Assembly (NCBI RefSeq): GCF_029360775.1
Contig: NZ_JARKMZ010000007.1
Coordinates: 282,779-346,778 of the forward strand
Direction of reading: 5' to 3'
DNA: 64,000 nucleotides
From: Daejeonella sp. H1SJ63
GTDB taxonomy: Bacteria; Bacteroidota; Bacteroidia; Sphingobacteriales; Sphingobacteriaceae
The notes below the pieces were generated by a model, which saw nothing but the letters and a program-made list of their open reading frames with translations, was not told where the DNA came from and did no database searches. The position numbers were made by a program, and so were the translations under genes. Below are positions 1-64,000 of this stretch, piece by piece; position 1 is the stretch's first letter, and each line of letters starts with the position of its first letter.

Positions 1-233
1 CCCCTTCCTTTCTGTATGAAAGCAGGAGAAAGCGGACGAATGGTAAAGGAAAGAGTGGAATCCAGCTCTCCATTCAATTGTTGTCTCCGATAATAATCTT
101 CGAAAGGCTGGAATCCAACAGGAATACTTTGGGCAAAAACAGGTGCAGAGAAAAAAACAGAGATTAAAATTAATCCAAAAAGGAAAGACCTTTGATCAGG
201 TCTCAGGAGAATGTATGTATCTCTGCGTACCAA
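1..233 (-). CDS. Signal-peptide protein, possible outer-membrane Wzi/RemB-like (3' end outside window)
   Basis: This open frame begins directly after the wbpM stop, in the same frame, and runs off the left edge. No ATG exists. TTG at 231-233 is the likeliest start and CTG at 204-206 an alternative. The N-terminus has a basic stretch, a hydrophobic core (FLFGLILISVFFSAPVFA) and a probable signal peptidase site before QSIPVGFQPF. The mature part contains the stretch EDYYRRQQLNGELDSTLSF. From memory, this resembles the start of Bacteroidota outer-membrane proteins of the Wzi/RemB sort found beside capsule loci, but only about 75 residues are visible. The position downstream of wbpM suits a surface-polysaccharide anchoring role. 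The secretion signal is well supported, the function weakly. Confidence 0.55.
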   Translation of the reverse strand, partial: MVRRDTYILLRPDQRSFLFGLILISVFFSAPVFAQSIPVGFQPFEDYYRRQQLNGELDSTLSFTIRPLSPAFIQKGR

Positions 234-257
234 TACAATAGCTGAATGAGGGTTTAA

Positions 258-2225
258 TTAAATATTAGTAATCGTTTTGACCGGAGTATCTATACGATTA
301 TCTAACTCCTCATAGATCGAATTATTGCTCTTAAACTCAGGTACAATCTCCTTCATTTTAACAACCACCTGGCGGTCTTTATATTCACAACTCAATTTAA
401 TCAGTTCTCGGATATGCTCATTGATGGTCTGGAAATGATACTCCCGAACCTGAGCCACCATAATCTTCTCATGATGAGTCGGCATGGTATTTTCCATGTC
501 ATTTAATAATTCCTCATAGAGCTTTTCCCCGGGTCTTAGTCCTGAAAATTCGATGGCAATATCCTGATGAGGAACCAAACCCGATAAACGGATCATCTTT
601 TTGGCCAGTTCCACAATTTTAACGGATTTACCCATATCGAAGATAAAGATCTCACCTCCTTCTCCCATCGACCCGGCCTCCAATACCAAACGGCAGGCCT
701 CGGGTATAGTCATAAAATAGCGGGTAATTTCAGGATGGGTCACCGTAATCGGGCCGCCTTTCTGAATCTGGGCCTTAAAACGGGGAATGACAGAACCATT
801 GGATCCGAGTACATTCCCAAAACGGGTGGTAATAAATTTGGTATTCACCCCCGAACGGTCCTGGTTCAGATGGCTGAGTCCGTTGGTATAAATTGCAGGT
901 TCCTGATATTTAAATGAATTAAAGAGCGACTGAACATAGATCTCAGCAATCCTTTTGGAAGCCCCCATTACATTGGTTGGGTTAACGGCTTTATCAGTTG
1001 AGATCATCACAAACTTCTCAACTCCATACTTCACTGATAGATCTGAAACTACCTTAGTTCCCATTACATTCGTACGCACTGCCTCTCCGGGATTATGTTC
1101 CATAAGAGGAACATGTTTATAGGCAGCTGCATGGTATACATAATGTGGCTTAAATGTTTGAAACAAAAGTTCCATCCTGCATTGATCCCGTACATCACCT
1201 ATAAAAGAATGAAAATTATTATTCAGATTATTTTCCTGCAACTCCAGTTGAAGTTCATGTAAAGGGGTTTCACTCTGATCATTCAAAATAATCATCTGAG
1301 GTAAAAACTGGGATATCTGCCTTACAATCTCAGATCCGATTGAGCCTGCAGCACCGGTAACTAATACACGCCTGCCTTTTAACTGATCGCCAATGATATC
1401 ATTATTAATCTCGATGGGTTCACGTTCCAGCAGATCCTCAATTTTAATATTCTGCAATTGTTTGCTGGAAAGCTGTCCATTGATCCAGGAACGAACCGGA
1501 GGCAGGGTTAATACCTTTACGTCATTCTCAAGACAAATATCCACAATTCTATTTTTTCGTTCAGATGGAATACTCTGGGATGCTATGATCAAATCCTCTA
1601 TTTTTTCCTGCTTAACAAGCGATAAAAAGTCGCGGGTATGATAAATCTTAATCCCGTCTATTGCTTTGCCTGACTTTCGCTCATCGTCATCAATAAAGGC
1701 TGTAAGCAACATATTCACTTTGTTATCATGATCCAGAGTTCGCTTTGCAGCAATACCGGCCTCACCTGCACCATAGATAATTACCCTTTGCTTATCCATG
1801 CGAAAATTCTTTATGTACATAAAGAAGTATTTCACCATAATTCTGTAGGTAATCAGCAATAAAAAACCGGTCAAGCCATTAATAATAAGTATTACATTGG
1901 AAATATAGGGTTCCTTACCAAAGCTGAGCAGGATTAGATTCACTATAAAAAACAGGCCATTACTAATCAGAACAGAGAAAAGTATCCTGAATGAATCCTG
2001 CGCACTGGTATATCTGATAATACCTGCATAAGTCTTAATACTTAAAAAAACAAAACTGTTTAGAACCGTAAATATCAATACATTACGACTCAATTCAGCA
2101 GAATTGATTTCTTCAATATTCAAATTATATTTCAGGAAATACGCGAAACAAAGGGAAAATCCGCAGACAAAAAGATCCAGACAAAAGATGATCCAGCGCG
2201 GTACGATGTTGATATGGTTAAACAA
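258..2225 (-). CDS. wbpM: UDP-GlcNAc 4,6-dehydratase, membrane-bound WbpM/CapD type
   Basis: This enzyme converts UDP-GlcNAc to UDP-2-acetamido-2,6-dideoxy-4-keto-hexose at the inner membrane. Four hydrophobic N-terminal segments (roughly residues 11-31, 50-66, 82-101, 108-129) are followed by a nucleotide-binding domain with YGAGEAG at 151-157 and an extended SDR domain with TGAAGSIG at 290-297. The active site reads S409, M420, K424 (STDKAVNPTNVMGASK). This is the S-M-K triad that replaces S-Y-K in the family. The length of 655 residues is normal. The start is TTG at 2223-2225, because an in-frame stop lies five codons upstream and there is no ATG. It is the last biosynthetic gene of the locus, and with the 4-ketoreductase at 4197 it could make UDP-QuiNAc or a similar starter for the WbpL-like transferase. 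A 946-bp repeat-rich gap separates it from wbpL. Confidence 0.93.
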   Translation of the reverse strand: MFNHINIVPRWIIFCLDLFVCGFSLCFAYFLKYNLNIEEINSAELSRNVLIFTVLNSFVFLSIKTYAGIIRYTSAQDSFRILFSVLISNGLFFIVNLILLSFGKEPYISNVILIINGLTGFLLLITYRIMVKYFFMYIKNFRMDKQRVIIYGAGEAGIAAKRTLDHDNKVNMLLTAFIDDDERKSGKAIDGIKIYHTRDFLSLVKQEKIEDLIIASQSIPSERKNRIVDICLENDVKVLTLPPVRSWINGQLSSKQLQNIKIEDLLEREPIEINNDIIGDQLKGRRVLVTGAAGSIGSEIVRQISQFLPQMIILNDQSETPLHELQLELQENNLNNNFHSFIGDVRDQCRMELLFQTFKPHYVYHAAAYKHVPLMEHNPGEAVRTNVMGTKVVSDLSVKYGVEKFVMISTDKAVNPTNVMGASKRIAEIYVQSLFNSFKYQEPAIYTNGLSHLNQDRSGVNTKFITTRFGNVLGSNGSVIPRFKAQIQKGGPITVTHPEITRYFMTIPEACRLVLEAGSMGEGGEIFIFDMGKSVKIVELAKKMIRLSGLVPHQDIAIEFSGLRPGEKLYEELLNDMENTMPTHHEKIMVAQVREYHFQTINEHIRELIKLSCEYKDRQVVVKMKEIVPEFKSNNSIYEELDNRIDTPVKTITNI

Positions 2226-2247
2226 GGCTGTTTTCTTGGTTTATTAA

Positions 2248-2255
2248 CAAATATA
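2248..2255 (-). promoter_or_regulatory. Possible -7 box upstream of wbpM
   Basis: The minus strand reads TATATTTG, matching the Bacteroidota -7 consensus TAnnTTTG, 23 bp upstream of the TTG start of wbpM. No convincing TTG -33 element lies 17-20 bp further upstream. The long gap before wbpM makes a separate promoter reasonable. Confidence 0.35.
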
Positions 2256-2680
2256 GTATAATTACTTATTCATTGGAATGTAATATTTTTTTTGAGGGGA
2301 TGTTTAGTAGTAGTATTAAATGTCAACCGTGTCATTTATGCCTGTCACAGGCAGGCTTGTAATGACAAATAGCAGTCACAATCCTCCACTATTACTTGTC
2401 ATTACGAGCCTGCCTGCCGGTAGGCAGGGAGGCTCGACGAAGCAATCTCATGAAAAAGCCAAGCCTTTCATCAACAGATTTCTCCTCGCCTGAAATACAG
2501 TTTTCAATAGAACAATCCTACCCGCTCATTCGAAAAATAATATGAAAATCAGAAACTCCTATTTGTTAATTCACTTTTGTCATCCCGACAAAGGAGGGAT
2601 ATTCGTACTGTGTATCGTCCTAAAGCAAGACAGGTTTTATAAATTCTGCTATAAGTTGAAAATACTAACAAGAGCCAAGT
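2256..2680. repeat. Intergenic stretch with short dispersed repeats
   Basis: There is no credible gene here. From about 2320 to 2455 lie interspersed repeats: CCTGTCACAGG at 2341-2350, then a GTCATTACGAGCC-type block ending in GACGAAGCAATCTC. The 20-mer at 2409-2428 (CCTGCCTGCCGGTAGGCAGG) occurs as its exact reverse complement at 2966-2985 inside the neighbouring larger repeat. A plus-strand open frame (2542-2826) crosses into the larger repeat and is probably fortuitous. Confidence 0.6.
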
Positions 2681-2994
2681 TATCCCGCTCTTTGCCGCGG
2701 AGGCAAGGTACTTTTTGCTTGATCAAAAAGTACCCAAAAAATCAAGAAAGAACGAAGCTTCCACCGCCAAGGGCAAAACACCCGGCCCGCCGTTCTTTCA
2801 TCCCTGCGCTCAGAAATCCTGATTAATTTAAAATGATTACCATTCATGGAAATTATAAAGGGTGCTGAAGTGAGGGCCAGCGTTTAGGAATGTTTATCCA
2901 CAAACGGCTGCGTACAGGGCTATAAATATCTTTGCAAAGACAGCAGTAGTGTTTACCGCCCTGTCCCTGCCTACCGGCAGGCAGGCGATGCCGC
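2681..2994 (-). repeat. Large dispersed repeat, copy D (diverged, inverted)
   Basis: Read on the minus strand, this segment starts GCGGCATCG, passes GGGCGGTAAACACTACTGC, CCCTGTACGCAGCCG, GAACGGCGGGCCGGG and GGCGGTGGAAGC, and ends near CCTCCGCGG. The same blocks, in the same order, occur in three copies at 57.2-62.5 kb on the plus strand. Copy D is the most diverged and shortest. Where the others carry about 55-60 bases between two hairpin arms, D has a tight 11-bp hairpin. It lies between wbpL and wbpM. Confidence 0.85.
2707..2734. repeat. Perfect 11-bp hairpin in repeat copy D
   Basis: Arms GGTACTTTTTG (2707-2717) and CAAAAAGTACC (2724-2734) are exact reverse complements around the loop CTTGAT. 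The equivalent arms in the other copies differ in sequence but still pair, as described in the findings. Confidence 0.85.
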
Positions 2995-3171
2995 AAAAAA
3001 AGGTTAATGAAAGGATACTGCTTGAACTAGCTAAAAATGGAGTTTTTCAGTTGACAACCCGATAGTTATCGGGTCGACAAATTGCCTCATTGACAAATCC
3101 GGATTATCAACAAATGAACTCCTAATCCAGCCATGTATTCAGATTGAAAATTGAACCACCCTTCCATTTGC
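2995..3171. other. Short intergenic region downstream of wbpL
   Basis: No gene is seen. It holds the inverted repeat ACCCGATA-GT-TATCGGGT at 3057-3074, which recurs in close form at 61301-61317 (ACCCGATAGCTATCGG) and as TACCCGATATCGGGTA at 54215-54230. No T-run follows the stem on the minus strand, so it is more likely a small dispersed palindrome than a terminator of wbpL. Confidence 0.5.
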
Positions 3172-4152
3172 TCATTTGCTAATTTTCTCATTTGCTAATC
3201 CCCTCCCCATCAAACGCTCCCTCCCCTCCACAACAAACCTCATCCCCACAAAAGCAAGTCCTGAAAGCAGGATAAAAACCAGAAAAGCTAATGAATCCCA
3301 ATCGGAGTAAATAATCAGTAAATTGACAAGACCTTGTACAAGCATATATAATGACGAAACCTGCAAATGCGGCCAGCCCTTCACATTAGCCAGGTATTGA
3401 TAAAAATGGCTGCGATGGGCCTCAAAGATATTTTCCCTGCGGATTAATCTGAAAATAATGGTACTCACTGTATCCAGTCCATAAATTAAAAGCAGACCGA
3501 TATACTTCAGATCTCCGCTTTGGATAATCAGCAATAAGAGAAAGAAAATAATGATAAAAGCTATACTTACACTTCCCACATCTCCGGCAAAGCATTTAGC
3601 CTTTTTTCTGAAATTAAAAAAACTGAATACCAGAAGCGCCAAAGCCGATACCATCAGCCAGTCACTTTTTATGAATGAAATATGCGACTCATTGATAAAA
3701 TATAAGCTGAGTATCGTTATCAGGCTGTAGGCCCCGGTTATCCCGTTAATTCCATCCATGAAATTACAGGCATTAATGGTACCGATAACCAGAATATAAA
3801 CCGGAATAATAATCCAAAGAGGATAGGTCATTAAATCTGTCTGCATAAATAGTAAGGAGACTGAGATCAGATGAACCAGAAGCCGGAGTTTATTCGCCAG
3901 GGGCTTCAGATCATCATAAAAGCTGATCAGACTGATCAGCAATAAACCTGAAGTAAAAAGAGGGTAATCAAAGCCGTTCAGCAGGAAATGAAGGAGGAGG
4001 GCAAGAGGAAATACAATACCCCCACCACGTATGGTGATTTGGTTATGAGAGCTGCGGTGATTGGGTTTATCCGTTATTTGAAAATGAACCGCCAGCCTGA
4101 AATAGAGTAAGAGGCAGAAGTATAATAACGGCAGATAGATGAGATACAACAT
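3172..4152 (-). CDS. wbpL: Initiating sugar-1-phosphate transferase, WbpL/WecA family
   Basis: This is a polytopic membrane enzyme (326 residues, about ten hydrophobic segments) that transfers a HexNAc-1-phosphate from UDP to undecaprenyl phosphate, starting repeat-unit synthesis. Family hallmarks are NACNFMDGINGITG (the Asp-rich metal/nucleotide site), CFAGDVGSVS and HRSHFYQYLAN. The start is ATG. The extreme C-terminus (LANEKISK) is encoded by the repeated intergenic motif CATTTGCTAA, so the last residues may have drifted. It lies 44 bp downstream of the ketoreductase gene, giving the ketoreductase-wbpL-wbpM grouping seen at the end of several Pseudomonas O-antigen loci. The exact starter sugar cannot be read from sequence. 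Confidence 0.9.
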   Translation of the reverse strand: MLYLIYLPLLYFCLLLYFRLAVHFQITDKPNHRSSHNQITIRGGGIVFPLALLLHFLLNGFDYPLFTSGLLLISLISFYDDLKPLANKLRLLVHLISVSLLFMQTDLMTYPLWIIIPVYILVIGTINACNFMDGINGITGAYSLITILSLYFINESHISFIKSDWLMVSALALLVFSFFNFRKKAKCFAGDVGSVSIAFIIIFFLLLLIIQSGDLKYIGLLLIYGLDTVSTIIFRLIRRENIFEAHRSHFYQYLANVKGWPHLQVSSLYMLVQGLVNLLIIYSDWDSLAFLVFILLSGLAFVGMRFVVEGRERLMGRGLANEKISK

Positions 4153-4196
4153 TCTGCAAACTTATTCAATTCATAGAATTAAACAAGGCCGGTAAA

Positions 4197-5108
4197 TTAT
4201 TTGGATTGAGTTTGAAAGGAACGTATAGTTTGTATAATGCCATCCCTGGCTTTTACCGGAAGTTCCTTCCCTAAGGCCTGTCTGAGTTTTGAAGTATCAA
4301 CAACATAGTTCTCGGTTAATTTATTCAAACGCTCAGTGGTCAATGGAAGTTTTAGTTTATCTCCCATACCCGCCAGTAAACGAATAAATCGAGGATTGAT
4401 CTTCCATAATCCGGGATTTCGACCAGAGGCCAGTGCAATTAATCGGATTAACTCATTGGTAGAAATTGTCTCATCATCGGCTACATGATAAACGCCCGAT
4501 GGAATATCATCACGTTCCAGCAATTCCCGGATTACGAAACAAAGATTCTCAACGCTTAAGAATGAACGCTTATTCTCAAAAGCCGCAAGCGGATAGGGAA
4601 TTCCATTTGAAATCAGTTTATACAATAAATTCAGATTACCTTTATTCCCCGGACCGTGGATCATACAGGGACGGAGGATATAATAAGACTTATCTTCGGG
4701 TAATGGCTGATTACGGATATACTCTTCGGCCATCAGCTTGGATTTTCCGTAATGTGTATTCGGATTGGGAAAATCACTCTCAGAAAGCACTCCATCTACC
4801 TGATCTGCTACAGCTTTTACTGAACTCACATAAATAAATTTTTTGACATCGGATACTAGAAAAGCATCAAACAACCTTCTGGTGAATTCAAAATTAATCT
4901 CATAATAAGGTGTTGGATCTGAAACCTTTTCCAATGCATGAGCCTTACCTGCTAGATGTATAATTGAATCACTTTGGTCTATTTTAGAAAAGGCACCGCT
5001 TCCAAGTTCATCCCTTGTTAAAGGAACATAATTTATTGTTGAACCTTGTAAATAATGGATTAGATTTTTACCAACAAATCCAGTAGAACCCGTAATTACT
5101 ACCGTCAT
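4197..5108 (-). CDS. NAD-dependent epimerase/4-ketoreductase, WbpV-like
   Basis: A 303-residue extended SDR with a cofactor motif GSTGFVGKNL at the N-terminus and an HYGKSK active site (Tyr-x-x-x-Lys), preceded by a YVSSVKA serine region. In P. aeruginosa and Rhizobium, relatives (WbpV, WreQ) reduce the 4-keto product of WbpM-type dehydratases to UDP-QuiNAc. Its place between the WbuB-like transferase and wbpL fits that role. The start codon overlaps the stop of the upstream transferase by 4 bp (ATGA), showing translational coupling. UDP-FucNAc formation is an alternative that sequence alone does not exclude. Confidence 0.82.
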   Translation of the reverse strand: MTVVITGSTGFVGKNLIHYLQGSTINYVPLTRDELGSGAFSKIDQSDSIIHLAGKAHALEKVSDPTPYYEINFEFTRRLFDAFLVSDVKKFIYVSSVKAVADQVDGVLSESDFPNPNTHYGKSKLMAEEYIRNQPLPEDKSYYILRPCMIHGPGNKGNLNLLYKLISNGIPYPLAAFENKRSFLSVENLCFVIRELLERDDIPSGVYHVADDETISTNELIRLIALASGRNPGLWKINPRFIRLLAGMGDKLKLPLTTERLNKLTENYVVDTSKLRQALGKELPVKARDGIIQTIRSFQTQSK

Positions 5109-6373
5109 TTGGAATTTAGCATTTTATTTCCGAGATCTACATATTGCTTCGTCACAATATGTCTTGAGTAAGTGTTTTCAATATGATCAAATCCATTTTT
5201 TCCAAGAATTTGAAGCTCAGATTTGTCAAGCAAAAGATTATGAATAATCCGTTCAATTTCCCTGCATTGATCTTCAATTTGTCGGTCATGGATAAGATAG
5301 GCACAATCTGTAGGCTTCAGAAAATTACAGATAGGTGTGTTTTCGCCTGACAAGATTAGCAATGGCTTACTGCAAGCCATAATGGTATATACTTTTGAGG
5401 GGAATCCCTGGCCTTCCATTTCAGGTGACATGAATATAAAATGAAGATCGGCAAAAGCAATTAGTGAAGGCATTAATTCTCTTTTCTGATAGGGCACCAA
5501 ATGAATATTTTTCAGATCCAACAACCTGATCTGTTCTTCAAGATAAGGCTTCATGACACCTTCGCCAATTACCCAGAATTCAACATCTTTGTCTGAAAGA
5601 TTTTTAGCTACTCTCAGCAAGGGCTCCCAGGCTTGGGCATGCCCAATATTCCCCGCATACATAATCTTTAGGCAAGAGTTTTTTTCTTGAAAACAATGCG
5701 AATCCAGGTTATGGTCAAAATGAGCCAAGGGCTTGTAAAGTTCAGTATCTACAAAATTGGGGATTATACTTAATTTACTCTTATCATTAAAGCGATCTTT
5801 AATGGTACGATAAAATATATCATCAATTGTTGTCACTGCATCAGAATGATTATAAACTTTTCTTTCCAGCCACTTCAGGAAACTGATTACAGGTTTTAAT
5901 TTCAATTTACCCTGATTAATCAAAAAGTCAGGATAAATTTCCTGTACATTATAAACAACTTTTGCCCCTTTGATCTTTCCTATCAATAAATTAATGATAC
6001 CAATGGTTAATGGTGGGGAAGGTGAAAGGATCAGGTTTATATCTTTCTGTAGCAGACCCAGAAAAAATGACAAAACATGCCAGTAGATAAATCCAATAAT
6101 TCTTAGAATTGAGCTCCTGAACTTCTTCTGAGGAACATGCAATACCCGAATACCATTAAAATCACTTTCATAGAAAAGCCCTAAAACCTTTTTCTTAAGT
6201 GGTTGTTTTACGAGTTCAGAAGGAAGCACATTATAGTGAGGAGTAGTAGTCAAAACAAGCACTTCATAGCCCTCTTCCCTGAATCTTAGCGCGATATCAT
6301 TGTAAAGATAGGCAGTTGATACTCCATCCGGACTAAATACGATACTATGTATTAAAACTTTCCTGATTACCAC
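5105..6373 (-). CDS. wbuB: GT4 glycosyltransferase, WbuB-like (putative L-FucNAc transferase)
   Basis: A 422-residue cytoplasmic GT-B protein. The N-terminal half has a hydrophobic patch suited to membrane association. The C-terminal half has the donor-binding region: YAGNIGHAQAWEPL, then EGQGFPSKVYTIMACSKPLL, the usual GT4 E-x7-E-like element. It directly follows fnlC, as wbuB follows fnlABC in E. coli O26-type loci, so transfer of L-FucNAc (or its amidino derivative) is the likely activity. The start codon is GTG; no in-frame ATG lies nearby. The donor assignment rests on context. Confidence 0.8.
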   Translation of the reverse strand: MVIRKVLIHSIVFSPDGVSTAYLYNDIALRFREEGYEVLVLTTTPHYNVLPSELVKQPLKKKVLGLFYESDFNGIRVLHVPQKKFRSSILRIIGFIYWHVLSFFLGLLQKDINLILSPSPPLTIGIINLLIGKIKGAKVVYNVQEIYPDFLINQGKLKLKPVISFLKWLERKVYNHSDAVTTIDDIFYRTIKDRFNDKSKLSIIPNFVDTELYKPLAHFDHNLDSHCFQEKNSCLKIMYAGNIGHAQAWEPLLRVAKNLSDKDVEFWVIGEGVMKPYLEEQIRLLDLKNIHLVPYQKRELMPSLIAFADLHFIFMSPEMEGQGFPSKVYTIMACSKPLLILSGENTPICNFLKPTDCAYLIHDRQIEDQCREIERIIHNLLLDKSELQILGKNGFDHIENTYSRHIVTKQYVDLGNKMLNSK

Positions 6374-6377
6374 TGAT

Positions 6378-7514
6378 TTATTCTGACCAAACTACCCGTT
6401 TGATATAATCAACATAGCTAATAATAATCTTTACCATTTTGTCAGAAACATTCGGCATAGAATAATCTGATACTAAACGAAAGTTCCTTTCTTCACCTCG
6501 CTTTTGAGCTTGGATTTGTTTTAAACCCTGCAAGATTCTTTCCGGATTTAAACCTACCATCATCACTGCAGCTTCTTCCATTGCTTCAGGACGCTCATGT
6601 GCCTCTCTGATATTCAATGCAGGGAAATTAAGGATAGATGATTCCTCAGAAATAGTCCCGCTATCTGATAAAACTGCATATGAATTCAACTGCAAGGCAT
6701 TATAGTCATTAAACCCCATAGGCTTCAGGAATTGTACCCCGGAATGCATTTTGACATTCATTTTATCAATCATCTTTTGAGTTCTGGGATGAGTACTCAC
6801 AATGATCGGCATCTTATATTTCTCGGCAATCAGATTTAAACTCAGCATCAGACCTTCAAAATTCTTTGGATTGCTGATATTTTCCTCCCTATGTGAAGAA
6901 ACCACAAAGTATTCTTGCATTTTCAGATTCAGACGCTGAACAATATCAGAAGCTTTGATACTCGGGAGATAATGGTTTAATACCTCAAACATAGGGGAGC
7001 CTGTCTTTATAATCCTGTCGGCAGGCAGACCCTCTCTGAGTAAGTATTCTCTGGCAATATCACTATAGGTAAGATTCACGTCTGAGATATGATCCACAAT
7101 CTTACGATTCGTTTCCTCAGGCACTCTCTGATCAAAGCAGCGGTTTCCCGCCTCCATATGAAAAATCGGTATATGACGTTTTTTTGCAGGTATTGCACAA
7201 AGACAACTGTTAGTATCACCCAATACCATGAAAGCATCAGGCTTTTCACTTTCCAGTAAGGGGTCAATCTTAATCAGGATTTGACCTATGGTTTCAGTGG
7301 CAGTAGCCCCTGCTGCATTCAGAAAAAAATCAGGCTTACGAATACCCAAATCATCAAAGAATATCTGATTTAATTCATAATCGTAATTCTGTCCGGTGTG
7401 TACAATAATATGCTCTATGGCATCAGACTCATCAAGCTTAGCCACTACCCTGGATAACCTGATAATTTCAGGCCGGGTACCGACAACGGTCATCACTTTA
7501 AGTCTTAATTTCAT
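6378..7514 (-). CDS. fnlC: UDP-2-acetamido-2,6-dideoxy-L-talose 2-epimerase (FnlC/WbjD/CapG)
   Basis: This is the last step of UDP-N-acetyl-L-fucosamine synthesis, a C2 epimerisation by a non-hydrolysing UDP-GlcNAc 2-epimerase fold. Diagnostic motifs are VGTRPEIIRLSRV, HTGQNYDYEL, HMEAGNRCFDQRVPEE, SSHREEN and SDSGTISEESS. The length of 378 residues is typical. It follows fnlB by 22 bp and precedes the WbuB-like gene by 4 bp. All three fnl genes are adjacent and in pathway order, so I am confident of the substrate. Confidence 0.95.
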   Translation of the reverse strand: MKLRLKVMTVVGTRPEIIRLSRVVAKLDESDAIEHIIVHTGQNYDYELNQIFFDDLGIRKPDFFLNAAGATATETIGQILIKIDPLLESEKPDAFMVLGDTNSCLCAIPAKKRHIPIFHMEAGNRCFDQRVPEETNRKIVDHISDVNLTYSDIAREYLLREGLPADRIIKTGSPMFEVLNHYLPSIKASDIVQRLNLKMQEYFVVSSHREENISNPKNFEGLMLSLNLIAEKYKMPIIVSTHPRTQKMIDKMNVKMHSGVQFLKPMGFNDYNALQLNSYAVLSDSGTISEESSILNFPALNIREAHERPEAMEEAAVMMVGLNPERILQGLKQIQAQKRGEERNFRLVSDYSMPNVSDKMVKIIISYVDYIKRVVWSE

Positions 7515-7536
7515 ATAATAAATCGGATATCAAAAT

Positions 7537-8661
7537 TTATACAGCTTCAAAAAATGTATCTGGATCATTAATATCAAAAAATTCATTAATCCAAAAAATA
7601 GTATATAATTCCTCTGAGCCTATATTTTTTATATTGTGAGCATACCAGATCGGCATATCAACATAAGCCGGGCTATCTCCAGAAAGATAAAGATCTATTG
7701 TTTCTGTTGTACCTATTTTCCTTAGCTGAATGAGTGCCTCTCCTTTGATCACTGCAAATCTCTCAATTTTTCGTGTATGAAAGTGATTTCCCCGAGTAAC
7801 TCCAGGAACTGTTGTAGAAAATGAAGTCTGCCCACCCTGACCTTCCCCAACACGTATAATTTCTGAGAAGGAGCCCCTATCATCTGTATGAAGAGTAAAT
7901 TTAATAGGGTAATAATTACTTATATCTATATAACTTCGGAAAGTATTAAATAAATTTAACTCAAATTTAGAATTGAATCTAGGAATAATACCATTTTCAA
8001 AATATTCAATTCTAAAGTTCCGTAACAATTCAAATACTTCAGAAACTTTAATTTGGGTTGAATATTCTAGAACACGAATATGGCTATTATCATTTTCTCT
8101 GATAAAACCAAGAATTTGGTCGACAAGCTCAGAAACATAAATGAGCTTTAACTCGCGGTCTATTTCTATCTTTGATGACTCATCATGTGTTAGTTGATAG
8201 CAAAATGTAGCAATGACAGAATTATAATAAGGTTCTCCAAAGGGACCGTACACATTCGGAATAACTAAGCCGCTAAATCGAACTCCAGCACTTTCTGCCC
8301 AATTACTTAATAATAATCTAGACTCTTTTTTCGATCTTCCATATAAATTATCGTTTTCCTCTTGTGAGGTCGACGAAAAAATTACGTGAGCTTGGCTCCT
8401 GGTTCTTTCGAGCGATGCTACAAGTTTTTGTGTTAATTTTAAATTAGTGTTAAAGATTACTTCTGAATCATTATGCCGATTCAATCCCGCTAAATGTATA
8501 ATTACATTGCAATTCGCCACAAACTCATCAAGCAAATCTTCATCGTCAAAAAAACTTCTTCTGAAATCAACTCTTTCAAATTCACTTGGATAGAGCCCAA
8601 GAGTATTAAAAATATGACTTCCAATAAAACCACTTTGACCTGTTATTCCTATTTTACGCAT
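7537..8661 (-). CDS. fnlB: UDP-2-acetamido-2,6-dideoxy-hexulose reductase/C3-epimerase (FnlB/WbjC/CapF)
   Basis: A two-domain enzyme of 374 residues. The N-terminal SDR domain (GITGQSGFIGSHI; LYGRSKKES as Tyr-x-x-x-Lys) reduces the 4-keto group. The C-terminal cupin domain (from about residue 250; GNHFHTRKIERFAVIKGEA) carries the metal-type His pair and performs the C3 epimerisation known for CapF. It lies 42 bp after fnlA. The coding sequence is visibly A+T richer than the locus ends, as are most of the sugar-specific genes. Confidence 0.95.
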   Translation of the reverse strand: MRKIGITGQSGFIGSHIFNTLGLYPSEFERVDFRRSFFDDEDLLDEFVANCNVIIHLAGLNRHNDSEVIFNTNLKLTQKLVASLERTRSQAHVIFSSTSQEENDNLYGRSKKESRLLLSNWAESAGVRFSGLVIPNVYGPFGEPYYNSVIATFCYQLTHDESSKIEIDRELKLIYVSELVDQILGFIRENDNSHIRVLEYSTQIKVSEVFELLRNFRIEYFENGIIPRFNSKFELNLFNTFRSYIDISNYYPIKFTLHTDDRGSFSEIIRVGEGQGGQTSFSTTVPGVTRGNHFHTRKIERFAVIKGEALIQLRKIGTTETIDLYLSGDSPAYVDMPIWYAHNIKNIGSEELYTIFWINEFFDINDPDTFFEAV

Positions 8662-8703
8662 ATAATAATTCTATTGGACTGGGATTTAGAACCCTATTAC
8701 TTC

Positions 8704-9744
8704 TCAGTCAGGATATTGCACAGCATCAACTTCCTTGAGTATGTCCTTCTTTATTATAGGAAGTTTGAACAATAATTGCTTGACCCCCTCTACATTCAGT
8801 CTAGTTGTATTATGAGAATGGTACTCATCAAAATTTGAAACATCTGGCTCACCTTCAGAAAAAAATTGCGCATAATTCAAATCCCTAGTATCAGCGGGAA
8901 TGCGATAATATCCTCCAAGATCCTCGGCTTTAACCATGTCCTCTCTGTTCACTAAGGTCTCATACAGCTTTTCGCCATGTCTGGTTCCAATTATTTGGAT
9001 CTCACTCTTCGCATTGTACAATTCGACCAAAGCCTGAGCAAGATCACTAATTGTTGCTGCAGGTGACTTCTGAACGAAAAGATCTCCTTGTTTAGCGTGT
9101 TCGAAGGCATACAAAACCAAATCAACTGCATCTTCTAAAGTCATCATAAATCTGGTCATATTCCCATCTGTAATGGTCAGTGGCTGCTGTTTTTTAATTT
9201 GATCTATAAAAAGCGGAATAACTGACCCCCTAGATGCCATAACATTACCATAACGAGTGCCACAAAATATAGTTTTAGAATCATCCAGATTCCTAGACTT
9301 AGCTACCATTACTTTTTCCATCATTGCTTTTGACATTCCCATAGCATTGATGGGATATGCTGCCTTATCAGTACTAAGCACAACAACCTTTTTAATTCCA
9401 TTTCTTTCAGCAGCAGTCAGCACGTTATCTGTCCCCAAAATATTTGTCTTAACCGCTTCAAGCGGGAAAAATTCACAGGATGGTACTTGTTTCAAGGCTG
9501 CAGCATGGAAAATATAGTCAACACCTTTTACAGCGGGTTCGACACTTGAAAAATCCCTAACATCTCCTATGTAAAATTTCAACTTTGAATTATTTAATCT
9601 TTTTCGTTGATCATCTTGCTTCTTCTCATCGCGACTAAATATTCTAATCTCCTTAAAATCATCAGAATTGATGAAACGCTGCAAAACTGCGTTACCAAAT
9701 GAACCTGTACCTCCTGTAATTAATAAAACGTTCCCGTTATCCAT
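8704..9744 (-). CDS. fnlA: UDP-GlcNAc 4,6-dehydratase/5-epimerase (FnlA/WbjB/CapE)
   Basis: This is the first committed enzyme of UDP-L-FucNAc synthesis: a soluble inverting dehydratase of 346 residues. The cofactor motif ITGGTGSFGNAV is followed by the signature STDKAAYPINAMGMSK, again with Met in place of the catalytic Tyr (S-M-K triad). RYGNVMASRGSVIP and TRHGEKLYETL are typical of the family. Unlike WbpM it lacks membrane segments. Transcription runs from the upstream GT4 gene with a 40-bp gap. Confidence 0.95.
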   Translation of the reverse strand: MDNGNVLLITGGTGSFGNAVLQRFINSDDFKEIRIFSRDEKKQDDQRKRLNNSKLKFYIGDVRDFSSVEPAVKGVDYIFHAAALKQVPSCEFFPLEAVKTNILGTDNVLTAAERNGIKKVVVLSTDKAAYPINAMGMSKAMMEKVMVAKSRNLDDSKTIFCGTRYGNVMASRGSVIPLFIDQIKKQQPLTITDGNMTRFMMTLEDAVDLVLYAFEHAKQGDLFVQKSPAATISDLAQALVELYNAKSEIQIIGTRHGEKLYETLVNREDMVKAEDLGGYYRIPADTRDLNYAQFFSEGEPDVSNFDEYHSHNTTRLNVEGVKQLLFKLPIIKKDILKEVDAVQYPD

Positions 9745-9784
9745 AGTAAATTGTGTTGTATCTATGACACTTTATATATTTAAA

Positions 9785-10873
9785 TTATTGTCCTAATCTC
9801 ATGGCATTATTCATCCCATTTACATAAGAAGTCGACCGAAATCGCTCCTCGGCAAAAGACCTGTTATGGAAAGCTATCTCTTGTAATTTCTGTTTCACTC
9901 GGATAGAATTTCTAATGGCCTTCTGAATTTCATGAGGTTCTTTTGTCTTTATTTTAAAGCCATTTTGCCCATCGGTAAAAATATCCTGAATACCTCCAAT
10001 TACAGTACAAAGCACCACACAACCTGAAGCATATGCCTCTAAAATTGATATAGGTTGTCCCTCAAAATAGGATGTCGGAAGACAGAAAAGATGTGCCGAT
10101 TTCAGCAAATCCCTTTTTTGTATTCCATGGACGACCCCATGATAATGAATATTCCCAAATCCTCCAATCTTTTCCAAAAAGATATTTTTATGATCTTCAG
10201 ATTCAAAGGTGCCAGCAAAATGCAGAGAAAATTGCATTCGTTCGTCATTGTTCAATGCCACAAAAGCATCTAAGAGTTCATTATAACCTTTGCCATTAAT
10301 CAGATTACTCAAAAACAAAATATTAATCGTCGAAAGGTTATCGAATTTACTCTTCAAATATAAATCATCAATGAAGAAAGAGTCCTCTACAGAATTACTT
10401 ACAATATGTATTTTTTCTTTCGGGATAAATTTGTCAAAAATTTCAATATGTGATTCTCCTAAAACAATAACTCCAGCTAAACGCCTGATAAAGAAAGCAT
10501 TTACTTTCGCTAAAATCATAAACCTATTAAACAGCAATTTCTTAATGCTTCCACCATGTAAATGAATGTAAGTTCGCTGTAGTTTACTGAAACAAATTAA
10601 GTATATAACAATGTCTTTGAGATTTCCGGCGAGGGATTCGGATATTGTTAGATAAACCAAATCGACATTCTTCCTCTTAATCGTAACCTGCCACAAAACC
10701 CGTCCAATTTCAAAAAACCTTTTTACTCCATCTGCTCCTTCTTTGAAATTCCCCTTGGTCAGATTAACAACGGCTACCTCATTAGAAGACTCAATCGAAT
10801 CATAAAAAACTTTTGAGGCTAATGAGTGGCCTGTAATAGGTGGTGGTAGTGGTGCTATAAAAAGTATCTTCAT
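9785..10873 (-). CDS. GT4-family glycosyltransferase
   Basis: A GT-B glycosyltransferase acting at the cytoplasmic membrane face. The N-terminus MKILFIAPLPPPITGHS is the usual GT4 acceptor-side loop. The C-terminal donor site includes SNLINGKGYNELL and PTSYFEGQPISILEAYASG (E-x7-E). I use the ATG at 10871-10873, because the longer frame would start at TTG two codons upstream and adds nothing conserved. It sits between hisF2 and fnlA, so it may transfer FucNAc or its acetamidino derivative. The donor is not proven. Confidence 0.82.
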   Translation of the reverse strand: MKILFIAPLPPPITGHSLASKVFYDSIESSNEVAVVNLTKGNFKEGADGVKRFFEIGRVLWQVTIKRKNVDLVYLTISESLAGNLKDIVIYLICFSKLQRTYIHLHGGSIKKLLFNRFMILAKVNAFFIRRLAGVIVLGESHIEIFDKFIPKEKIHIVSNSVEDSFFIDDLYLKSKFDNLSTINILFLSNLINGKGYNELLDAFVALNNDERMQFSLHFAGTFESEDHKNIFLEKIGGFGNIHYHGVVHGIQKRDLLKSAHLFCLPTSYFEGQPISILEAYASGCVVLCTVIGGIQDIFTDGQNGFKIKTKEPHEIQKAIRNSIRVKQKLQEIAFHNRSFAEERFRSTSYVNGMNNAMRLGQ

Positions 10874-10896
10874 ATCCAACGGCTATCTATTCAAGC

Positions 10897-11673
10897 TCAA
10901 TGAGTATAATTTTCACGTATTAAATAGTCTTTCTCATCACGGCCCGGATAATTTATTAATACGGCCTTATAAATACCTTTGAAAACAAACAAACTACCCG
11001 CTGCTGCTCCAATAATACCATATTTGTTAATCAATTTCCCAATATCTTGTAAACTCCCCGCACCTCCGAGGGTGGTAAGAGGCAAACTAGTTGTGTTTCT
11101 AGCTTTTTCAACCAGGTCAAAATCATATCCTTTCATTGCCCCGTCTTGATCAATCGAATTAATGACTATCTCTCCAGCTCCCAACTCTTCCATTTGCTTT
11201 ATTAGCTGAAATGGATTTTTACCAGTAGCTTTCTTTCCATTGTGGGTGTAAACTTCATATCCCCCAAGGAATTTTTTCTTAACATCAAGAACCACCACAA
11301 CGCTCTGAATGCCCACCTGTTCGGCAATCTGTGCCACTAGATTTGAATTTGAAATTACTGCAGAGCTCAAAGCAACCTTTTCAACGCCAAGACTAAATAT
11401 TTTTTGTGCCTGGGACACTGAATGGATTCCCCCCCCATAACACAATGGCATTCTACATTCTGCAGCAAGGCGTTCGATCATCACATAGTCTGGATCCCTG
11501 TTTTGCACTGATGCATCAATGTCTACCACCATTAATTCATCAACTTGCTTTTCATTAAAAATCCGAACAGCATTAATTGGATCACCTATGTATTTTGGTG
11601 ATTTAAAATTTACTGTTTTGACTAAGCCTTTATCGTGAACCAACAAACAAGGAATTATTCTGGGATTTAACAT
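10897..11673 (-). CDS. hisF2: HisF-like ammonia-using partner of an acetamidino synthesis trio (HisF2)
   Basis: A (beta/alpha)8 barrel of 258 residues in the imidazole-glycerol-phosphate synthase cyclase family, recruited to sugar modification. Visible motifs are NPRIIPCLLV, LMVVDIDAS, CYGGGIHS and VVVLDVKKK. In P. aeruginosa HisH2/HisF2 deliver ammonia for WbpG-type amidotransferases, and the three genes are adjacent here in the order wbpG-hisH2-hisF2. The YGGGI motif is encoded across a run of eight G on the coding strand (C at 11429-11436), striking in this A+T-rich gene. It overlaps hisH2 by 7 bp. Histidine synthesis is unlikely since no other his genes are near. Confidence 0.9.
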   Translation of the reverse strand: MLNPRIIPCLLVHDKGLVKTVNFKSPKYIGDPINAVRIFNEKQVDELMVVDIDASVQNRDPDYVMIERLAAECRMPLCYGGGIHSVSQAQKIFSLGVEKVALSSAVISNSNLVAQIAEQVGIQSVVVVLDVKKKFLGGYEVYTHNGKKATGKNPFQLIKQMEELGAGEIVINSIDQDGAMKGYDFDLVEKARNTTSLPLTTLGGAGSLQDIGKLINKYGIIGAAAGSLFVFKGIYKAVLINYPGRDEKDYLIRENYTH

Positions 11674-12287
11674 TTCAGCTCAGCAAAGTTTCTTAACACC
11701 TGAATTCCATAACTATGGCTTTTTTCGGGATGGCATTGAATTCCATAAATATTCTCATGATTCACAGCACATGTGAAATCCACCCCATATTGAGCGGTAG
11801 CAATACTGTCTTCGGGGTTATCGCACTCAAAGTAATAGGAATGTAGAAAATAAAACCGAGCCCCATCTTGAAGACCCTCGAAGAGTGAACTACCTTTAGT
11901 TGAATAAACATCATTCCAACCCATGTGAGGCAATTGCGTAGTCTGTTTAATGGTTGAAGTATCAAACTTCTTAACTACTCCGTCCAACCATCCTAATCCA
12001 GATAAAACTCCCTCCTCACTTGAGCGTGCAAGCATCTGCATTCCAACACAAATTCCTAGTATCGGTACTTTATCTATGAGAGCCAACTCATCCAATCTTC
12101 TTCTCATTCCAGATTTTTCCAATCTCTCCATTGCATAATCAAACGCGCCTACTCCCGGAAGAATGATTTTTGATACCCCCTGCAATTCCTCGACTTTCTG
12201 AACTATTTTTATTGGTATGTCGAGCTGCTTGTAGATGTTGGTAAATGCCCGAATGTTTCCAACTCCATAATCAATAATTACAATCAT
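11667..12287 (-). CDS. hisH2: HisH-like glutaminase subunit (HisH2)
   Basis: A class I glutamine amidotransferase of 206 residues that releases ammonia from glutamine for its HisF partner. The nucleophile motif is GICVGMQML (Cys near residue 80), and the His-Glu pair appears in GIQCHPEKSH near residue 187. The N-terminus MIVIIDYGVGNI is typical. Its ATG overlaps the end of the wbpG-like gene by 4 bp, so the trio is translationally coupled. Confidence 0.92.
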   Translation of the reverse strand: MIVIIDYGVGNIRAFTNIYKQLDIPIKIVQKVEELQGVSKIILPGVGAFDYAMERLEKSGMRRRLDELALIDKVPILGICVGMQMLARSSEEGVLSGLGWLDGVVKKFDTSTIKQTTQLPHMGWNDVYSTKGSSLFEGLQDGARFYFLHSYYFECDNPEDSIATAQYGVDFTCAVNHENIYGIQCHPEKSHSYGIQVLRNFAELKC

Positions 12288-13426
12288 CTAAAAAATCTCT
12301 TTTCTAATCCCAACAATCTCATAGCCTTAGTACCGAGATTGATTATGGATTTTTTGTTCTTATAGTCTCTGTAAGTCCTATTCCTGCCTTCAAAAATTGA
12401 CTGAAGTTCCGTTACCGTCAAATCTAACTTGTGTGCAATGTACTCAAACTCCTGTCTCAAAAACTGTTCGCTCAACTCTGGTCTGGAAATGCGTTCAATA
12501 GCATCCTCTCTTTTCATTTGCCCAGTCAAAATTAAACTTGAAAAGTGGGCTCTTCTTTTCTGGTAGCCAAACTTTTTAGGTAGCCAATAGTCCTCATAGA
12601 ACCTGGTAAATCGAGATTCATGGTGTTTATGCTGAAATTTTCGCCAACCAAACCGCTTTTCTAAAAATTCCTCAGCCTCCTCTTTGACATATGGAATCAG
12701 ATTTAGGGGCTTGAAAACCTCCATTCCAAGAATATACTTATAATAAATCTTGTAAGCCAAAACATCTACAATCGGAAAAGTCTTCAAAGGATGACTTCCA
12801 TATTTGCTATGTATGTCATCAACCAAAGTTTTATCTATACCTGTGTATCCGCCCCATTCTTCAGGTTCACGGCAACATTCAGTTGAATAATTTGACCCGG
12901 TTAATACATACTTTATTTTATTTTTCCGGGCAAACTTGTAAAGTGCAGAGAAGAAGGCATAATCCTGGGGCAGGTCTTGATCGGCTATTTGAGATTTCAA
13001 GAAAGAAACTTGCAAATCTTTCATTTCTTCCCAATTAATTACTTCAGTATATAAATCAATCCCAAGTCCATCAACTAATTTTTCAATATTACTTACAGCT
13101 TGCTGGGTATTCCATCCAGCATCGACGTGTAATAAAAGAGGCCTTAAACCCATTTTTTCTTTAGCAATATAAGTTGCATAAGAACTGTCTAATCCTCCGC
13201 TTATTCCAATGATACAATCAAAATCCTTACCTATACCTTCTTTTTTGATTTTGTCGGCTACAAGCATTAACTCCCGCTCTCCAGACTCATCTTTATACCA
13301 ATTAGGTAAAATCTCTTCATGAAAATTTCTGCAATAGTCGCACCAGCCCTTTTCATCAAAAGTTATATTGGGATCGGAAGTATCCATTATGCAATTTGTG
13401 CATATTCTATAGGTTCTTTCAGTCAT
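12284..13426 (-). CDS. wbpG: N-acetyl-sugar amidotransferase (WbpG/LfnA/PseA family)
   Basis: A PP-loop ATPase that converts an N-acetyl group on a sugar to an acetamidino group, using ammonia from HisH2/HisF2. The conserved start is MTERTYRICTNCIMDTSD, so I place the start at the ATG 13424-13426. A longer frame to 13480 adds 18 unconserved residues. Cysteines in CTNC and CDYC form the putative zinc site, and IGISGGLDSS (about residues 74-82) is the ATP-binding PP-loop. FucNAc genes lie just downstream, and P. aeruginosa O12 LfnA makes L-FucNAm from L-FucNAc, so L-FucNAm is the likely product. A nonulosonate substrate is the alternative. Confidence 0.9.
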   Translation of the reverse strand: MTERTYRICTNCIMDTSDPNITFDEKGWCDYCRNFHEEILPNWYKDESGERELMLVADKIKKEGIGKDFDCIIGISGGLDSSYATYIAKEKMGLRPLLLHVDAGWNTQQAVSNIEKLVDGLGIDLYTEVINWEEMKDLQVSFLKSQIADQDLPQDYAFFSALYKFARKNKIKYVLTGSNYSTECCREPEEWGGYTGIDKTLVDDIHSKYGSHPLKTFPIVDVLAYKIYYKYILGMEVFKPLNLIPYVKEEAEEFLEKRFGWRKFQHKHHESRFTRFYEDYWLPKKFGYQKRRAHFSSLILTGQMKREDAIERISRPELSEQFLRQEFEYIAHKLDLTVTELQSIFEGRNRTYRDYKNKKSIINLGTKAMRLLGLEKRFFR

Positions 13427-13493
13427 ATTTAATCCAAAAATAGATATATTAACATTATTAGTTAAAAGTATGAATAACAATTTTGGCTAAACT

Positions 13494-14747
13494 TCAAATA
13501 CGATTAATCTTGCTTGTATTCTCATCGAAAATAGGATTTAATATTTTATTCTGACCAAGCATACCTATTAAAAAAGCGAAAATAAATCCTCCATGACTTT
13601 CCTTAAAGGTTTCATGAAACATCCCATAAATAAGCATCCCAACGAAACCCCAAAACAATCCTAAATCCTTTTTATAAAGAAAAACAGATAGCTTAACTAA
13701 TATATATATATATGTCGCCATGCCTAAAATTCCGGTACGGAAAAGGATATCGGTATATTGATTATGAGCTGAACCAGACTGATCTTCAAACATAATCCAT
13801 ACCCCCAAGTATCCGGCACCAGTAAGAGGATTCCTGGATACAAACTCCAAAATCATCTTTAACATATAGATCCGATAACCTTCAGAGCCTTCACTATTTT
13901 CAAGATCCATCTTCTCAACCCCGCCTTCTGCAAAGAATGAAAATAACCGTTCATCAAAAAACTCAAAAATCTGGGGGAAAATAAAACTTAGTATTACCAG
14001 AACAAGAATACAACCCAAAGCTGCAAATATCCATCTAATAATGCCGCTGACCACACCTCGTTTTACCAACTTATAAAAGGTGACAATTCCAAATAGCATC
14101 ATGCTTACTAGCGTAGCTACAATTCCGCTTCTTGAAAAAGTTAGCAAAATTCCAAGTAAAATAATAAAAATACAAACATATTTCAAAAGGTTCCAAACCC
14201 CCTTCCAATTTTGAAATAAGGTAATCCATAAGGCAAATACATAAACGAATCCAAATCTCTGTCCTCCAACTGCATCCTTTGCTGCAAATCCAAGAGCAGC
14301 CCCTCCAACATCCATATAGAATTTTAAAGTGTTCAGAGACAATAAAACTGAAATCACGATTACTGCAAGCTTAAAACTGAGCTCCATTTCCTGGTCAATC
14401 TTTATGAACAAAAAAGAGAACATCGTCATAAAAATCACAAAACTAATAATTCGTCTTGGTAATTGATCCAAATACCAAAATTGATATAACGTTGAAATAA
14501 TTAAAACTAGAAGATATATTAGCATTATTCCCCAAAAGTAGTCATTTGGTATTCTCACCTTACCATAAAGTAATATATATCCTAATGGAAATAACAAAAA
14601 GGTATAATTGGCGCTAATACCCTCTCCTCCGAGTGCAAAAGAGAATTTATAAAGAAATGCCATGAAGAGCACAACCAAAAATAAAATCCTAATATAATTA
14701 GGCTTCGAAATGGTGTGTGAAGGAAAACTTAAATTATCTATAAGCAT
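13494..14747 (-). CDS. wzy: O-antigen polymerase/ligase family membrane protein (Wzy-like)
   Basis: A 417-residue polytopic inner-membrane protein with about eleven hydrophobic segments. The family features are LLTFSRSGIVATL and, in a long periplasmic loop near residue 330, GAGYLGVWIMF followed by SAHNQYTDILFRTG. The AHNQY/DILFRTG region with its His is characteristic of the O-antigen ligase/Wzy superfamily. With one copy in a repeat-unit locus, polymerase is more likely than ligase. A (AT)7 microsatellite (13700-13713) lies in the coding sequence within TYIYILV, a possible slippage site. Confidence 0.82.
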   Translation of the reverse strand: MLIDNLSFPSHTISKPNYIRILFLVVLFMAFLYKFSFALGGEGISANYTFLLFPLGYILLYGKVRIPNDYFWGIMLIYLLVLIISTLYQFWYLDQLPRRIISFVIFMTMFSFLFIKIDQEMELSFKLAVIVISVLLSLNTLKFYMDVGGAALGFAAKDAVGGQRFGFVYVFALWITLFQNWKGVWNLLKYVCIFIILLGILLTFSRSGIVATLVSMMLFGIVTFYKLVKRGVVSGIIRWIFAALGCILVLVILSFIFPQIFEFFDERLFSFFAEGGVEKMDLENSEGSEGYRIYMLKMILEFVSRNPLTGAGYLGVWIMFEDQSGSAHNQYTDILFRTGILGMATYIYILVKLSVFLYKKDLGLFWGFVGMLIYGMFHETFKESHGGFIFAFLIGMLGQNKILNPIFDENTSKINRI

Positions 14748-14789
14748 GACATTGATCTTTTTTACAGCCCGAAATAATTTAGATCATTA

Positions 14790-15566
14790 TCAAATAGAAT
14801 ATATTCTTTTTTGAATACTATAAATAATTTTTTGAAGTAGGTTAAGATCCCTCCAATTATCCGAAACAACCTTTAATGTTCGCTTATATACTTTCTGATT
14901 ATCCACTGTAGACAATTGTTCGGGGTGCAACCTATACCATAGTAGTTTCTTATTCAGGTAATAGATACGATTATTCTGGCTTATCCTAAACCAGAATTCG
15001 TAATCCTCTATAGATCTCAGCAAAGGATCTTCATTGATAAAACCACATGAATTAATAAGTTCCCTTTTAAATAGCACTGATGAATTAATTACGTAGTGTA
15101 ATGAGATTAATAAATATTTTGCTGATAGTAAATTTGAAGATAAAAAAATATTCTTAACAAAGGATGTGAATCGATTTAGAAAAGGAAGATTCTTCATGTT
15201 GATGAAATAAGTGTTTGTGCAACAAAGTGCTACATCTGGATATTTATCTATGATTTCAACTTGCTCCCGCAATTTTGTTTGCTCCCATATATCATCATCA
15301 TCACAAAGAGCAATATATTCTCCAACAGCACGTTTAATACCAAAATTTCTATTTCTAGCTATAATACCATCATTTGGGTTCTGAAAAAATTTTATACGAG
15401 AATCACAGAAGCTTTGCATGAGTCCAACAAAATCATAATTTGAATTATTATCAACGACAATAAGTTCAAAGTCAGTAAATGTTTGATTGATGATGGATTG
15501 TATCGTCTCGCTCAATAATTCACATCTATTGTATGTAGTAACGATTACACTAACTTTTGGCGACAT
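14790..15566 (-). CDS. GT2-family glycosyltransferase
   Basis: A GT-A glycosyltransferase of about 258 residues. The N-terminus MSPKVSVIVTTYNR, then FELIVVDNNS and ALCDDDDIWE (the metal-binding DxD-type motif), are typical of family 2. I use ATG at 15564-15566; a longer frame begins at TTG 15582-15584. Both starts lie within the end of the upstream epimerase gene, so the two genes overlap by about 17-35 bp. As the first transferase after the CDP-sugar genes, it is a candidate for using that CDP-6-deoxyhexose. Confidence 0.83.
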   Translation of the reverse strand: MSPKVSVIVTTYNRCELLSETIQSIINQTFTDFELIVVDNNSNYDFVGLMQSFCDSRIKFFQNPNDGIIARNRNFGIKRAVGEYIALCDDDDIWEQTKLREQVEIIDKYPDVALCCTNTYFINMKNLPFLNRFTSFVKNIFLSSNLLSAKYLLISLHYVINSSVLFKRELINSCGFINEDPLLRSIEDYEFWFRISQNNRIYYLNKKLLWYRLHPEQLSTVDNQKVYKRTLKVVSDNWRDLNLLQKIIYSIQKRIYSI

Positions 15567-16530
15567 AAGTATCTGATTTTTCAAAATATATAAAGAGCCC
15601 TTCTATACCTTCACTTAAGTTAATTAGAGGACAAAAACCGATTTGTTTAAGTTTCCTATTGGCAATGGTATATTTTGAATTTATTTCCGGAGCTGTTTCT
15701 GAAAGCTTATTTGAAGAATAATAAACAGGAATTGATGATCCATATCTGTGTTGGTATACATCTTTGACCAAGTGGGCAATCTCTAACAAGGAATTACTGG
15801 AACCTGAAGACACATGCAATAAAGAATCCCTTAGTTTATTTACAATCACCCTATCTATTGCCTTTGCAATATCCTTTACATGTATAAAATCCTTTACCGG
15901 GGAACCATCTGATTCCAAAACTATTTTTTTTTTATAATATGCAGAGCGGCAAAGATCATTTATTACAAGCCACCAGCAATTATTTTCTTCAAGCACAGGA
16001 GCACCATATCCATTTGATAACCTAAGGCTAACACATTCAGTATTATATCTTCTATTGTAAAACCTTATTAGATCTTCCCCAATAGAATGCGTGAGCGCGT
16101 ATATATTTTCTGGGTCTTTTAAGCTAGTTTCTGAAATAACTTCTGCTTGCAGTTTTCCCAAAACCTGCGTTGTCGATAAGTAAATGAATTTATCAATGCC
16201 TTTTTTACAATATCCGTCTAACAACTGCCATGTACTCAATACATTTACATGATTTACATCTTCAATACTCTTGGTTTCAGAAAGTTTATGATCAAGGGAA
16301 ACTGTATGAACGACAATATCAACATCCATTGAAAGAAGAGTATTTATTATTTCCTGATTTGTTAAATCACCTTGAATAATATCCATTCCTCTTAATGCAG
16401 CTTTACTTTCTGTTGTCAAATTCCTGCAGGATGCTATTACATTGAAACCATTTTGATATAGATATAAAGCCACATTGGCACCTATATAACCATTTGCCCC
16501 AGTAACAAGAACGGTTTTTATCCTTCCCAT
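15550..16530 (-). CDS. NAD-dependent epimerase/reductase of the CDP-sugar branch (atypical active site)
   Basis: A 326-residue extended SDR, cofactor motif VLVTGANGYIGANV at residues 7-20. It probably reduces or epimerises the CDP-4-keto-6-deoxyhexose made by the two upstream enzymes. The expected Tyr-x-x-x-Lys reads IYALTHS, so the catalytic Lys position is His. I checked this from the DNA (TAC GCG CTC ACG CAT). The upstream serine region YLSTTQVLG is intact. The gene also contains a run of ten A on the coding strand (T at 15924-15933) within YKKKIV. Either the enzyme uses a changed mechanism or it is impaired. It overlaps the preceding cupin gene by 13 bp. Confidence 0.78.
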   Translation of the reverse strand: MGRIKTVLVTGANGYIGANVALYLYQNGFNVIASCRNLTTESKAALRGMDIIQGDLTNQEIINTLLSMDVDIVVHTVSLDHKLSETKSIEDVNHVNVLSTWQLLDGYCKKGIDKFIYLSTTQVLGKLQAEVISETSLKDPENIYALTHSIGEDLIRFYNRRYNTECVSLRLSNGYGAPVLEENNCWWLVINDLCRSAYYKKKIVLESDGSPVKDFIHVKDIAKAIDRVIVNKLRDSLLHVSSGSSNSLLEIAHLVKDVYQHRYGSSIPVYYSSNKLSETAPEINSKYTIANRKLKQIGFCPLINLSEGIEGLFIYFEKSDTYVAKS

Positions 16531-16958
16531 TTAAAATCAATATTCAATAGATCCCTATTTTCAGCCTCGTTGGGATCATGTTCAATGCTTGCTATATTTA
16601 GTAACAAATTCCGTTCATCCCCAACCCCCTGAAATGCCATCCAGATCATCGGCGGCACGGTTAATCTTTTATATTGACCTGAACCGATATTGACTTGCCA
16701 AAATTTCATATAACTAGCACTATCGGGCCTTTCATCAAATAACACAAATTTAATCTCTCCAATAGGGACAATTAAATTTAAAACCATTGTTTTATGCCTT
16801 TTCCAGCCTTTAATCTCATCCTTGTGAATTTCAGAAAAATATGCTTCTCCAAAGCCTTTAAAACTGAGGTCACTTTTCCTCAGCGCATGCATAATATTTC
16901 CCTTAGGATGCTCAATAATTTTTAAAAAATTTAAACTTACGCCCTCTATGATGTCCAT
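16518..16958 (-). CDS. Short RmlC-like sugar 3,5-epimerase (cupin)
   Basis: A 146-residue cupin related to dTDP-4-dehydrorhamnose 3,5-epimerase but shorter than RmlC (about 180). FGEAYFSEIHKDEIKGWKRH matches the region where RmlC has its catalytic His, and LTVPPMIWMAFQG matches the IPPGFAHGF region. It lies between the CDP-glucose dehydratase and an SDR, so its substrate is probably CDP-4-keto-6-deoxyglucose. It overlaps the dehydratase by 13 bp and the SDR by 13 bp. One-centre or two-centre epimerisation cannot be told. Confidence 0.8.
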   Translation of the reverse strand: MDIIEGVSLNFLKIIEHPKGNIMHALRKSDLSFKGFGEAYFSEIHKDEIKGWKRHKTMVLNLIVPIGEIKFVLFDERPDSASYMKFWQVNIGSGQYKRLTVPPMIWMAFQGVGDERNLLLNIASIEHDPNEAENRDLLNIDFKWEG

Positions 16959-18043
16959 TTTATTCTTTTTTGTAGGGCAAACTCTTCATACTTTTCAATT
17001 TGATGCAAAGTATAATTAAACATTCCATCATTCTGGTGATAGAAGTTATAATACCATTGGCTCGTAAATTCAATCAACTCATTATATTCTAATGTAGGCA
17101 ACCATTTAAGGAAAAACAGAGCTTTATCACAATTCAACTTCAACAACCCCGCTTCATGGAACAGAATGTTACCCGTAACTTTATATGCTTCAGAACTATC
17201 ATCAAAATTCCAATGACGACTTAAATCTTCTAATAAATTCTTTACAGTATGGCTATGCTCAGATTTAGGGCCGAAATTAAAGCTTTCTCCGTTAAGGCTA
17301 TCATTTTCAGATAAATTTTGGCACAGACTAAGATATCCACTAATTGGTTCAAGAACATGTTGCCAAGGCCTGGTGGATTCAGGGCTTCTGATTTCTACGG
17401 TCTTTCTCTGAGACCATGCAATCATACAATCGGGCACAATCCTGTCTTTTGCCCAATCACCCCCGCCTATGACATTGCCAGCTCGGGCGGAAGCGATCTT
17501 AACAAAAGGATGTTTCTGAAAGAATGAATGATAGAATGACTTAAACGCAATTTCAGCACACCCCTTTGATCCACTATAAATATCCTTACCTCCTACAACA
17601 TCCGTTTCCTTATACCCCCAAACCCATTCTACATTGTCATAACATTTATCACTTGTCACAATAATTGCTGCACATTTATTTGTTAAACTTCTCAGGGCTT
17701 CGAGTACATGTACTGTGCCCAACAAATTGGTTGAAAATGTATTGACCGGGTCCGAATAGGATAAAGATACAATGGCTTGAGCAGCTAAATGGAAAACAAA
17801 ATCAGGCTTTTCTCTAGAAAAGATAGATTTTATGGTTTCCAGATCACGGACATCGTTTCGGTAGTCTGTTATTTTATCTGCAAGTGCCAATTCCTCGAAT
17901 AAAGAGGGTTTCGTAGGTATATCAAATGATATTCCCACTACTTCTGCACCTAATTTCAAGAGCCAGGCTGTTAACCAAGCGCCTTTAAAACCAGTGTGCC
18001 CAGTTACTATTACTTTTTTCCCTTTGTAAATATTATTAAACAT
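16946..18043 (-). CDS. rfbG: CDP-glucose 4,6-dehydratase
   Basis: Makes CDP-4-keto-6-deoxyglucose from CDP-glucose with bound NAD. The 365 residues carry VTGHTGFKGAWLTAWLL at the cofactor site, VTSDKCYDNVEW for the Thr/Ser-Asp region, and DIYSGSKGCAE as the Tyr-x-x-x-Lys motif. ARAGNVIGGGDWAKDRIVPD is highly diagnostic of RfbG/DdhB. It follows rfbF by 6 bp. No CDP-6-deoxy-glucose-3-dehydratase (DdhC) is seen, so the branch should give a 6-deoxy, not a 3,6-dideoxy, sugar. Confidence 0.95.
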   Translation of the reverse strand: MFNNIYKGKKVIVTGHTGFKGAWLTAWLLKLGAEVVGISFDIPTKPSLFEELALADKITDYRNDVRDLETIKSIFSREKPDFVFHLAAQAIVSLSYSDPVNTFSTNLLGTVHVLEALRSLTNKCAAIIVTSDKCYDNVEWVWGYKETDVVGGKDIYSGSKGCAEIAFKSFYHSFFQKHPFVKIASARAGNVIGGGDWAKDRIVPDCMIAWSQRKTVEIRSPESTRPWQHVLEPISGYLSLCQNLSENDSLNGESFNFGPKSEHSHTVKNLLEDLSRHWNFDDSSEAYKVTGNILFHEAGLLKLNCDKALFFLKWLPTLEYNELIEFTSQWYYNFYHQNDGMFNYTLHQIEKYEEFALQKRIKWTS

Positions 18044-18049
18044 GTCTTA

Positions 18050-18823
18050 TTATTTTATCCATGGAGCTTTATTACTCCGTACTAGATTATCTAAATAGTC
18101 TCTTTCACGAACATTATCCATACACTGCCAAAAGCCATCGTGCAGGTGAGCATGTAACTGACCTTCGTTAGAAAGGGTCTGTAAAGCGCCGAACTCAAGA
18201 TCACAATTTTCATCTTCCGTCAGATAATCCATTATTTTTTTGTTAAAAACAAAAAAGCCTCCGTTAATATAACCAGTGGCCATCTGTGGCTTTTCTTGAA
18301 AGTTAGTCACTATCGAGCCATTCAATTCCAATTCACCAAATCTAGACGGCGGGTGAACCGCCGTTACAGTGGCGATTTTTTTATTAGATAAATGGAAATT
18401 TATTAAGTCATTAATATTAACATTACTAAGTCCATCACCATAAGTCAAAAGAAAATCATCAGATTCTATATATTTCTCAACCAACTTAACTCTCGCACCT
18501 TTAAGAGTTTCCTCTCCGGTATCAACGAAAGTAATTTCCCAATCACTTTCCGGCATAGAATTATAGAAAAGCGGATCTTGATCAGGAGTCATTTTTAAAG
18601 TAAAATCACTTGCCGAAATCCTAAGGTTGTAAAAGTACTCCTTAATAAAATTTGCTTTATAGCCTAATGCCAGTATGAACTTTTTATGTCCAAACGAACT
18701 ATAAGTCTTCATAATATGCCAGAGAATTGGTTTTCCTCCTATTTCAACCATTGGTTTTGGTTTGCTTACTGTTTCTTCGCTCAACCTGGTGCCCTTTCCA
18801 CCGCATAAAATAACTACATCCAT
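18050..18823 (-). CDS. rfbF: Glucose-1-phosphate cytidylyltransferase
   Basis: Condenses CTP with glucose-1-phosphate to give CDP-glucose, entry to the CDP-sugar branch. The 257 residues start MDVVILCGGKGTRLSEETV, the nucleotide-binding loop, followed by KPKPMVEIGGKPILWHIM. GYINGGFFVFN and the C-terminal HDGFWQCMDNVRE are characteristic of RfbF/DdhA. It sits 21 bp downstream of the large transferase-like gene and couples to rfbG. Confidence 0.95.
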   Translation of the reverse strand: MDVVILCGGKGTRLSEETVSKPKPMVEIGGKPILWHIMKTYSSFGHKKFILALGYKANFIKEYFYNLRISASDFTLKMTPDQDPLFYNSMPESDWEITFVDTGEETLKGARVKLVEKYIESDDFLLTYGDGLSNVNINDLINFHLSNKKIATVTAVHPPSRFGELELNGSIVTNFQEKPQMATGYINGGFFVFNKKIMDYLTEDENCDLEFGALQTLSNEGQLHAHLHDGFWQCMDNVRERDYLDNLVRSNKAPWIK

Positions 18824-18844
18824 AATCTATATATTATTACCTGT

Positions 18845-20665
18845 TTAACTACTAAAAGTGGTTTTAATTATGTTTTCTAATATATCTGTCAGGGGCATGG
18901 TACTTCCATCACCAAAATATTCCCGAATAACTTCCTTTGGATTTTCCATATCAGCGTAAATGAGTGCATCCATGAGCTGTTCCTCTGTATAAGCATATTT
19001 TGTTATTTCCGCGTCAAACTCATTTGGGTTGACATGCAGAGCATTTTTGCTGCCAATAAAAATTGGTTGAATCCCATTGGCTAATGCTTCGAGTCCCGCC
19101 GATGAAGAATCAAACAGGACTACATCAGCTTTTTTCATCTCATCGGCAAAACTCGTTTTTAAAGAAATGTGTGCGGGACAATCAAGCTTTTTGAATAACC
19201 CGACATAGTCATAGTTAGCCAATGGATGAGGAACGATAGAAACTTGAAAATTTTTATTGTTTCTAAGAGTATTTACAACAAATGTAATTAATGCCACTGA
19301 TTCTTTTTCTCCCAGTGAACAGGCAACCATGACCTGACTATATTTCAGCAGAGTATTTTTTGAAAGCCCTGAGATAAAATCACGTCCGGATTGTGAAGTC
19401 AGTATTTCTGTCTTTAAACCATAATAGGTCTCTAAATTCTTAAAAGAAACATTTCCAGTGGCAATTATGGTATCTGGGAGGGGTAATGCATCAATAAGTT
19501 TTTTTGAAAAGTAAAACCTTGTAGATAATGCAGGACATGGTGCATTTTGCAACCCGACACTTTTAATATTGTTGTGCTTCCTCATCTCATATAAGAAAAC
19601 ACGTTCCCAGGCCTGGTTTTCAAAAGGATAAATTGTTAACTTATTATTTACCTGGGCACCCACTTTTTTTGAAAACGCTTTTATAAGTTTATTTTGTAAC
19701 GAGAAGGCTCGTCTTTCCCTCAGCTTTTCTTTGTTGATTAAAGGGGTGATGTTCAATCCGTTTAGGATAGATATTTTCTTGTTAGAGGATGATGTGTTTT
19801 TAAACTTAGATAATTCTAAAAGAATGTTATAAAGTGATAATGAGTTATAAAGAAAAAATACTTTGAATCCATTATTCTCCAACCATTTATTAAATAGTTT
19901 TAACTGATGCTTTGTTCCTACCCAATCAATTGGAACTATTACGGCACAGTTCGTTTTTATTGATTCTGTTTCAAAAACCTTCCCGATAAAAGGGTCGCTA
20001 TATACCCCGCTTCGAAAATTCCGGGAATCAATAAAAGTTGGTAGAATAATCAGATTGTCCTGATTGAGATTAGCTGTATCGAAAGTGGTATTTTTGAATA
20101 TAAGCCTGCACATCAATTTAGAAATGGCAGCGCATAAAAAAATATACGGCCTTCTTGAATAGGATTTCAGTATTGCGGTAATATTATCAAAATAATTTTC
20201 AGCGGTGTAATAGCTAAAAGGTCTATCTATGTTACTATTCTGTTTTATGCATTCAAACAATGCAAAATCCTCAACGAGAATTAACAGATTTTTATTTTTA
20301 AAGGTATCGTCTAAAAGTATTTTTCGATAAATATCGAGCTGACAATACGTTAGGTAAAAACTACTATCCCATGGATTTTTCCATGACAATCGACTAGCCC
20401 ACCAGAGTTCTTCCCCCGACCGGCTTTCCAGGTCGTCGATGAAATCGATATATTGTTCCAGATGTTCGTATTGTGATTTGCCCAGCTCTTCAGCAAGGGG
20501 GTATCTTTCTATATCATTAAGAATTGATATTTCTAACTGATATGGGATTAAGGCATCCTCCCCCAAAAAGACCCATGAATCAATACTGCATTCAATAATA
20601 ATTTTAGAAAGGAAGGCCTTATATCCATTGCTCTTATGAACAACAAATATTTTATTTCGAGTCAT
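18845..20665 (-). CDS. Large putative transferase, KpsC/LIC12162-like
   Basis: A 606-residue soluble protein with no signal peptide. The C-terminal third looks like a GT-B sugar transferase: VSIVPHPLANYDYVG contains an HP motif like that in Kdo transferases and CDP-glycerol transferases. FADEMKKADVVLFDSSSAG followed by LEALANGIQPIFIG forms the usual donor-site serine cluster. The N-terminal half is unrecognised. Its start overlaps by one base the end of a KdsB-like gene, which links it to a CMP-activated ulosonic acid. I infer it transfers that acid; the family assignment is by pattern only. A second protein of comparable design is at 28618. Confidence 0.6.
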   Translation of the reverse strand: MTRNKIFVVHKSNGYKAFLSKIIIECSIDSWVFLGEDALIPYQLEISILNDIERYPLAEELGKSQYEHLEQYIDFIDDLESRSGEELWWASRLSWKNPWDSSFYLTYCQLDIYRKILLDDTFKNKNLLILVEDFALFECIKQNSNIDRPFSYYTAENYFDNITAILKSYSRRPYIFLCAAISKLMCRLIFKNTTFDTANLNQDNLIILPTFIDSRNFRSGVYSDPFIGKVFETESIKTNCAVIVPIDWVGTKHQLKLFNKWLENNGFKVFFLYNSLSLYNILLELSKFKNTSSSNKKISILNGLNITPLINKEKLRERRAFSLQNKLIKAFSKKVGAQVNNKLTIYPFENQAWERVFLYEMRKHNNIKSVGLQNAPCPALSTRFYFSKKLIDALPLPDTIIATGNVSFKNLETYYGLKTEILTSQSGRDFISGLSKNTLLKYSQVMVACSLGEKESVALITFVVNTLRNNKNFQVSIVPHPLANYDYVGLFKKLDCPAHISLKTSFADEMKKADVVLFDSSSAGLEALANGIQPIFIGSKNALHVNPNEFDAEITKYAYTEEQLMDALIYADMENPKEVIREYFGDGSTMPLTDILENIIKTTFSS

Positions 20666-21411
20666 TAATACAATTTCCTAAGAACATCTTTTTCCATAAC
20701 CTCAATCACTTTAACCAAGTCTTCAGGTACATCTACACTATATGTTTCATAGTTTGTCTCTACAATTTTTATTCTATGGCCATGCTCCAGAAATCTTAAC
20801 ATATCAATAGATTCAATTTCTTCAAGTTTCGTGGAGGTCAAATTAGTGAATTCCTTTAACGATTTATTCGTGAATGGGAAAACACAAACTTCTATAAAAT
20901 AAGGGAAATTCTTATCTCCCATGAATTTAGAAGGAATTGGTTCGCGCGAGAAGTAAAGTGCTTCATTGTTTTCATCAAAAACAACTTTTACTTCATGAAT
21001 ATTCTTTGCTTCCTCGAAATCTACTCTTTTCACGAGATTTACACAAGACAGGGTAGGATCATCTATCAAAGGCTTTATCGCGGCTTCTATCATTTCAGGG
21101 AAAACTAACGGCTCATCTCCCTGTAAGTTAACTATGATATCAGCTTCTTGTATTTTTGAAGCTGCCTGGGCAACTCTGTCTGATGCTCTTCTGACATTGT
21201 CATTAGTCAGTATTGCCTTTCCTCCAAACGCCTCAACATGGTCGACAATTTCCTGGTTAGGCGTAGCAACATATACTTCGTCCAACATCTTACACAAGCT
21301 TGCTCTCTTATAAACATGCTCCAACATAGACTTGCCACAAATATCAACAAGCGGTTTATTCCCAAACCTAAATGATCCCAGACGAGCTGGAATAATACAT
21401 ACAATCCTCAT
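20665..21411 (-). CDS. KdsB-like CMP-ulosonic acid synthetase (copy 2)
   Basis: A 248-residue cytidylyltransferase with the KdsB hallmark IIPARLGSFRFGNKPLVDI, the segment VNLQGDEPLVFPEMI (nucleotide/metal site), and ALYFSREPIPSKF for ulosonic-acid binding. KdsB normally activates Kdo for lipid A core. Two KdsB paralogues inside one O-antigen-like locus, each next to a large transferase-like gene, suggest a dedicated polysaccharide sugar rather than housekeeping. It is 7 bp from the methyltransferase gene. Confidence 0.85.
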   Translation of the reverse strand: MRIVCIIPARLGSFRFGNKPLVDICGKSMLEHVYKRASLCKMLDEVYVATPNQEIVDHVEAFGGKAILTNDNVRRASDRVAQAASKIQEADIIVNLQGDEPLVFPEMIEAAIKPLIDDPTLSCVNLVKRVDFEEAKNIHEVKVVFDENNEALYFSREPIPSKFMGDKNFPYFIEVCVFPFTNKSLKEFTNLTSTKLEEIESIDMLRFLEHGHRIKIVETNYETYSVDVPEDLVKVIEVMEKDVLRKLY

Positions 21412-21418
21412 TCTATTA

Positions 21419-22324
21419 TTATTTAGTTACAATCGCTCTCAACCATTGTCTTTCGGGGCCAAAGGTATCAAATTCATACTCATTTTTAAAAGAGTCAATA
21501 GTGTTGCCATTCCCTAACCTTAAACAATTGAGTATCCTACTAAATCCCTTTTTAATTATTAATGGCAAAAAAACATTTTTTTCTCTTTCATTGGGAATAG
21601 ATAGCAGAGCTCTCCCGAAGCTATAAATATGAAAGTCTGGCATTTCTAACTCCCTAAGTAGAAAACTTAAAGACTTTTCATTGAAAAACAAAGTATGCGG
21701 CTGAAAATTTGCTTTAAACAAGAAATCCTGATTGGGGCTTTCGATAAATAAAATGCCGCCTTTCTTCAGGAACTTTACTATTGATTTCAAAAATGATTTT
21801 GGATCGGTTACATGCTCCAGAACATGAAAGATTACTATGATATCAAATTCCTTCTCTCCCAATCCTTCTATGTGCTCTGCAGCCTTCATCCCCTTTGCCT
21901 CAATGTCCTTTACAATTTCAGCGTCGGCCTCTACAGCAAAATACTTTGAATTTACTCCCTGCTCCTTAAGTATTTCTCCAAAAAGCGCATGCCCGGCGCC
22001 AAAATCAAGTATGGTTTTGTTTTCTATGCTGCCTGTTTTCTCAATTAAGAATGACAATCTTGATAAGCCCTGTGCTTTATATAATTGCAAAGAATTCCGT
22101 GAGGCGCTTTGAACCGCTTCACTGCCCTGCCAATAAGTCTTATAAAACTTATCCAGTTGCTGATCAGAGGGCATTTGTTCTAAGTATACCAGCCCGCAAT
22201 TAGAACATTCTGACAGATAGCCATCTTCAATATTAAACGGAGCCGCAGTTCCATAATAAGGGCCAATATTTTTACCTGACGTTTGTCCGCATACTGGACA
22301 GTTAAGTATTTTTTTCAAACTCAT
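21419..22324 (-). CDS. Class I SAM methyltransferase with N-terminal zinc-ribbon
   Basis: A 301-residue protein. CPVCGQ near residue 9 and CSNCGLVYLEQ near 40 form a four-cysteine zinc site, and ILDFGAGHALFGEIL is the SAM-binding motif I. DIIVIFHVLEHVTDPKSFL and FIESPNQD are typical post-I motifs of sugar C- or O-methyltransferases in polysaccharide loci. The start overlaps the upstream epimerase stop by 4 bp. The methyl acceptor is unknown; the CMP-sugar next door is a reasonable guess. Confidence 0.82.
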   Translation of the reverse strand: MSLKKILNCPVCGQTSGKNIGPYYGTAAPFNIEDGYLSECSNCGLVYLEQMPSDQQLDKFYKTYWQGSEAVQSASRNSLQLYKAQGLSRLSFLIEKTGSIENKTILDFGAGHALFGEILKEQGVNSKYFAVEADAEIVKDIEAKGMKAAEHIEGLGEKEFDIIVIFHVLEHVTDPKSFLKSIVKFLKKGGILFIESPNQDFLFKANFQPHTLFFNEKSLSFLLRELEMPDFHIYSFGRALLSIPNEREKNVFLPLIIKKGFSRILNCLRLGNGNTIDSFKNEYEFDTFGPERQWLRAIVTK

Positions 22325-23244
22325 AAACCTTGATGGAAATGGACCATTTTGGATAGCCCATCATTTAGCTTCACTGATGGTTCCCAATCTAATTCTTTTT
22401 TTACCTTTAAGATGTCGGCATAAATACCAAACTGGTCACCTTGAGTAGCACCAGAGAATTCTACGGTAACATCAAAAGGTAAATTCGATTTGATTTTTTC
22501 CACGACTTCTCCAACTTCAGTTTTTATTCCGGTAGCTAAGTTAAAATATTTGTAGCCATGCTTGTTCGAATTGTAGGCTTTAATAAATCCTTTAACCACG
22601 TCGTCAATAAACACAAAATCACGATATCTGTCAGCGCTTCCTTTAACCACAATATGCTTGTTTTTTAAAGCTTGAGCTAAAAATATACTTACCATCCCTT
22701 GCCGCAAATTATCCATATTCTGGCCTGGTCCATAAACGTTGAAAAGCCGCAACGAGGTACTATGTATACCGTATTCAGAATATATTCTTAAATAATGTTC
22801 GCTCGCCAGTTTGCCTACTCCATAAAAAGATTTAGGATTCAATTCTGTGTCTTCCTTTACCGGTCTATCTGGCTTGTCCCCATATACGGACATAGTCGAG
22901 GCGTAAATAAAATTTGTACATTTTGTTTTTATCGCCAACTTTAATAATAATAAAGTCGATTGTGCATTTGTCTGTAAGTCATATACGGGATCGTCAAAAC
23001 TAATTTCACCAGAGCTTTGACCGGCAATATGAAATATCGCCTCAAAAGTAAACTTTTCTAACTGCTTTATTACTGAATAGTCCTGACAATCGCCCTTGAA
23101 AAATTCAACTCCCTCTGGAATGGCATCTTGATACCCTGTGGATAAATTGTCTATTGTTATAACTTTATGTCCTTCGTCAATAAGCTTCCTCGCAACTGCA
23201 GCACCAATAAAGCCCGCAGCTCCAGTGACTAAAAATATTTTCAT
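22321..23244 (-). CDS. NAD-dependent sugar epimerase (GalE-like)
   Basis: An extended SDR of about 307 residues starting MKIFLVTGAAGFIGAAV. I use the ATG at 23242-23244; a longer frame to 23289 adds 15 residues with no family support. YASTMSVYGD and FYGVGKLASEHY provide the Ser and Tyr-x-x-x-Lys. RLFNVYGPGQNMDN is typical of UDP-sugar 4-epimerases. It lies between a HAD phosphatase and a methyltransferase. Nucleotide and sugar specificity are not resolved. Confidence 0.83.
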   Translation of the reverse strand: MKIFLVTGAAGFIGAAVARKLIDEGHKVITIDNLSTGYQDAIPEGVEFFKGDCQDYSVIKQLEKFTFEAIFHIAGQSSGEISFDDPVYDLQTNAQSTLLLLKLAIKTKCTNFIYASTMSVYGDKPDRPVKEDTELNPKSFYGVGKLASEHYLRIYSEYGIHSTSLRLFNVYGPGQNMDNLRQGMVSIFLAQALKNKHIVVKGSADRYRDFVFIDDVVKGFIKAYNSNKHGYKYFNLATGIKTEVGEVVEKIKSNLPFDVTVEFSGATQGDQFGIYADILKVKKELDWEPSVKLNDGLSKMVHFHQGL

Positions 23245-23326
23245 TTGAGTATAATTGTTTCTATGGTTTGAAAATACGTGAGCTTGCACGCTTTCAGTTG
23301 TGAGAGCGAAAGGTTATGCAGGTTCA

Positions 23327-23971
23327 TTAAATGGTATCTATAATTTTTTTCAGTTGTGTTAAATCCTGCACTTTAAATCTTTCGCTCAATAAGGGTGATG
23401 ACTGCGACTCGATTCTGGCAACAAATTTTATGTTATTAACTCGGGCGGCATTTTTGTCAGTGTCGGCATCTCCAATGAAAACTACCTCTTCATTCTTGTA
23501 CCCGTTATTTGCTAGTATTTCTTTTACGTGGTTGTCTTTAGTCTCAGGCGAGCCGTAGACTGCTTTGAAGTATTTAGACAATTCTCTTTTTTCGAGTATA
23601 ACCTTAATTTCATCTGCAGGTGTCCCTGTAGAAATATAAAAGTCATATTTGTTATAGTTTTCTAAGATAAATTCATAGGCGCCTCTCACATAAGGCGATG
23701 ATATCACTTTCTGTAATACTAAATCGGAAAACTGTTTTGCCAGACTATTAACCTTTTCACTATCGATATCTTCATGCAGATAATATTTGTGATAGAATCT
23801 AAATTTTTCAAAACGAGACAATCCACCATTAGCTTCATGATGCGCTATCACTTTTTTTTCTATAACAGCCCCGTAAGGACTATACATTTCGGCAAAGGCA
23901 TTGCTCTTAACTTGAACAGATTCAGCAATTACACCATCAAAATCAAATATTATAGCTTTAATACTATTCAT
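23327..23971 (-). CDS. HAD-superfamily phosphatase
   Basis: A 214-residue HAD hydrolase of beta-phosphoglucomutase-like layout: IFDFDGVIAES (motif I, nucleophile Asp), ISTGTPADE (motif II), and VVFIGDADTDKNAA (motif IV acidic pair). A cap domain lies between I and II. The start overlaps the cyclase-family stop by 8 bp. In this setting a KdsC-like step, removing phosphate from an ulosonic acid 8-phosphate analogue before CMP activation, is plausible. This is an inference from neighbours. Confidence 0.8.
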   Translation of the reverse strand: MNSIKAIIFDFDGVIAESVQVKSNAFAEMYSPYGAVIEKKVIAHHEANGGLSRFEKFRFYHKYYLHEDIDSEKVNSLAKQFSDLVLQKVISSPYVRGAYEFILENYNKYDFYISTGTPADEIKVILEKRELSKYFKAVYGSPETKDNHVKEILANNGYKNEEVVFIGDADTDKNAARVNNIKFVARIESQSSPLLSERFKVQDLTQLKKIIDTI

Positions 23972-24620
23972 ATTCAGCGATAATTGTTATAGGGCTTCCG
24001 TCTGCTTCATCAATCTGAAGCGGCAGAGCAGTCACGCTTTTGATTTTTCTTTGTGCAATCGTATCGAGTTTCATATCCTCAATAATCAATATATCATTTT
24101 CAATCAGAAATTCCTTATGTGCCTCTCTTCCCAGCAGCCGGTTCTGATAGCTGCTAAGTGAAATAAAGTCGAAGCCAATAGCTTTAATATCAGGGAATCT
24201 GGTTCTTAAAAAAAGCGCTAAACCTGGAGATATACCTGGGTTGTTGTTCCAATATGCTTTCTCTTTCCTGTACCCCCCAAAACTGGTATTAATTATCAGG
24301 AAGTCTATTTTAAGCGGTAACTCACAATCTTTAAAAATTTCTTCCGTTATTATTTCTTCTTTTTCAGCTTTATAATCTACGCAGAATACGTCTTTAAACT
24401 GCCAAAATGAAGCAGGATAATCGTTCATTTTTTTCCCCGTATCTGAAAAGTGATTAGGAAAATCGATATGTGTCCCTGAGTGGTTAGGAAGCGATATTTC
24501 TTTGGTATTTGAACTACTCCCGTCAGATATAAGTCCTTTATTTTTTATTGTTATAGCACGCTCACCGCCATACAGTGGCGTATTTTCATTTAGATAGTAT
24601 GATAAATATTCTATAGTCAT
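23964..24620 (-). CDS. Cyclase/kynurenine formamidase-family metal hydrolase
   Basis: A 218-residue member of the cyclase family with its signature HSGTHIDFPNHF (the HxGTHxDxPxHF metal site) near residue 46. Known members are arylformamidases, isatin hydrolases and actinorhodin-type cyclases that open or close amide/lactone bonds. It is unusual in a polysaccharide locus. Possible roles are a sugar lactone hydrolase or an N-formyl/amide hydrolase on the ulosonic acid. It starts at the last base of the upstream epimerase gene (1-bp overlap), so it is clearly part of the same operon. Confidence 0.8.
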   Translation of the reverse strand: MTIEYLSYYLNENTPLYGGERAITIKNKGLISDGSSSNTKEISLPNHSGTHIDFPNHFSDTGKKMNDYPASFWQFKDVFCVDYKAEKEEIITEEIFKDCELPLKIDFLIINTSFGGYRKEKAYWNNNPGISPGLALFLRTRFPDIKAIGFDFISLSSYQNRLLGREAHKEFLIENDILIIEDMKLDTIAQRKIKSVTALPLQIDEADGSPITIIAEYE

Positions 24621-25534
24621 TATTCTCTCGTTAAGAAGTTATCTTCAGTAATGACACCTTCCTTTATCAACTTTTCGTAATTAGAATATATCTGGTCTAA
24701 GATCCCCTGGCCGAGATCATGATAATAATTTAAGTGATATTTCTTAGCTATTTTGGGTTTAAAAGTATAGGGTGTAATGTTGTAATGTTCTTCATGTACT
24801 TCATTTGTATAAACAACCTCGATTTTCTCATTAAACATTTCCTTAATCATTGCTAGAATATCGCTGATCTTCATCGACTTATTTCCGGTTATCATGATAT
24901 TGGAGTTCACAAACTCATCTGACAGGATTTCGACACTTGATTTTGCTGCATCTTTTATGTGAATATATTCACGTAATTCTTCGCCATTACCGTCACGCGT
25001 GATCTTTCTTTCCTTGATAGCCTGAATTATAAAGTTATTGATTGAGTTAAAATGATTAGCCCGGGGGCCATATAATGAACCGTACCTTAATATAGTATAG
25101 TTTAGATTATATATCTTTTGATAGTTTTCAATTAATAATTCTGAAGCCTGCTTTGTACTCCGGTAAAAGGATCCGTGTTCGCTATACACATAAATTGTAC
25201 TACCATATATAAATCTCTCAACCTTAAATTCCCTGCATGCATCCAGAATATAAGTCGTACTTAGTATGTTTACCTCTACAGCTTTAACAGGATTGTCCTG
25301 AGCTTCTTTAATATCTGCGATAGCGGCAAAATGGTAAATATATTTAGCGTCCTTGATCACTTCTCTTAACAGATCGCGATTGAGAATGTCGCCAATAACC
25401 ATTTCCTGGCTGTCTCTTAAATAACCGGACTTTATGGTATCAAATATTATTACCCGATATCCGGCATCGGTGAGCATATCCGCTACATGTCCTCCCAGAA
25501 AACCTGACCCTCCAAAAACTACTACCTTATCCAT
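24620..25534 (-). CDS. NAD-dependent epimerase/dehydratase
   Basis: An extended SDR of about 304 residues starting MDKVVVFGGSGFLGGHV. I use ATG at 25532-25534, since the longer frame would start at TTG 25547-25549. YGSTIYVYSEHGSFYRSTKQ contains the Ser and a Tyr-R-S-T-K active site. RYGSLYGPRANHFN is typical of sugar-nucleotide epimerases. It belongs to the dehydrogenase-epimerase-cyclase-HAD block. The substrate is unknown. Confidence 0.82.
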   Translation of the reverse strand: MDKVVVFGGSGFLGGHVADMLTDAGYRVIIFDTIKSGYLRDSQEMVIGDILNRDLLREVIKDAKYIYHFAAIADIKEAQDNPVKAVEVNILSTTYILDACREFKVERFIYGSTIYVYSEHGSFYRSTKQASELLIENYQKIYNLNYTILRYGSLYGPRANHFNSINNFIIQAIKERKITRDGNGEELREYIHIKDAAKSSVEILSDEFVNSNIMITGNKSMKISDILAMIKEMFNEKIEVVYTNEVHEEHYNITPYTFKPKIAKKYHLNYYHDLGQGILDQIYSNYEKLIKEGVITEDNFLTRE

Positions 25535-25538
25535 GAAA

Positions 25539-26468
25539 TCATTTTCCAATATATTTTAAAAGATTTTCAACAGCCATTGTACCCTGCCTCTCTACGTTTT
25601 CATATGTTCTTGAACCGATATGAGGTGTAATAACAATATTTTTATATTGTAAGAAAGGATGATCTTTTACCATTGGCTCTTCTTCAAGCACATCAGTGAG
25701 ATATGCTTTTATTATTTTAGAATCAATCCCTTTAAGGATAGCTTCCTGCTCAACCAGCCCGGCTCTTGCTGTGTTAATCACAATTACCCCAGGTTTCAAA
25801 ATATTCAATATCGAAGAATTGATCATGTTAGTCGTTTCAGGAAATAATGACACATTCAGGCTGATTATATCGCTCTGGCTTAATAATTCATTCACATTTC
25901 CGCAATAATTGATAGTATGTTTTTTAGCAAAATCAGCGTCATGAAAAGTATCGTAAGCTATTACCTTCAACCCGAAAGCCGCGGCCCTAATGGCAACTTG
26001 CTTGCCTACGCTACCCAATCCGATAATACCGAGGGTTTTTCCATAGATATCATTGCCGATCAGGCGTTCCCATTGCTGGTTTTGTACATACTCATTTTCG
26101 GGAATAATATTTTTCACAAACGATAAAAGCAAAGCAAATACATGTTCGGCAACCGTTATTTGATTTACACCAGGGCAATTTTCAACGGGTATCTTAAAGA
26201 ACCTTGCAGCTTCAAGGTCTACTTTATCAAGGCCTATACCATATTTTGATATAATTTTCAGTTTACCTTGAGCACCTTTTTCAATAACTCGTCTGGTAAT
26301 CTCATCGTCCCCGCAAATAATTCCATCATACCTGTCTATAACATCAAGCAAAACTTCTTCTTTTAGAGGCCCTCGTAACTCATCTATTTGAAATCCCTGA
26401 TTTTCTAATAAAACCTGATGGTTACCTGGCGTATCCTGAAATGAAGTGGAGGTAAGTAAAATTTTCAT
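25539..26468 (-). CDS. D-isomer-specific 2-hydroxyacid dehydrogenase (SerA-like)
   Basis: A 309-residue NAD-dependent enzyme that interconverts 2-hydroxy and 2-keto acids. The Rossmann motif LGIIGLGSVGKQVAIRA is central, VINTARAGLVEQEAI contains the catalytic Arg region, and ITPHIGSRTYE contains the catalytic His. It lacks the regulatory ACT domain of housekeeping SerA. The start overlaps the acetyltransferase stop by 4 bp. In this block it may oxidise a sugar acid to feed the aldolase or set a C2 hydroxy centre. Confidence 0.87.
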   Translation of the reverse strand: MKILLTSTSFQDTPGNHQVLLENQGFQIDELRGPLKEEVLLDVIDRYDGIICGDDEITRRVIEKGAQGKLKIISKYGIGLDKVDLEAARFFKIPVENCPGVNQITVAEHVFALLLSFVKNIIPENEYVQNQQWERLIGNDIYGKTLGIIGLGSVGKQVAIRAAAFGLKVIAYDTFHDADFAKKHTINYCGNVNELLSQSDIISLNVSLFPETTNMINSSILNILKPGVIVINTARAGLVEQEAILKGIDSKIIKAYLTDVLEEEPMVKDHPFLQYKNIVITPHIGSRTYENVERQGTMAVENLLKYIGK

Positions 26469-27049
26469 AGTCTTTTTTTTATAAATTTAGCAGGCACGCC
26501 CCCGTAAATGGAATATTCTTCTACATTTTTATTCACGAGCGATCCTGCTGCAATTATACTCCCCTTTCCAATCGTTACGTCAGGCAAGATCGTGACATTT
26601 GAGCCTATCCAGACATCATCGTGTATATTTATACATCCTGACTTGTGCCCTTGTGTCCTTATTGGTTGTGCCATATCCAAATAAACATGACTTGAAGTAC
26701 GGATTACCACGTTTGAAGCTATCAGAACATCATTACCAATGATGACTTGTCCACCTTGTGACGAATTGACATTCACATTGTAATTTATACTCACGTTATT
26801 GCCAATTTCTATTGTTCCATTATCGAAAGCAAAAAAGAAATCATTTCCAAAACACGTAAAATTATCTCCGATCGAAATATTTTTCCCTGGCGTTATTTTC
26901 GTATTCGTGCCAATACTCAATTTATCTCCGCAAGTATTCAACTTCAGCTTATAATATATCCGTCTCATAAACATCCCTGTATAGCCAGGAAATCCATTGA
27001 GAAACCATTCTATAAAGCTTGAAAATTCAAATGCAAAAATTTTTAACAT
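26465..27049 (-). CDS. Left-handed beta-helix O-acetyltransferase
   Basis: A 194-residue hexapeptide-repeat acyltransferase. Repeats run from about residue 45 to 180, e.g. IGTNTKI, IGDNFTC, IGNNVSI, IGNDVLI, IGSNVTI and IGKGSII, with SSHVYLD providing the catalytic His region. Relatives acetylate sugar hydroxyl or amino groups using acetyl-CoA. It sits between the KdsB-like copy 1 and the hydroxyacid dehydrogenase, so it probably decorates the same sugar. Confidence 0.87.
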   Translation of the reverse strand: MLKIFAFEFSSFIEWFLNGFPGYTGMFMRRIYYKLKLNTCGDKLSIGTNTKITPGKNISIGDNFTCFGNDFFFAFDNGTIEIGNNVSINYNVNVNSSQGGQVIIGNDVLIASNVVIRTSSHVYLDMAQPIRTQGHKSGCINIHDDVWIGSNVTILPDVTIGKGSIIAAGSLVNKNVEEYSIYGGVPAKFIKKRL

Positions 27050-27071
27050 TAGGAGGCGGTAATCCTATCTT

Positions 27072-27845
27072 TTATAAAACAAGATATCCCTTCAAAAGAA
27101 TATCTGTCCTTAATTTCTCAATTACATTTAACAAATCACTTTCTGTGTCTACCGAATATGATTCTCTATCTGTATACACCATTTTCACTTTCATTCCATT
27201 CTCCAGTATTCTCATCATATCAACAGACTCGATGATTTCCAAAGGCGTTTGTTCGAGTTGATTATACTCAAGAAGAAAATCCCTTTCAAAAGGAATGATA
27301 CAAACCTGTTTATACATTGGGACATTAGATATTCCTTTCTTTCTGGATGGAATAGGTTCACGCGAAAAATAAAGTGCGTATCCAGCTTTATCGACAACTA
27401 CTTTTACTTCATTTGGATCTTCGAATTCTTCAACGCTTAAAATATTAGAGTACAGATTCGAAATCTTGATTTCTTCTACATCCAATAAAGGTTGCACCGC
27501 AGCCTGGATCATTTCAGGCGTTATCATCGGCTCATCACCTTGCAGTAAAACCACAATATCTACTTTTTGACCACTGCTGCTCTCTATATTCAATAATGCT
27601 TCCGCTGTTCTATCAGATGCACGCTCATGTGTATCGGCCGTCATTACAGCCTTTCCACCTATGGATTCAATATAATTGAAGATCTCAAGATCGCAGGTTG
27701 CAACGTATACTTCGCTAAGAAGCTCACTCATTTTACTTCTTTTATAGCAATGCCCGATCATAGGCATCCCCAAAATATCCGCCATAGGCTTACCCGGAAA
27801 CCGGGAAGATGCCATACGGGCGGGAATAATTCCTACAATATTCAT
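27072..27845 (-). CDS. KdsB-like CMP-ulosonic acid synthetase (copy 1)
   Basis: A 257-residue cytidylyltransferase with IIPARMASSRFPGKPMADI, VVLLQGDEPMITPEMI and ALYFSREPIPSRKK, the complete KdsB pattern. It lies 8 bp after the HpcH/HpaI-type aldolase, so carbon-carbon bond formation and activation are paired. It is clearly paralogous to the copy at 20665 but diverged, which argues for two different substrates rather than recent duplication. Confidence 0.87.
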   Translation of the reverse strand: MNIVGIIPARMASSRFPGKPMADILGMPMIGHCYKRSKMSELLSEVYVATCDLEIFNYIESIGGKAVMTADTHERASDRTAEALLNIESSSGQKVDIVVLLQGDEPMITPEMIQAAVQPLLDVEEIKISNLYSNILSVEEFEDPNEVKVVVDKAGYALYFSREPIPSRKKGISNVPMYKQVCIIPFERDFLLEYNQLEQTPLEIIESVDMMRILENGMKVKMVYTDRESYSVDTESDLLNVIEKLRTDILLKGYLVL

Positions 27846-27853
27846 AATTTATA

Positions 27854-28591
27854 TCATTTATGTGTTTTTTTTAACTCTTTCAATTGCGTTCTAGCCATAT
27901 GACCCAAAAAAAGAGTGTCAAGACTAAAGGCAATAAAATTATATCCTTGTTCAATTTTATTTAATACTAATTGAGCATCTGGCTGTATTACATGAAATCC
28001 AATTAGCTTATCATACTTCTTTGCTATCATTTCATAATCAGATAGCGCTTTCTTAACATCGTCATCATCATATTGACCTGGTTTTCCCATTGATCCTGAT
28101 AGATCATAGGGACCAATAAATGTTCCGTCAACACCTTCAACTTGAATGATACTGTCAAGTTCTTTAATTGCATTAATGTGTTCGATCTGAACTATAAGTT
28201 TAATCTCTTTGGATCCGTTATCCCTATAATTTTCAAAACCAAAGCCATATGATTGAGCACGTGCTAAGCCTACTCCCCGTGTTCCTTCAGGAGGATATTT
28301 AACTGCCATGACAGCCTTTTTTGCTTCTTCTTTTGAATTCACCGAAGGGACTATAATTCCATCTGCGCCAGCATCTAATACCCTTTTTATTATTCTAGTA
28401 TTATTTTCTCCTACTCGCACGAATGCTTTAATCCCCTTACTTTGGATGGCCATAATGAGTTGTTGAGCCTCATAATAATCCGTAACCGAATGTTCCATAT
28501 CAACGCAAAGCCAATCAAAGCCAGCATCAGCCATTATCTCTGCAATAGATGGGTGATTTAAAGTTACCCACGAACCAATTGAATATCCCAT
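27854..28591 (-). CDS. HpcH/HpaI-family class II aldolase
   Basis: A 245-residue TIM-barrel aldolase of the 2-keto-3-deoxy-acid type. IGSWVTLNHPSIAEIMADAG, WLCVDMEHS, GADGIIVPSVNS and IVQIEHINAIKEL (metal-binding Glu) with GTFIGPYDLSGSMG are family motifs. Known members reversibly join pyruvate to aldehydes. Placed directly before a KdsB-like gene, the enzyme could make a 3-deoxy-2-ulosonic acid without a KdsA/NeuB condensation. That direction of reaction is inferred. Confidence 0.87.
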   Translation of the reverse strand: MGYSIGSWVTLNHPSIAEIMADAGFDWLCVDMEHSVTDYYEAQQLIMAIQSKGIKAFVRVGENNTRIIKRVLDAGADGIIVPSVNSKEEAKKAVMAVKYPPEGTRGVGLARAQSYGFGFENYRDNGSKEIKLIVQIEHINAIKELDSIIQVEGVDGTFIGPYDLSGSMGKPGQYDDDDVKKALSDYEMIAKKYDKLIGFHVIQPDAQLVLNKIEQGYNFIAFSLDTLFLGHMARTQLKELKKTHK

Positions 28592-28617
28592 AATTTTAAA
28601 CTACTGAGTGTCTGTAC

Positions 28618-30378
28618 TTAAGTTTTACTAATTATATTTTTTAGAGCTTTCTCTACGTCATTTAATAAATTTTCAGGAAGATGACAATATTGCTTTGTAA
28701 AGCTTATCAACACATCTTGCACCTCTTTGCTCATCCACCAATCTCTCACATTATCCCAAACTTTAGCAACATGTTTTGCCGCAGAAGCCGGCGATGGATG
28801 AAAAATGCCAACACGCTCGAGTTCTTCGAAATATGGAATTGCAGAATCTCGCAATTCCCAATGTTCAGTATTCCAATATATTACAGTTGGAATATTCATA
28901 TTAAATGATTCAAGAAAAGTAGTAGCGTTATAGGTGGATATATACATTCGACTTTGAAGAATCAAATCACTCATTTTAGATTGTCCACCATCCAAATGAA
29001 TTTGAGGGAGGCGATCACGCCAACGAGACACTTGTCCCCAACCATAATCATGAGGATATAATCTAACAGTTATGGCTTTCTGAATATGCAGAGGTAAATT
29101 TTCAATAAAAGTAAATTGATCATCTAAATAGTCAAGCCACTGTCTTGAGATAACTGCGCTATATAAAAAATAACTTTGGCGTGGAACAGCACAAGTGACC
29201 AAAATAGCCTTTTTCTGAATATAGTGATTAATATCTAATGGCTTCTTTGAAATTAATTGCCCAATCGGAATAATCTTTGATTCGTTAGACTTGGACCACC
29301 CCCAAGTCAAATAATGGTCGCTAATTTTTATCTCATGATCCTCAATAAACAAACGTTTGCCAATGCCATAATTTCCTCCGTGCTGCCCGATAACTAACGG
29401 AGAACGGCGTTCAACTTTTTCAGCTGCCCATGCCTTGAACACATCATCAGAGTTACAACAGTTACTTGTCCAGATCAATTTCGGCCGCTTTGGCCATGGC
29501 AAGGCCGTGCTGTATTTAATAAGCTCTGAATACCCCTCCAAGTAAACTTTTGGAATTTGTCTAGAGATTAGCGAACGAGCACAAACTTCAAATTGAGACT
29601 TACTTTCACCATCAAGATTCCATTGCCTCATCCTGTTATTCAAAGATGACTTCACCGGTGAAACAGATCTCCATCGTTGAGGTTTTTGTCCCAAGCGCCT
29701 ATAGAGGTTACTTTCATCTTTTTCGGGTAAATATGTAGACAGAAGAAAAACGTCCTCATCCCTTGACGTGAAACTGATAATTTTAGTATAACACCCAGAA
29801 AGAAACCGCTTTACCCGACTTTTTCTGCTAATAGGCTGCGCTATTCCCTTAAAGGCTTGGTAGGGACAACTGATTGTTGAAATTGAAGGAAAATATAAAA
29901 GTATTTCTGAATAAAGAAAATGATTCCATTCATCTCCGGTAAACAACCTGATAAAATCAACAAAGTCATTTGGAACCAGATGTTCTTCGTTCATGATAAG
30001 CACAACTGTTTCGTTTATGTCAAATTGCCTAACTGCTTGTTCAATTGAATACCACCGGTCAAATAACATTTGAACAAAGTAGGCTAGCCATGGTCCAACC
30101 AATATACGCCAGTAACGTAAATCGTGACTAACTCCGTGAATTTGGTTGAGCTTTATTGAAAGATCAGCCAAGAGAACTTCATAGAAGTCCTGCAGGTATT
30201 GATAATCAGATTCAAGTTTAGCTCTGTCATCCCAATGATAAGGTAATACTTGAGCTTCCATCTGTGACCACTGTTCCTTCCTGGAATAAAGCTTACACCA
30301 TTCACCCAAAAATAAAACCGGTTCGTTATCACGCCAGGTCTCTTCTAGGGCTGTGGTAATTAAAAAACGTTTTACCAT
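28618..30378 (-). CDS. LIC12162-family putative transferase
   Basis: A 586-residue cytoplasmic protein. The N-terminus LITTALEETWRDNEPVLFLG and later the stretch around YDDWEYHW-like region (VLPYHWDDRAKLESDYQYL) match, from memory, the LIC12162 family first noted in Leptospira surface-sugar loci. The C-terminus has IVIGQHGG-like PLVIGQHGGNYGIGKRL and MYISTYNATTFLESFNMNIP, resembling the donor site of GT-B transferases. It overlaps the upstream SDR by 7 bp. Likely role: transfer of the CMP-activated acid made by neighbouring genes. Function is not experimentally settled to my knowledge. Confidence 0.78.
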   Translation of the reverse strand: MVKRFLITTALEETWRDNEPVLFLGEWCKLYSRKEQWSQMEAQVLPYHWDDRAKLESDYQYLQDFYEVLLADLSIKLNQIHGVSHDLRYWRILVGPWLAYFVQMLFDRWYSIEQAVRQFDINETVVLIMNEEHLVPNDFVDFIRLFTGDEWNHFLYSEILLYFPSISTISCPYQAFKGIAQPISRKSRVKRFLSGCYTKIISFTSRDEDVFLLSTYLPEKDESNLYRRLGQKPQRWRSVSPVKSSLNNRMRQWNLDGESKSQFEVCARSLISRQIPKVYLEGYSELIKYSTALPWPKRPKLIWTSNCCNSDDVFKAWAAEKVERRSPLVIGQHGGNYGIGKRLFIEDHEIKISDHYLTWGWSKSNESKIIPIGQLISKKPLDINHYIQKKAILVTCAVPRQSYFLYSAVISRQWLDYLDDQFTFIENLPLHIQKAITVRLYPHDYGWGQVSRWRDRLPQIHLDGGQSKMSDLILQSRMYISTYNATTFLESFNMNIPTVIYWNTEHWELRDSAIPYFEELERVGIFHPSPASAAKHVAKVWDNVRDWWMSKEVQDVLISFTKQYCHLPENLLNDVEKALKNIISKT

Positions 30379-31193
30379 GCGGTTCTGCCTCCGTCAGCAG
30401 CGATCACGGCCCCATTAATATAGCTTGATGCCTGACTAAGTAAAAATATCAATAATCCCTGATACTCATTTTTAAGTGCCATCCTGTTCATCGGTATCCT
30501 TTTTCTCACCTCACTCATAAAAAGCTCGTTCTGATTATTTTCAACGCCACCCGGGCAGATTGCGTTGCATCTGACATTACGCTCGGCCCAGTAAGTGGCC
30601 ACATATCTCGTCATCCCTATCAGGCCCGTCTTTACAACAGAATATGTAATCGGTTTTACCGGCTGCTGCTCTTCCTTCAACCCTTCAACTCGATATAAAC
30701 GCTGGTCGGGGGCAATTAAGCCGAGGTCAGAAGATATATTTACTATGCTGCCGCCAGCACTATTTCTGGATATTTCATAACCATAATATTTTAAACAAAG
30801 GAAAGATCCTTTCAATCCAACTTCAAGATCATCATCCCATATTTGACTCGAAAAGTACTCTAGTCTGGAAAAATTCTTTTCAGCTGAATCCTCGACTTTG
30901 GGATTGTTTGCTGCATTATTAACTAAACCATCTATTTTGCCAAATTCCTTTATTATTTCCCTGCAATTGTTCTTAATTGCCTCTTCCCTGGTAATATTTA
31001 CGGAATATCCTTTACAGTTTACTCCAAAAGTATCCCGTAGGTATAGTGCTTGTTCATCTAAAACGGCCTGATTTAGATCTAATAAAACAGGGATTCCTCC
31101 GTATAGTGCAATAGCCTCGGCATGTTGACGTCCTAACAAACCTGAGGCGCCTGTAATTACAATTACCTTACCCTCTAAAGAAAACAAATCCAT
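30372..31193 (-). CDS. Short-chain dehydrogenase/reductase
   Basis: A classical SDR of 273 residues: VIVITGASGLLGRQHAEAI at the cofactor site, LVNNAANNPK (NNAG-like), NISSDLGLIAP (Ser), TYSVVKTGLIG (Tyr-x-x-x-Lys) and CNAICPGGVE. It resembles PtmA-type reductases found with legionaminic and related nonulosonic acid genes. The upstream partner is another SDR 5 bp away. Confidence 0.85.
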   Translation of the reverse strand: MDLFSLEGKVIVITGASGLLGRQHAEAIALYGGIPVLLDLNQAVLDEQALYLRDTFGVNCKGYSVNITREEAIKNNCREIIKEFGKIDGLVNNAANNPKVEDSAEKNFSRLEYFSSQIWDDDLEVGLKGSFLCLKYYGYEISRNSAGGSIVNISSDLGLIAPDQRLYRVEGLKEEQQPVKPITYSVVKTGLIGMTRYVATYWAERNVRCNAICPGGVENNQNELFMSEVRKRIPMNRMALKNEYQGLLIFLLSQASSYINGAVIAADGGRTAW

Positions 31194-31198
31194 AGTAA

Positions 31199-31963
31199 TT
31201 AAAAACTTATTGTTTGTCCACCATCTATAACAAAACAGCCACCGGTAATAAATGCAGCTCTGGATGAACTTAAAAATAAAACCAAATCACTTACTTCCTC
31301 GGGCAGCCCAAAACGTTTCAGAGGCACTTTTTCGTTAAGCATTAATGCAACTTTTTCAGGATTTTCCTGCATCTTATTCCCCCATGTGCCCTCTTCGACA
31401 AAAATATTGCCCGGCGCTACTACATTTACCCGAACATCCGGCGCCAGCCTATGGGATAACGTTTTTGAAAAAGATATGAGGGCTGCTTTCGCAATACTAT
31501 ATTCAGTAGGCGCACCAATGAATTCTAATCCTGCAATGGATGAAATAAATATCATGGTTCCTTTGGATTTGACTAATGATCCCGAAAACACCCTTGCCGC
31601 ATTTAAGGAAGATGTGAAATTAGTATTCCAGCATAGCTCCCAATCCCGCTTTTCGTTAATGGGTAGTAAAGGACTTTTCCCGCTTCCCACATTTGATACT
31701 AAAATATCAATAGTATTATTGCTATTCGTAAGAATTTCAGAGTAACAAGCAGAAAGCGATTGTTCATCAGTTACATCGCATTGATAAAAAAAACCTTTGC
31801 CTGGATATTGTTTTGTTTGCTTACTGACTAAAGCTTTCCCAGGGCTTCTGGAAATTATATGGACGTTAGCACCTTCGTCAAGGAAGCCCTGAGCAATAGA
31901 TAAACCTATACCCTTGGTACCCCCTGTAATCACCACGTTCTTATTATTTAATTCTAAATCCAT
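31199..31963 (-). CDS. Short-chain dehydrogenase/reductase
   Basis: A classical SDR of about 254 residues starting MDLELNNKNVVITGGTKGIG. I use ATG at 31961-31963; an upstream ATG at 32018-32020 would add 19 residues and overlap the NeuA-like gene by 37 bp. Active-site motifs are LVSNVGSGKSP, FISSIAGLEFIG and EYSIAKAALISF (Tyr-x-x-x-Lys), then VNVVAPGNI. The paired SDRs after a CMP-sugar synthetase suggest reduction of a nonulosonate or its precursor. Confidence 0.84.
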   Translation of the reverse strand: MDLELNNKNVVITGGTKGIGLSIAQGFLDEGANVHIISRSPGKALVSKQTKQYPGKGFFYQCDVTDEQSLSACYSEILTNSNNTIDILVSNVGSGKSPLLPINEKRDWELCWNTNFTSSLNAARVFSGSLVKSKGTMIFISSIAGLEFIGAPTEYSIAKAALISFSKTLSHRLAPDVRVNVVAPGNIFVEEGTWGNKMQENPEKVALMLNEKVPLKRFGLPEEVSDLVLFLSSSRAAFITGGCFVIDGGQTISF

Positions 31964-31983
31964 CTCTTGAGTTTGGCGGAGTT

Positions 31984-32664
31984 TTAATGGATCAAAAACT
32001 CTTTCATTAATGCCGAACACATCTTTAAATCCTCCTGAGAGTCAATTTCAAACATTTTCCAAAACTCCATTTCAACGATTCCGATACTGCTTCCAAACCG
32101 ATTATTATTCGCCCTTAGAACTTCCGGCCTAAACATATAGAATGAGCCATTTTCAATATATTGCTTTGGAATATCCTGTCTCCTTTTCCTGTTACGCCAA
32201 TCATAGTTGACACTATCCAACTGACCAGCGGTGTTTTTTTGCCAGAAGAATAAATCTTCTGCTACACTGCAAGAAAAGAAAGAATCATATATTCCTTCCG
32301 ATGCGTTTTTAATTCCTAAAGCAATGTCCTTAGCCTCCCTCAGGGGAGAAGTTACCTGAGGAGCAAGTACCCAGTCAATAATTTCAGTCTGTCCAATAAA
32401 GTCTATCGCGTGCAACCAGCCTTTTTCAGAGGTAGCAAAATCATCAGAAATATCGTCAGGGCGTTTAATTGATTTTGCGCCATATTGTTCTGAAACCTTC
32501 AATATTTCATCGGAATCGGAACTTACCCATACGGAATTTGCTCCTCCAGCGATACAATTCTCAATAGTCCAGGCAATAAGTGGTTTACCACAAAAATCAA
32601 TTATGTTCTTTTTAGGTATTCCCTTTGAACCACCCCTTGCTAATATAATAGCTACTGTATTCAT
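31984..32664 (-). CDS. neuA: NeuA-like acylneuraminate cytidylyltransferase
   Basis: Activates a nonulosonic acid with CTP. The 226 residues start MNTVAIILARGGSKGIPKKNI, the NeuA nucleotide-binding signature, followed by DFCGKPLIAWTIENC and LAPQVTSPLREAKDI. ENGSFYMFRP is typical for this family. The start overlaps the isomerase stop by 4 bp. The partner condensing enzyme is probably the NeuB fusion at 35118. The precise nonulosonate is not readable from sequence. Confidence 0.9.
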   Translation of the reverse strand: MNTVAIILARGGSKGIPKKNIIDFCGKPLIAWTIENCIAGGANSVWVSSDSDEILKVSEQYGAKSIKRPDDISDDFATSEKGWLHAIDFIGQTEIIDWVLAPQVTSPLREAKDIALGIKNASEGIYDSFFSCSVAEDLFFWQKNTAGQLDSVNYDWRNRKRRQDIPKQYIENGSFYMFRPEVLRANNNRFGSSIGIVEMEFWKMFEIDSQEDLKMCSALMKEFLIH

Positions 32665-33488
32665 TTATTAAGATAATTATTTTTAAACCAATCTAATTGC
32701 TGCTTGAAAATTGAGCGGCCTTCATCGTCTCTATAGGCCTGCATGATAATGGGTCCTTGATAATCTATGGTTCCGAGCGCTTTAAAAAAAGCATTAAAGT
32801 CAGTATCACCCGTTCCAAGTACTACAGATCCTCCGCCCAGTTTCCTATCTTTAATATGTATATCTGAAATTCTGCTACCGTAGCACTCAAACTCCTCTAT
32901 TGGATTATAACCCAGAGAAGCGCTATTCCCCGTATCATAATTAACAGTTACATATTCAGATGGAAGTTTATCGAGCAAAGTCGCAAAATAATATGGATTT
33001 AAATCTGTTTCAAGTGATAAGTTAATTCTTAAATTTTCTGCCTTCTCGATCAATGGATCTAAATTGATAATCAATCGGTCAACAGCAGCAGCATTTCCTA
33101 GCGATGACTGATCAACACAAGGGATAACTATGTCTCTAACTCCAAGTGAATAACAGTTATCGAGTAGGCTCGACAGAATTTTTTTGCTATTTGCGGAAAT
33201 AAATTTATCCTCATTATGAATCGGCGCCTCCATAAAATAATCTGCACAAACCGACAATACCTTAATTCCTGTCTTTTGTGTGATCTTAAGTATTTCATCA
33301 ACGCCTGATGAACTTAATAATGGGTTTTGATCCGCATCATTAAAATCGAGAATAAACTCAATACATGAAAGATTAAGATCCGCGGCTATTTTAAACTCAT
33401 CCTGCCAATAACCTAAGGGATGTGCCTGATAACGGCCTAGATATTTTGGCAGCAGTCTGCCCTGCATAACTCCTAATTCAAAAGCCAT
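32661..33488 (-). CDS. Sugar phosphate isomerase/epimerase (AP endonuclease 2 fold)
   Basis: A 275-residue xylose-isomerase-like TIM barrel: LGVMQGRLLPKYLGRYQAHP at the N-terminus, CIEFILDF, VIPCVDQS, LSLETDLNPYYF (metal Glu), VNYDTGNSASLG and DIHIKDRKLGGGSV. It lies between gmhA and the NeuA-like gene. Homologues occur beside NeuA/NeuB in several O-antigen loci. A role in epimerising a sugar or sugar phosphate precursor is likely. The same fold is fused to NeuB at 35118. Confidence 0.83.
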   Translation of the reverse strand: MAFELGVMQGRLLPKYLGRYQAHPLGYWQDEFKIAADLNLSCIEFILDFNDADQNPLLSSSGVDEILKITQKTGIKVLSVCADYFMEAPIHNEDKFISANSKKILSSLLDNCYSLGVRDIVIPCVDQSSLGNAAAVDRLIINLDPLIEKAENLRINLSLETDLNPYYFATLLDKLPSEYVTVNYDTGNSASLGYNPIEEFECYGSRISDIHIKDRKLGGGSVVLGTGDTDFNAFFKALGTIDYQGPIIMQAYRDDEGRSIFKQQLDWFKNNYLNK

Positions 33489-33494
33489 TTAAGC

Positions 33495-34070
33495 TTAATT
33501 TTTAAAATATGCAGTCTCCACTAAAGCACAAAGTATATGCCCCAGAAGGATATGACCTTCCTGAATCCTTTCCGTGCGTAGAGACGGTATTTTTATAGAC
33601 TCACACTGATCCAGCAGTTTGCCTCCGGTTTTCCCTGTAAGAGCTACAGTTTTAATATTTTTTCTTTTTGCTATAGAAATTGCCTTCAAAATATTGGGAC
33701 TATTTCCACTGGTTGTAATGGGAATAAAAACATCCTTGTCAGTTCCTAATACATCAAGTTCCCGTGCGAATACCTCCTCATAACCATAATCATTTCCTAT
33801 CGCGCTCATCGATGAACTATTTGTACCCAAAGCCAGCGATGCAAGGGGAGCTCTGTCAAACTGCAATCTTGAAACAAACTCCGCCGATAAATGTTGCGAA
33901 TCGGCAAAGCTTCCGCCATTCCCAGCAAAGATTATCTTACCACCATTTCGTAAAGCATTAAGACAGGCGAGGGCAAGGTCTTCAAGTTGGCTATGAATTA
34001 ACTTCTCATTTAAAATAGCCTGGTGAACTTCAACTGCCGCAAGTAAATCTAACTCTATTTGTTTCTTCAT
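33495..34070 (-). CDS. gmhA: Phosphoheptose isomerase (GmhA, SIS domain)
   Basis: Converts sedoheptulose-7-phosphate to heptose-7-phosphate. The protein starts MKKQIELDLLAAVEVHQAIL; I use ATG at 34068-34070, which overlaps the upstream stop by one base, rather than the longer frame to 34142. AGNGGSFADSQHLSAEFV is the GmhA core with its catalytic Glu, PLASLALGTNSSSMSAIGND binds phosphate, and QEGHILLGHILCALVE contains the catalytic His. With HddA, GmhB and HddC in the same locus it completes GDP-heptose synthesis. Confidence 0.93.
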   Translation of the reverse strand: MKKQIELDLLAAVEVHQAILNEKLIHSQLEDLALACLNALRNGGKIIFAGNGGSFADSQHLSAEFVSRLQFDRAPLASLALGTNSSSMSAIGNDYGYEEVFARELDVLGTDKDVFIPITTSGNSPNILKAISIAKRKNIKTVALTGKTGGKLLDQCESIKIPSLRTERIQEGHILLGHILCALVETAYFKN

Positions 34071-35059
34071 TATTTTGTATTGCTTTTGAATCGATAAGGC
34101 GTAGGAGCATCTGACCCACCCGAGCCATCTGTCGTATTCCATGTTTTTATTTGAGTTGCAATATCGACACCGGTATTAGAAGACCACTGATTTAATAAAG
34201 CATTAAATACTTTCCCCACTTGCCCGTCTCCGATAGCAAGTCCATTTAATTTAGTAACAGGAAGCATGCAAAATGGCGTGCCCGTCATAAAAGCCTCGTC
34301 GGCAGTATAAACATCGTACGGATCAATGTTTTTCTCGACAACTTCTAAGCCTAATTGAGGACAAAGCTCTTTCATAACATACTCTCTGGAAATACCTCTT
34401 AATATATTTCGTCCCTCAGGAGTAATTACTTTGTTATCCTTTATTATGAAGAAATTATCCCCAGTGCCTTCAGAAATGTAACCGGACGTATCCAACAAAA
34501 GGGCCCAATTGTCTTCACCAGCAACTTGTGAGGCTTCAATATTTGCCATCAGATAGAAAATCCTACTTCTGTTTTTTATTTTTGGATCGAGTAACTCAGC
34601 TGGTATGGCCCGTTGGGAAGTAATTACTGCATTTATTCCTTTATTAAATAAATGTCCCATTCCGGCAACTGTCCACCGCAGAGGAAAATCTGCAATCACT
34701 ACATTGGGGCCTTTATGCAATCCTTCCACTCTTTGGTAGATACCCAGAGTACCTCGCGATACGTCGATCATTAAACGATGCTCATCATCTGATCCAAATA
34801 AATGGTCGTTTGCTTCAATGGTCTCATAACAATGCTTTTCCATTTGCTCCATAGTCATTTCTAAGGGTATACGCAGAATTTTTAACCCATAGTATAACCT
34901 TTCTAAATGCTCACGAAGCTTGAACTGTTTTTTGTTGAATGACCGTGTCATTTCAAAAACCATGTCCCCAAACATAAGAGCAGAATCATAAACTGAAATT
35001 TTTGCTTCTGCTTCTGGGATGAGTTTTCCGTTCATCCAAATTAGTCTTCCACTATCCAT
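34070..35059 (-). CDS. Class IV aminotransferase (D-amino acid/branched-chain type)
   Basis: A PLP fold-type IV transaminase of 329 residues. IWMNGKLIPEAEAKISVYDSA is the standard N-terminus, PKIKNRSRIFY contains the likely PLP Lys, SEGTGDNFFIIKD the phosphate/PLP motif, and AFMTGTPFCMLPV the closing loop. These enzymes aminate 2-keto acids rather than sugar nucleotides. Its place between the NeuB fusion and gmhA is curious: it could make a D-amino acid substituent or aminate a keto-acid precursor. No close sugar precedent comes to mind. Confidence 0.85.
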   Translation of the reverse strand: MDSGRLIWMNGKLIPEAEAKISVYDSALMFGDMVFEMTRSFNKKQFKLREHLERLYYGLKILRIPLEMTMEQMEKHCYETIEANDHLFGSDDEHRLMIDVSRGTLGIYQRVEGLHKGPNVVIADFPLRWTVAGMGHLFNKGINAVITSQRAIPAELLDPKIKNRSRIFYLMANIEASQVAGEDNWALLLDTSGYISEGTGDNFFIIKDNKVITPEGRNILRGISREYVMKELCPQLGLEVVEKNIDPYDVYTADEAFMTGTPFCMLPVTKLNGLAIGDGQVGKVFNALLNQWSSNTGVDIATQIKTWNTTDGSGGSDAPTPYRFKSNTK

Positions 35060-35117
35060 ATATATTATTTAATTTTTAAAAAACCTATAAACCAGGTATC
35101 TGTTTTTAGTCCCAGGG

Positions 35118-37013
35118 TTAAAGCGTACCTTCAAGTAACTCCAATGCTTTCCAAAAACCTTCCCCACCATTTTTATGTCCTTGCCAAATTTCCGGAATAA
35201 ATGTGGCTTTAGGACAACCTTTATTTAAAATAGCTCCAAGTCGTGGAAAATCTATTTCACCCTCACCAATTTGCAGTCCTTCGCCGTTCAAACCTTTGGC
35301 ATCCCCTAAATGAAGATGCGCTGTAAAAGGTGCTATTTTTTCTACAAACTCGTAAAAATCTAATCCAAAATGATTGCAGGTAAGCATACTATGAGAGACG
35401 TCAAAGCACATCCTTAAATTATATTTCTTGCAATATTTAACAATTTCATCTGCATGAACAAAGATATTTTGATAGCGTTGTCCTCCGAAATGCCATGGGA
35501 AGGGAGCCATCGTTTGGGGGATAAGCTCAACACCATCCATGTCCAATTCTTCAAGACTCCTGAAAAATTGCTCGTAATAAGATTCAAGCAGTTCTTTAGG
35601 GAATGGTGCATCCATACTAAAGCCTCCTATGTTAGCAACGATTTGAGGTCTGGACTCGTTCGGAAAATACTTCTTTAATGAACGAGTAATATCAATTACT
35701 CGTTGAGTTTCATGTATTGATTCCTCCCTATACTTTTGATCCGGAGTGGCCAGGTCCATTAGACGTGAGCCTTTAAATAATTCAGGAGCATGAACTACAA
35801 ACCCGCAGCTATATGGACCATCAAGATACTCAGCCGGATCTAATTCCATATCTGAATATGATAGATGGAATTCGTAAAGATCCGGTTGTATTAATTTTTC
35901 ATAGGTTCTAAAATCGTGGTATCGTACTGGGATCCCCCAGGGGTGCTTAAATTTATATTGTCTTGGTTTGAACCTATTATCCTCGATATCACTTGAGAAG
36001 AAATAATCCTCCATTTGAATATCCCTTTTTAATTCAATACCGACCAGTTTCGAATAGTTATTAGGTGAAAGACCTTGTCCGGGACTCAATACTTTAATAT
36101 GTTCTGCGCGTAAAACTGTTCCTTTCTTTAGATCCGAAGCAGCAACAAGACTTTTCCCCAGATTCTCACGATTAATCATTTCCCCCTGACTCAGATTTCT
36201 CACTTCTCCACTTCCCAATGCTTGTTCGATATCCCTGATACCTTTTATTAACTCTTTGAACTCGTTAAACTCCAAACTAGCGGCATGATCCGGGCCTTCC
36301 ATCATTCTGTCCAAGGTAAAATGTCTTTCAATCACTTTTGCTCCTAAAGCGACTGCTGCCATAGATACCGAAATTCCACGTTCATGACCTGAATATCCTA
36401 CTAAAGGATGGATAGCCTGAATGCTATTCATCCATTTCAAATTTATATCATGCAATGGAGCAGGATAAGTGCTGTTGCAATGTAAAAGAACAAACTGAAC
36501 GGCTCGTTCATTTAAGAAATTTACTACAAACCGAACTTCATCTGTGGTACTCATCCCTGTAGAAAGAATCAGTGGCTTCTCCGTTTGTGAAAGTTTATCC
36601 AACAAAGGTAAATTTGTCAAATCAGCTGAGGCTACTTTATAGGCTTTAACATCGAAGGACTCTAGTGTATCAACACTTTTAACATCCCAGGGAGTACACA
36701 GATACAAAATACCTTTACTACTACAATATTTCGAAAGTTCTCTATGTTGCTCAACCGTCAATTCAAATCTGTTTAGCAAGTCAATAATGTATTCGGTACC
36801 TAGATCTTCTCCGGTTTTTTCGAGACTGCTTTTTCTATATACTTGATCCAAATGGCGCATTTGAAATTTAGCACAGTCTGCGCCGATTTCAAATGCCTTA
36901 TCGATCATTGTTTTCGCCCGTTCAAAGTCGCCATTATGATTATTGCCTATTTCGGCAATAATAAAAGAGCGTTTGCCTCCAACTTCGAATTTTCCTATAT
37001 TAAGTTTCATCAT
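35118..37013 (-). CDS. NeuB-SAF-TIM barrel fusion (nonulosonate synthase with isomerase domain)
   Basis: A 631-residue multidomain enzyme. Residues about 1-270 are a NeuB-type PEP-condensing barrel (IIAEIGNNHNGDFERAKTMI, CAKFQMRHL, LLHCNSTYPAP, VGYSGHERG, VIERHFTLDR). About 285-345 is a SAF antifreeze-like domain (NLGKSLVAASDLKKGTVL). About 365-631 is a xylose-isomerase/AP-endonuclease-2 barrel (CFDVSHSMLTCNHFG, HLGDAKGLNGEG). Fusion implies that precursor isomerisation and condensation act in sequence. Standard NeuB is about 350 residues. Its downstream partners include the NeuA-like gene at 31984. Confidence 0.9.
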   Translation of the reverse strand: MMKLNIGKFEVGGKRSFIIAEIGNNHNGDFERAKTMIDKAFEIGADCAKFQMRHLDQVYRKSSLEKTGEDLGTEYIIDLLNRFELTVEQHRELSKYCSSKGILYLCTPWDVKSVDTLESFDVKAYKVASADLTNLPLLDKLSQTEKPLILSTGMSTTDEVRFVVNFLNERAVQFVLLHCNSTYPAPLHDINLKWMNSIQAIHPLVGYSGHERGISVSMAAVALGAKVIERHFTLDRMMEGPDHAASLEFNEFKELIKGIRDIEQALGSGEVRNLSQGEMINRENLGKSLVAASDLKKGTVLRAEHIKVLSPGQGLSPNNYSKLVGIELKRDIQMEDYFFSSDIEDNRFKPRQYKFKHPWGIPVRYHDFRTYEKLIQPDLYEFHLSYSDMELDPAEYLDGPYSCGFVVHAPELFKGSRLMDLATPDQKYREESIHETQRVIDITRSLKKYFPNESRPQIVANIGGFSMDAPFPKELLESYYEQFFRSLEELDMDGVELIPQTMAPFPWHFGGQRYQNIFVHADEIVKYCKKYNLRMCFDVSHSMLTCNHFGLDFYEFVEKIAPFTAHLHLGDAKGLNGEGLQIGEGEIDFPRLGAILNKGCPKATFIPEIWQGHKNGGEGFWKALELLEGTL

Positions 37014-37017
37014 TATT

Positions 37018-38391
37018 CTAGTATGTATCTTTTTTTTCTCTTACGGTCCAAGACTCTAGTCCGGATTCCTCGAACCTAAACGGAGTATATATTAAACCAC
37101 TTTCTTTTATCCAGCTCAGCAATTTATGTTTTGAAAAGGCTGGCACATAGAATAGAAAATAGCCTCCCCCGCCAGCACCCAATAATTTCCCTCCTATTGC
37201 ACCATTCATCAATGCACCATGGTAAATATCATCGAGCATAGGATTACTGATTTTAGAACTAAAGCTTCTTTTCAGCTCCCAAGCCTTATTAAGACAAATT
37301 CCAAACTCATACAAGTTACCGCGCAAGATAAGATTACGCATCTCATACGTAAGATTAACATTTGCCTGAATTCTTTCTTTTACGTCAATGCTCTTTGTCT
37401 GTTCTTTTTGATCCTCATGAATATTTCCGGAATCATGATTGGTACTAGTATAGCACAATATTAAACTTTCTTCTAATTCCAGCAGAATATCATTTGGAAT
37501 TCGAATAGGGTGAATAATATTCTGATTACGCGAGAATTCCATGAAATTTAATCCCCCAAATACCGTTGCATACTGATCCTGCCAGCCACCGGCAACACCC
37601 ATATGTAACCGCTCAGCTTGAAAAGCAATTTCAGATAATTCATGCTTATCCCACTTGTCATTTCTCAATTCATTAAAGCACCCCAAAATGGCAGCAGAAA
37701 CAACTGCCGAGCCTCCAAGGCCTGATGACATTGGAAAATCAGAATGAAGAAATAATTCGAAGCCAAAAGAAGGTTTTATAGCTTTTAAAATATTTTTAAT
37801 TAAGTTGAATCTTCCCTCATGATTAAGTAATTCGGCCAAGTCGATAAATTCGGCAGATTCATTTATATCGAGTGAGGTTATTAATATCTTCTCATCATCC
37901 CGAATCCTTAATGTGGCATGGGAATACAAAGAAATAGTAGCATTAATTACTGCGCCTCCGTTTTCGGTAAAGTAAGTTGAAATATCCGACCCTCCACCAC
38001 CGAAGCTTATTCTCACAGGTGCTTTTGCACGTGAAAAAGTTCGAACCTCAACTCTTTCTGGAATATGGTCTGGTGTAAAAATAGAGATTAACTTTTTGTG
38101 ATCATCAAGAACGGGGATAGCTCTTATTTTGTGATCAAGCTGTTTGAGTATAACTTCGCGTGGTGTATCAATTTCGGCCCAAATAAAATTTGTGTTTGTA
38201 CAGGTGAGTATTGCATCGTCAAGTCTGACCTCTTCAAGTAACCTTCTCCGGATATCCCCATCGGTTGCTATGCCAATAATCTTTTCAGATTCATCTCTGA
38301 CCAATACAAATCCACGACGATTATCATCAATTTGTGCTAGTGCTTCCCGGATAGAAGCAGACATAGAAATAAGAAAAGATGTTAATATCAT
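37018..38391 (-). CDS. hddA: CBS-domain/GHMP-kinase fusion, heptose-7-phosphate kinase type (HddA)
   Basis: A 457-residue protein. The N-terminal ~115 residues form a CBS pair (VRDESEKIIGIATDGDIRRR and AIPVLDDHKKLISIF). A GHMP kinase of HddA type follows: RAKAPVRISFGGGGSDI, PMSSGLGGSAVVSAAILG (ATP loop) and KLLGAGGGGYFLFYV. HddA phosphorylates heptose-7-phosphate at C1. CBS pairs usually ride on nucleotidyltransferases in such loci, so attachment to the kinase is unusual and suggests nucleotide-controlled flux. The start codon overlaps the hddC stop by one base. A related kinase substrate is possible. Confidence 0.88.
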   Translation of the reverse strand: MILTSFLISMSASIREALAQIDDNRRGFVLVRDESEKIIGIATDGDIRRRLLEEVRLDDAILTCTNTNFIWAEIDTPREVILKQLDHKIRAIPVLDDHKKLISIFTPDHIPERVEVRTFSRAKAPVRISFGGGGSDISTYFTENGGAVINATISLYSHATLRIRDDEKILITSLDINESAEFIDLAELLNHEGRFNLIKNILKAIKPSFGFELFLHSDFPMSSGLGGSAVVSAAILGCFNELRNDKWDKHELSEIAFQAERLHMGVAGGWQDQYATVFGGLNFMEFSRNQNIIHPIRIPNDILLELEESLILCYTSTNHDSGNIHEDQKEQTKSIDVKERIQANVNLTYEMRNLILRGNLYEFGICLNKAWELKRSFSSKISNPMLDDIYHGALMNGAIGGKLLGAGGGGYFLFYVPAFSKHKLLSWIKESGLIYTPFRFEESGLESWTVREKKDTY

Positions 38392-39095
38392 TATAAGTTG
38401 TTGTTTTTAGCTAATGTGCAAAATAGTTGATAGTCGGCTGGAACACCTATATCTATAAAATCAGTTTTGAGTTTTACAGCTTTCAGAGTACCTTCTATAG
38501 CCAAAGCTGGAAAGATTGTTTTTTCCAGCGAGAACGGTTTCCCATCCCAATTCTTAAAAGTATTTGAATCTAAATAGCATAGTCCGGCGTTGATCCATCC
38601 AGGGCTAGAATCTTCCGATTTTTCATTAAATAGTGTGATATATTCATCTGTAATTCGAACGCTTCCGTATCTGCCAGAATTATCCACATTTATAATAGCC
38701 ATACAATCCGGCCCACATTCGATAATTTCTGCCGCCCCTAATCCCAGCCAGGTATCTGCATTAGTAACTAAAAAGCTTTCATCAAACTTTAACTGCTGAA
38801 CAGCGTAAGCCAATGCCCCTCCCGTACCCATAGGTTCTGGTTCGATTAGGTACTTTACTGTACAAAATCTAAGAAGACCATTTTGTTCATTCTCCAGGAA
38901 CTCTATTATCATATCGGCCTTACTATGTAATAAAAATACAAACGAAGTAAGCCCCTGCGATATCCAATTCTTTACTTGATAATAAAGAAACGGGTGACCA
39001 TTTACAGGTGCGAGGGGTTTTGGTACATCGGAGACAACCGACTGCAATCTGGTGCCAAAGCCACCCGCCAAAACAAACAAATGCGGTACATTCAT
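38391..39095 (-). CDS. hddC: Heptose-1-phosphate guanylyltransferase type nucleotidyltransferase (HddC)
   Basis: A 234-residue nucleotidyltransferase: LFVLAGGFGTRLQSVVSDVP, KPLAPVNGHPFLYYQV, MGTGGALAYAV, FLVTNADTWLG and GWINAGLCYLDS. The Asp in NADTW coordinates Mg. The pattern fits D-glycero-alpha-D-manno-heptose-1-phosphate guanylyltransferase, the last step to GDP-heptose. It is 8 bp from a methyltransferase. Mannose-1-phosphate-type specificity is an alternative. Confidence 0.87.
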   Translation of the reverse strand: MNVPHLFVLAGGFGTRLQSVVSDVPKPLAPVNGHPFLYYQVKNWISQGLTSFVFLLHSKADMIIEFLENEQNGLLRFCTVKYLIEPEPMGTGGALAYAVQQLKFDESFLVTNADTWLGLGAAEIIECGPDCMAIINVDNSGRYGSVRITDEYITLFNEKSEDSSPGWINAGLCYLDSNTFKNWDGKPFSLEKTIFPALAIEGTLKAVKLKTDFIDIGVPADYQLFCTLAKNNNL

Positions 39096-39103
39096 TAGAT
39101 AAG

Positions 39104-39958
39104 TTATATGCTAAAGCTCGCAATTAAGGTGTCTGTCAAACCCAACGATGCTAATCTTGCCTCATATGCTTTTGACAAATCGTCACTGTCTAACACGCTC
39201 CATTTTTGATGTCCACCAGGAGCCCCTTTTGATAACCAATGCAAATGATTAGAGAGGGGATATCGTTGAACATGGTCTACAAAATCTAATTTCAAACCAG
39301 CTTTCTTTGCTAATAACTTAAGATTTGCAGCATTAAATAAAAATAAATGACAGCTCCAGTAAGTGAATTCAGAAAAAGACTTACTATTATAGAGAGTTAA
39401 TAAAACATCGTTTGCTGAAGGAATCTCAATTATAATTTTACCATGCGGGTTCAATTTTGAAGACAATTCCTTCAAAATTGTTGCAGGTTGTTCTAAATGC
39501 TCTACAACATGAAAAGCAGTTATTAAATCAAATTTTTGGTTTTCAGGTAGGTCATTAATGTTCTGAACTACGTTGAGATTATTATCGCTGTAGTGATCTG
39601 CAAGCCTCGATTCTAATTCAACTCCGGCAACCTGTTTAGTTTTTGATCTGGCCTTCAAAATAAATCCGCCAGGCCCGCAGCCAAAATCAAGAACACAGGT
39701 GTTTGTAATAATATCACTTAAATACTCTACTCGTCTTAAATCATCTCTTTCTAGCTGGCGAAGCCACTCATCAATATCCAAAGGGTTATCTCCATGCATT
39801 CCGGATAATTCATAAAAGTTTTGCGGTATAGCTGTTTCTGAAAGAGTGACCAATCCACAATTTACACATTCGAAAATATCTAAATTCGGATTATCTCGAA
39901 CTTTCCCAGGACGTTGGATATGTTCTGTACCGTCGCATAGGTAACATTTTTTATTCAT
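39104..39958 (-). CDS. Class I SAM methyltransferase with N-terminal zinc-ribbon
   Basis: A 284-residue protein similar in plan to the one at 21419: CYLCDG and CVNCGLVTLS for zinc, VLDFGCGPGGFILKA for SAM, LITAFHVVEHLEQPATIL and IIEIPSANDVLL. It probably methylates a sugar of the heptose or nonulosonate branch. It precedes hddC by 8 bp. Confidence 0.82.
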   Translation of the reverse strand: MNKKCYLCDGTEHIQRPGKVRDNPNLDIFECVNCGLVTLSETAIPQNFYELSGMHGDNPLDIDEWLRQLERDDLRRVEYLSDIITNTCVLDFGCGPGGFILKARSKTKQVAGVELESRLADHYSDNNLNVVQNINDLPENQKFDLITAFHVVEHLEQPATILKELSSKLNPHGKIIIEIPSANDVLLTLYNSKSFSEFTYWSCHLFLFNAANLKLLAKKAGLKLDFVDHVQRYPLSNHLHWLSKGAPGGHQKWSVLDSDDLSKAYEARLASLGLTDTLIASFSI

Positions 39959-39980
39959 AATCTTGAGCGGTTAAGCTGGT

Positions 39981-40793
39981 TTAAAAAATTTTATAGTTAT
40001 GCCAAGTAGAAAGTGATTTCAGATAACGCATATTTATTATGTCAATATTTTCTTTAAAGGAAGTCTCTTGCCCGGTCAGATCCTTATAGGATATATAATT
40101 GAGCTTATCACTACCCCCTTCTACTGTAACTGTAGTCAGATCAATAAACTCCTTAGCAATATCGAAGAACTCTTTCTCATAATTGCTTAAGTCTTTAATC
40201 AGCCCTTCGCCTTTTTCATACCAGTGCAATATGCGGCTTGGCGTATGAGTATAATCATAACCAACTAGAAAAGCATGATCAAATCCGAAATGGATTGCCA
40301 TTAAGATTGAAGCTCTTAATGATCCATGGAATGGGTTTAACCCTTTTGAAAGAAAATATTGTACCAAATTACTTCCAGGAATGTCCTTAAATAAATAAGT
40401 TACGTTTTTATCCCAAACCACGGGGTAATTAGATAAATTAATAAAAAATTCTGTATCTCTGTTATTCTTGATAACTTCTCTGTAGCGCTCCTGTACATGA
40501 TTTCTAATCTTTTTTATAGGGGGATGATATGTCTGCACCAAAGGATAAAACCAAAATGTTTCCATTAGCAAACAATACCTGGCATTAAGCACGTGGAAAT
40601 CGTTATGGAAAGGGATATATCCAACCGGAATCGAAATTTTGTCATTAAAAGCTCTAAGATCGAACCACTTTACTGACGCTCCGTCGCCCATTAAATAACA
40701 GGATTCACCCTTATGTATATTCCTATATGTATTAACTTTTCGTAATACAGGAAATGCCACACTAGAAATCACCTTATTTAGACTATCCCTCAT
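39981..40793 (-). CDS. Unrecognised protein, weakly DUF115/GT42-like
   Basis: About 270 residues, no signal peptide. The early stretch CYLMGDGASVKWFDLRAF resembles the nucleotide-binding start (GNGPSL) of DUF115 and sialyltransferase family 42 proteins, and SILMAIHFGFDHAFLVGYDY resembles their later conserved turn. I infer a possible CMP-sugar transferase, with low certainty. ATG at 40791-40793 is chosen; the longer frame starts at TTG 40797-40799. It directly follows another orphan protein. Confidence 0.6.
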   Translation of the reverse strand: MRDSLNKVISSVAFPVLRKVNTYRNIHKGESCYLMGDGASVKWFDLRAFNDKISIPVGYIPFHNDFHVLNARYCLLMETFWFYPLVQTYHPPIKKIRNHVQERYREVIKNNRDTEFFINLSNYPVVWDKNVTYLFKDIPGSNLVQYFLSKGLNPFHGSLRASILMAIHFGFDHAFLVGYDYTHTPSRILHWYEKGEGLIKDLSNYEKEFFDIAKEFIDLTTVTVEGGSDKLNYISYKDLTGQETSFKENIDIINMRYLKSLSTWHNYKIF

Positions 40794-40795
40794 TC

Positions 40796-41428
40796 TCAAA
40801 TATCGACGTCAACACACCCATAAAAATCTCTTAATCTTAGATGCCTATGTACACTAAATCCATTTTTGTTAATTCCATCTATGTCCTTGTATTTACCTAC
40901 ATATATTCTGTCTCCATTGTGATCAAGATCCTCACACCAAACAAAATCATATTCCCACAATCTTTTACCAGCAATAAACCAGTATAGAAAAAAAGTAACT
41001 GTACATAAAATAGCTGAAGGGAACTTATACTGTTTCAATAGTATGTCGGGATTAATTGATCTTGACTCCGTAAAAATAGTCTTTCTTATTAAATACCATT
41101 TATTTTCAAGTGTTTTATGAATGAACTTTTCGTTGAGGTACCAATCCTGATTGTAAAAACATGGCTCAGATTTATCTGGATCCAGACCAAAACGTGTCCG
41201 CAATGAATTTAATGATAGAGGCTTTCCATTTGTCATTTGAGTGGAGCCCAGCATTAAAATATAATCGTCCGACTTTAATTTCAAATCATCAATTGAATAT
41301 GGAATATCCGGAATGAATTCGGGAGCTTTGATGCCGGTTTCTTCAGAACAACTTTTAAGCTGTTCAACTCCAATAAAGTTTTTACTAAAAAGCATTTCTG
41401 CTTCTTTTATACTTGTTTTTCTTTCCAT
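40796..41428 (-). CDS. Conserved-looking protein of unknown function
   Basis: A 210-residue protein I cannot place. It has a slightly hydrophobic stretch near residue 140 (ILCTVTFFLYWFIAG) and otherwise charged, aromatic-rich sequence. The gene overlaps the YdcF-like gene by 22 bp and abuts the DUF115-like gene, so it is a genuine operon member. Its N-terminal half mentions LGSTQMTNGKPLSLNSLRTR. No catalytic motif is evident. Confidence 0.6.
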   Translation of the reverse strand: MERKTSIKEAEMLFSKNFIGVEQLKSCSEETGIKAPEFIPDIPYSIDDLKLKSDDYILMLGSTQMTNGKPLSLNSLRTRFGLDPDKSEPCFYNQDWYLNEKFIHKTLENKWYLIRKTIFTESRSINPDILLKQYKFPSAILCTVTFFLYWFIAGKRLWEYDFVWCEDLDHNGDRIYVGKYKDIDGINKNGFSVHRHLRLRDFYGCVDVDI

Positions 41429-41994
41429 TTTTGGTATTCAATAACCTCTTCAAATGTCGCTAGATGCCCAAGATCTGAATATCTTTCTATTCTATCGAAT
41501 TCCTTTTCCAAACGGTCAAATCTGAGACCCCAACCGGTTTCAGAAAACCAACCTAAGTTTCTAACCGGTGCATTGTATAACACTATATTTGTTCCTGAGT
41601 CAATTACTTCTCTTAAAAAGGTTAAATAGGCTCTATATTGATGCTCATGGGTAGCAACTAATATTAACTTAGTCCAACGATTTTGAATTGCTAGTTTTAT
41701 AACCTCTATTGCCTGCTCCTTAGTATTAAGGGATTTATCCTCATGTATTATTGCTTCGTGAGGTACCCCAGTATTAAGTATATGAGGTTGAACATCCGAA
41801 AAAGGAAAACTTCCATATTCATAATCGGTTATGCCACCGCTAAAAATGATCTTATCAGCAAACTTTTCATTAAATAACATGACCGCTTTTTGATAACGAT
41901 TAAGTCCATCTCCCTCAAGCAAAACGATTGCATCCGATTTTTGTATACAATCATTATCAACCAATGCAATAAATTTTTCTCTATTAGTCAGCAT
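41407..41994 (-). CDS. YdcF/DUF218-family protein
   Basis: A 195-residue soluble protein of the YdcF-like fold: DAIVLLEGDGLNRYQKAVMLF, IIFSGGITDY, DKSLNTKEQA and LILVATHEHQYRA (catalytic-like Thr-His). Members often act with envelope polysaccharides and may bind nucleotide sugars, but the reaction is unsettled. It follows neuB by a 0-bp gap. Confidence 0.8.
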   Translation of the reverse strand: MLTNREKFIALVDNDCIQKSDAIVLLEGDGLNRYQKAVMLFNEKFADKIIFSGGITDYEYGSFPFSDVQPHILNTGVPHEAIIHEDKSLNTKEQAIEVIKLAIQNRWTKLILVATHEHQYRAYLTFLREVIDSGTNIVLYNAPVRNLGWFSETGWGLRFDRLEKEFDRIERYSDLGHLATFEEVIEYQKWKEKQV

Positions 41995-43056
41995 CTATAC
42001 ATCTGTCCACTGTAAAGGAGTATCTGCTTCAATATCTTTAGATGCTATGCGGCCAATAATTACCTTCTTATATTTAGGTAAAATTCCCAAAGCTGGCCTC
42101 AATTCGACTAAATCGTCCTTTTCTATAACTTTTCCTTTGGGAATAAACCGAGTAGAATATAAACATCGGCGTTGAACAATTACAGTTTCGGCCTCTTCTT
42201 CTACAACCACTTTACGGCTCGAGCCCATAGCTGACTCCAGTTCCCTAATATAATCTACCATCCTTTTAAACTCATTTACATCCATTGAATGCGGGTGATC
42301 GGGTCCATCATCATTTTTGTCAAGAGTAAAATGTTTCTCAATTACAATTCCTCCCAAAGCTATAGAACCCAAAGCTACAACAGACCCTGGTGAGTGATCC
42401 GAGTATCCTGTTAGAATATTAAAAGCGGTTTGATAAGTTTTTAAAACATTAATATTGGCACTTTCAATCTTTGATGGGTAATTTGTGATGCACTGCAGTA
42501 GAACCAGTTGATTATTACCAGTGGCTTCGATAGTACGGATTGCTTCATCAATTTCTGACATAGTTGCATCGCCAGTAGCTAAAATCATTGGCTTTCCTTT
42601 CTTTGCAATATATTCAAGCATTTCAAGCCATGTAATATCTCCTGATCCTATTTTAATATAAGGGACATCCAGCTCCATACAAAGATCTACAGCATCAAAA
42701 TCATATGGGGAGGTCGAAAAATCGATATCTATTTTTTTGCAATAATCCGATATCTCATTATGCCATTCACGTGGAAATTCGGCTTCGCGAAACACCTCAT
42801 GAACAGGTCTTCCCCAAGAACCATGAACACCTTTCAATCTCATGCTAGCGAACCCTTTCTCGGATACAATTTTCTCTGCAATAAAACTTTGGAACTTGGC
42901 ACAATCTGCTCCACAAGCTTTCGCAGCATCAATTAATCGTTTAGCTTTTTCGATATCATGATCGAAATTTGCCCCTATTTCAGCAATAATATAGGTGGGG
43001 TACCCATAACCGATTTTTCTTTTACCTATTTCAATAACTTTGGGAAATTCATTCAT
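41995..43056 (-). CDS. neuB: NeuB-type nonulosonic acid synthase
   Basis: A 353-residue PEP-dependent condensing enzyme: IIAEIGANFDHDIEKAKRLI, CAKFQSFIAEKIV, LLQCITNYPSKIES, TGYSDHSPGS and VIEKHFTLDKNDDGPDH, then a C-terminal SAF domain (RRCLYSTRFIPKGKVI). Length and domains are standard for NeuB/SpsE. With the SpsC-like aminotransferase and SpsF-like cytidylyltransferase to its left in transcription order, it forms an sps-like set. A second, distinct NeuB is at 35118. Confidence 0.93.
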   Translation of the reverse strand: MNEFPKVIEIGKRKIGYGYPTYIIAEIGANFDHDIEKAKRLIDAAKACGADCAKFQSFIAEKIVSEKGFASMRLKGVHGSWGRPVHEVFREAEFPREWHNEISDYCKKIDIDFSTSPYDFDAVDLCMELDVPYIKIGSGDITWLEMLEYIAKKGKPMILATGDATMSEIDEAIRTIEATGNNQLVLLQCITNYPSKIESANINVLKTYQTAFNILTGYSDHSPGSVVALGSIALGGIVIEKHFTLDKNDDGPDHPHSMDVNEFKRMVDYIRELESAMGSSRKVVVEEEAETVIVQRRCLYSTRFIPKGKVIEKDDLVELRPALGILPKYKKVIIGRIASKDIEADTPLQWTDV

Positions 43057-43062
43057 ATAATT

Positions 43063-43869
43063 TTATTTAAATTGATCAATGGTTTTAGGGGTTTTACTTC
43101 TCAATTTATTATTTAAAAAATGATCTACAATATCATCATTAAAGGTGTTATAAATTAATCGTAATTGCGCTGGGTGAAAATCAGAGTCTAAGAAATTTTT
43201 TCCGCTATGTTTTTGAGGATAGCTTGTCCAGGAACCTCGCTCAATATAATGTTTAATTAATTCAGTAATTGCTGTGGCGGATTCAGCAATTACTTTGCAC
43301 GCCACATCATGTATTTTGTCCCCATAAGCTAGTTTAGGAAGAACCTGGTGAATAATATCCCCTGCATCTGGTTGATCCTGTAAATAATGAAATGTCGCTC
43401 CTGCGTAATTGGGTTCTAAAAAATAAAACGGCCAAAAAAGAGTTGCCGAACCTCTATATCGTGGAGATAAACCTGAATGTGTATTTATTGTTTCCGAAGG
43501 AAGTACGCCTAAAAGAGGATCTTTAATAAGCCCCGGCCCGAAGACAAATGCCAAATCAGGATTAAACCCGGAAACGAAATCAACGCATTCCGGTGTATTC
43601 AACTTATCAAAATCAACCGGTAATATTTTACATTTTAGTTCATCAATTTCTCTAAAATGTTTTTCCTCGGCCTTACGTCTATTCGCAAAATGCATTTCAA
43701 AATTATGCCTATCAATCTCCTCTAATCCATCTGGGACACTTGGCATATCTATTCCGCGTTCGACAAGAATAACCCCAGCCAGTGGATAAGCCTTTTGTAT
43801 TATTGATGCAAAATATAAATGCCTCCTCTGATTTCCTATAATCAGTAAAATTTTCGGTGTTTCGTTCAT
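43063..43869 (-). CDS. Formyltransferase-family enzyme
   Basis: A 268-residue relative of methionyl-tRNA formyltransferase and sugar N-formyltransferases. INTHSGLSPRYRGSATLFWP contains the catalytic Asn and His, and DAGDIIHQ contains the Asp. It lacks the tRNA-binding domain. The expected role is N-formylation of an amino sugar from 10-formyl-THF, matching an aminotransferase at 45915. The start overlaps the DUF4910 gene by 4 bp. Confidence 0.87.
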   Translation of the reverse strand: MNETPKILLIIGNQRRHLYFASIIQKAYPLAGVILVERGIDMPSVPDGLEEIDRHNFEMHFANRRKAEEKHFREIDELKCKILPVDFDKLNTPECVDFVSGFNPDLAFVFGPGLIKDPLLGVLPSETINTHSGLSPRYRGSATLFWPFYFLEPNYAGATFHYLQDQPDAGDIIHQVLPKLAYGDKIHDVACKVIAESATAITELIKHYIERGSWTSYPQKHSGKNFLDSDFHPAQLRLIYNTFNDDIVDHFLNNKLRSKTPKTIDQFK

Positions 43870-45254
43870 ACTAATTCCATTAATTGCAACTGAACAAGCT
43901 TTTGTGCTGCTTTATAAAGTTCTGAAATATTTTTATTTGTTTTCCCTGCTATATCACTTAGTGTGTGCTCGCCATCTGCCCAAAACAGAAACCATAGCAT
44001 TATATCGATTTCCTTTCCTGTAATATTTAGTTGGCCTGTTACAGTATATGTAGAATCTAGATGCTTTGTATTGTATTCGGTAGAATTATTGATTGTAATA
44101 CCATAAGATGAATACAAATTTCTTTTAGTGAAAAATGGCTCACCAGCAGGATTCAAAGATTTAAACTTATAATGGGAAAGTTCTAGGTTTTGTATGGCGG
44201 TTAGGTAAACTTCCAAAGACTGTATCAGATAATCTGATTTAACGAAGTTGAGGTTATCAAGAGAAGTATGGTATTGACTGTACTCATAATACTTATCTTT
44301 AGATATTGTAGCGCATGGTATTCTAAAATAAGGCGATGAATATTGTCTCTCGTCACTCCCGTTGACATCAAAAGGATATTCAACGTAGTCTTGTTTTAGC
44401 TCATGAAATGCAGCCTTAATTGCTAAATCAATTATATCATCTCCTTTAAAACTTTTCTTATACCCTAGTTTACCCGGACCACCACAAGTAGTTAATACAA
44501 AGCCTCTTTTTACATTTTCTTTAATAGCATATTTGTTTAAATGTAAATAGGCAATTGCACCAACTGTTTCTGGAACGAGTACAAATCGATAAGAGTAATA
44601 AAGATTTTCTTTCGATAAAATTTTCAAAAGTAACATCCACATAATTACTCCTGATAAGCTATCATTTGCCATTGAAGGATGGCACGTATACGCTGATATT
44701 ATTATTTCTTCCTTAGACTTCCCTTCTAGCAATTTCTCGCCTATTAACAGGTTACCGTCAATAAAATAAGAATCAATTTTAACTCTATATACTTTATCAG
44801 TCTGAAATTTTTTGAATTGTTGATAAGAAACACAGAAACCCCACTCTTTTTTGTAATAAGAAGTTTTGTATGGAATGGCTTCGGGCAGCTCTGGGACATA
44901 ATGTAAGTGCTCCTTTAACTCTTCAAAAGAAACTGTTCTATCAATGGCCTCACTATAATTTAAAACATGCAAATTGTTATTCTTAAAATCAATGATCCGC
45001 TCTCCATCGACTTCTATATATGCTTCTGAAACTTCCCATTGTTGGGGAACTTTCCAATCAAAACAATCGTATCCTGAACTGATTTCTAGAATATCAAAAT
45101 CCACAATCTCCTTAAGAATATCAAGAGAATCTTTAACCCCGCTATTAAGAATACTGCGATTAATTGGGAACAGCTTTCTTAAATAGGTATCTGCTAATTC
45201 ATTGAAATAGGTAAAGTCATCCAACTCATTATGCGTATATATAGTATTATTCAT
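43866..45254 (-). CDS. DUF4910/DUF2172 aminopeptidase-like protein
   Basis: A 462-residue M28-like metallopeptidase fold used in nonulosonate loci: ISAYTCHPSMANDSLSG (zinc His/Asp), VPETVGAIAYL (Glu), DERQYSSPYFRIP and YHTSLDNLNFV (His). A small winged-helix-like C-terminus follows (LSDIAGKTNKNISELYK). The family is common beside NeuB and formyltransferase genes but its reaction is unproven; deacylation of an amino sugar is a reasonable guess. A 160-bp gap separates it from the upstream pseudogene. Confidence 0.83.
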   Translation of the reverse strand: MNNTIYTHNELDDFTYFNELADTYLRKLFPINRSILNSGVKDSLDILKEIVDFDILEISSGYDCFDWKVPQQWEVSEAYIEVDGERIIDFKNNNLHVLNYSEAIDRTVSFEELKEHLHYVPELPEAIPYKTSYYKKEWGFCVSYQQFKKFQTDKVYRVKIDSYFIDGNLLIGEKLLEGKSKEEIIISAYTCHPSMANDSLSGVIMWMLLLKILSKENLYYSYRFVLVPETVGAIAYLHLNKYAIKENVKRGFVLTTCGGPGKLGYKKSFKGDDIIDLAIKAAFHELKQDYVEYPFDVNGSDERQYSSPYFRIPCATISKDKYYEYSQYHTSLDNLNFVKSDYLIQSLEVYLTAIQNLELSHYKFKSLNPAGEPFFTKRNLYSSYGITINNSTEYNTKHLDSTYTVTGQLNITGKEIDIMLWFLFWADGEHTLSDIAGKTNKNISELYKAAQKLVQLQLMELV

Positions 45255-45414
45255 TACTTAGTACACTTTCTTAATTTAATTCATTGTAACAGTCTAATAT
45301 TATACTTGCCTAGTATATACATATTATATTTCCTTTCTTCGAATTGGTTCTTAATACCCTTACATTCTGAGTATTTTATTAATAGAAACTTTGCAATCTT
45401 AACCAGAAACTGAC

Positions 45415-45909
45415 CTAAACTACCTTGTTTATTAAAATAGTATACCAACTCATCAATAAGGAGCCACTAACTTGCAATCTTCGACCATCAATTGTTTTTT
45501 CCGTATAGGTAGACATTGATCGGTCTTCAGGCTTATCAATATCGAAACCTAAATCAAAGGGCTGAATTTCCTCAATTGAGTACCCTCTTCCCACTAAGCT
45601 ATCCTGAAATTTATCCACCGAATAAATGTATAGTAACTTTCACGATTCGGAGTTCTCTTTCTTATACTTATTCGATGTGGAAATGTAGTCAGTATTGATA
45701 TCCAATCCAAGAAATTTAATCTCGGGATACTTTTGTGCAAATAAATTAGTTACTGCTCCGCATCCAAAATTAACAATCGAATTAGTATCATTGGCTAATT
45801 TCATCATCAAATAATCGTAATAATTCTTGGTATATTGTTTGGGATTTTCAGATTGATTAGTATGATACTGTACTTCCTTGACATCGGAATTAAGCCATTC
45901 ATAACTCAT
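45415..45909 (-). pseudogene. Internally deleted SAM methyltransferase
   Basis: An N-terminal piece (45909-45640) ends in motif I, VNFGCGAVTNLFAQ, and LGLDINTDY. After an in-frame TGA at 45640-45642 the same frame continues KLLYIYSVDKFQDSL to GSLLMSWYTI, which matches the C-terminus of such methyltransferases. About 100 or more central residues expected in the family are absent. Deletion plus an in-frame stop indicates a dead gene. A short protein could still be made from the first part. Neighbours suggest it once methylated the module's sugar. Confidence 0.8.
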
Positions 45910-45914
45910 AAAAT

Positions 45915-47090
45915 CTATTTAAATTGATTAATTGTTTGGTGAAGGATATCAGCTTGCTTTTTTGCATCGTCCAAATCCCAATAATTAGTTTTCAACTGTA
46001 TCATTCTTGGTTGCAGAAATTCCGAAACCGGACATAATCCTTTCTCATATTTTTGCCAAACACCCTTCATATTTTGTATGTTTTCTAGGAATAATGGTTC
46101 AAAATAAGATAACTTCCAAGCTGCATAATATCCATCTCCCCCATTCGCTTTATGCAACTTACGAAAACTATACCAATCAATTTCTGGGTTATCAGTATTT
46201 AATATCATACTGAAACTCCAATACGAATTAATACAATAATCTGGTGTATGTTGTAACGTCACTAAGTGACTGCCCTTAATTGCTTCTTTGTAAATTTCAG
46301 CAGTTTTCATACGCACTTCGACTAATTCATTAGCCCGCTCTAACTGTCCTAAAACTACAGCTGCACATAATTCACTCATTCTATAATTAAATCCAACTGA
46401 AATATGGCGGCTATAATTAGGATCCTGAATATCTTCCCTGGTGATTTTTCCTTGCTTAGCACTTACTCCTGCATATCCTAAACTACTAAACCGTCTCGCA
46501 TTATTAGCTAAATTCTCATCGTTACACAATAACATACCACCCTCACCCGCAGTAAGATGTTTACTTGCCTGAAAGCTAAAACTTGCAAAATCCCCAAAAA
46601 CACCGACATATTTATCTCTGTAAGTACTCAGAAAGCATTCTGCATTGTCTTCTATAAGTGCAATATCGTTATTTTTGCATATTTCCAAAATCTCATCATA
46701 CTCTGGTGATAATCCATAGAGGGCAACAGTAATAATTGCTTTTGTTTTTTCCGTTATTTTTTCAATTATTGATTTAGGATCAATATTGAATGTATTTATA
46801 TCCACATCTGCAAAAACAGGGATGGAATTATTTTGCAACACAGCCAGTGCCGTGCTGCTCATAGTCAGAGGAGGGACAATAACTTCATCACCAGCCTTTA
46901 CATCTAATGCTGCTAAAGCCGTATGTAATGTTGCAGTACCGTTTATATGCCCTATAGCAAACTTGGAACCAAATAACTGTGAGAAAGCTGTCTCTAGCTT
47001 ATTATTATAAATACTGTTTTTTGAAGTCTGAAATGCATTTTTTAGCACCTCATTTACATATTCTTGTTCTAATTTTGAAATTCTCTCCAT
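45915..47090 (-). CDS. DegT/DnrJ/EryC1/StrS sugar aminotransferase (SpsC-like)
   Basis: A PLP-dependent 391-residue enzyme that aminates keto-sugar nucleotides. HINGTATLHTALAALDVKAGD is the N-terminal signature, ALIEDNAECF the PLP-contact region, and FSFQASKHLTAGEGGML contains the Lys that binds PLP (ASKH). It works upstream of NeuB in sps- and leg-type pathways, using a 4-keto sugar such as those made by WbpM/FnlA-type dehydratases. It is 5 bp from the methyltransferase remnant. Confidence 0.92.
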   Translation of the reverse strand: MERISKLEQEYVNEVLKNAFQTSKNSIYNNKLETAFSQLFGSKFAIGHINGTATLHTALAALDVKAGDEVIVPPLTMSSTALAVLQNNSIPVFADVDINTFNIDPKSIIEKITEKTKAIITVALYGLSPEYDEILEICKNNDIALIEDNAECFLSTYRDKYVGVFGDFASFSFQASKHLTAGEGGMLLCNDENLANNARRFSSLGYAGVSAKQGKITREDIQDPNYSRHISVGFNYRMSELCAAVVLGQLERANELVEVRMKTAEIYKEAIKGSHLVTLQHTPDYCINSYWSFSMILNTDNPEIDWYSFRKLHKANGGDGYYAAWKLSYFEPLFLENIQNMKGVWQKYEKGLCPVSEFLQPRMIQLKTNYWDLDDAKKQADILHQTINQFK

Positions 47091-47108
47091 TCCTATTTAT
47101 ATTGCTAT

Positions 47109-47840
47109 TTAACTATACATATCGCTTCGTTTTACGGATTTATTTATCTCTGAAATCTCAGGATATTTTTCGAGTAGTTCTAATATATCTTTCATCTTAA
47201 ATATTAAACCATCCTTGTACAAATGATTGTAGATAATTTTTACCATCTCATAATCCTTTTCCGTATCTAACGTCCATCTGAGATGAGAGATATCTTTAAT
47301 GTTTGAATAATTTTCCTGCTTAAACTTAGTGGGATTTCTATAAAAATATTGAGTTACATGCTCACGGTCAAATGAATCATTAGCATTCAAATGAGCCTCT
47401 TCTAAAGCAGCGAAAGTAAAAACCTCGGTATCTAACCCTTCGGGAAAGCTAGCCGGATAGTTATTAGATGAAAAGTCCAAATTCTTCTCCTTCAATAATT
47501 TGATTACATCATCAATAATTTCGGGGTCTTTAAAGGGATCGTCAGCTGTTATTCTGACTATGATATCTGCATTATATAATTTAGCCGCTTCATAAAATCT
47601 AGATAGTACATCATCTTCACTCCCTCTGAATAAAGAAATATTTTCCTCAATTGACCATTTTTGAAGACTGTCATCTCTTTGTTCCGTAGTGGTAGCTAGG
47701 ACGATTTCATTAATTTCATTACTATATTTCAGACGATTAACAACATGCCATATCAAGGGCCTTTCGGAAAGTTGCACAAAAGTTTTGTTAAAAAATCTGG
47801 TAGATCCCGTTCTTGCCTGTATTATAGCAACTATTTTCAT
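47109..47840 (-). CDS. SpsF-type cytidylyltransferase
   Basis: A 243-residue member of the SpsF family: VAIIQARTGSTRFFNKTFVQL, LATTTEQRDDSLQKW, VRITADDPFKDPEIIDDV and LRWTLDTEKDYEMV. Family members activate nonulosonic acids with CTP in spore-coat and flagellar sugar pathways. It forms a set with the DegT aminotransferase and NeuB at 41995. Lies 17 bp from the ABC exporter gene. Confidence 0.85.
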   Translation of the reverse strand: MKIVAIIQARTGSTRFFNKTFVQLSERPLIWHVVNRLKYSNEINEIVLATTTEQRDDSLQKWSIEENISLFRGSEDDVLSRFYEAAKLYNADIIVRITADDPFKDPEIIDDVIKLLKEKNLDFSSNNYPASFPEGLDTEVFTFAALEEAHLNANDSFDREHVTQYFYRNPTKFKQENYSNIKDISHLRWTLDTEKDYEMVKIIYNHLYKDGLIFKMKDILELLEKYPEISEINKSVKRSDMYS

Positions 47841-47857
47841 TATTGAACTTTAATATG

Positions 47858-49621
47858 TTAAACGTTAATAGTTTGCTTATTCTTCAAAACTGTCTTTGGG
47901 GTCCCCTCTTCAATAATTTTACCCTTTTCCAAACGGTATAACCAATCACATTTCTCAACAGTTGAAAGACGGTGGGCCACTATTATTATAGTCTTATTGC
48001 CATGTAAGGTATTTACGGAATCCATAACCCCTTTTTCTGTTTCTGTATCAAGTGCACTTGTTGCTTCGTCCAAAATTAATATCTGAGGATCATGATAGAG
48101 TGCTCTGGCAATTCCAATTCGTTGACGCTGCCCACCTGATAGCCTTACACCGCGCTCCCCTACAAAAGTTTCTACTCCTTGAGGAAGTCCTCTCACAAAT
48201 TCATCTAATTGAGCGGCTTGGATAGCTCTCTGAACTGCCCTATCATTGATATCATTATTTGATATTCCAAATGCAATATTCCGCCTTAAAGTATCGTCTG
48301 TTAAATAAATAGATTGAGGGACATATCCAATTCCATCCTGCCATCCTCTTAGGTTATTCTGAATATTATTGCCGTCAACATTAATTTCTCCCTCATTAGG
48401 AGCTAATAAACCTAGAATTATATCCACTAATGTGCTTTTCCCAGAACCACTAGGGCCTATTAACCCTATAGAAGCACCCTTCTTTATGATAATAGAGACT
48501 CCGTCAATAGCATATGAATCTACATTAAGATACTTAAAACGAAGATCTTTAATCAAAATGTTATTTTGAAAGTTCAATTTAGTGGTTATTGATTGATTTT
48601 CTTCATATTCTCTAATCAATTTAAATTCATCATATAGAACATTAACCACCGGCTGAGCATATCGGATTTGCTGAGAAGAATCCATAATTCTGTTCACTGA
48701 TGGAATCATCCGAAAAGCTGCTGCAACAAAAACACCAAGGGTGGGCATCAATAAATTTAAAGGCTTATGCTGAACAATCATCAAAATTATTAGTCCAACC
48801 AGACCGATGACAGCCAAAAGTTCAAGATAATAGCGGGGTATGAGACTTATTGTGTTAAATCTAACCTGAATTTTAGCAATTTCTTGATTGTGTTTAGTAA
48901 ATTCATCAAGGAAATAATTCTCCCTACCTAATACTTTTACATCTTTTACTCCTCCTAACCCTTGTAAAAGATGTTGATTTATAAGTCCTACATGTAGTTG
49001 ACGCCCTTCTCCCCATTTTAGAAGTTTATTCTTAATTAACCTATGAAAACCTATAGCGGCAATACCAAGAAAAACTGTAACAACGAGAGCCCCAATTGGC
49101 TCAACTGCAATTAGCACTAAAGCCACACTCAATATGGCAGAAAATTCTATTGACAACACCATGAAGTGTTGTGATACACTTGTAAATTGAGCCGCTTCTG
49201 TTTGTATATTTCTAAGCAACAGAGCGGAATTCCTTTGCAGATGAAAATGATAAGGCTGACGCAAATATCCTAGAAATAAACTCTGACCCAAACTCGTTGA
49301 TAATCCAGTTGAGAACTTACTCTGTCTCCAAGTCAGAAATACTAAAAATATTGCCTTAAGCAAATAAACTATTATCAATATCGAGAGACCCAAAAAAACT
49401 AACTGATTCTGACTTGGATTACCCAAAAAATCTAAATACGGTTGAATAGCAGGATATTCCTTTCCTATATCAGTCTCCAGCATAAGACTTAAGGCTGGAA
49501 TTAGAATTCCAAGGCCAGCCATTTCAAAAAACATCCCAACTATTAATAAAAGGGCTAAAATGAAAAGCTGACGTTTCTGTGCTGGAGATAAAAGGTACCG
49601 CAATTTTTGAAAAATAGTCAT
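47858..49621 (-). CDS. ABC exporter, PglK-like lipid-linked oligosaccharide flippase
   Basis: A 587-residue half-transporter: five or six membrane segments in residues 1-310 and an ATPase from about 345. Motifs are GPSGSGKSTLVDIILG (Walker A), VRLSGGQRQRIGIARAL (signature), ILILDEATSALD (Walker B) and the switch His in IIVAHRLST. Homologues such as Campylobacter PglK flip undecaprenyl-linked glycans. No Wzx-type MOP flippase is seen in the window, so this is the best candidate for that step. Confidence 0.85.
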   Translation of the reverse strand: MTIFQKLRYLLSPAQKRQLFILALLLIVGMFFEMAGLGILIPALSLMLETDIGKEYPAIQPYLDFLGNPSQNQLVFLGLSILIIVYLLKAIFLVFLTWRQSKFSTGLSTSLGQSLFLGYLRQPYHFHLQRNSALLLRNIQTEAAQFTSVSQHFMVLSIEFSAILSVALVLIAVEPIGALVVTVFLGIAAIGFHRLIKNKLLKWGEGRQLHVGLINQHLLQGLGGVKDVKVLGRENYFLDEFTKHNQEIAKIQVRFNTISLIPRYYLELLAVIGLVGLIILMIVQHKPLNLLMPTLGVFVAAAFRMIPSVNRIMDSSQQIRYAQPVVNVLYDEFKLIREYEENQSITTKLNFQNNILIKDLRFKYLNVDSYAIDGVSIIIKKGASIGLIGPSGSGKSTLVDIILGLLAPNEGEINVDGNNIQNNLRGWQDGIGYVPQSIYLTDDTLRRNIAFGISNNDINDRAVQRAIQAAQLDEFVRGLPQGVETFVGERGVRLSGGQRQRIGIARALYHDPQILILDEATSALDTETEKGVMDSVNTLHGNKTIIIVAHRLSTVEKCDWLYRLEKGKIIEEGTPKTVLKNKQTINV

Positions 49622-49929
49622 ACTATTGAGATCTTAGTCTTAACTGTGATAATATTTATCTTATGAAGATCTAACATATAAATTATTCTTTTCAAGGATG
49701 AATTTTAATAAGGGCGGTGTTGTACTTCGCTTCAAAATAAGTTACAATCAGTATTTGATTATTCCAGGTTTGTTTGCTCAAATTTCCAATAGATAACCTG
49801 CACAATGTATTCTAACCATAACACCCATAATTAATAAAGAAATAATAAAGTTAAAAAAGCTGATAACAAAAATAACATCTCTATTAAGAGATCAGAGTAT
49901 ACAAAAGGGATTGAATTTTATATAAATGC
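49622..49929. other. 308-bp intergenic region, no gene seen
   Basis: No open frame of note. On the minus strand TATTTTTG at 49867-49874 fits a -7 box about 246 bp upstream of the ABC gene, but no TTG at a matching -33 distance is seen. It is A+T rich with no strong palindrome. Confidence 0.4.
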
Positions 49930-50517
49930 CTAAATATGATTAAACTCATTTTGTAACCTAGATTCCTTTGAGATCAAGTTTTTAACGACGTCAGAAAAAC
50001 TATTGACAACCTTGAACCTACTTGTTAACCCCAATTCGAATAATTCAAGATGTAAATCAACTAATCCTGTATTCACCCCAATCACATATGCGCCAATATT
50101 CAAAGCTGTTTCCAGATCAGAATATCGATCCCCTACATAACATATTTCTGAGGTTTTTAGATCAAAATCTGTTAAAATTTCATTAGCAAATCTAGGGGAA
50201 GGCTTCCGATATAATATTTCCTCATCAGGCTTTTCCGTAGCTATACAGACTCTTGAAAATACATTGGATCCTAAACCTATTAATTCTTCCATTCGTTGAT
50301 TACACGCATAGACTTGTTCCAAATTAAAAAAACCACGACCTACACCTGATTGATTTGAATGTAGAAAAAGTTTAAAACCCGATTGCTTAAGTACCTTAAT
50401 ACCATTTTTAACCCCATTAAGCAACCTCACTTTTTCTGGATCGCATAGATAATGAACATGTTCAATTAATGTCCCATCTCGATCAAAAACTACTGCTTTG
50501 ATATTATTAATACACAT
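49930..50517 (-). CDS. gmhB: Heptose-1,7-bisphosphate phosphatase (GmhB, HAD family)
   Basis: A 195-residue HAD phosphatase: VFDRDGTLIEHVHYL (motif I with nucleophile Asp), LHSNQSGVGRGFF (motif II), RKPSPRFANE and CYVGDRYSDLETA (motif IV). These match GmhB/HisB-N. It removes the C7 phosphate from heptose-1,7-bisphosphate, linking hddA and hddC products, though those genes are 11 kb away in the same operon. It begins 21 bp after the Wzz-like gene. Confidence 0.9.
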   Translation of the reverse strand: MCINNIKAVVFDRDGTLIEHVHYLCDPEKVRLLNGVKNGIKVLKQSGFKLFLHSNQSGVGRGFFNLEQVYACNQRMEELIGLGSNVFSRVCIATEKPDEEILYRKPSPRFANEILTDFDLKTSEICYVGDRYSDLETALNIGAYVIGVNTGLVDLHLELFELGLTSRFKVVNSFSDVVKNLISKESRLQNEFNHI

Positions 50518-50538
50518 GGTAAAAGAGAATAGAGATAT

Positions 50539-51639
50539 TCAAGTTTTTAAATAGGAATTAATAGCCTTAAATAATATCAATGAAATCCCTACTGAGAATA
50601 CCATAATAAAAATTCCTAATGTGACCATTTTAAAAATATTCACTCTGTCAACCTTAAGAGGTAAAATAGGTTTATCAATTATTTGGATTAGAGGAGTTTC
50701 CTTTCTTAAGGAAACCTTAGCCATTTCCAAGTTTTGAATTAACTGGCTTAAGATTGCCTGATTTATCTGAACCTCAACCTGTTTGCGCTGAGATGGGACT
50801 CGTATAATTTGCCGAGCAACATTGAGATTAGGATTGGCGTCAGTTGAAGATGCAACTCCTATAATTGCTGAATTAAATGCTCTTTTAACAGAATCTGTTT
50901 GATACTGCAAGATAGCCAAATTCTCGGCTGATTTCTTCGTCTTAGTTTCTATATAAAAATCGGATACCTCCTCTGTAACCGCTTCTGAAAATTTTTTTGC
51001 AAATAATTCGTCTTGGGAGATAACCCGAACAGCAACGATGCTCGATTTTTTATCAAGCTTTTCAATAGTAAGATTATTAGCAATTATTGAATTATAAAAA
51101 GCTGTAATTAAAGTATTCTGATCTAAAGAAAATTTTGAGGGATCGGCATCCGGTAAAAATTTAACATTCGAAAATTTTGACCCTTTCTCAATCCAATTTT
51201 CCCGCTTTTTGTTTATCCGAATATAAACCTCAGCCAAGGTTTCTCTCTTACCATTAATACTTACAGGCGCCAACAGCGCTTTTTCTATTATATTACGAGA
51301 TTTCATGAGAACAATCAGATTGTCCCCAGAAAACACTCCGCCTCCACCGCCACCAAGGTCCATGCCAAATTGGCCTGCTAAACTAGCATAACCACCCAGA
51401 CCACCACCCGTTGATTGCTCTTCCTCTAATACGAACGTGAGTTCTGCTGTATACAAAGGTTTTTTATAATAAGAATAGATAAGTCCTCCCATCCCACCCA
51501 TAATTCCAGCAACGAGAATTATTTTCCATTGAGAAATTAGATAATTCAACAAATCACGTAGTTTCAGAATAAATTCCTTTAAGGATATCTCATCACTCAT
51601 TTCCAAGGCTGTTTCTATTTTCGCTTTTTGTTCAATCAT
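50539..51639 (-). CDS. wzz: Polysaccharide chain-length determinant (Wzz/PCP family)
   Basis: A 366-residue inner-membrane protein. Membrane segments near residues 37-58 (WKIILVAGIMGGMGGLIYS) and 340-360 flank a periplasmic coiled region. The Gly-rich stretch GGYASLAGQFGMDLGGG is typical of Bacteroidota members. There is no C-terminal tyrosine kinase domain. It sets chain length and couples Wzy to Wza export; the wza-like gene is 20 bp upstream. Confidence 0.9.
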   Translation of the reverse strand: MIEQKAKIETALEMSDEISLKEFILKLRDLLNYLISQWKIILVAGIMGGMGGLIYSYYKKPLYTAELTFVLEEEQSTGGGLGGYASLAGQFGMDLGGGGGGVFSGDNLIVLMKSRNIIEKALLAPVSINGKRETLAEVYIRINKKRENWIEKGSKFSNVKFLPDADPSKFSLDQNTLITAFYNSIIANNLTIEKLDKKSSIVAVRVISQDELFAKKFSEAVTEEVSDFYIETKTKKSAENLAILQYQTDSVKRAFNSAIIGVASSTDANPNLNVARQIIRVPSQRKQVEVQINQAILSQLIQNLEMAKVSLRKETPLIQIIDKPILPLKVDRVNIFKMVTLGIFIMVFSVGISLILFKAINSYLKT

Positions 51640-51659
51640 AAAATTTCTATTCCCAGGTA

Positions 51660-54170
51660 CTATTTAGACAAATTTAATATCCCTAATATAATAGCTCCAA
51701 GTGAAGCAACGCCAGTAGTTATTCCTAATAATTCCTGCGTAGATAATTTCTGACTTTCATCCTTTTTAGGAACAAAAATCTCGGAACCAGGATCTATAGA
51801 AGGGTAATTATTAAAGAAAAATATTTTACTGGTACTCTTAACGGAACCATTCGCATAAATAACATAAGATCGTCTTTTCAAAGATTTATTGGAAAATCCT
51901 CCACCCTGTGAAATATAATGCTTAAAGCCTCTACCCTGACTAAAAATGGTGGTAACAGGATACAATATCTCTCCATTAACCTTAACAGTTTGTAATTGCT
52001 TTGGAATTCTTAAAACATCGCCCTCCTCCAGAATGAGATCGGATTGAGTACCCGGATTTTCCAGGATCTTATCCAGCTTAATTCCCACATAAACATTTTT
52101 CAACACCTCTTTCTCTACATTAGTAGCCGTGGTATCCTTTACATTTTTCTGTAAACGCTGAAGTTTGGCTAATTTATTCTGTTCCTCTTCCTCTTCGTTG
52201 ATCGCATTTTTACCTTTAGGTTTTGCCGGGCCTTCACGCTTTAAGGAAGCTCCCTTAACATAGGCCAATGCCGTTAAACCACCTGCCCGTTTCAATAAAT
52301 CCGAAACCCTCTCGTCCTTACTTTTAATGGTATACATTCCCGGATACAAAACCTCCCCTTCCACCTTCACCTGGCGCTGTACCTCATAACCTATTGAACT
52401 TCTTACCGAAACGATATCAAAAGGCTGCAGCTCAAATTTAGGCTTTGAAAAAATCAGATTCTTGTCAATATCAATCTGAAAGACCTCAGAAATTATAGCA
52501 GATTCCGAACTTGAATTACTGTTCTTTACCCTTCTTGAAACTTCGACCCTTTGTTCAGTGGCAGCTTCGGTAAATCCACCCGCCTGTATGATCAATTCCT
52601 CCAAGGTCATTTTTTCTGCAAAATCGAACTCACCGGGTTGTCTGACTTCTCCGTCAATTCTGACCTTATATTCTTCCTTCAGATCAAATATAGATGCAAT
52701 ACTGATGATATCCTCTCTCATTAATGGAATATCCTTTGTGCTTCCTTTTAAGATCCCTGAAAGATCCACCGAAATCAGTTCTGTCTGATTATCCGCTTTC
52801 AAACGGGTTATATAGCCTCTCTGCTGAAATGCATCTTCCTTTAAGCCTTCAGCCTTTTTAATCAATTGAGCCAGGGTCAAACCGGGTTCCAGTTCATATT
52901 GACCCGGACGGAATACTGCCCCCTCAATACTGACCCGGTTTACGAATCTTTCCAATACCCTGTCCACAAAATATTTATCTCCGGTATTGGGCTGATATCC
53001 TGTAAATTGATCTGAACTGATATCGGCTATTTTACGTTCTGTATCCGTATTTTTTAAGACCTTCACTCTGGCCCTGAACGCATTTTCTGTGAAATCACCG
53101 GCAAAATTGAGCAGATCTTTGAAGGACTCTCCTGATCTTAATTCAAAAATGCCCGGGCGCTTCACTTCTCCAACAACTTCAATGCGCGACTGGTATACCG
53201 GAACGCGAATAATATCCTGATCCTGCAATCTTAAATTATCAGACATCTCACCCTTCATCAGGAAATCATAAATATCCAGAACCGCGATCTTTTTTCCTCC
53301 CCTGATCAACTCAATATTACGGAAAGAGCCTTTCTCTGTAGGTCCGCCGGAAGAATAAAGGGCATTAAACACATTTGCCAGGGAAGACAAGGTATAAGTA
53401 CCCGGTTTGACAATCTCACCGGTCAGAATCACCTTAATGCTCCGGATATTGCCGACAGCAATATTCAATTTGGTACTCCCGGTACGCAATCCGGCATAGA
53501 CTGTTGACATACGGGATCTAATCCTTGAACTCGCCGCTTCTATAGTTAGCCCTGCAACCGGAACTACCCCCACGTATTCGATATTGATATTCCCCTCAGG
53601 GCTCACTTTCAGGTTATAAGAAGCCTCTGAATTCCCGTAAATATCAATCAAGAGCTCATCATTCGGACCGATTACATAATTCTTCGGTGTGGCAATACTC
53701 AGATTAGGTTCAAAAGTTAATTTGGAATTCCTGAACAAATCTGCCCCGAATATCTTTGAACGAAGTTCATTAAATGCTTTTTCTGCTTCCGTTTCAGGAT
53801 CTTTTTGAACCTCTGTACTGTCCTGCTCAAAGCTCATTTCCCTGCCGCCGGTTCCTTTTCCGGACTGAATTTTATTCGGATCAGATTGTGAAGACTGCTT
53901 TTTATCATTCTTTTTCAGCTTCTCAACACGCTCCCTTAATTTTTTAATTTCTTCAGGACGCATTCCCCTTGCCTGAGCTATTTGCTCCATCTGGGCATCT
54001 CCCATACCGCTGGCTCCAGCCTGTCTCATAAAATTTCTCACCTGATCATCACTCAATTCATCCACACGGATATTACCCAGATTCTGAGTATTAACCTGAG
54101 CCATAGCCGGAATAGAGATACTCAAAAGGATCAAAAAAGCCAAATGGCTGAAAAGTTTGTTCATCTTCAT
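51660..54170 (-). CDS. wza: Outer-membrane polysaccharide export protein, SLBB repeats (Wza-like)
   Basis: An 836-residue secreted protein. I start at ATG 54168-54170 (MKMNKLFSHLAFLILLSI); the longer frame begins at TTG. The signal peptide ends near AMAQ. A charged coiled stretch (about 70-130) precedes a poly-export domain (IGPNDELLIDIYGNSEASYN), then at least five SLBB-type repeats marked by VTGEIVKPGTYTL, VVGEVKRPGIFEL, IEGAVFRPGQYEL, IDGEVRQPGEFDF and VEGEVLYPGMYTI (approximate). A C-terminal hydrophobic segment ends the protein. It forms the export channel. Confidence 0.92.
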   Translation of the reverse strand: MKMNKLFSHLAFLILLSISIPAMAQVNTQNLGNIRVDELSDDQVRNFMRQAGASGMGDAQMEQIAQARGMRPEEIKKLRERVEKLKKNDKKQSSQSDPNKIQSGKGTGGREMSFEQDSTEVQKDPETEAEKAFNELRSKIFGADLFRNSKLTFEPNLSIATPKNYVIGPNDELLIDIYGNSEASYNLKVSPEGNINIEYVGVVPVAGLTIEAASSRIRSRMSTVYAGLRTGSTKLNIAVGNIRSIKVILTGEIVKPGTYTLSSLANVFNALYSSGGPTEKGSFRNIELIRGGKKIAVLDIYDFLMKGEMSDNLRLQDQDIIRVPVYQSRIEVVGEVKRPGIFELRSGESFKDLLNFAGDFTENAFRARVKVLKNTDTERKIADISSDQFTGYQPNTGDKYFVDRVLERFVNRVSIEGAVFRPGQYELEPGLTLAQLIKKAEGLKEDAFQQRGYITRLKADNQTELISVDLSGILKGSTKDIPLMREDIISIASIFDLKEEYKVRIDGEVRQPGEFDFAEKMTLEELIIQAGGFTEAATEQRVEVSRRVKNSNSSSESAIISEVFQIDIDKNLIFSKPKFELQPFDIVSVRSSIGYEVQRQVKVEGEVLYPGMYTIKSKDERVSDLLKRAGGLTALAYVKGASLKREGPAKPKGKNAINEEEEEQNKLAKLQRLQKNVKDTTATNVEKEVLKNVYVGIKLDKILENPGTQSDLILEEGDVLRIPKQLQTVKVNGEILYPVTTIFSQGRGFKHYISQGGGFSNKSLKRRSYVIYANGSVKSTSKIFFFNNYPSIDPGSEIFVPKKDESQKLSTQELLGITTGVASLGAIILGILNLSK

Positions 54171-54407
54171 ATAACGCAATTGCGCAAAGCTAATTAATCT
54201 TCTTTATTAAAGAGTACCCGATATCGGGTAATTTTATATTGGTTTTTAGGTATAAAGATTGAAATCAATAGTTAAAGAGTACTAAAATCAATAAGATCCC
54301 TCATTGCATTCGGGATGACATTTTTCTCATCATTCGAATTTCCAGACCTAATTGAATTTTATCTCTCTTATGTATCTCAATACGCAATACTCTATACTCA
54401 ATACTGC
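54171..54407. other. Intergenic region between gmd and wza
   Basis: No gene. It holds the perfect 16-bp palindrome TACCCGATATCGGGTA at 54215-54230, related to repeats near 3057 and 61301, and at 54372-54412 a CAATACTC-type short repeat shared with 55551-55582. No T-run follows the stem on the minus strand. Confidence 0.5.
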
Positions 54408-55544
54408 TTATTCAAAATAATTCAGAGTATTAAATCCCCCATCCTTCAGATATTCATCCTTTTTCATCAGATGAAGATCAGATAAAACCATCTCTTTAAC
54501 CAAAGCAGCAAGATCATATTTCGGCTTCCAGCCCAGTTTGGTATTTGATTTGGTTGGATTACCTATTAACAAATCCACTTCAGTCGGTCTGAAATACTTC
54601 GGATCTACCTTGACTACCGTAGTCCCGGGCTTTAAGTTATCCGCTTTCAATTTCAGGCTTTCCATTTTGGTCTCGTCAACATCAATGATAACCCCTCTTT
54701 CCTGCTCATCCTTCCCACTGAATTCGACCTCTATTCCCAATTCAGCGAAGCTCATTTTCACGAAATCCCGGACTGTAGTTGTAACCCCGGTCGCAATCAC
54801 AAAATCCTCCGGCTTTTCCTGCTGCAGAATCAGCCACATTGCTTCCACATAATCTTTGGCATGGCCCCAGTCGCGCTGAGCGGAAAGATTACCGAGGTAT
54901 AAACAATTCTGCAGACCAAGGGCAATCTTTGCAGCGGCTCGGGTAATTTTACGGGTTACGAAGGTTTCGCCACGCACCGGACTTTCATGATTGAATAAAA
55001 TGCCATTACAGGCAAAGAGATTATAGGCTTCACGGTAATTCACGGTAATCCAGTATGCGTACATTTTCGCCACTGCATAGGGAGATCGTGGGTAAAAAGG
55101 AGTTTTTTCTGATTGAGGGACTTCCTGTACCAGGCCATATAGTTCTGAGGTTGAAGCCTGATAGATTTTAGTTTTTTTCTTTAAGCCCAGAATCCGTATT
55201 GCTTCCAGAATCCGCAAAGTACCCAAACCATCTGCATTGGCTGTATACTCGGGAGTTTCAAAACTCACCTGTACATGGCTCATTGCAGCAAGATTATAAA
55301 TCTCATCGGGCTGAGTTTCCTGAATAATGCGAATCAGATTTGTTGAATCCGTAAGATCGCCATAATGTAATTTTAAGCGAACACCCTGCTCATGAGGATC
55401 CTGATACAAATGATCAATACGATCCGTGTTCAGCAAGGAACTTCTTCGCTTGATCCCATGAACAAAATACCCCTTATTTAACAGAAATTCTGTCAGATAA
55501 GCCCCATCCTGACCGGTAATGCCTGTGATTAATGCTGTCTTCAT
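54408..55544 (-). CDS. gmd: GDP-mannose 4,6-dehydratase
   Basis: Converts GDP-mannose to GDP-4-keto-6-deoxymannose. 378 residues with [53 protein letters not shown] and [11 protein letters not shown] (Tyr-x-x-x-Lys), plus [19 protein letters not shown], all diagnostic of Gmd. No GDP-fucose synthase or RMD partner is visible within the window, so its product is either used elsewhere or finished by one of the generic SDRs here. Action on GDP-heptose from HddC is a further possibility. Confidence 0.95.
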
Positions 55545-55550
55545 GAGGAG

Positions 55551-55582
55551 AGTATTGAGTAGTCAGTATTGAGTATTGAGAT
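55551..55582. repeat. Short AGTATTGAGT intergenic repeats
   Basis: AGTATTGAGT occurs three times within 32 bp (GAGTATTGAGTAGTCAGTATTGAGTATTGAG). Related strings are at 54372-54412, 56790-56805 and 57160-57178. These are interspersed repeats of the kind common in Bacteroidota intergenic DNA. The rest of the 209-bp gap up to the NusG-like gene holds nothing recognisable. Confidence 0.6.
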
Positions 55583-55753
55583 AGAATGTGCTGATCCGAA
55601 AGATTCTGCTTTCATCGATGATTTTGTTAGCTATGCAATTTTACAAAATATACCGTTAAAATCAGTTTTTGAACTGTGCTGGATATGGCTCCGCCCTTTC
55701 AGTCACATTTTCAGGGTGCGACATCTGTTTAAATTTTCAAAATCAGGCAATTT

Positions 55754-56248
55754 TTAAAAGGCCTGTAATTTCTCTATCATATTTTTTCTCAGGTCTACCC
55801 TGACCTGCAAACCGAGGTCTTCCAGAAGCAAAAGTGCATAATTACCCCTTTTCTCCAGAACCTCTGCTTCCTTATCCATCAATGCCCCTGAACGGATTCT
55901 GATCCGATCATTCACATTCAGGTTCTCTGCCTGTATGCCTTCATGATCGTATTCGATCAGCCAGCTTTTCAAAAGATTCATTTCCTTCTCCCGGATGATA
56001 GCCGGTTTCCCGCAATAGTATACATAACGCACCACACCCGGAACTGAAAAAATCTTATCCCTCTCCCAATCCTCCAGACTGACAAAACAATAGGATCTGA
56101 ACAGAGGCTCCTCCACCCATTTCCATCGGTCGCTCCAGAGTTTTTTCCTTTTTAACAGCGGACAAAATACTTCTATGCCGGCTTTAGCCAGTTTATCCGC
56201 AACCATTTTCTCTGATCGCGATTTCGTATAAATCACATACCAGTTCAT
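55754..56248 (-). CDS. NusG-like antiterminator, UpxY family
   Basis: A 164-residue NusG paralogue: WYVIYTKSRSEKMVADKLAK, WKWVEEPLFRSYCFVSL and VPGVVRYVYYCGKPAII make the NGN domain, and VNDRIRIRSGALMDKEAEV the KOW domain. UpxY proteins of Bacteroides bind RNA polymerase at the leader of a capsule operon and let it read through long operons. The ~56-kb operon starts with it, consistent with that role. It overlaps the regulator gene by 4 bp. Confidence 0.92.
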   Translation of the reverse strand: MNWYVIYTKSRSEKMVADKLAKAGIEVFCPLLKRKKLWSDRWKWVEEPLFRSYCFVSLEDWERDKIFSVPGVVRYVYYCGKPAIIREKEMNLLKSWLIEYDHEGIQAENLNVNDRIRIRSGALMDKEAEVLEKRGNYALLLLEDLGLQVRVDLRKNMIEKLQAF

Positions 56249-56781
56249 GCCGAATGATCAAAAATCAGAACCATTTCCTTATGATGCTTTTCAACATAAA
56301 CCTGTGCATCTTCTTTTTCAAAGACCAGATAACGGATCTTTCGGCCGATCAGGGGTTCCGCCTTCTCTACCAGATTACTCAGGTAGTTCCTGTCTATATT
56401 GTCCCCAATGATCATCAGATCAATGATATCCGAATCCAGTCCTCGGGCGATCATTCCCTCAAGATAAACGCGCTGTACATTTCCCAAACGGTCGATCACC
56501 TTTTCAAGCACATCTTCTACACCAATAAATTTTCGAATAATGCTGTTCAGATCCTTGAATAAGGGATGGAGTGTATTGGCCCGGTACAATTTCTTATTGC
56601 CATCCGATTCTGCCAGCAAAAGCCCGGCCTGCTCAAAACGGTTCAGCTCCTGCCGGATACCATTCGTGCTTTCATTAAACTCATTCTCCAGACTACGCAG
56701 ATAGCCCTGGTTATTGATGTTTAAGAAGAACTTCAGCAAAAGCTTAATTCTGGTTTTGGATGTGATCAGTGTTTCGAGCAT
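56245..56781 (-). CDS. Winged-helix regulator with nucleotidyltransferase-like domain
   Basis: A 178-residue protein with an N-terminal winged helix (about residues 1-75: SKTRIKLLLKFFLNI, STNGIRQELNRFEQAGLL). The second half (LEGMIARGLDSDIIDLMIIG) resembles the minimal nucleotidyltransferase fold and ends with a conserved-looking LVFEKEDAQVY. Similar genes head polysaccharide loci in other Bacteroidota, immediately before a UpxY gene, from memory. It may regulate transcription of this locus. It has its own promoter candidate 35 bp upstream. Confidence 0.8.
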   Translation of the reverse strand: MLETLITSKTRIKLLLKFFLNINNQGYLRSLENEFNESTNGIRQELNRFEQAGLLLAESDGNKKLYRANTLHPLFKDLNSIIRKFIGVEDVLEKVIDRLGNVQRVYLEGMIARGLDSDIIDLMIIGDNIDRNYLSNLVEKAEPLIGRKIRYLVFEKEDAQVYVEKHHKEMVLIFDHSA

Positions 56782-56815
56782 AATATTGAGTATATTTAGT
56801 ACTCATTATATGATT

Positions 56816-56845
56816 CAAAAATAGAACATATTTTTAGAACTGCAA
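56816..56845 (-). promoter_or_regulatory. Candidate promoter of the polysaccharide locus
   Basis: On the minus strand TTG (in TTGC, 56842-56845) is followed after 18 bases by TATTTTTG (56816-56823), matching the Bacteroidota TTTG-N17-23-TAnnTTTG pattern. Transcription would begin near 56808, leaving a short leader before the regulator ATG at 56781. It is the only place at the locus head where both elements fit. Confidence 0.6.
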
Positions 56846-57240
56846 GGAGAAATTGGCAATTAAGTTATCGGTTGTCTATTATCAGTTATCTGAATAAATT
56901 CTGATATATACAGCCCACTGTATTCCCAACTAAGGAGGGGGATTTTTGTAGTTTATAAGAATAATTATTCTGCTTGCAACTAAGAAGATTCTTCGTCGCC
57001 AAAAAAATCCGATAAATATAACAATTCGTTTGGCTCCTCTGAATGACAGAAAGGGTAAGAATTAAAAATTACTAATTAAGAAATCCTGTTACCTGTTGTC
57101 AGTTATCTGTTGCCTGATTTAATACAGCTAATATCACATTCAGTAGCCACTCATCTCAATAAGCATTACTCAATACTATTTTCTGTTATCTGAAAAACTC
57201 CATTTCTCGCTATTACAAGCAGTAGCATTTGATTAACTTC
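56846..57240. repeat. Intergenic region with CTGTTATCTGTT-type repeats
   Basis: No gene. Runs of short repeats occur: TTATCGGTTGTCTATTATCA near 56863, CTGTTGTCAGTTATCTGTTG near 57094 and TTTTCTGTTATCTG near 57180. These same strings recur inside the coding sequence of the CHAP gene at 58461-58503. A partial GATTCTTCGTCG-type repeat is near 56989. Confidence 0.6.
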
Positions 57241-57688
57241 TTTTGCGGCATCGGGTGAGGCGGCTACGACAAATAAGCCATTGCATAGACCATTGAAGCC
57301 TCACACGCAGCCGTTGATGGTTGCACTTTCCTAAGCTTTTAGCGTTCATCTTAGCACCCTTTATAATTCTCATGAAAGGTATTCATTTTAAAGTAGCAGG
57401 ATTCCCGAGCGTAGGGCTGAAAGAACGGCGGGCCGGGAGTATGGCTTTCGGCGGAGGAAGCGGAGCCTGCCCCGATCTTTGAGAGGGGTCTTTTCTTGAT
57501 TTTACTCAGTATTTTTTATTGTTTTTATCTGCCTTCGTGGTCTCACCCCTAAGGCGGTTCGGCATTGGCTACTTTTTGATCAAGCAAACCGCGAAGCAGC
57601 TTGAGAGCCATTGAAATTAAAAACAAACACCGAAAAAAGTAGCTTGCCTCCGCGGCTAGGAGCGATAATGAAATGGTACGAGCGGGGC
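57241..57688 (+). repeat. Large dispersed repeat, copy C
   Basis: Begins TTTTGCGGCATCGG and ends GAAATGGTACGAGCGGGG. Shares block order with copies A and B: CGCAGCCGTTGATGG, GAAAGAACGGCGGGCCGGGA, GCCTGCCCCGATCTTTGAGA, TCAGTATTTTTTATTGTTTT, TCGGCATTG and CCGCGAAGCAGCTTGAG. It has clearly diverged from A and B. Hairpin arms at 57567-57577 and 57634-57643 pair as GCTACTTTTT/AAAAAGTAGC, and an inner TCAAGC/GCTTGA pair is present. Confidence 0.88.
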
Positions 57689-57724
57689 TAAACTGAGCAA
57701 TTCATTAAAATTAATACTTACAAC

Positions 57725-58234
57725 TCAGCCGAGCATGCTTCTTATCCATCTTTTCAACCACCAACCCAGCAGAATAATCCCAAATAATCCAATCAACAAC
57801 CACATTACTCTCCGGGATTTATTTTCCAATACCCTGCTTTTTGCCGAATCATGCTTTTCACTTTGTTGATGTTCCTCATAACTTTGGCTGCTTTGCTGTT
57901 CTGCCTGAATGCCTGTACTGTCAGTCAAAGTTTTCACCTTTCTGCGTAGTCCGCTGATTTCAATCTTCTCAGCTTTACCGCGAAATCCATGTTGAAGCGA
58001 GAAACTAAAGGTATCGGCAGGAATGATATGGATGGTGTATAATTCATGGGTAGAGTCGCTCATCTGGAGGATATGTTTAGCATCGTATCGGGCAAGATGA
58101 TTCTCCTGTGTTAGGGTCTCTGATTGTGCTGAGGCTGAACTTTCAGCCTTTTGTCTGTTCAGCTTCCGGGTACTGCATGAGCTGAGAATGATCAGGGTCA
58201 GCAGAATTAATAGTTTGAATATTAAAGTTCTCAT
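57725..58234 (-). CDS. Lipoprotein with C-terminal membrane segment
   Basis: A 169-residue protein. The N-terminal signal ends in a lipobox LSSC, a lipoprotein cleavage site. Polar, Gln- and Ser-rich middle (GIQAEQQSSQSYEEHQQSEK), and a hydrophobic span near residues 143-160 (MWLLIGLFGIILLGWWL). It may span envelope layers in the manner of a phage spanin, but homology to spanins is not visible. The gene is 9 bp after the CHAP gene. Confidence 0.7.
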   Translation of the reverse strand: MRTLIFKLLILLTLIILSSCSTRKLNRQKAESSASAQSETLTQENHLARYDAKHILQMSDSTHELYTIHIIPADTFSFSLQHGFRGKAEKIEISGLRRKVKTLTDSTGIQAEQQSSQSYEEHQQSEKHDSAKSRVLENKSRRVMWLLIGLFGIILLGWWLKRWIRSMLG

Positions 58235-58243
58235 AATTTAGAT

Positions 58244-58981
58244 TTAAGGCTGCGGGATATACCCCGCAACCTGATAAATAGATTTGACAGGTCGCCGCTT
58301 GCGATATACTCCATCTCCTTCTCTACTGCCATAAATAGTAGTATTCCCTTCTACCGTAATCAACCAGGTTCCATCCCATTGATCGATGAAGCCTGCATGG
58401 GCAATGCGCTTTTTGTCGGGGAAATAGATGCCGAAAACATCACCGGTATTTGGTTGACGGATATCTGTTGGCTGTTTTCTGTTATCTGTTGTCTGTCTGT
58501 TCGGATAGATGAAAGCTAATGGGACTTGTATTAATTTCGGGTTGCCTGCCTGAATGGTAGGTAACTTAATTTCTGATACAGCTGCCCTGCTTTCAACTTT
58601 AAGCTTTCTGCTTTCAGCTCTTTCCCATATCACTTTACTACTCGTAAACAAATCCGGAGACCAGCCTGTTTTGGGGTTCTGGACATCGGCCTTACCCAAA
58701 ACCCAGCAGACAAAAGCAGCGCACCAGGGATTTCCTGACGGAAGGTTTACATAGTTGAGGTATTGCGCGACCGCCGGGCCTGAGTTTATTCCTTTCTCGC
58801 GGATGCCGATCTGGGAAGTGTAGATTTCCTGAACCTTTTGCCGTATAGCATTGCCACGGGCCGGAATTGTTTGTCCTTTGACATGCGGAGCATTGAGAAT
58901 TGCAATGCAGAGCAGAAAGAAAATCGATAGTTCCATCATCAGAATGAGGAGCCTGTCTGAGTTGTGATTGCCTGTTTTCAT
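58244..58981 (-). CDS. CHAP-domain-like hydrolase with repeat-derived inserts
   Basis: A 245-residue secreted or membrane-anchored protein (hydrophobic span about residues 10-28). GNPWCAAFVCWVLGKADV is the CHAP-type Cys region, HAGFIDQWDGTWLITVEGNT the His and Asn/Glu region. These are peptidoglycan amidase/endopeptidase features. Two stretches between them look foreign: DNA 58587-58620 (TTTCAACTTTAAGCTTTCTG and on) and 58461-58503 (GTTTTCTGTTATCTGTTGTC and on) are typical intergenic repeats, read in frame. It belongs to the cluster bracketed by the large repeats. Confidence 0.78.
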   Translation of the reverse strand: MKTGNHNSDRLLILMMELSIFFLLCIAILNAPHVKGQTIPARGNAIRQKVQEIYTSQIGIREKGINSGPAVAQYLNYVNLPSGNPWCAAFVCWVLGKADVQNPKTGWSPDLFTSSKVIWERAESRKLKVESRAAVSEIKLPTIQAGNPKLIQVPLAFIYPNRQTTDNRKQPTDIRQPNTGDVFGIYFPDKKRIAHAGFIDQWDGTWLITVEGNTTIYGSREGDGVYRKRRPVKSIYQVAGYIPQP

Positions 58982-58991
58982 GGGAGCTGTT

Positions 58992-59630
58992 TTAATTGGT
59001 GATTACTTTACCCAGATATACCGAATCGGAACAGGCATTTTGCAAGACAGAGCGGTAGAAAAGCCATAAACAGCATTCCTTTCCGGCAAACTCCTCCGGT
59101 AGTCGGATACTTCCGGATTCATCCGACCTCCGGATTCCCGTCCTGTCATTATACCAAAACTCCTTTAAAGAAATACAGTAAACCAAAACCAGCAATTCGT
59201 CTGCAGGACTGGTATCAAATCGCTGATAAAACGACCAGCTGAAACTTAACTGACCCGGTTTTTCTGCCTGAACAGAGATTTTATGGGGTTCTTCCAGACT
59301 CCCCTGAATCAGCTTTACTTTAGCATAGTCGATTTCCAGATCCGGATAGTCGCCTGTGACAGCCTCATCCAGAATCTGCCTGAATGCAATGCCTTTACCG
59401 CTCTTTTTCGGATTGCTTACTTTATAAGCGGCATTCAGGATCCATCCAATTTGACACAGAAAGCCGGAGACAAGTCCAAATTTTGCACGGTAGATCAGCT
59501 GTTTTTCTGTTGCCGGTTTTAGTGTTTTACGCGGTAAACTCCTCACATAATTAACACCGTTTTTTATCACATACACCCGATCTCCAAGCTTCCCGGATAT
59601 CGGGCCTAAACATCCTCTTTGAATTGCCAT
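58992..59630 (-). CDS. DUF6266-like protein (copy 2)
   Basis: A 212-residue protein. MAIQRGCLGPISGKLGDRVY and INYVRSLPRKTLKPATEKQ are the N-terminal family pattern: GxxGxxSGKxG then a basic stretch with KP. SGKGIAFRQILDEAVTGDYP and IDYAKVKLIQGSLEEP match the sister protein at 60076 in the same order. Function is unknown. No signal peptide. Lies 10 bp from the CHAP gene. Confidence 0.8.
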   Translation of the reverse strand: MAIQRGCLGPISGKLGDRVYVIKNGVNYVRSLPRKTLKPATEKQLIYRAKFGLVSGFLCQIGWILNAAYKVSNPKKSGKGIAFRQILDEAVTGDYPDLEIDYAKVKLIQGSLEEPHKISVQAEKPGQLSFSWSFYQRFDTSPADELLVLVYCISLKEFWYNDRTGIRRSDESGSIRLPEEFAGKECCLWLFYRSVLQNACSDSVYLGKVITN

Positions 59631-59645
59631 GACATTTATTTTTGT

Positions 59646-60014
59646 TTATAAAAGGGCTGATAAGACGAGTATAAATGCGTAAAATATCAGCATGTAAAAG
59701 CTCAGATATATAATCACTTTCTGATAGGCTGTCAGCGATCTGAAATTACTCTCCAGCTGTCTGTCCGAATACTCTGCAAATGCCGGCCAGATGCTGACAA
59801 TGATCCTCCAGGTCATCGCTTTAAAAATGAGCACCGCCGTTGCTGCCAGGATAATGGCACTTAAGATTCCGGGATCTATGGCTGCCGCAGATCCATCCAC
59901 CTCACGGATCAGGTAAGGAAATACGATGAATGTTAGCATGACCACAATAATGTCGGCAAGCTCCTTTCTGAAAGGGAAATGCCAGGGGAAATAATATTTT
60001 TTAGATAGTTCCAT
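59646..60014 (-). CDS. Small membrane protein, holin-like in size
   Basis: About 122 residues with three predicted hydrophobic segments (LADIIVVMLTFIVFPYL, AIILAATAVLIFKAMTW, VIIYLSFYMLIFYAFILVL). I use ATG at 60012-60014 (MELSKKYYFPWHFPFRKEL); the longer frame starts with GTG at 60066-60068. Between two DUF6266 genes and ahead of a CHAP gene, a holin-like or transport role is possible but only by context. Confidence 0.65.
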   Translation of the reverse strand: MELSKKYYFPWHFPFRKELADIIVVMLTFIVFPYLIREVDGSAAAIDPGILSAIILAATAVLIFKAMTWRIIVSIWPAFAEYSDRQLESNFRSLTAYQKVIIYLSFYMLIFYAFILVLSALL

Positions 60015-60075
60015 GATTTTAATGATCAGATTTTGAACAAAATAGCGGCGGCATATCTCAGCCGCCACCAGCTAA

Positions 60076-60714
60076 TTAAACCACCACAAACTCCCCTACA
60101 TACACACTGTTCGACAGTCTGCCTTGTCTGGACATATAGAACATGTATACATGAACTGTATTTCCCAGGTAAGCTGCAGGAATAGGGATGATCATCTCCG
60201 CCTCCACCCTTGTCACGCCCATCGGTCCGCTCAGGTAGATGTTCGTCACCGGATCGAAGATTACCACCATAACCTCATCATCCATGTATGCATTAAAGGG
60301 GTTCAGGTCATCCGACCAGGATAACACTAATTCACCGGCCTCTGCCAGCGCAGCAGCACCAACCGGAGCTGCCAGACTACCCTTGGCAAATTGTGCTTTA
60401 GAGTAATCAATGACAAAGTCGGGATAGCTGCCCGCTATTGCCTGTTCCAATACATGCTTCACGGCTAAATTATAGCCGGTAGCTTTACCGGACTTCTGAC
60501 CGCCGAAACCCACATTCAGCAAGTCCTTGACAGGCTGAAGGAATTTCACTGCTGCAGCAAACCTGGCCTGCTGCTCCAGTTGTTTCAGCGTTTTCGGCTT
60601 TTTACTGATCTTCGGAATACCGCGCATGTAATTGATATCACGCCAGCTGCTTCCAATAAAACTTCCGGCCTTGCCGGAGAAGGCTCCATTGCCTCCGTTT
60701 CTGATTGTACCCAT
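60076..60714 (-). CDS. DUF6266-like protein (copy 1)
   Basis: A 212-residue protein, same length and layout as the one at 58992. MGTIRNGGNGAFSGKAGSFI, RGIPKISKKPKTLKQLEQQA and GKATGYNLAVKHVLEQAIAG are followed by YPDFVIDYSKAQFAKGSLAAP and a C-terminal YMSRQGRLSNSVYVGEFVVV. The paralogues are clearly homologous but divergent. It is the first gene of the cluster. Function is unknown; no catalytic motif is evident. Confidence 0.82.
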   Translation of the reverse strand: MGTIRNGGNGAFSGKAGSFIGSSWRDINYMRGIPKISKKPKTLKQLEQQARFAAAVKFLQPVKDLLNVGFGGQKSGKATGYNLAVKHVLEQAIAGSYPDFVIDYSKAQFAKGSLAAPVGAAALAEAGELVLSWSDDLNPFNAYMDDEVMVVIFDPVTNIYLSGPMGVTRVEAEMIIPIPAAYLGNTVHVYMFYMSRQGRLSNSVYVGEFVVV

Positions 60715-60800
60715 GATTTTAAATTTTAAGGGTTAAAAAAATTAATGAAGTACCGGTACAGTGCAAACCTGAGGAGAAACCGAAAATCACTGAAATTTTT

Positions 60801-60840
60801 GCCGGAATTTGCCGGAATTTGCTCCTACTTGCCGGATAAG
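60801..60840. repeat. 10-bp tandem repeats GCCGGAATTT
   Basis: Four decamer units: GCCGGAATTT, GCCGGAATTT, GCTCCTACTT, GCCGGATAAG, the last two degenerate. They lie 87 bp upstream of the first DUF6266 gene, in the 60715-60990 gap, which holds no gene. Confidence 0.65.
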
Positions 60841-60992
60841 CCGGTAACAGGAAGCTCTCTGAACCGGAAGTTTAGGGGAATTATTCGGGCCTGATGGCAG
60901 ACAAAAGGAAGACAAGCGGCAGAATCATTCCATACTCCGCCCGGATGTTACCCCTGATTCTTCAGCAGGGCTTCAGACTTTGTTCGCTCTCT

Positions 60993-61240
60993 GCCGAACA
61001 TTTCCCGAAGAAAGGGGGGTATTTCCCGAAGCTTTCCCGAACACTTCCCGAAGAAATGGGGTGTTTTCCCGAAGAACTCCCGAAGACATCCCGAAGAAAG
61101 GTGCAGGATTTCTGCAAAAACAGTGGGAGCCGGATCGGTCCATTGTTGAAGAAGGGCAGGACATGTCCCGAAGCTGTCTGCCACTTGTCTGCCACTTGAT
61201 TCGGAGGATTCCCGAATAAATACCCTGCAGGTCCCGAAGA
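60993..61240. repeat. CCCGAA array spaced in ~11-bp multiples
   Basis: CCCGAA (or GCCGAA at 60993) begins at 60993, 61004, 61025, 61036, 61047, 61068, 61079, 61090, 61167, 61211 and 61233. Gaps are 11, 21, 11, 11, 21, 11, 11, 77, 44 and 22, i.e. near multiples of the DNA helical turn. A 43-bp unit (61004-61046) recurs at 61047-61089. Open frames exist on both strands here but look fortuitous. Confidence 0.8.
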
Positions 61241-61404
61241 ATGATGGGAAAGGCAATGGAATTAAAAATTACGAAATCTCGTTGCCTCATATCAATTACC
61301 ACCCGATAGCTATCGGTTCAATACTACATCCTATTTCCGGTTATGGGTCTTATTTTACGACGATAGATTGAAACGGTACGAGCGGGGACGCTCGCACCAG
61401 CGCT
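61241..61404. other. Spacer between CCCGAA array and repeat copy A
   Basis: No gene. Contains ACCCGATAGCTATCGG (61301-61317), a member of the small palindrome family, and at 61374-61405 the string GGTACGAGCGGGGACGCTCG that also ends copy B. Confidence 0.45.
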
Positions 61405-61839
61405 GGGCGGTAAACACACCACGACTGCCTTAGCAATGAATTCATAGCCCTGTACGCAGCCGTTGATGGATGAACATTCCTAAACTTGTAACCTTCATCT
61501 TAGTAGCCTTCAGATTATTACTAATGGAGATAAATAAAGAATGAATCAGGATTTATGAGCGCAGGGATGAAAGAACGGCGGGCCGGGTGTATGGCCCTCG
61601 GCGGTGGAAGCGAAGCCTGCCCCGATCTTTGAGAGGGGTCTTGTCTTGATTTTACTCAGTATTTTTTATTGTTTTTATAGGCCTTCGTGGTCTCACTGCT
61701 AAGGCAGTTCGGCATTGTTTACTTTTTCATCAAGGAAACCGCGAAGCAGCTTGAGGCCCTTTGAAAATAAAAATAAACACCGAAAAAAGTAAATAGGCCA
61801 CCGCGGCTATGAGCGGAGATGAAATGGTACGAGCGGGGC
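61405..61839 (+). repeat. Large dispersed repeat, copy A
   Basis: Starts GGGCGGTAAACACACCACG and ends ATGGTACGAGCGGGGC. Nearly identical to copy B, from which it differs by a 2-base insertion (CACACC for CACC) and one substitution (GTGTATGG for GAGTATGG). Hairpin arms TTTACTTTTT (61718-61727) and AAAAAGTAAA (61784-61793) pair perfectly. Confidence 0.9.
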
Positions 61840-62056
61840 ACCAGCCCTGAAGGTTCTGGCTTTCGCCAGAATGACAATGCATTTTTTTAATAATGGAGGA
61901 GATCCTGACTTTCGTCAGGATCGTAATCCTTAAATAATGACATTGCGCTCGCACCAGTGCTGGATGAGAAAAGCATTCATCAGATGCATAAAAGATATTT
62001 GATTTCATTAGTAGGATTATAGATATGTTGCCTTTGCAAGAACTTTCATATACTTT
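61840..62056. repeat. Spacer with two TTTC-loop hairpins
   Basis: No gene. TTCTGGC-TTTC-GCCAGAA at 61854-61871 and GATCCTGAC-TTTC-GTCAGGATC at 61901-61922 are perfect hairpins with the same tetraloop, members of a small interspersed repeat class. Confidence 0.6.
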
Positions 62057-62525
62057 TTTTGCGGCATCGGACAGGGCGGTAAACACCACGACTGCCTTAG
62101 CAATGAATTCATAGCCCTGTACGCAGCCGTTGATGGATGAACATTCCTAAACTTGTAACCTTCATCTTAGTAGCCTTCAGATTATTACTAATGGAGATAA
62201 ATAAAGAATGAATCAGGATTTATGAGCGCAGGGATGAAAGAACGGCGGGCCGGGAGTATGGCCCTCGGCGGTGGAAGCGAAGCCTGCCCCGATCTTTGAG
62301 AGGGGTCTTGTCTTGATTTTACTCAGTATTTTTTATTGTTTTTATAGGCCTTCGTGGTCTCACTGCTAAGGCAGTTCGGCATTGTTTACTTTTTCATCAA
62401 GGAAACCGCGAAGCAGCTTGAGGCCCTTTGAAAATAAAAATAAACACCGAAAAAAGTAAATAGGCCACCGCGGCTATGAGCGGAGATGAAATGGTACGAG
62501 CGGGGACGCTCGCACCAGCGCTGGG
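62057..62525 (+). repeat. Large dispersed repeat, copy B
   Basis: Starts TTTTGCGGCATCGGACAGGG and continues as copy A to about 62506, then ACGCTCGCACCAGCGCTGGG, a string that also precedes copy A. Hairpin arms TTTACTTTTT (62385-62394) and AAAAAGTAAA (62451-62460) are perfect. Small open frames inside are fortuitous. From 62526 to the HTH gene nothing further is recognised. Confidence 0.9.
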
Positions 62526-62627
62526 GGCTATGAGCGGCATAAAATTTGAAATTAGATGCATATTGACAACCCTGAATAAAATACTTCACTTAATACCTTA
62601 AAAAGCCCGAAAGAAGATAAAGCACCC

Positions 62628-62900
62628 TTATTTCAGATGAAAGTCCCGGATTTTAAAAAGATGCGGAGCAAAATAACGAAGTTGCTTACCAAATGGTACA
62701 GGTTTTATCTGACCACTTTCCCTGAGGTTGTACATGGTTCTCTCACAAACCTTAAGAATCTTCATGGTTTCCTGAGGGGTTAGCCAATTTTTAGGGTCAT
62801 AAAATTCTGCCCCAGGCGAAGCTTCCTCTGAAGAAAGGACCTTCTTCAGATCCTTTGAAATCTCTTCCAGCAGTTCTATGATGCGTTCCTCTTTTGACAT
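62628..62900 (-). CDS. Helix-turn-helix DNA-binding protein (HTH_17/excisionase-like)
   Basis: A 90-residue protein starting MSKEERIIELLEEISKDL; I use ATG 62898-62900, since the longer frame starts at TTG. A charged helix precedes a MerR/excisionase-type HTH: NWLTPQETMKILKVCERTMY then NLRESGQIKPVPFGKQLRYF. Bacteroidota use such proteins as small regulators or mobile-element accessory factors. It is divergent from the XRE gene across a palindrome-rich spacer. Confidence 0.8.
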   Translation of the reverse strand: MSKEERIIELLEEISKDLKKVLSSEEASPGAEFYDPKNWLTPQETMKILKVCERTMYNLRESGQIKPVPFGKQLRYFAPHLFKIRDFHLK

Positions 62901-62958
62901 GACATACAAATCACTCTACAAAAATGACTAACGACAGGCTAAAATGTTATTCATCGCC

Positions 62959-62994
62959 TGAATAAGTTATTCAAACGGATGAATAACTTATTCA
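62959..62994. promoter_or_regulatory. Palindrome pair, candidate operator O1
   Basis: TGAATAAGTTATTCA (62959-62973) and TGAATAACTTATTCA (62980-62994) are 15-bp palindromes whose starts are 21 bp apart, about two helical turns. An extra half site TTATTCA is at 62947-62953. They lie about 60-95 bp upstream of the HTH_17 gene start. Confidence 0.72.
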
Positions 62995-63104
62995 TGGGTA
63001 AATATTGTCTTTTCAAAACCTGTGGAAATCCGCAAAGCAAATCCGGATAAATGTTGATTTAAAATCAGCCATGTTCACCGGTTTGAAGAGGAGGATTTTG
63101 AATA

Positions 63105-63138
63105 TGAATAAATTATTCATGCCTGAATAAACTATTCA
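63105..63138. promoter_or_regulatory. Palindrome pair, candidate operator O2
   Basis: TGAATAAATTATTCA (63105-63119) and TGAATAAACTATTCA (63124-63138), the latter with one mismatch, share the O1 pattern; starts are 19 bp apart. They lie about 180-210 bp upstream of the XRE gene. The remaining spacer (62995-63104 and 63139-63316) shows no gene. Confidence 0.7.
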
Positions 63139-63316
63139 TGAGAATCATAAAACTACGTTTAGAAGCTAAAAAAATAATATTTAAGCCCCATGATCCTAAA
63201 TGTCTCTTGATGAGGGTATTGACAGAAGATATTTGAATGATTAAATTCATGGTATAAAATAAACGCTCTATGTAAAAGAAATCAATTCATTCATCATTTA
63301 CCTCAATGTCCCCAAC

Positions 63317-63817
63317 ATGAAAAATTTCAACTTTGGAGAAAACCTCCGAATGATCCGCATTTACAGAAATGTTTGTCAGGAAGGTATGGCCACAGGGCTT
63401 AACATCTCGCAGGCTTCCTATTCAAGAATCGAGGCAAGTCCTGATTTGCCTGAGCTTCAGCTGATTAATAAACTCGCCGATACGCTGGGTGTGAGGCCGA
63501 AAGATTTAATATCAGCGAACTGGTATGCTCAGGCAGTGAATGGCGGTTCTGAAAAAAACAAGCGCACGGTAGCTACAATCAACCACACCGGCCAGGTCAC
63601 CTATGGAATTTTGCTTGCTACAGCCGCCTGGGACTCCACTTCAGGAACGGCATCAGGTGCACAGATGGAATCCATAAATGCCATATTGTTTATTGGCTCT
63701 TGCATAGGATTGGGTGCATTTTTTCTTTACCATTTTACTGTTAAACACGTAAAGCTGATCGTTGAAGAAGACACCTTGAATGCTCATGAAGGTTTAGGGC
63801 CTGGCAAAAAAGCCTGA
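63317..63817 (+). CDS. XRE-family HTH regulator with C-terminal membrane segment
   Basis: A 166-residue protein. FGENLRMIRIYRNVCQEGMA and NISQASYSRIEASPDLPELQ form the XRE helix-turn-helix in the first ~65 residues. A hydrophobic span near 122-143 (AILFIGSCIGLGAFFLYHF) is unusual for a repressor and suggests membrane attachment. ATG at 63317; no upstream in-frame alternative looks better. It is the only clear plus-strand gene in the window and diverges from the HTH_17 gene, so the palindromes between them may serve both. Confidence 0.82.
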   Translation: MKNFNFGENLRMIRIYRNVCQEGMATGLNISQASYSRIEASPDLPELQLINKLADTLGVRPKDLISANWYAQAVNGGSEKNKRTVATINHTGQVTYGILLATAAWDSTSGTASGAQMESINAILFIGSCIGLGAFFLYHFTVKHVKLIVEEDTLNAHEGLGPGKKA

Positions 63818-64000
63818 ACTGTGATTCCTGTACTCTGGAGGATTTGTAAACCAGAACTCCATAGTCATGAGTTTCATTCCCAGGTCAAGCTTCACATTAT
63901 GGATCGTTAAGCTCATAGAAATATTCGTATTTATACATAATTATACGAAAATTATCCGATTAGAAAAAATTATTTTTTACGTATCTATCCGGATAAATAC
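63818..64000. other. Right edge, no gene seen
   Basis: A+T-rich DNA after the XRE stop; no open frame, terminator or repeat recognised. TATTTATACATAATTATACG near 63929 is A+T rich with a partial dyad only. Confidence 0.4.

Follow-up and report, generated by a model that had tools for sequence, protein, structure and literature searches.

Does a run of genes that couples an HpcH/HpaI-family aldolase to a KdsB-like cytidylyltransferase encode a route to an acidic sugar other than Kdo? To our knowledge, the skeleton in every known CMP-ulosonic acid pathway is made by a PEP-dependent KdsA/NeuB-type synthase. The question is raised by 12 minus-strand genes of Daejeonella sp. H1SJ63, in a stretch of 64,000 nucleotides that was analysed as a whole (the window), which the original prediction took to make, modify, activate and transfer a novel ulosonic or ulosaric acid. 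By their ORF coordinates they form one run (18845-30378), in which adjacent genes overlap by 1-11 bp or are spaced by 7 bp to, at the largest gap, 37 bp. All the genes named in that prediction were found on the minus strand where it had placed them, and in transcribed order the run reads:

28618..30378, minus strand: LIC12162-family protein, putative glycosyltransferase (TIGR04331, 528.1 bits, cut-off 225)
27854..28591, minus strand: HpcH/HpaI-family class II aldolase, core (PF03328, 135.8 bits, cut-off 25)
27072..27845, minus strand: KdsB-like cytidylyltransferase 1, core (PRK13368 subfamily, 305.8 bits, cut-off 255)
26465..27049, minus strand: hexapeptide O/N-acetyltransferase, apparently accessory (PF00132)
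25539..26468, minus strand: D-2-hydroxyacid dehydrogenase, phosphoglycerate-dehydrogenase-like, core (PF02826, 182 bits)
24620..25549, minus strand: extended SDR/epimerase, proposed C1 sugar(-phosphate) dehydrogenase, core in type A (PF01370, 136.5 bits)
23964..24620, minus strand: PF04199 metal-dependent hydrolase (cyclase family), proposed lactonase, core (65.8 bits)
23327..23971, minus strand: HAD phosphatase, core (PF13419, 56.8 bits; DFDGV in the sequence)
22321..23289, minus strand: second SDR/epimerase, apparently accessory (PF01370, 186.6 bits)
21419..22324, minus strand: SAM-dependent methyltransferase, apparently accessory (PF13489, 64.4 bits)
20665..21411, minus strand: KdsB-like cytidylyltransferase 2, a paralogue, apparently accessory (PRK13368, 271.3 bits, cut-off 255)
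18845..20665, minus strand: large protein adjoining KdsB 2, putative GT-B glycosyltransferase (weak TIGR04326, 50.7 bits, cut-off 250)

The run sits within a surface-polysaccharide locus of about 50 kb, which also holds, outside the run, two NeuB-family synthases (35118-37013 and 41995-43056) and two further cytidylyltransferases (31984-32664 and 47109-47840). Because two NeuB-type synthases are also present, the locus is likely to make several CMP-ulosonic acids. A search for KdsA, the skeleton enzyme of the Kdo pathway, gave no match in the contig holding the locus, as had been predicted; for the genome the statement does not hold, a housekeeping KdsA being found on contig C28 and a housekeeping KdsB on contig C21.

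Both KdsB-like proteins of the window belong to the KdsB subfamily. KdsB 1 scores above the cut-off of TIGR00466 (164.5 bits against 155.2) and below that of the equivalog model PRK05450.1-1 (184.7 bits against 281), and KdsB 2 falls marginally below the TIGR00466 cut-off (154.7 bits). Both retain QGDEP and the C-terminal VD, which we take to be CTP/Mg-binding. The motifs on the Kdo side (the HIGxYA region, SGT[DE]R and LEQLR), the latter two of which are presumably substrate-side motifs, are replaced in both proteins and are retained in the housekeeping KdsB of the same genome. These motifs are altered in 27 of 27 module KdsBs, and canonical in all eight KdsBs extracted from elsewhere in these genomes. 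RHIGVYAYR is given as a substrate-binding motif in a published study (PMC7717453).

The aldolase shares 35-37% identity with four solved HpcH/HpaI members, and its catalytic residues Glu33, His34, Arg59, Glu137 and Asp163 are intact, aligning with Glu46, His47, Arg72, Glu151 and Asp177 of AbHpaI. It thus has the family, metal and catalytic residues of the catabolic enzymes HpaI, GarL and RhmA, but scores below the cut-offs of their equivalog models (199.6, 166.1 and 154.1 bits against 368.8, 406.75 and 441, respectively). It differs from them further in that a Leu of the acceptor pocket is replaced by His200, and in its linkage to sugar activation rather than to the breakdown of aromatic compounds or sugar acids. 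His200 was ruled out as a mark exclusive to the module, since it is present in 26 of 49 aligned non-module homologues. The combination His138/Tyr162/His200 is likewise frequent among module aldolases and not exclusive to them; for example, the aldolase of L035 has the complete triad, yet its 3.3-kb contig carries no cytidylyltransferase. According to a published study (PMC7610986), members of this family take polyhydroxy-aldehydes, hydroxypyruvate and some ketones.

The gene set is not peculiar to this genome. The original prediction proposed looking for it in other genomes, and the core recurs, more than by chance, in 37 other loci from several bacterial phyla. Beside the aldolase, through which all these loci were found, a cytidylyltransferase occurs in 36 of the 37 loci and a D-2-hydroxyacid dehydrogenase in 32. 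One or both of two sugar oxidoreductases (SDR and Gfo/Idh) are present in 33, and a phosphatase or AroB-related phospholyase in 28. When the nine loci that supplied reference proteins are omitted, the first two counts become 27/28 and 24/28. Five loci have no dehydrogenase within 9 kb (L019, L034, L060, L101 and L164) and one has no cytidylyltransferase (L163), some of these being short or stopping at a contig edge. The cytidylyltransferase is KdsB-like in 29 loci and solely NeuA/PseF-like in seven. The known enzymes that attach CMP to 2-ulosonic acids are of these two types, and their presence speaks for an ulosonic-acid substrate. In the loci newly found in two sampled phyla, with a boundary of 257 bits chosen after the gene maps had been seen and score limits set by ourselves, a cytidylyltransferase lies near 17 of 18 aldolases scoring at least 257 bits and near none of 17 lower-scoring ones. 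In a quickly built tree (103 rows) the module aldolases cluster, with two label changes, and five non-module aldolases (L035, L104, L105, L165 and L166) fall in the same 44-row branch. A plasmid search matched 197 records and one with KdsB 1 matched 33; of the two records inspected, the first of the 197, an Acuticoccus plasmid carries the gene set and a Photobacterium plasmid has no module. Among phage records there were two matches, both weak and partial. Searches of an open-access library found no paper naming this gene set.

Several parts of the module are interchangeable among the 37 loci. The SDR alternates with a Gfo/Idh oxidoreductase (SDR only in 19 loci, Gfo/Idh only in 13, both in one, neither in four). 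The PF04199 protein (23964), which carries HSGTHIDFPNH, had been read as a cyclase/formamidase. It is probably a lactonase, judging from the gene maps, because it swaps place with 6-phosphogluconolactonase: the latter stands at its position in L095 and L096 (167.4 bits against a cut-off of 124.45 in L095), and the two (12 and 5 loci) never co-occur. This swap, together with a TIGR03035 score of 66.8 bits against a cut-off of 223, also disfavours a kynurenine formamidase. L024, L159 and L160 have an IMPase-type protein in place of the HAD, and type B loci carry an AroB-related cyclising phospholyase rather than the phosphatase. The dehydrogenase (25539) scores 241 bits with TIGR01327, below the cut-off of 454. 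The lactonase and phosphoglycerate-dehydrogenase-like types occur together here as in oxidative sugar-phosphate chemistry (glucose-6-phosphate dehydrogenase, 6-phosphogluconolactonase, PGDH/PdxB); unlike the latter, the module lies in polysaccharide loci, uses an SDR or Gfo/Idh oxidoreductase, and has dehydrogenases that score under the PGDH equivalog cut-off.

From the gene content, its conservation, the interchangeable parts and the motif changes, we infer the reactions, their order and the product as follows. The genes at 23327-28591, excluding the acetyltransferase, would constitute one variant of a widespread pathway to a CMP-activated 2-ulosonic acid for surface polysaccharide. Its logic would parallel that of the Kdo pathway, from sugar phosphate through C-C joining and a phosphatase to a cytidylyltransferase, with the aldolase and pyruvate or a pyruvate analogue replacing the PEP-dependent KdsA/NeuB. 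A dedicated arm would act oxidatively on an aldose with a terminal phosphate: the SDR (24620) would oxidize C1 to give a phospho-lactone, the cyclase-family hydrolase would open the ring, the phosphoglycerate-dehydrogenase-like enzyme would oxidize C2 to yield a 2-oxo acid, and the HAD would remove the phosphate. The aldolase would add pyruvate to a carbonyl, either of the product of this arm or of the sugar from which that product derives. KdsB 1 would couple CMP to the new 2-ulosonic (or ulosaric) acid, and a neighboring large putative glycosyltransferase would use the CMP-sugar. We consider it likely, on sequence grounds, that the module encodes a dedicated non-Kdo CMP-ulosonic-acid pathway that includes the aldolase, and on balance we favor the aldolase as the enzyme forming the activated skeleton; the exact order of reactions given above is doubtful. 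The earlier idea is partly supported: recurrence, the KdsB-like or NeuA/PseF-like cytidylyltransferases and the motif loss speak for an aldolase-plus-cytidylyltransferase pathway distinct from that of Kdo. Its reading of the PF04199 protein needs correction, four of the listed genes look accessory, and the locus also has two NeuBs.

The likeness to the Kdo pathway (KdsD-KdsA-KdsC-KdsB) lies in the KdsB-family cytidylyltransferase, the HAD phosphatase, the proposed CMP-2-ulosonic acid product and, in variants of type B, a SIS-type sugar-phosphate isomerase (GmhA-like). The module differs in having the aldolase instead of KdsA, in adding a dehydrogenase, an SDR or Gfo/Idh and a lactonase, and in the replaced motifs of KdsB. 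It resembles the nonulosonic-acid pathways (sialic, legionaminic and pseudaminic acid; NeuB with NeuA/PseF) in those loci with a PseF/NeuA-like enzyme as sole cytidylyltransferase, but its proposed skeleton enzyme is not NeuB and its core is without an aminotransferase.

The large proteins at both ends of the run, earlier called transferase-like, are putative glycosyltransferases. The protein at 28618-30378 has homologues in L021, L102 and L103, and a low-confidence model of its structure (pLDDT 51) gave no fold match at E<=0.001. The protein at 18845-20665, with its weak TIGR04326 score, is weakly similar to proteins following KdsB in L102 and L103, and its low-confidence model (pLDDT 52) resembles many GT-B-fold enzymes, the Kdo-transferase domain of WbbB appearing at rank 41 (E 2.4e-3). 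Both models are too weak to assign a role. Among the accessory genes, the acetyltransferase (WbbJ model, 92.8 bits, cut-off 243) has counterparts close to the aldolase in several of the other loci, and the second SDR/epimerase is also present in L023, L029, L030 and L033.

The activated skeleton need not come from the aldolase if the dehydrogenase step already yields a 2-oxo acid. The oxidative arm on its own (SDR, lactonase, dehydrogenase and phosphatase) could convert an aldose phosphate to a non-deoxy 2-ulosonic acid for activation, the aldolase only setting the C3/C4 stereochemistry by retro-aldol/aldol reaction or using hydroxypyruvate. We regard this as unlikely, though each oxidative enzyme would perform a textbook reaction and the exchange of the PF04199 hydrolase with a lactonase fits it. 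The dehydrogenase is also placed next to activation by its fusion to a CTP_transf_3 region in L093 (25.7 bits, cut-off 22.6) and, under that cut-off (18.4 bits), in L021. Hydroxypyruvate is described as a donor for the HpcH/HpaI family in PMC7610986, and a title cited in PMC10433991 refers to 4-deoxy-2-hexulosonic acid in the E. coli K3 capsule. Against it, the cytidylyltransferase is commoner than the dehydrogenase beside these aldolases, in loci all found through the aldolase.

The fusions bear on another reading, since both L021 and L093 have a separate KdsB beside them: one CMP-ulosonic acid would come from the aldolase with KdsB 1, and a second from the dehydrogenase arm with KdsB 2 (or a NeuA-like enzyme). 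The paired KdsB paralogues seen here, with counterparts of KdsB 2 in L027 and L029, agree with this, but the compact loci L075, L095, L096, L108 and L158 combine aldolase and dehydrogenase with a single cytidylyltransferase in the mapped stretch, and we judge two sugars improbable. Less probable still, the module could modify or feed a nonulosonic acid made by the NeuB-type synthases, which the locus accompanies with a PseF-like cytidylyltransferase, a DegT aminotransferase and a formyltransferase-like protein. NeuB-like genes lie at most 9 kb away in 9 of the 37 loci; in one subset of 16 loci, 10 have such a gene somewhere in the stretch that was fetched. However, no NeuB lies within 9 kb in 23 loci that combine aldolase, cytidylyltransferase and dehydrogenase (several are short, and L020 and L029 have one just beyond), and the corresponding counts of NeuB in the sampled genomes are 1 of 12 and 0 of 8. 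The gene sets of L075 (the Acuticoccus plasmid) and L158 (KdsB, aldolase, dehydrogenase, SDR, HAD and lactonase) are compact with none nearby. That the additional KdsBs make normal CMP-Kdo beside a catabolic bystander aldolase is very improbable despite the TIGR00466 score of KdsB 1, a plain duplicate of the Kdo pathway being ruled out by the loss of the Kdo-side motifs from both KdsBs and the canonical KdsA and KdsB elsewhere in the genome, and a bystander by the recurrence of the aldolase-cytidylyltransferase pair across phyla.

Thus, the module probably represents an acidic-sugar route not yet described, with an aldolase where Kdo or sialic-acid pathways have their synthase, and with activation of the product by an altered enzyme of the Kdo type. 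Speculatively, the aldolase may join pyruvate and a sugar-derived 2-oxo acid or semialdehyde, yielding CMP-activated 3-deoxy sugars of a new class, branched or dicarboxylic (ulosaric), and, since the AroB-related phospholyase replaces the phosphatase in type B, some bacteria may make carbocyclic relatives. Module-type KdsBs are probably now annotated as Kdo enzymes in genomes. If the proposal is right, the altered KdsB motifs and the His138/Tyr162/His200 residues of the aldolase would provide a sequence signature for finding the pathway in genomes, and the aldolases would be new catalysts for synthesizing rare sugar acids. A widespread aldolase-based route would then be a further way to acidic sugars, hinting at surface monosaccharides so far chemically unseen.

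The genes named in the original prediction were all found as it had stated them, each with family matches, within a closely packed run of minus-strand genes at about 3-56 kb of the window. The G+C content is 33-39% at 4-52 kb as against 43-44% at 56-64 kb. The run looks like a surface-polysaccharide locus, since it encodes Wzz- and Poly_export-family proteins, an ABC-transporter protein nearest PglK and a weakly WecA-like protein. The features discussed here are as follows.

28618-30378, minus strand, large putative glycosyltransferase (28618)
27854-28591, minus strand, aldolase
27072-27845, minus strand, first KdsB-like cytidylyltransferase
25539-26468, minus strand, dehydrogenase
24620-25549, minus strand, SDR
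23964-24620, minus strand, PF04199 hydrolase
23327-23971, minus strand, HAD phosphatase
20665-21411, minus strand, second KdsB-like cytidylyltransferase (paralogue)
18845-20665, minus strand, large putative glycosyltransferase (18845)
35118-37013 and 41995-43056, NeuB-family synthases, one of which carries a fused xylose-isomerase-like barrel
31984-32664 and 47109-47840, further cytidylyltransferases

Upstream of the predicted genes lie a PseF-like cytidylyltransferase, two SDRs, a GmhA-like isomerase, the two NeuB-family proteins, and a kinase and nucleotidyltransferase that resemble HddA and HddC and score under the respective cut-offs; downstream lie glucose-1-phosphate cytidylyltransferase and CDP-glucose 4,6-dehydratase, both above cut-off. 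Housekeeping KdsA and canonical KdsB are encoded elsewhere in the genome. With two NeuB-family synthases and two more cytidylyltransferases, it is possible that three or four CMP-activated acids are made by this locus. A formyltransferase-like protein also occurs beside a DUF4910/DUF2172 protein (43063-45254), with NeuB and a DegT aminotransferase close by. The module aldolase is absent from all 19 congeneric genomes searched (G001-G019), where the matches are HpaI-like and 28-36% identical, and the locus is therefore variable within the genus.

An aldolase scan of 84,980 species genomes gave 49 loci, of which the 16 most similar (L019-L034; 46-80% in the scan table) bear the names of Bacteroidota groups, Chlorobiota, Ignavibacteria, Omnitrophica and Alphaproteobacteria. 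A profile built from 20 aldolases (A1) found 16 matches in 15 of 395 genomes from the window's phylum, the window's own among them, and 27 matches in 25 of 398 genomes from the phylum of a Rhodospirillales carrier. All 15 non-window loci of the former were examined, and 21 of the 27 matches of the latter (20 new plus L060), six low-scoring ones being left out. The 37 module loci comprise 16 from the species scan, an Acuticoccus plasmid, 11 high-scoring loci from the window's phylum, L108 (genome G053; the same gene as L004) and eight high-scoring loci from the phylum of the Rhodospirillales carrier. The plasmid carries a five-gene run of aldolase, acylneuraminate-type cytidylyltransferase, phosphoglycerate dehydrogenase, HAD hydrolase and NAD(P)-dependent oxidoreductase.

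Table. Genes within 9 kb of the aldolase, counted by tblastn against chosen reference proteins with score limits set by the analyst: all 37 module loci; the 28 remaining without the nine that supplied reference proteins
Cytidylyltransferase: 36; 27
Dehydrogenase: 32; 24
SDR (type A): 20; 15
Gfo/Idh: 14; 10
GmhA-like: 12; 8
HAD or IMPase: 23; HAD 15, IMPase 1
AroB-related: 6; 4
PF04199 hydrolase: 12; 10
PGL (6-phosphogluconolactonase): 5; 2
NeuB-like: 9; 5

The aldolase is accompanied by a cytidylyltransferase in 36/37 loci, the dehydrogenase in 32/37 and the PF04199 hydrolase in 12/37. As L108 and L060 are already represented in A1, the fair test of the link with the cytidylyltransferase is on the other 18 loci of the two sampled phyla scoring at least 257 bits, 17 of which have the cytidylyltransferase (sole miss L163), against 0/17 at lower scores (Fisher p about 4e-9, only a guide because the cut was picked after the maps were seen and the loci share ancestry); with both included, the count is 19/20. 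In a quick tree built from 103 aldolases, two changes of module label suffice, against a shuffled mean of 31.7, and five non-module rows share the branch of the module aldolases. Among the 32 weaker species-scan loci, only L049 (9487-11035) and L058 (526-3520), both Rokubacteria, have a KdsB match near the aldolase; theirs is a separate HpaI-like group, the L049 KdsB motifs are canonical, and the pairing is possibly independent. The aldolase frame looks interrupted in L031 (10001-10699; full open frame not called) and in L159 (9763-10347; one in-frame TAG reported).

The module KdsBs carry R[AC][ST][DE]R, a Gln (Glu in the second KdsB) for the His of HIGxY, and [SA][VI]D[ML]xR, where KdsBs from elsewhere in module-carrying genomes have [SN]G[TS]xR, H[IV]GxY and [LI]E[QC]xR. 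The motifs are altered in 27/27 module KdsBs and canonical in 8/8 others, three further non-module matches having fallen outside the filter. FSR and RHIGVYAYR are described as substrate-binding motifs (PMC7717453), and KdsB is reported to bind Kdo through its C-terminal domain (PMC3149649); FSR is retained in 20/27 module KdsBs. A CTP_transf_3 region is fused to a D-2-hydroxyacid dehydrogenase in L093 (6182-7954; 25.7 bits, above the Pfam cut-off of 22.6), and a similar fusion in L021 (11537-13297) scores 18.4 bits, below it.

The window aldolase retains the residues aligned with Arg72, His47, Glu46, Glu151 and Asp177 of the characterised aldolase AbHpaI, which are tied to catalysis and metal binding (PMC8560999). 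Its His200 stands where AbHpaI has Leu214, a residue of the hydrophobic aldehyde cleft (PMC8560999), and where RhmA has Leu216, for which PMC7610986 cites mutation work; this placement is that of MAFFT, HMMER giving a gap there for AbHpaI. The His is present in 31/31 other module rows (L158-L164 left out; L004/L108 taken as one gene), and the triad His138/Tyr162/His200 in the window and 29 of these 31, whereas four characterised enzymes have Ser/Thr, Ala/Ser and Leu. The triad residues are not exclusive to the module, since 26/49 homologues outside it have His200 and one (L035) has all three.

The module comes in two variants. In type A the SDR is present, often together with a lactonase. Type B carries a Gfo/Idh oxidoreductase, with a GmhA-like isomerase in most loci and an SDR and AroB-related enzyme in some. 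SDR and Gfo/Idh are almost mutually exclusive (19 and 13 alone, one both, four neither; n=37, p 1.4e-5), and the GmhA-like gene tracks Gfo/Idh in 11/12 loci (p 4.6e-6). The phosphatase is missing in 5/6 AroB-related loci (p 0.02); in L026 the AroB-related enzyme matches 'sugar phosphate phospholyase (cyclizing)' (TIGR04425, 420.7 bits, cut-off 400). Both types occur on one contig of genome G221, about 44 kb apart (L098 and L103). A transaldolase follows the GmhA-like gene of L098 (6591-7307; TIGR02134, 340.7 bits, above the equivalog cut-off of 281.95), hinting at sedoheptulose phosphate as the type B source.

None of the 37 loci has both the PF04199 hydrolase and PGL (12 and 5 alone, 20 with neither), and the two trade places in an otherwise identical order, cytidylyltransferase-aldolase-SDR-PF04199-HAD-dehydrogenase in L108 and the same with PGL in L095 and L096. 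The PGL of L095 scores 167.4 against a 6-phosphogluconolactonase cut-off of 124.45, that of L029 falls under it (99.7), and in L158 and L163 PGL is assigned by similarity only. The swap suggests that the window PF04199 protein, present as predicted but there called a cyclase/formamidase, is probably a lactonase, which would imply a sugar-lactone intermediate.

Judged from sequence, the parts match a chain of known reaction types. The SDR or Gfo/Idh would oxidize an aldose phosphate to a lactone, to be opened by PF04199 or PGL; the dehydrogenase, PGDH/PdxB-like, would oxidize C2 of the phosphorylated 2-hydroxyacid, HAD or IMPase would remove the phosphate, the aldolase would form a C-C bond with pyruvate and the KdsB- or NeuA-type enzyme would transfer CMP. 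The aldolase is the weak joint, because the dehydrogenase arm alone would be enough to yield a 2-oxo acid. Precedents in its family include addition of pyruvate to a polyhydroxy-aldehyde or a ketone and hydroxypyruvate as donor (PMC7610986), and we think it moderately probable that the aldolase builds the activated skeleton, the acceptor being left unfixed.

The two large transferase-like proteins are likely glycosyltransferases. Structure prediction from shallow alignments of 4 and 6 rows gave poor models, with pLDDT 51 (28618) and 52 (18845). That of 18845 has 21 Foldseek matches at E<=0.001, mostly GT-B-fold enzymes; that of 28618 has none at this threshold. The protein 28618 belongs to the LIC12162 family, with no solved relative found by sequence; weak relatives of 18845 lie directly 3' of KdsB in L102 and L103.

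A short 2-ulosonic acid has already been reported in a capsule, to go by a title in the reference list of PMC10433991 on the E. coli K3 capsule with 4-deoxy-2-hexulosonic acid. Among the papers listed from the open-access literature, subscription papers being mostly outside coverage, none dealt with a gene set of this kind, and we rate the set, on its predicted functions, as a putative, previously undescribed variation on CMP-ulosonic-acid biosynthesis.
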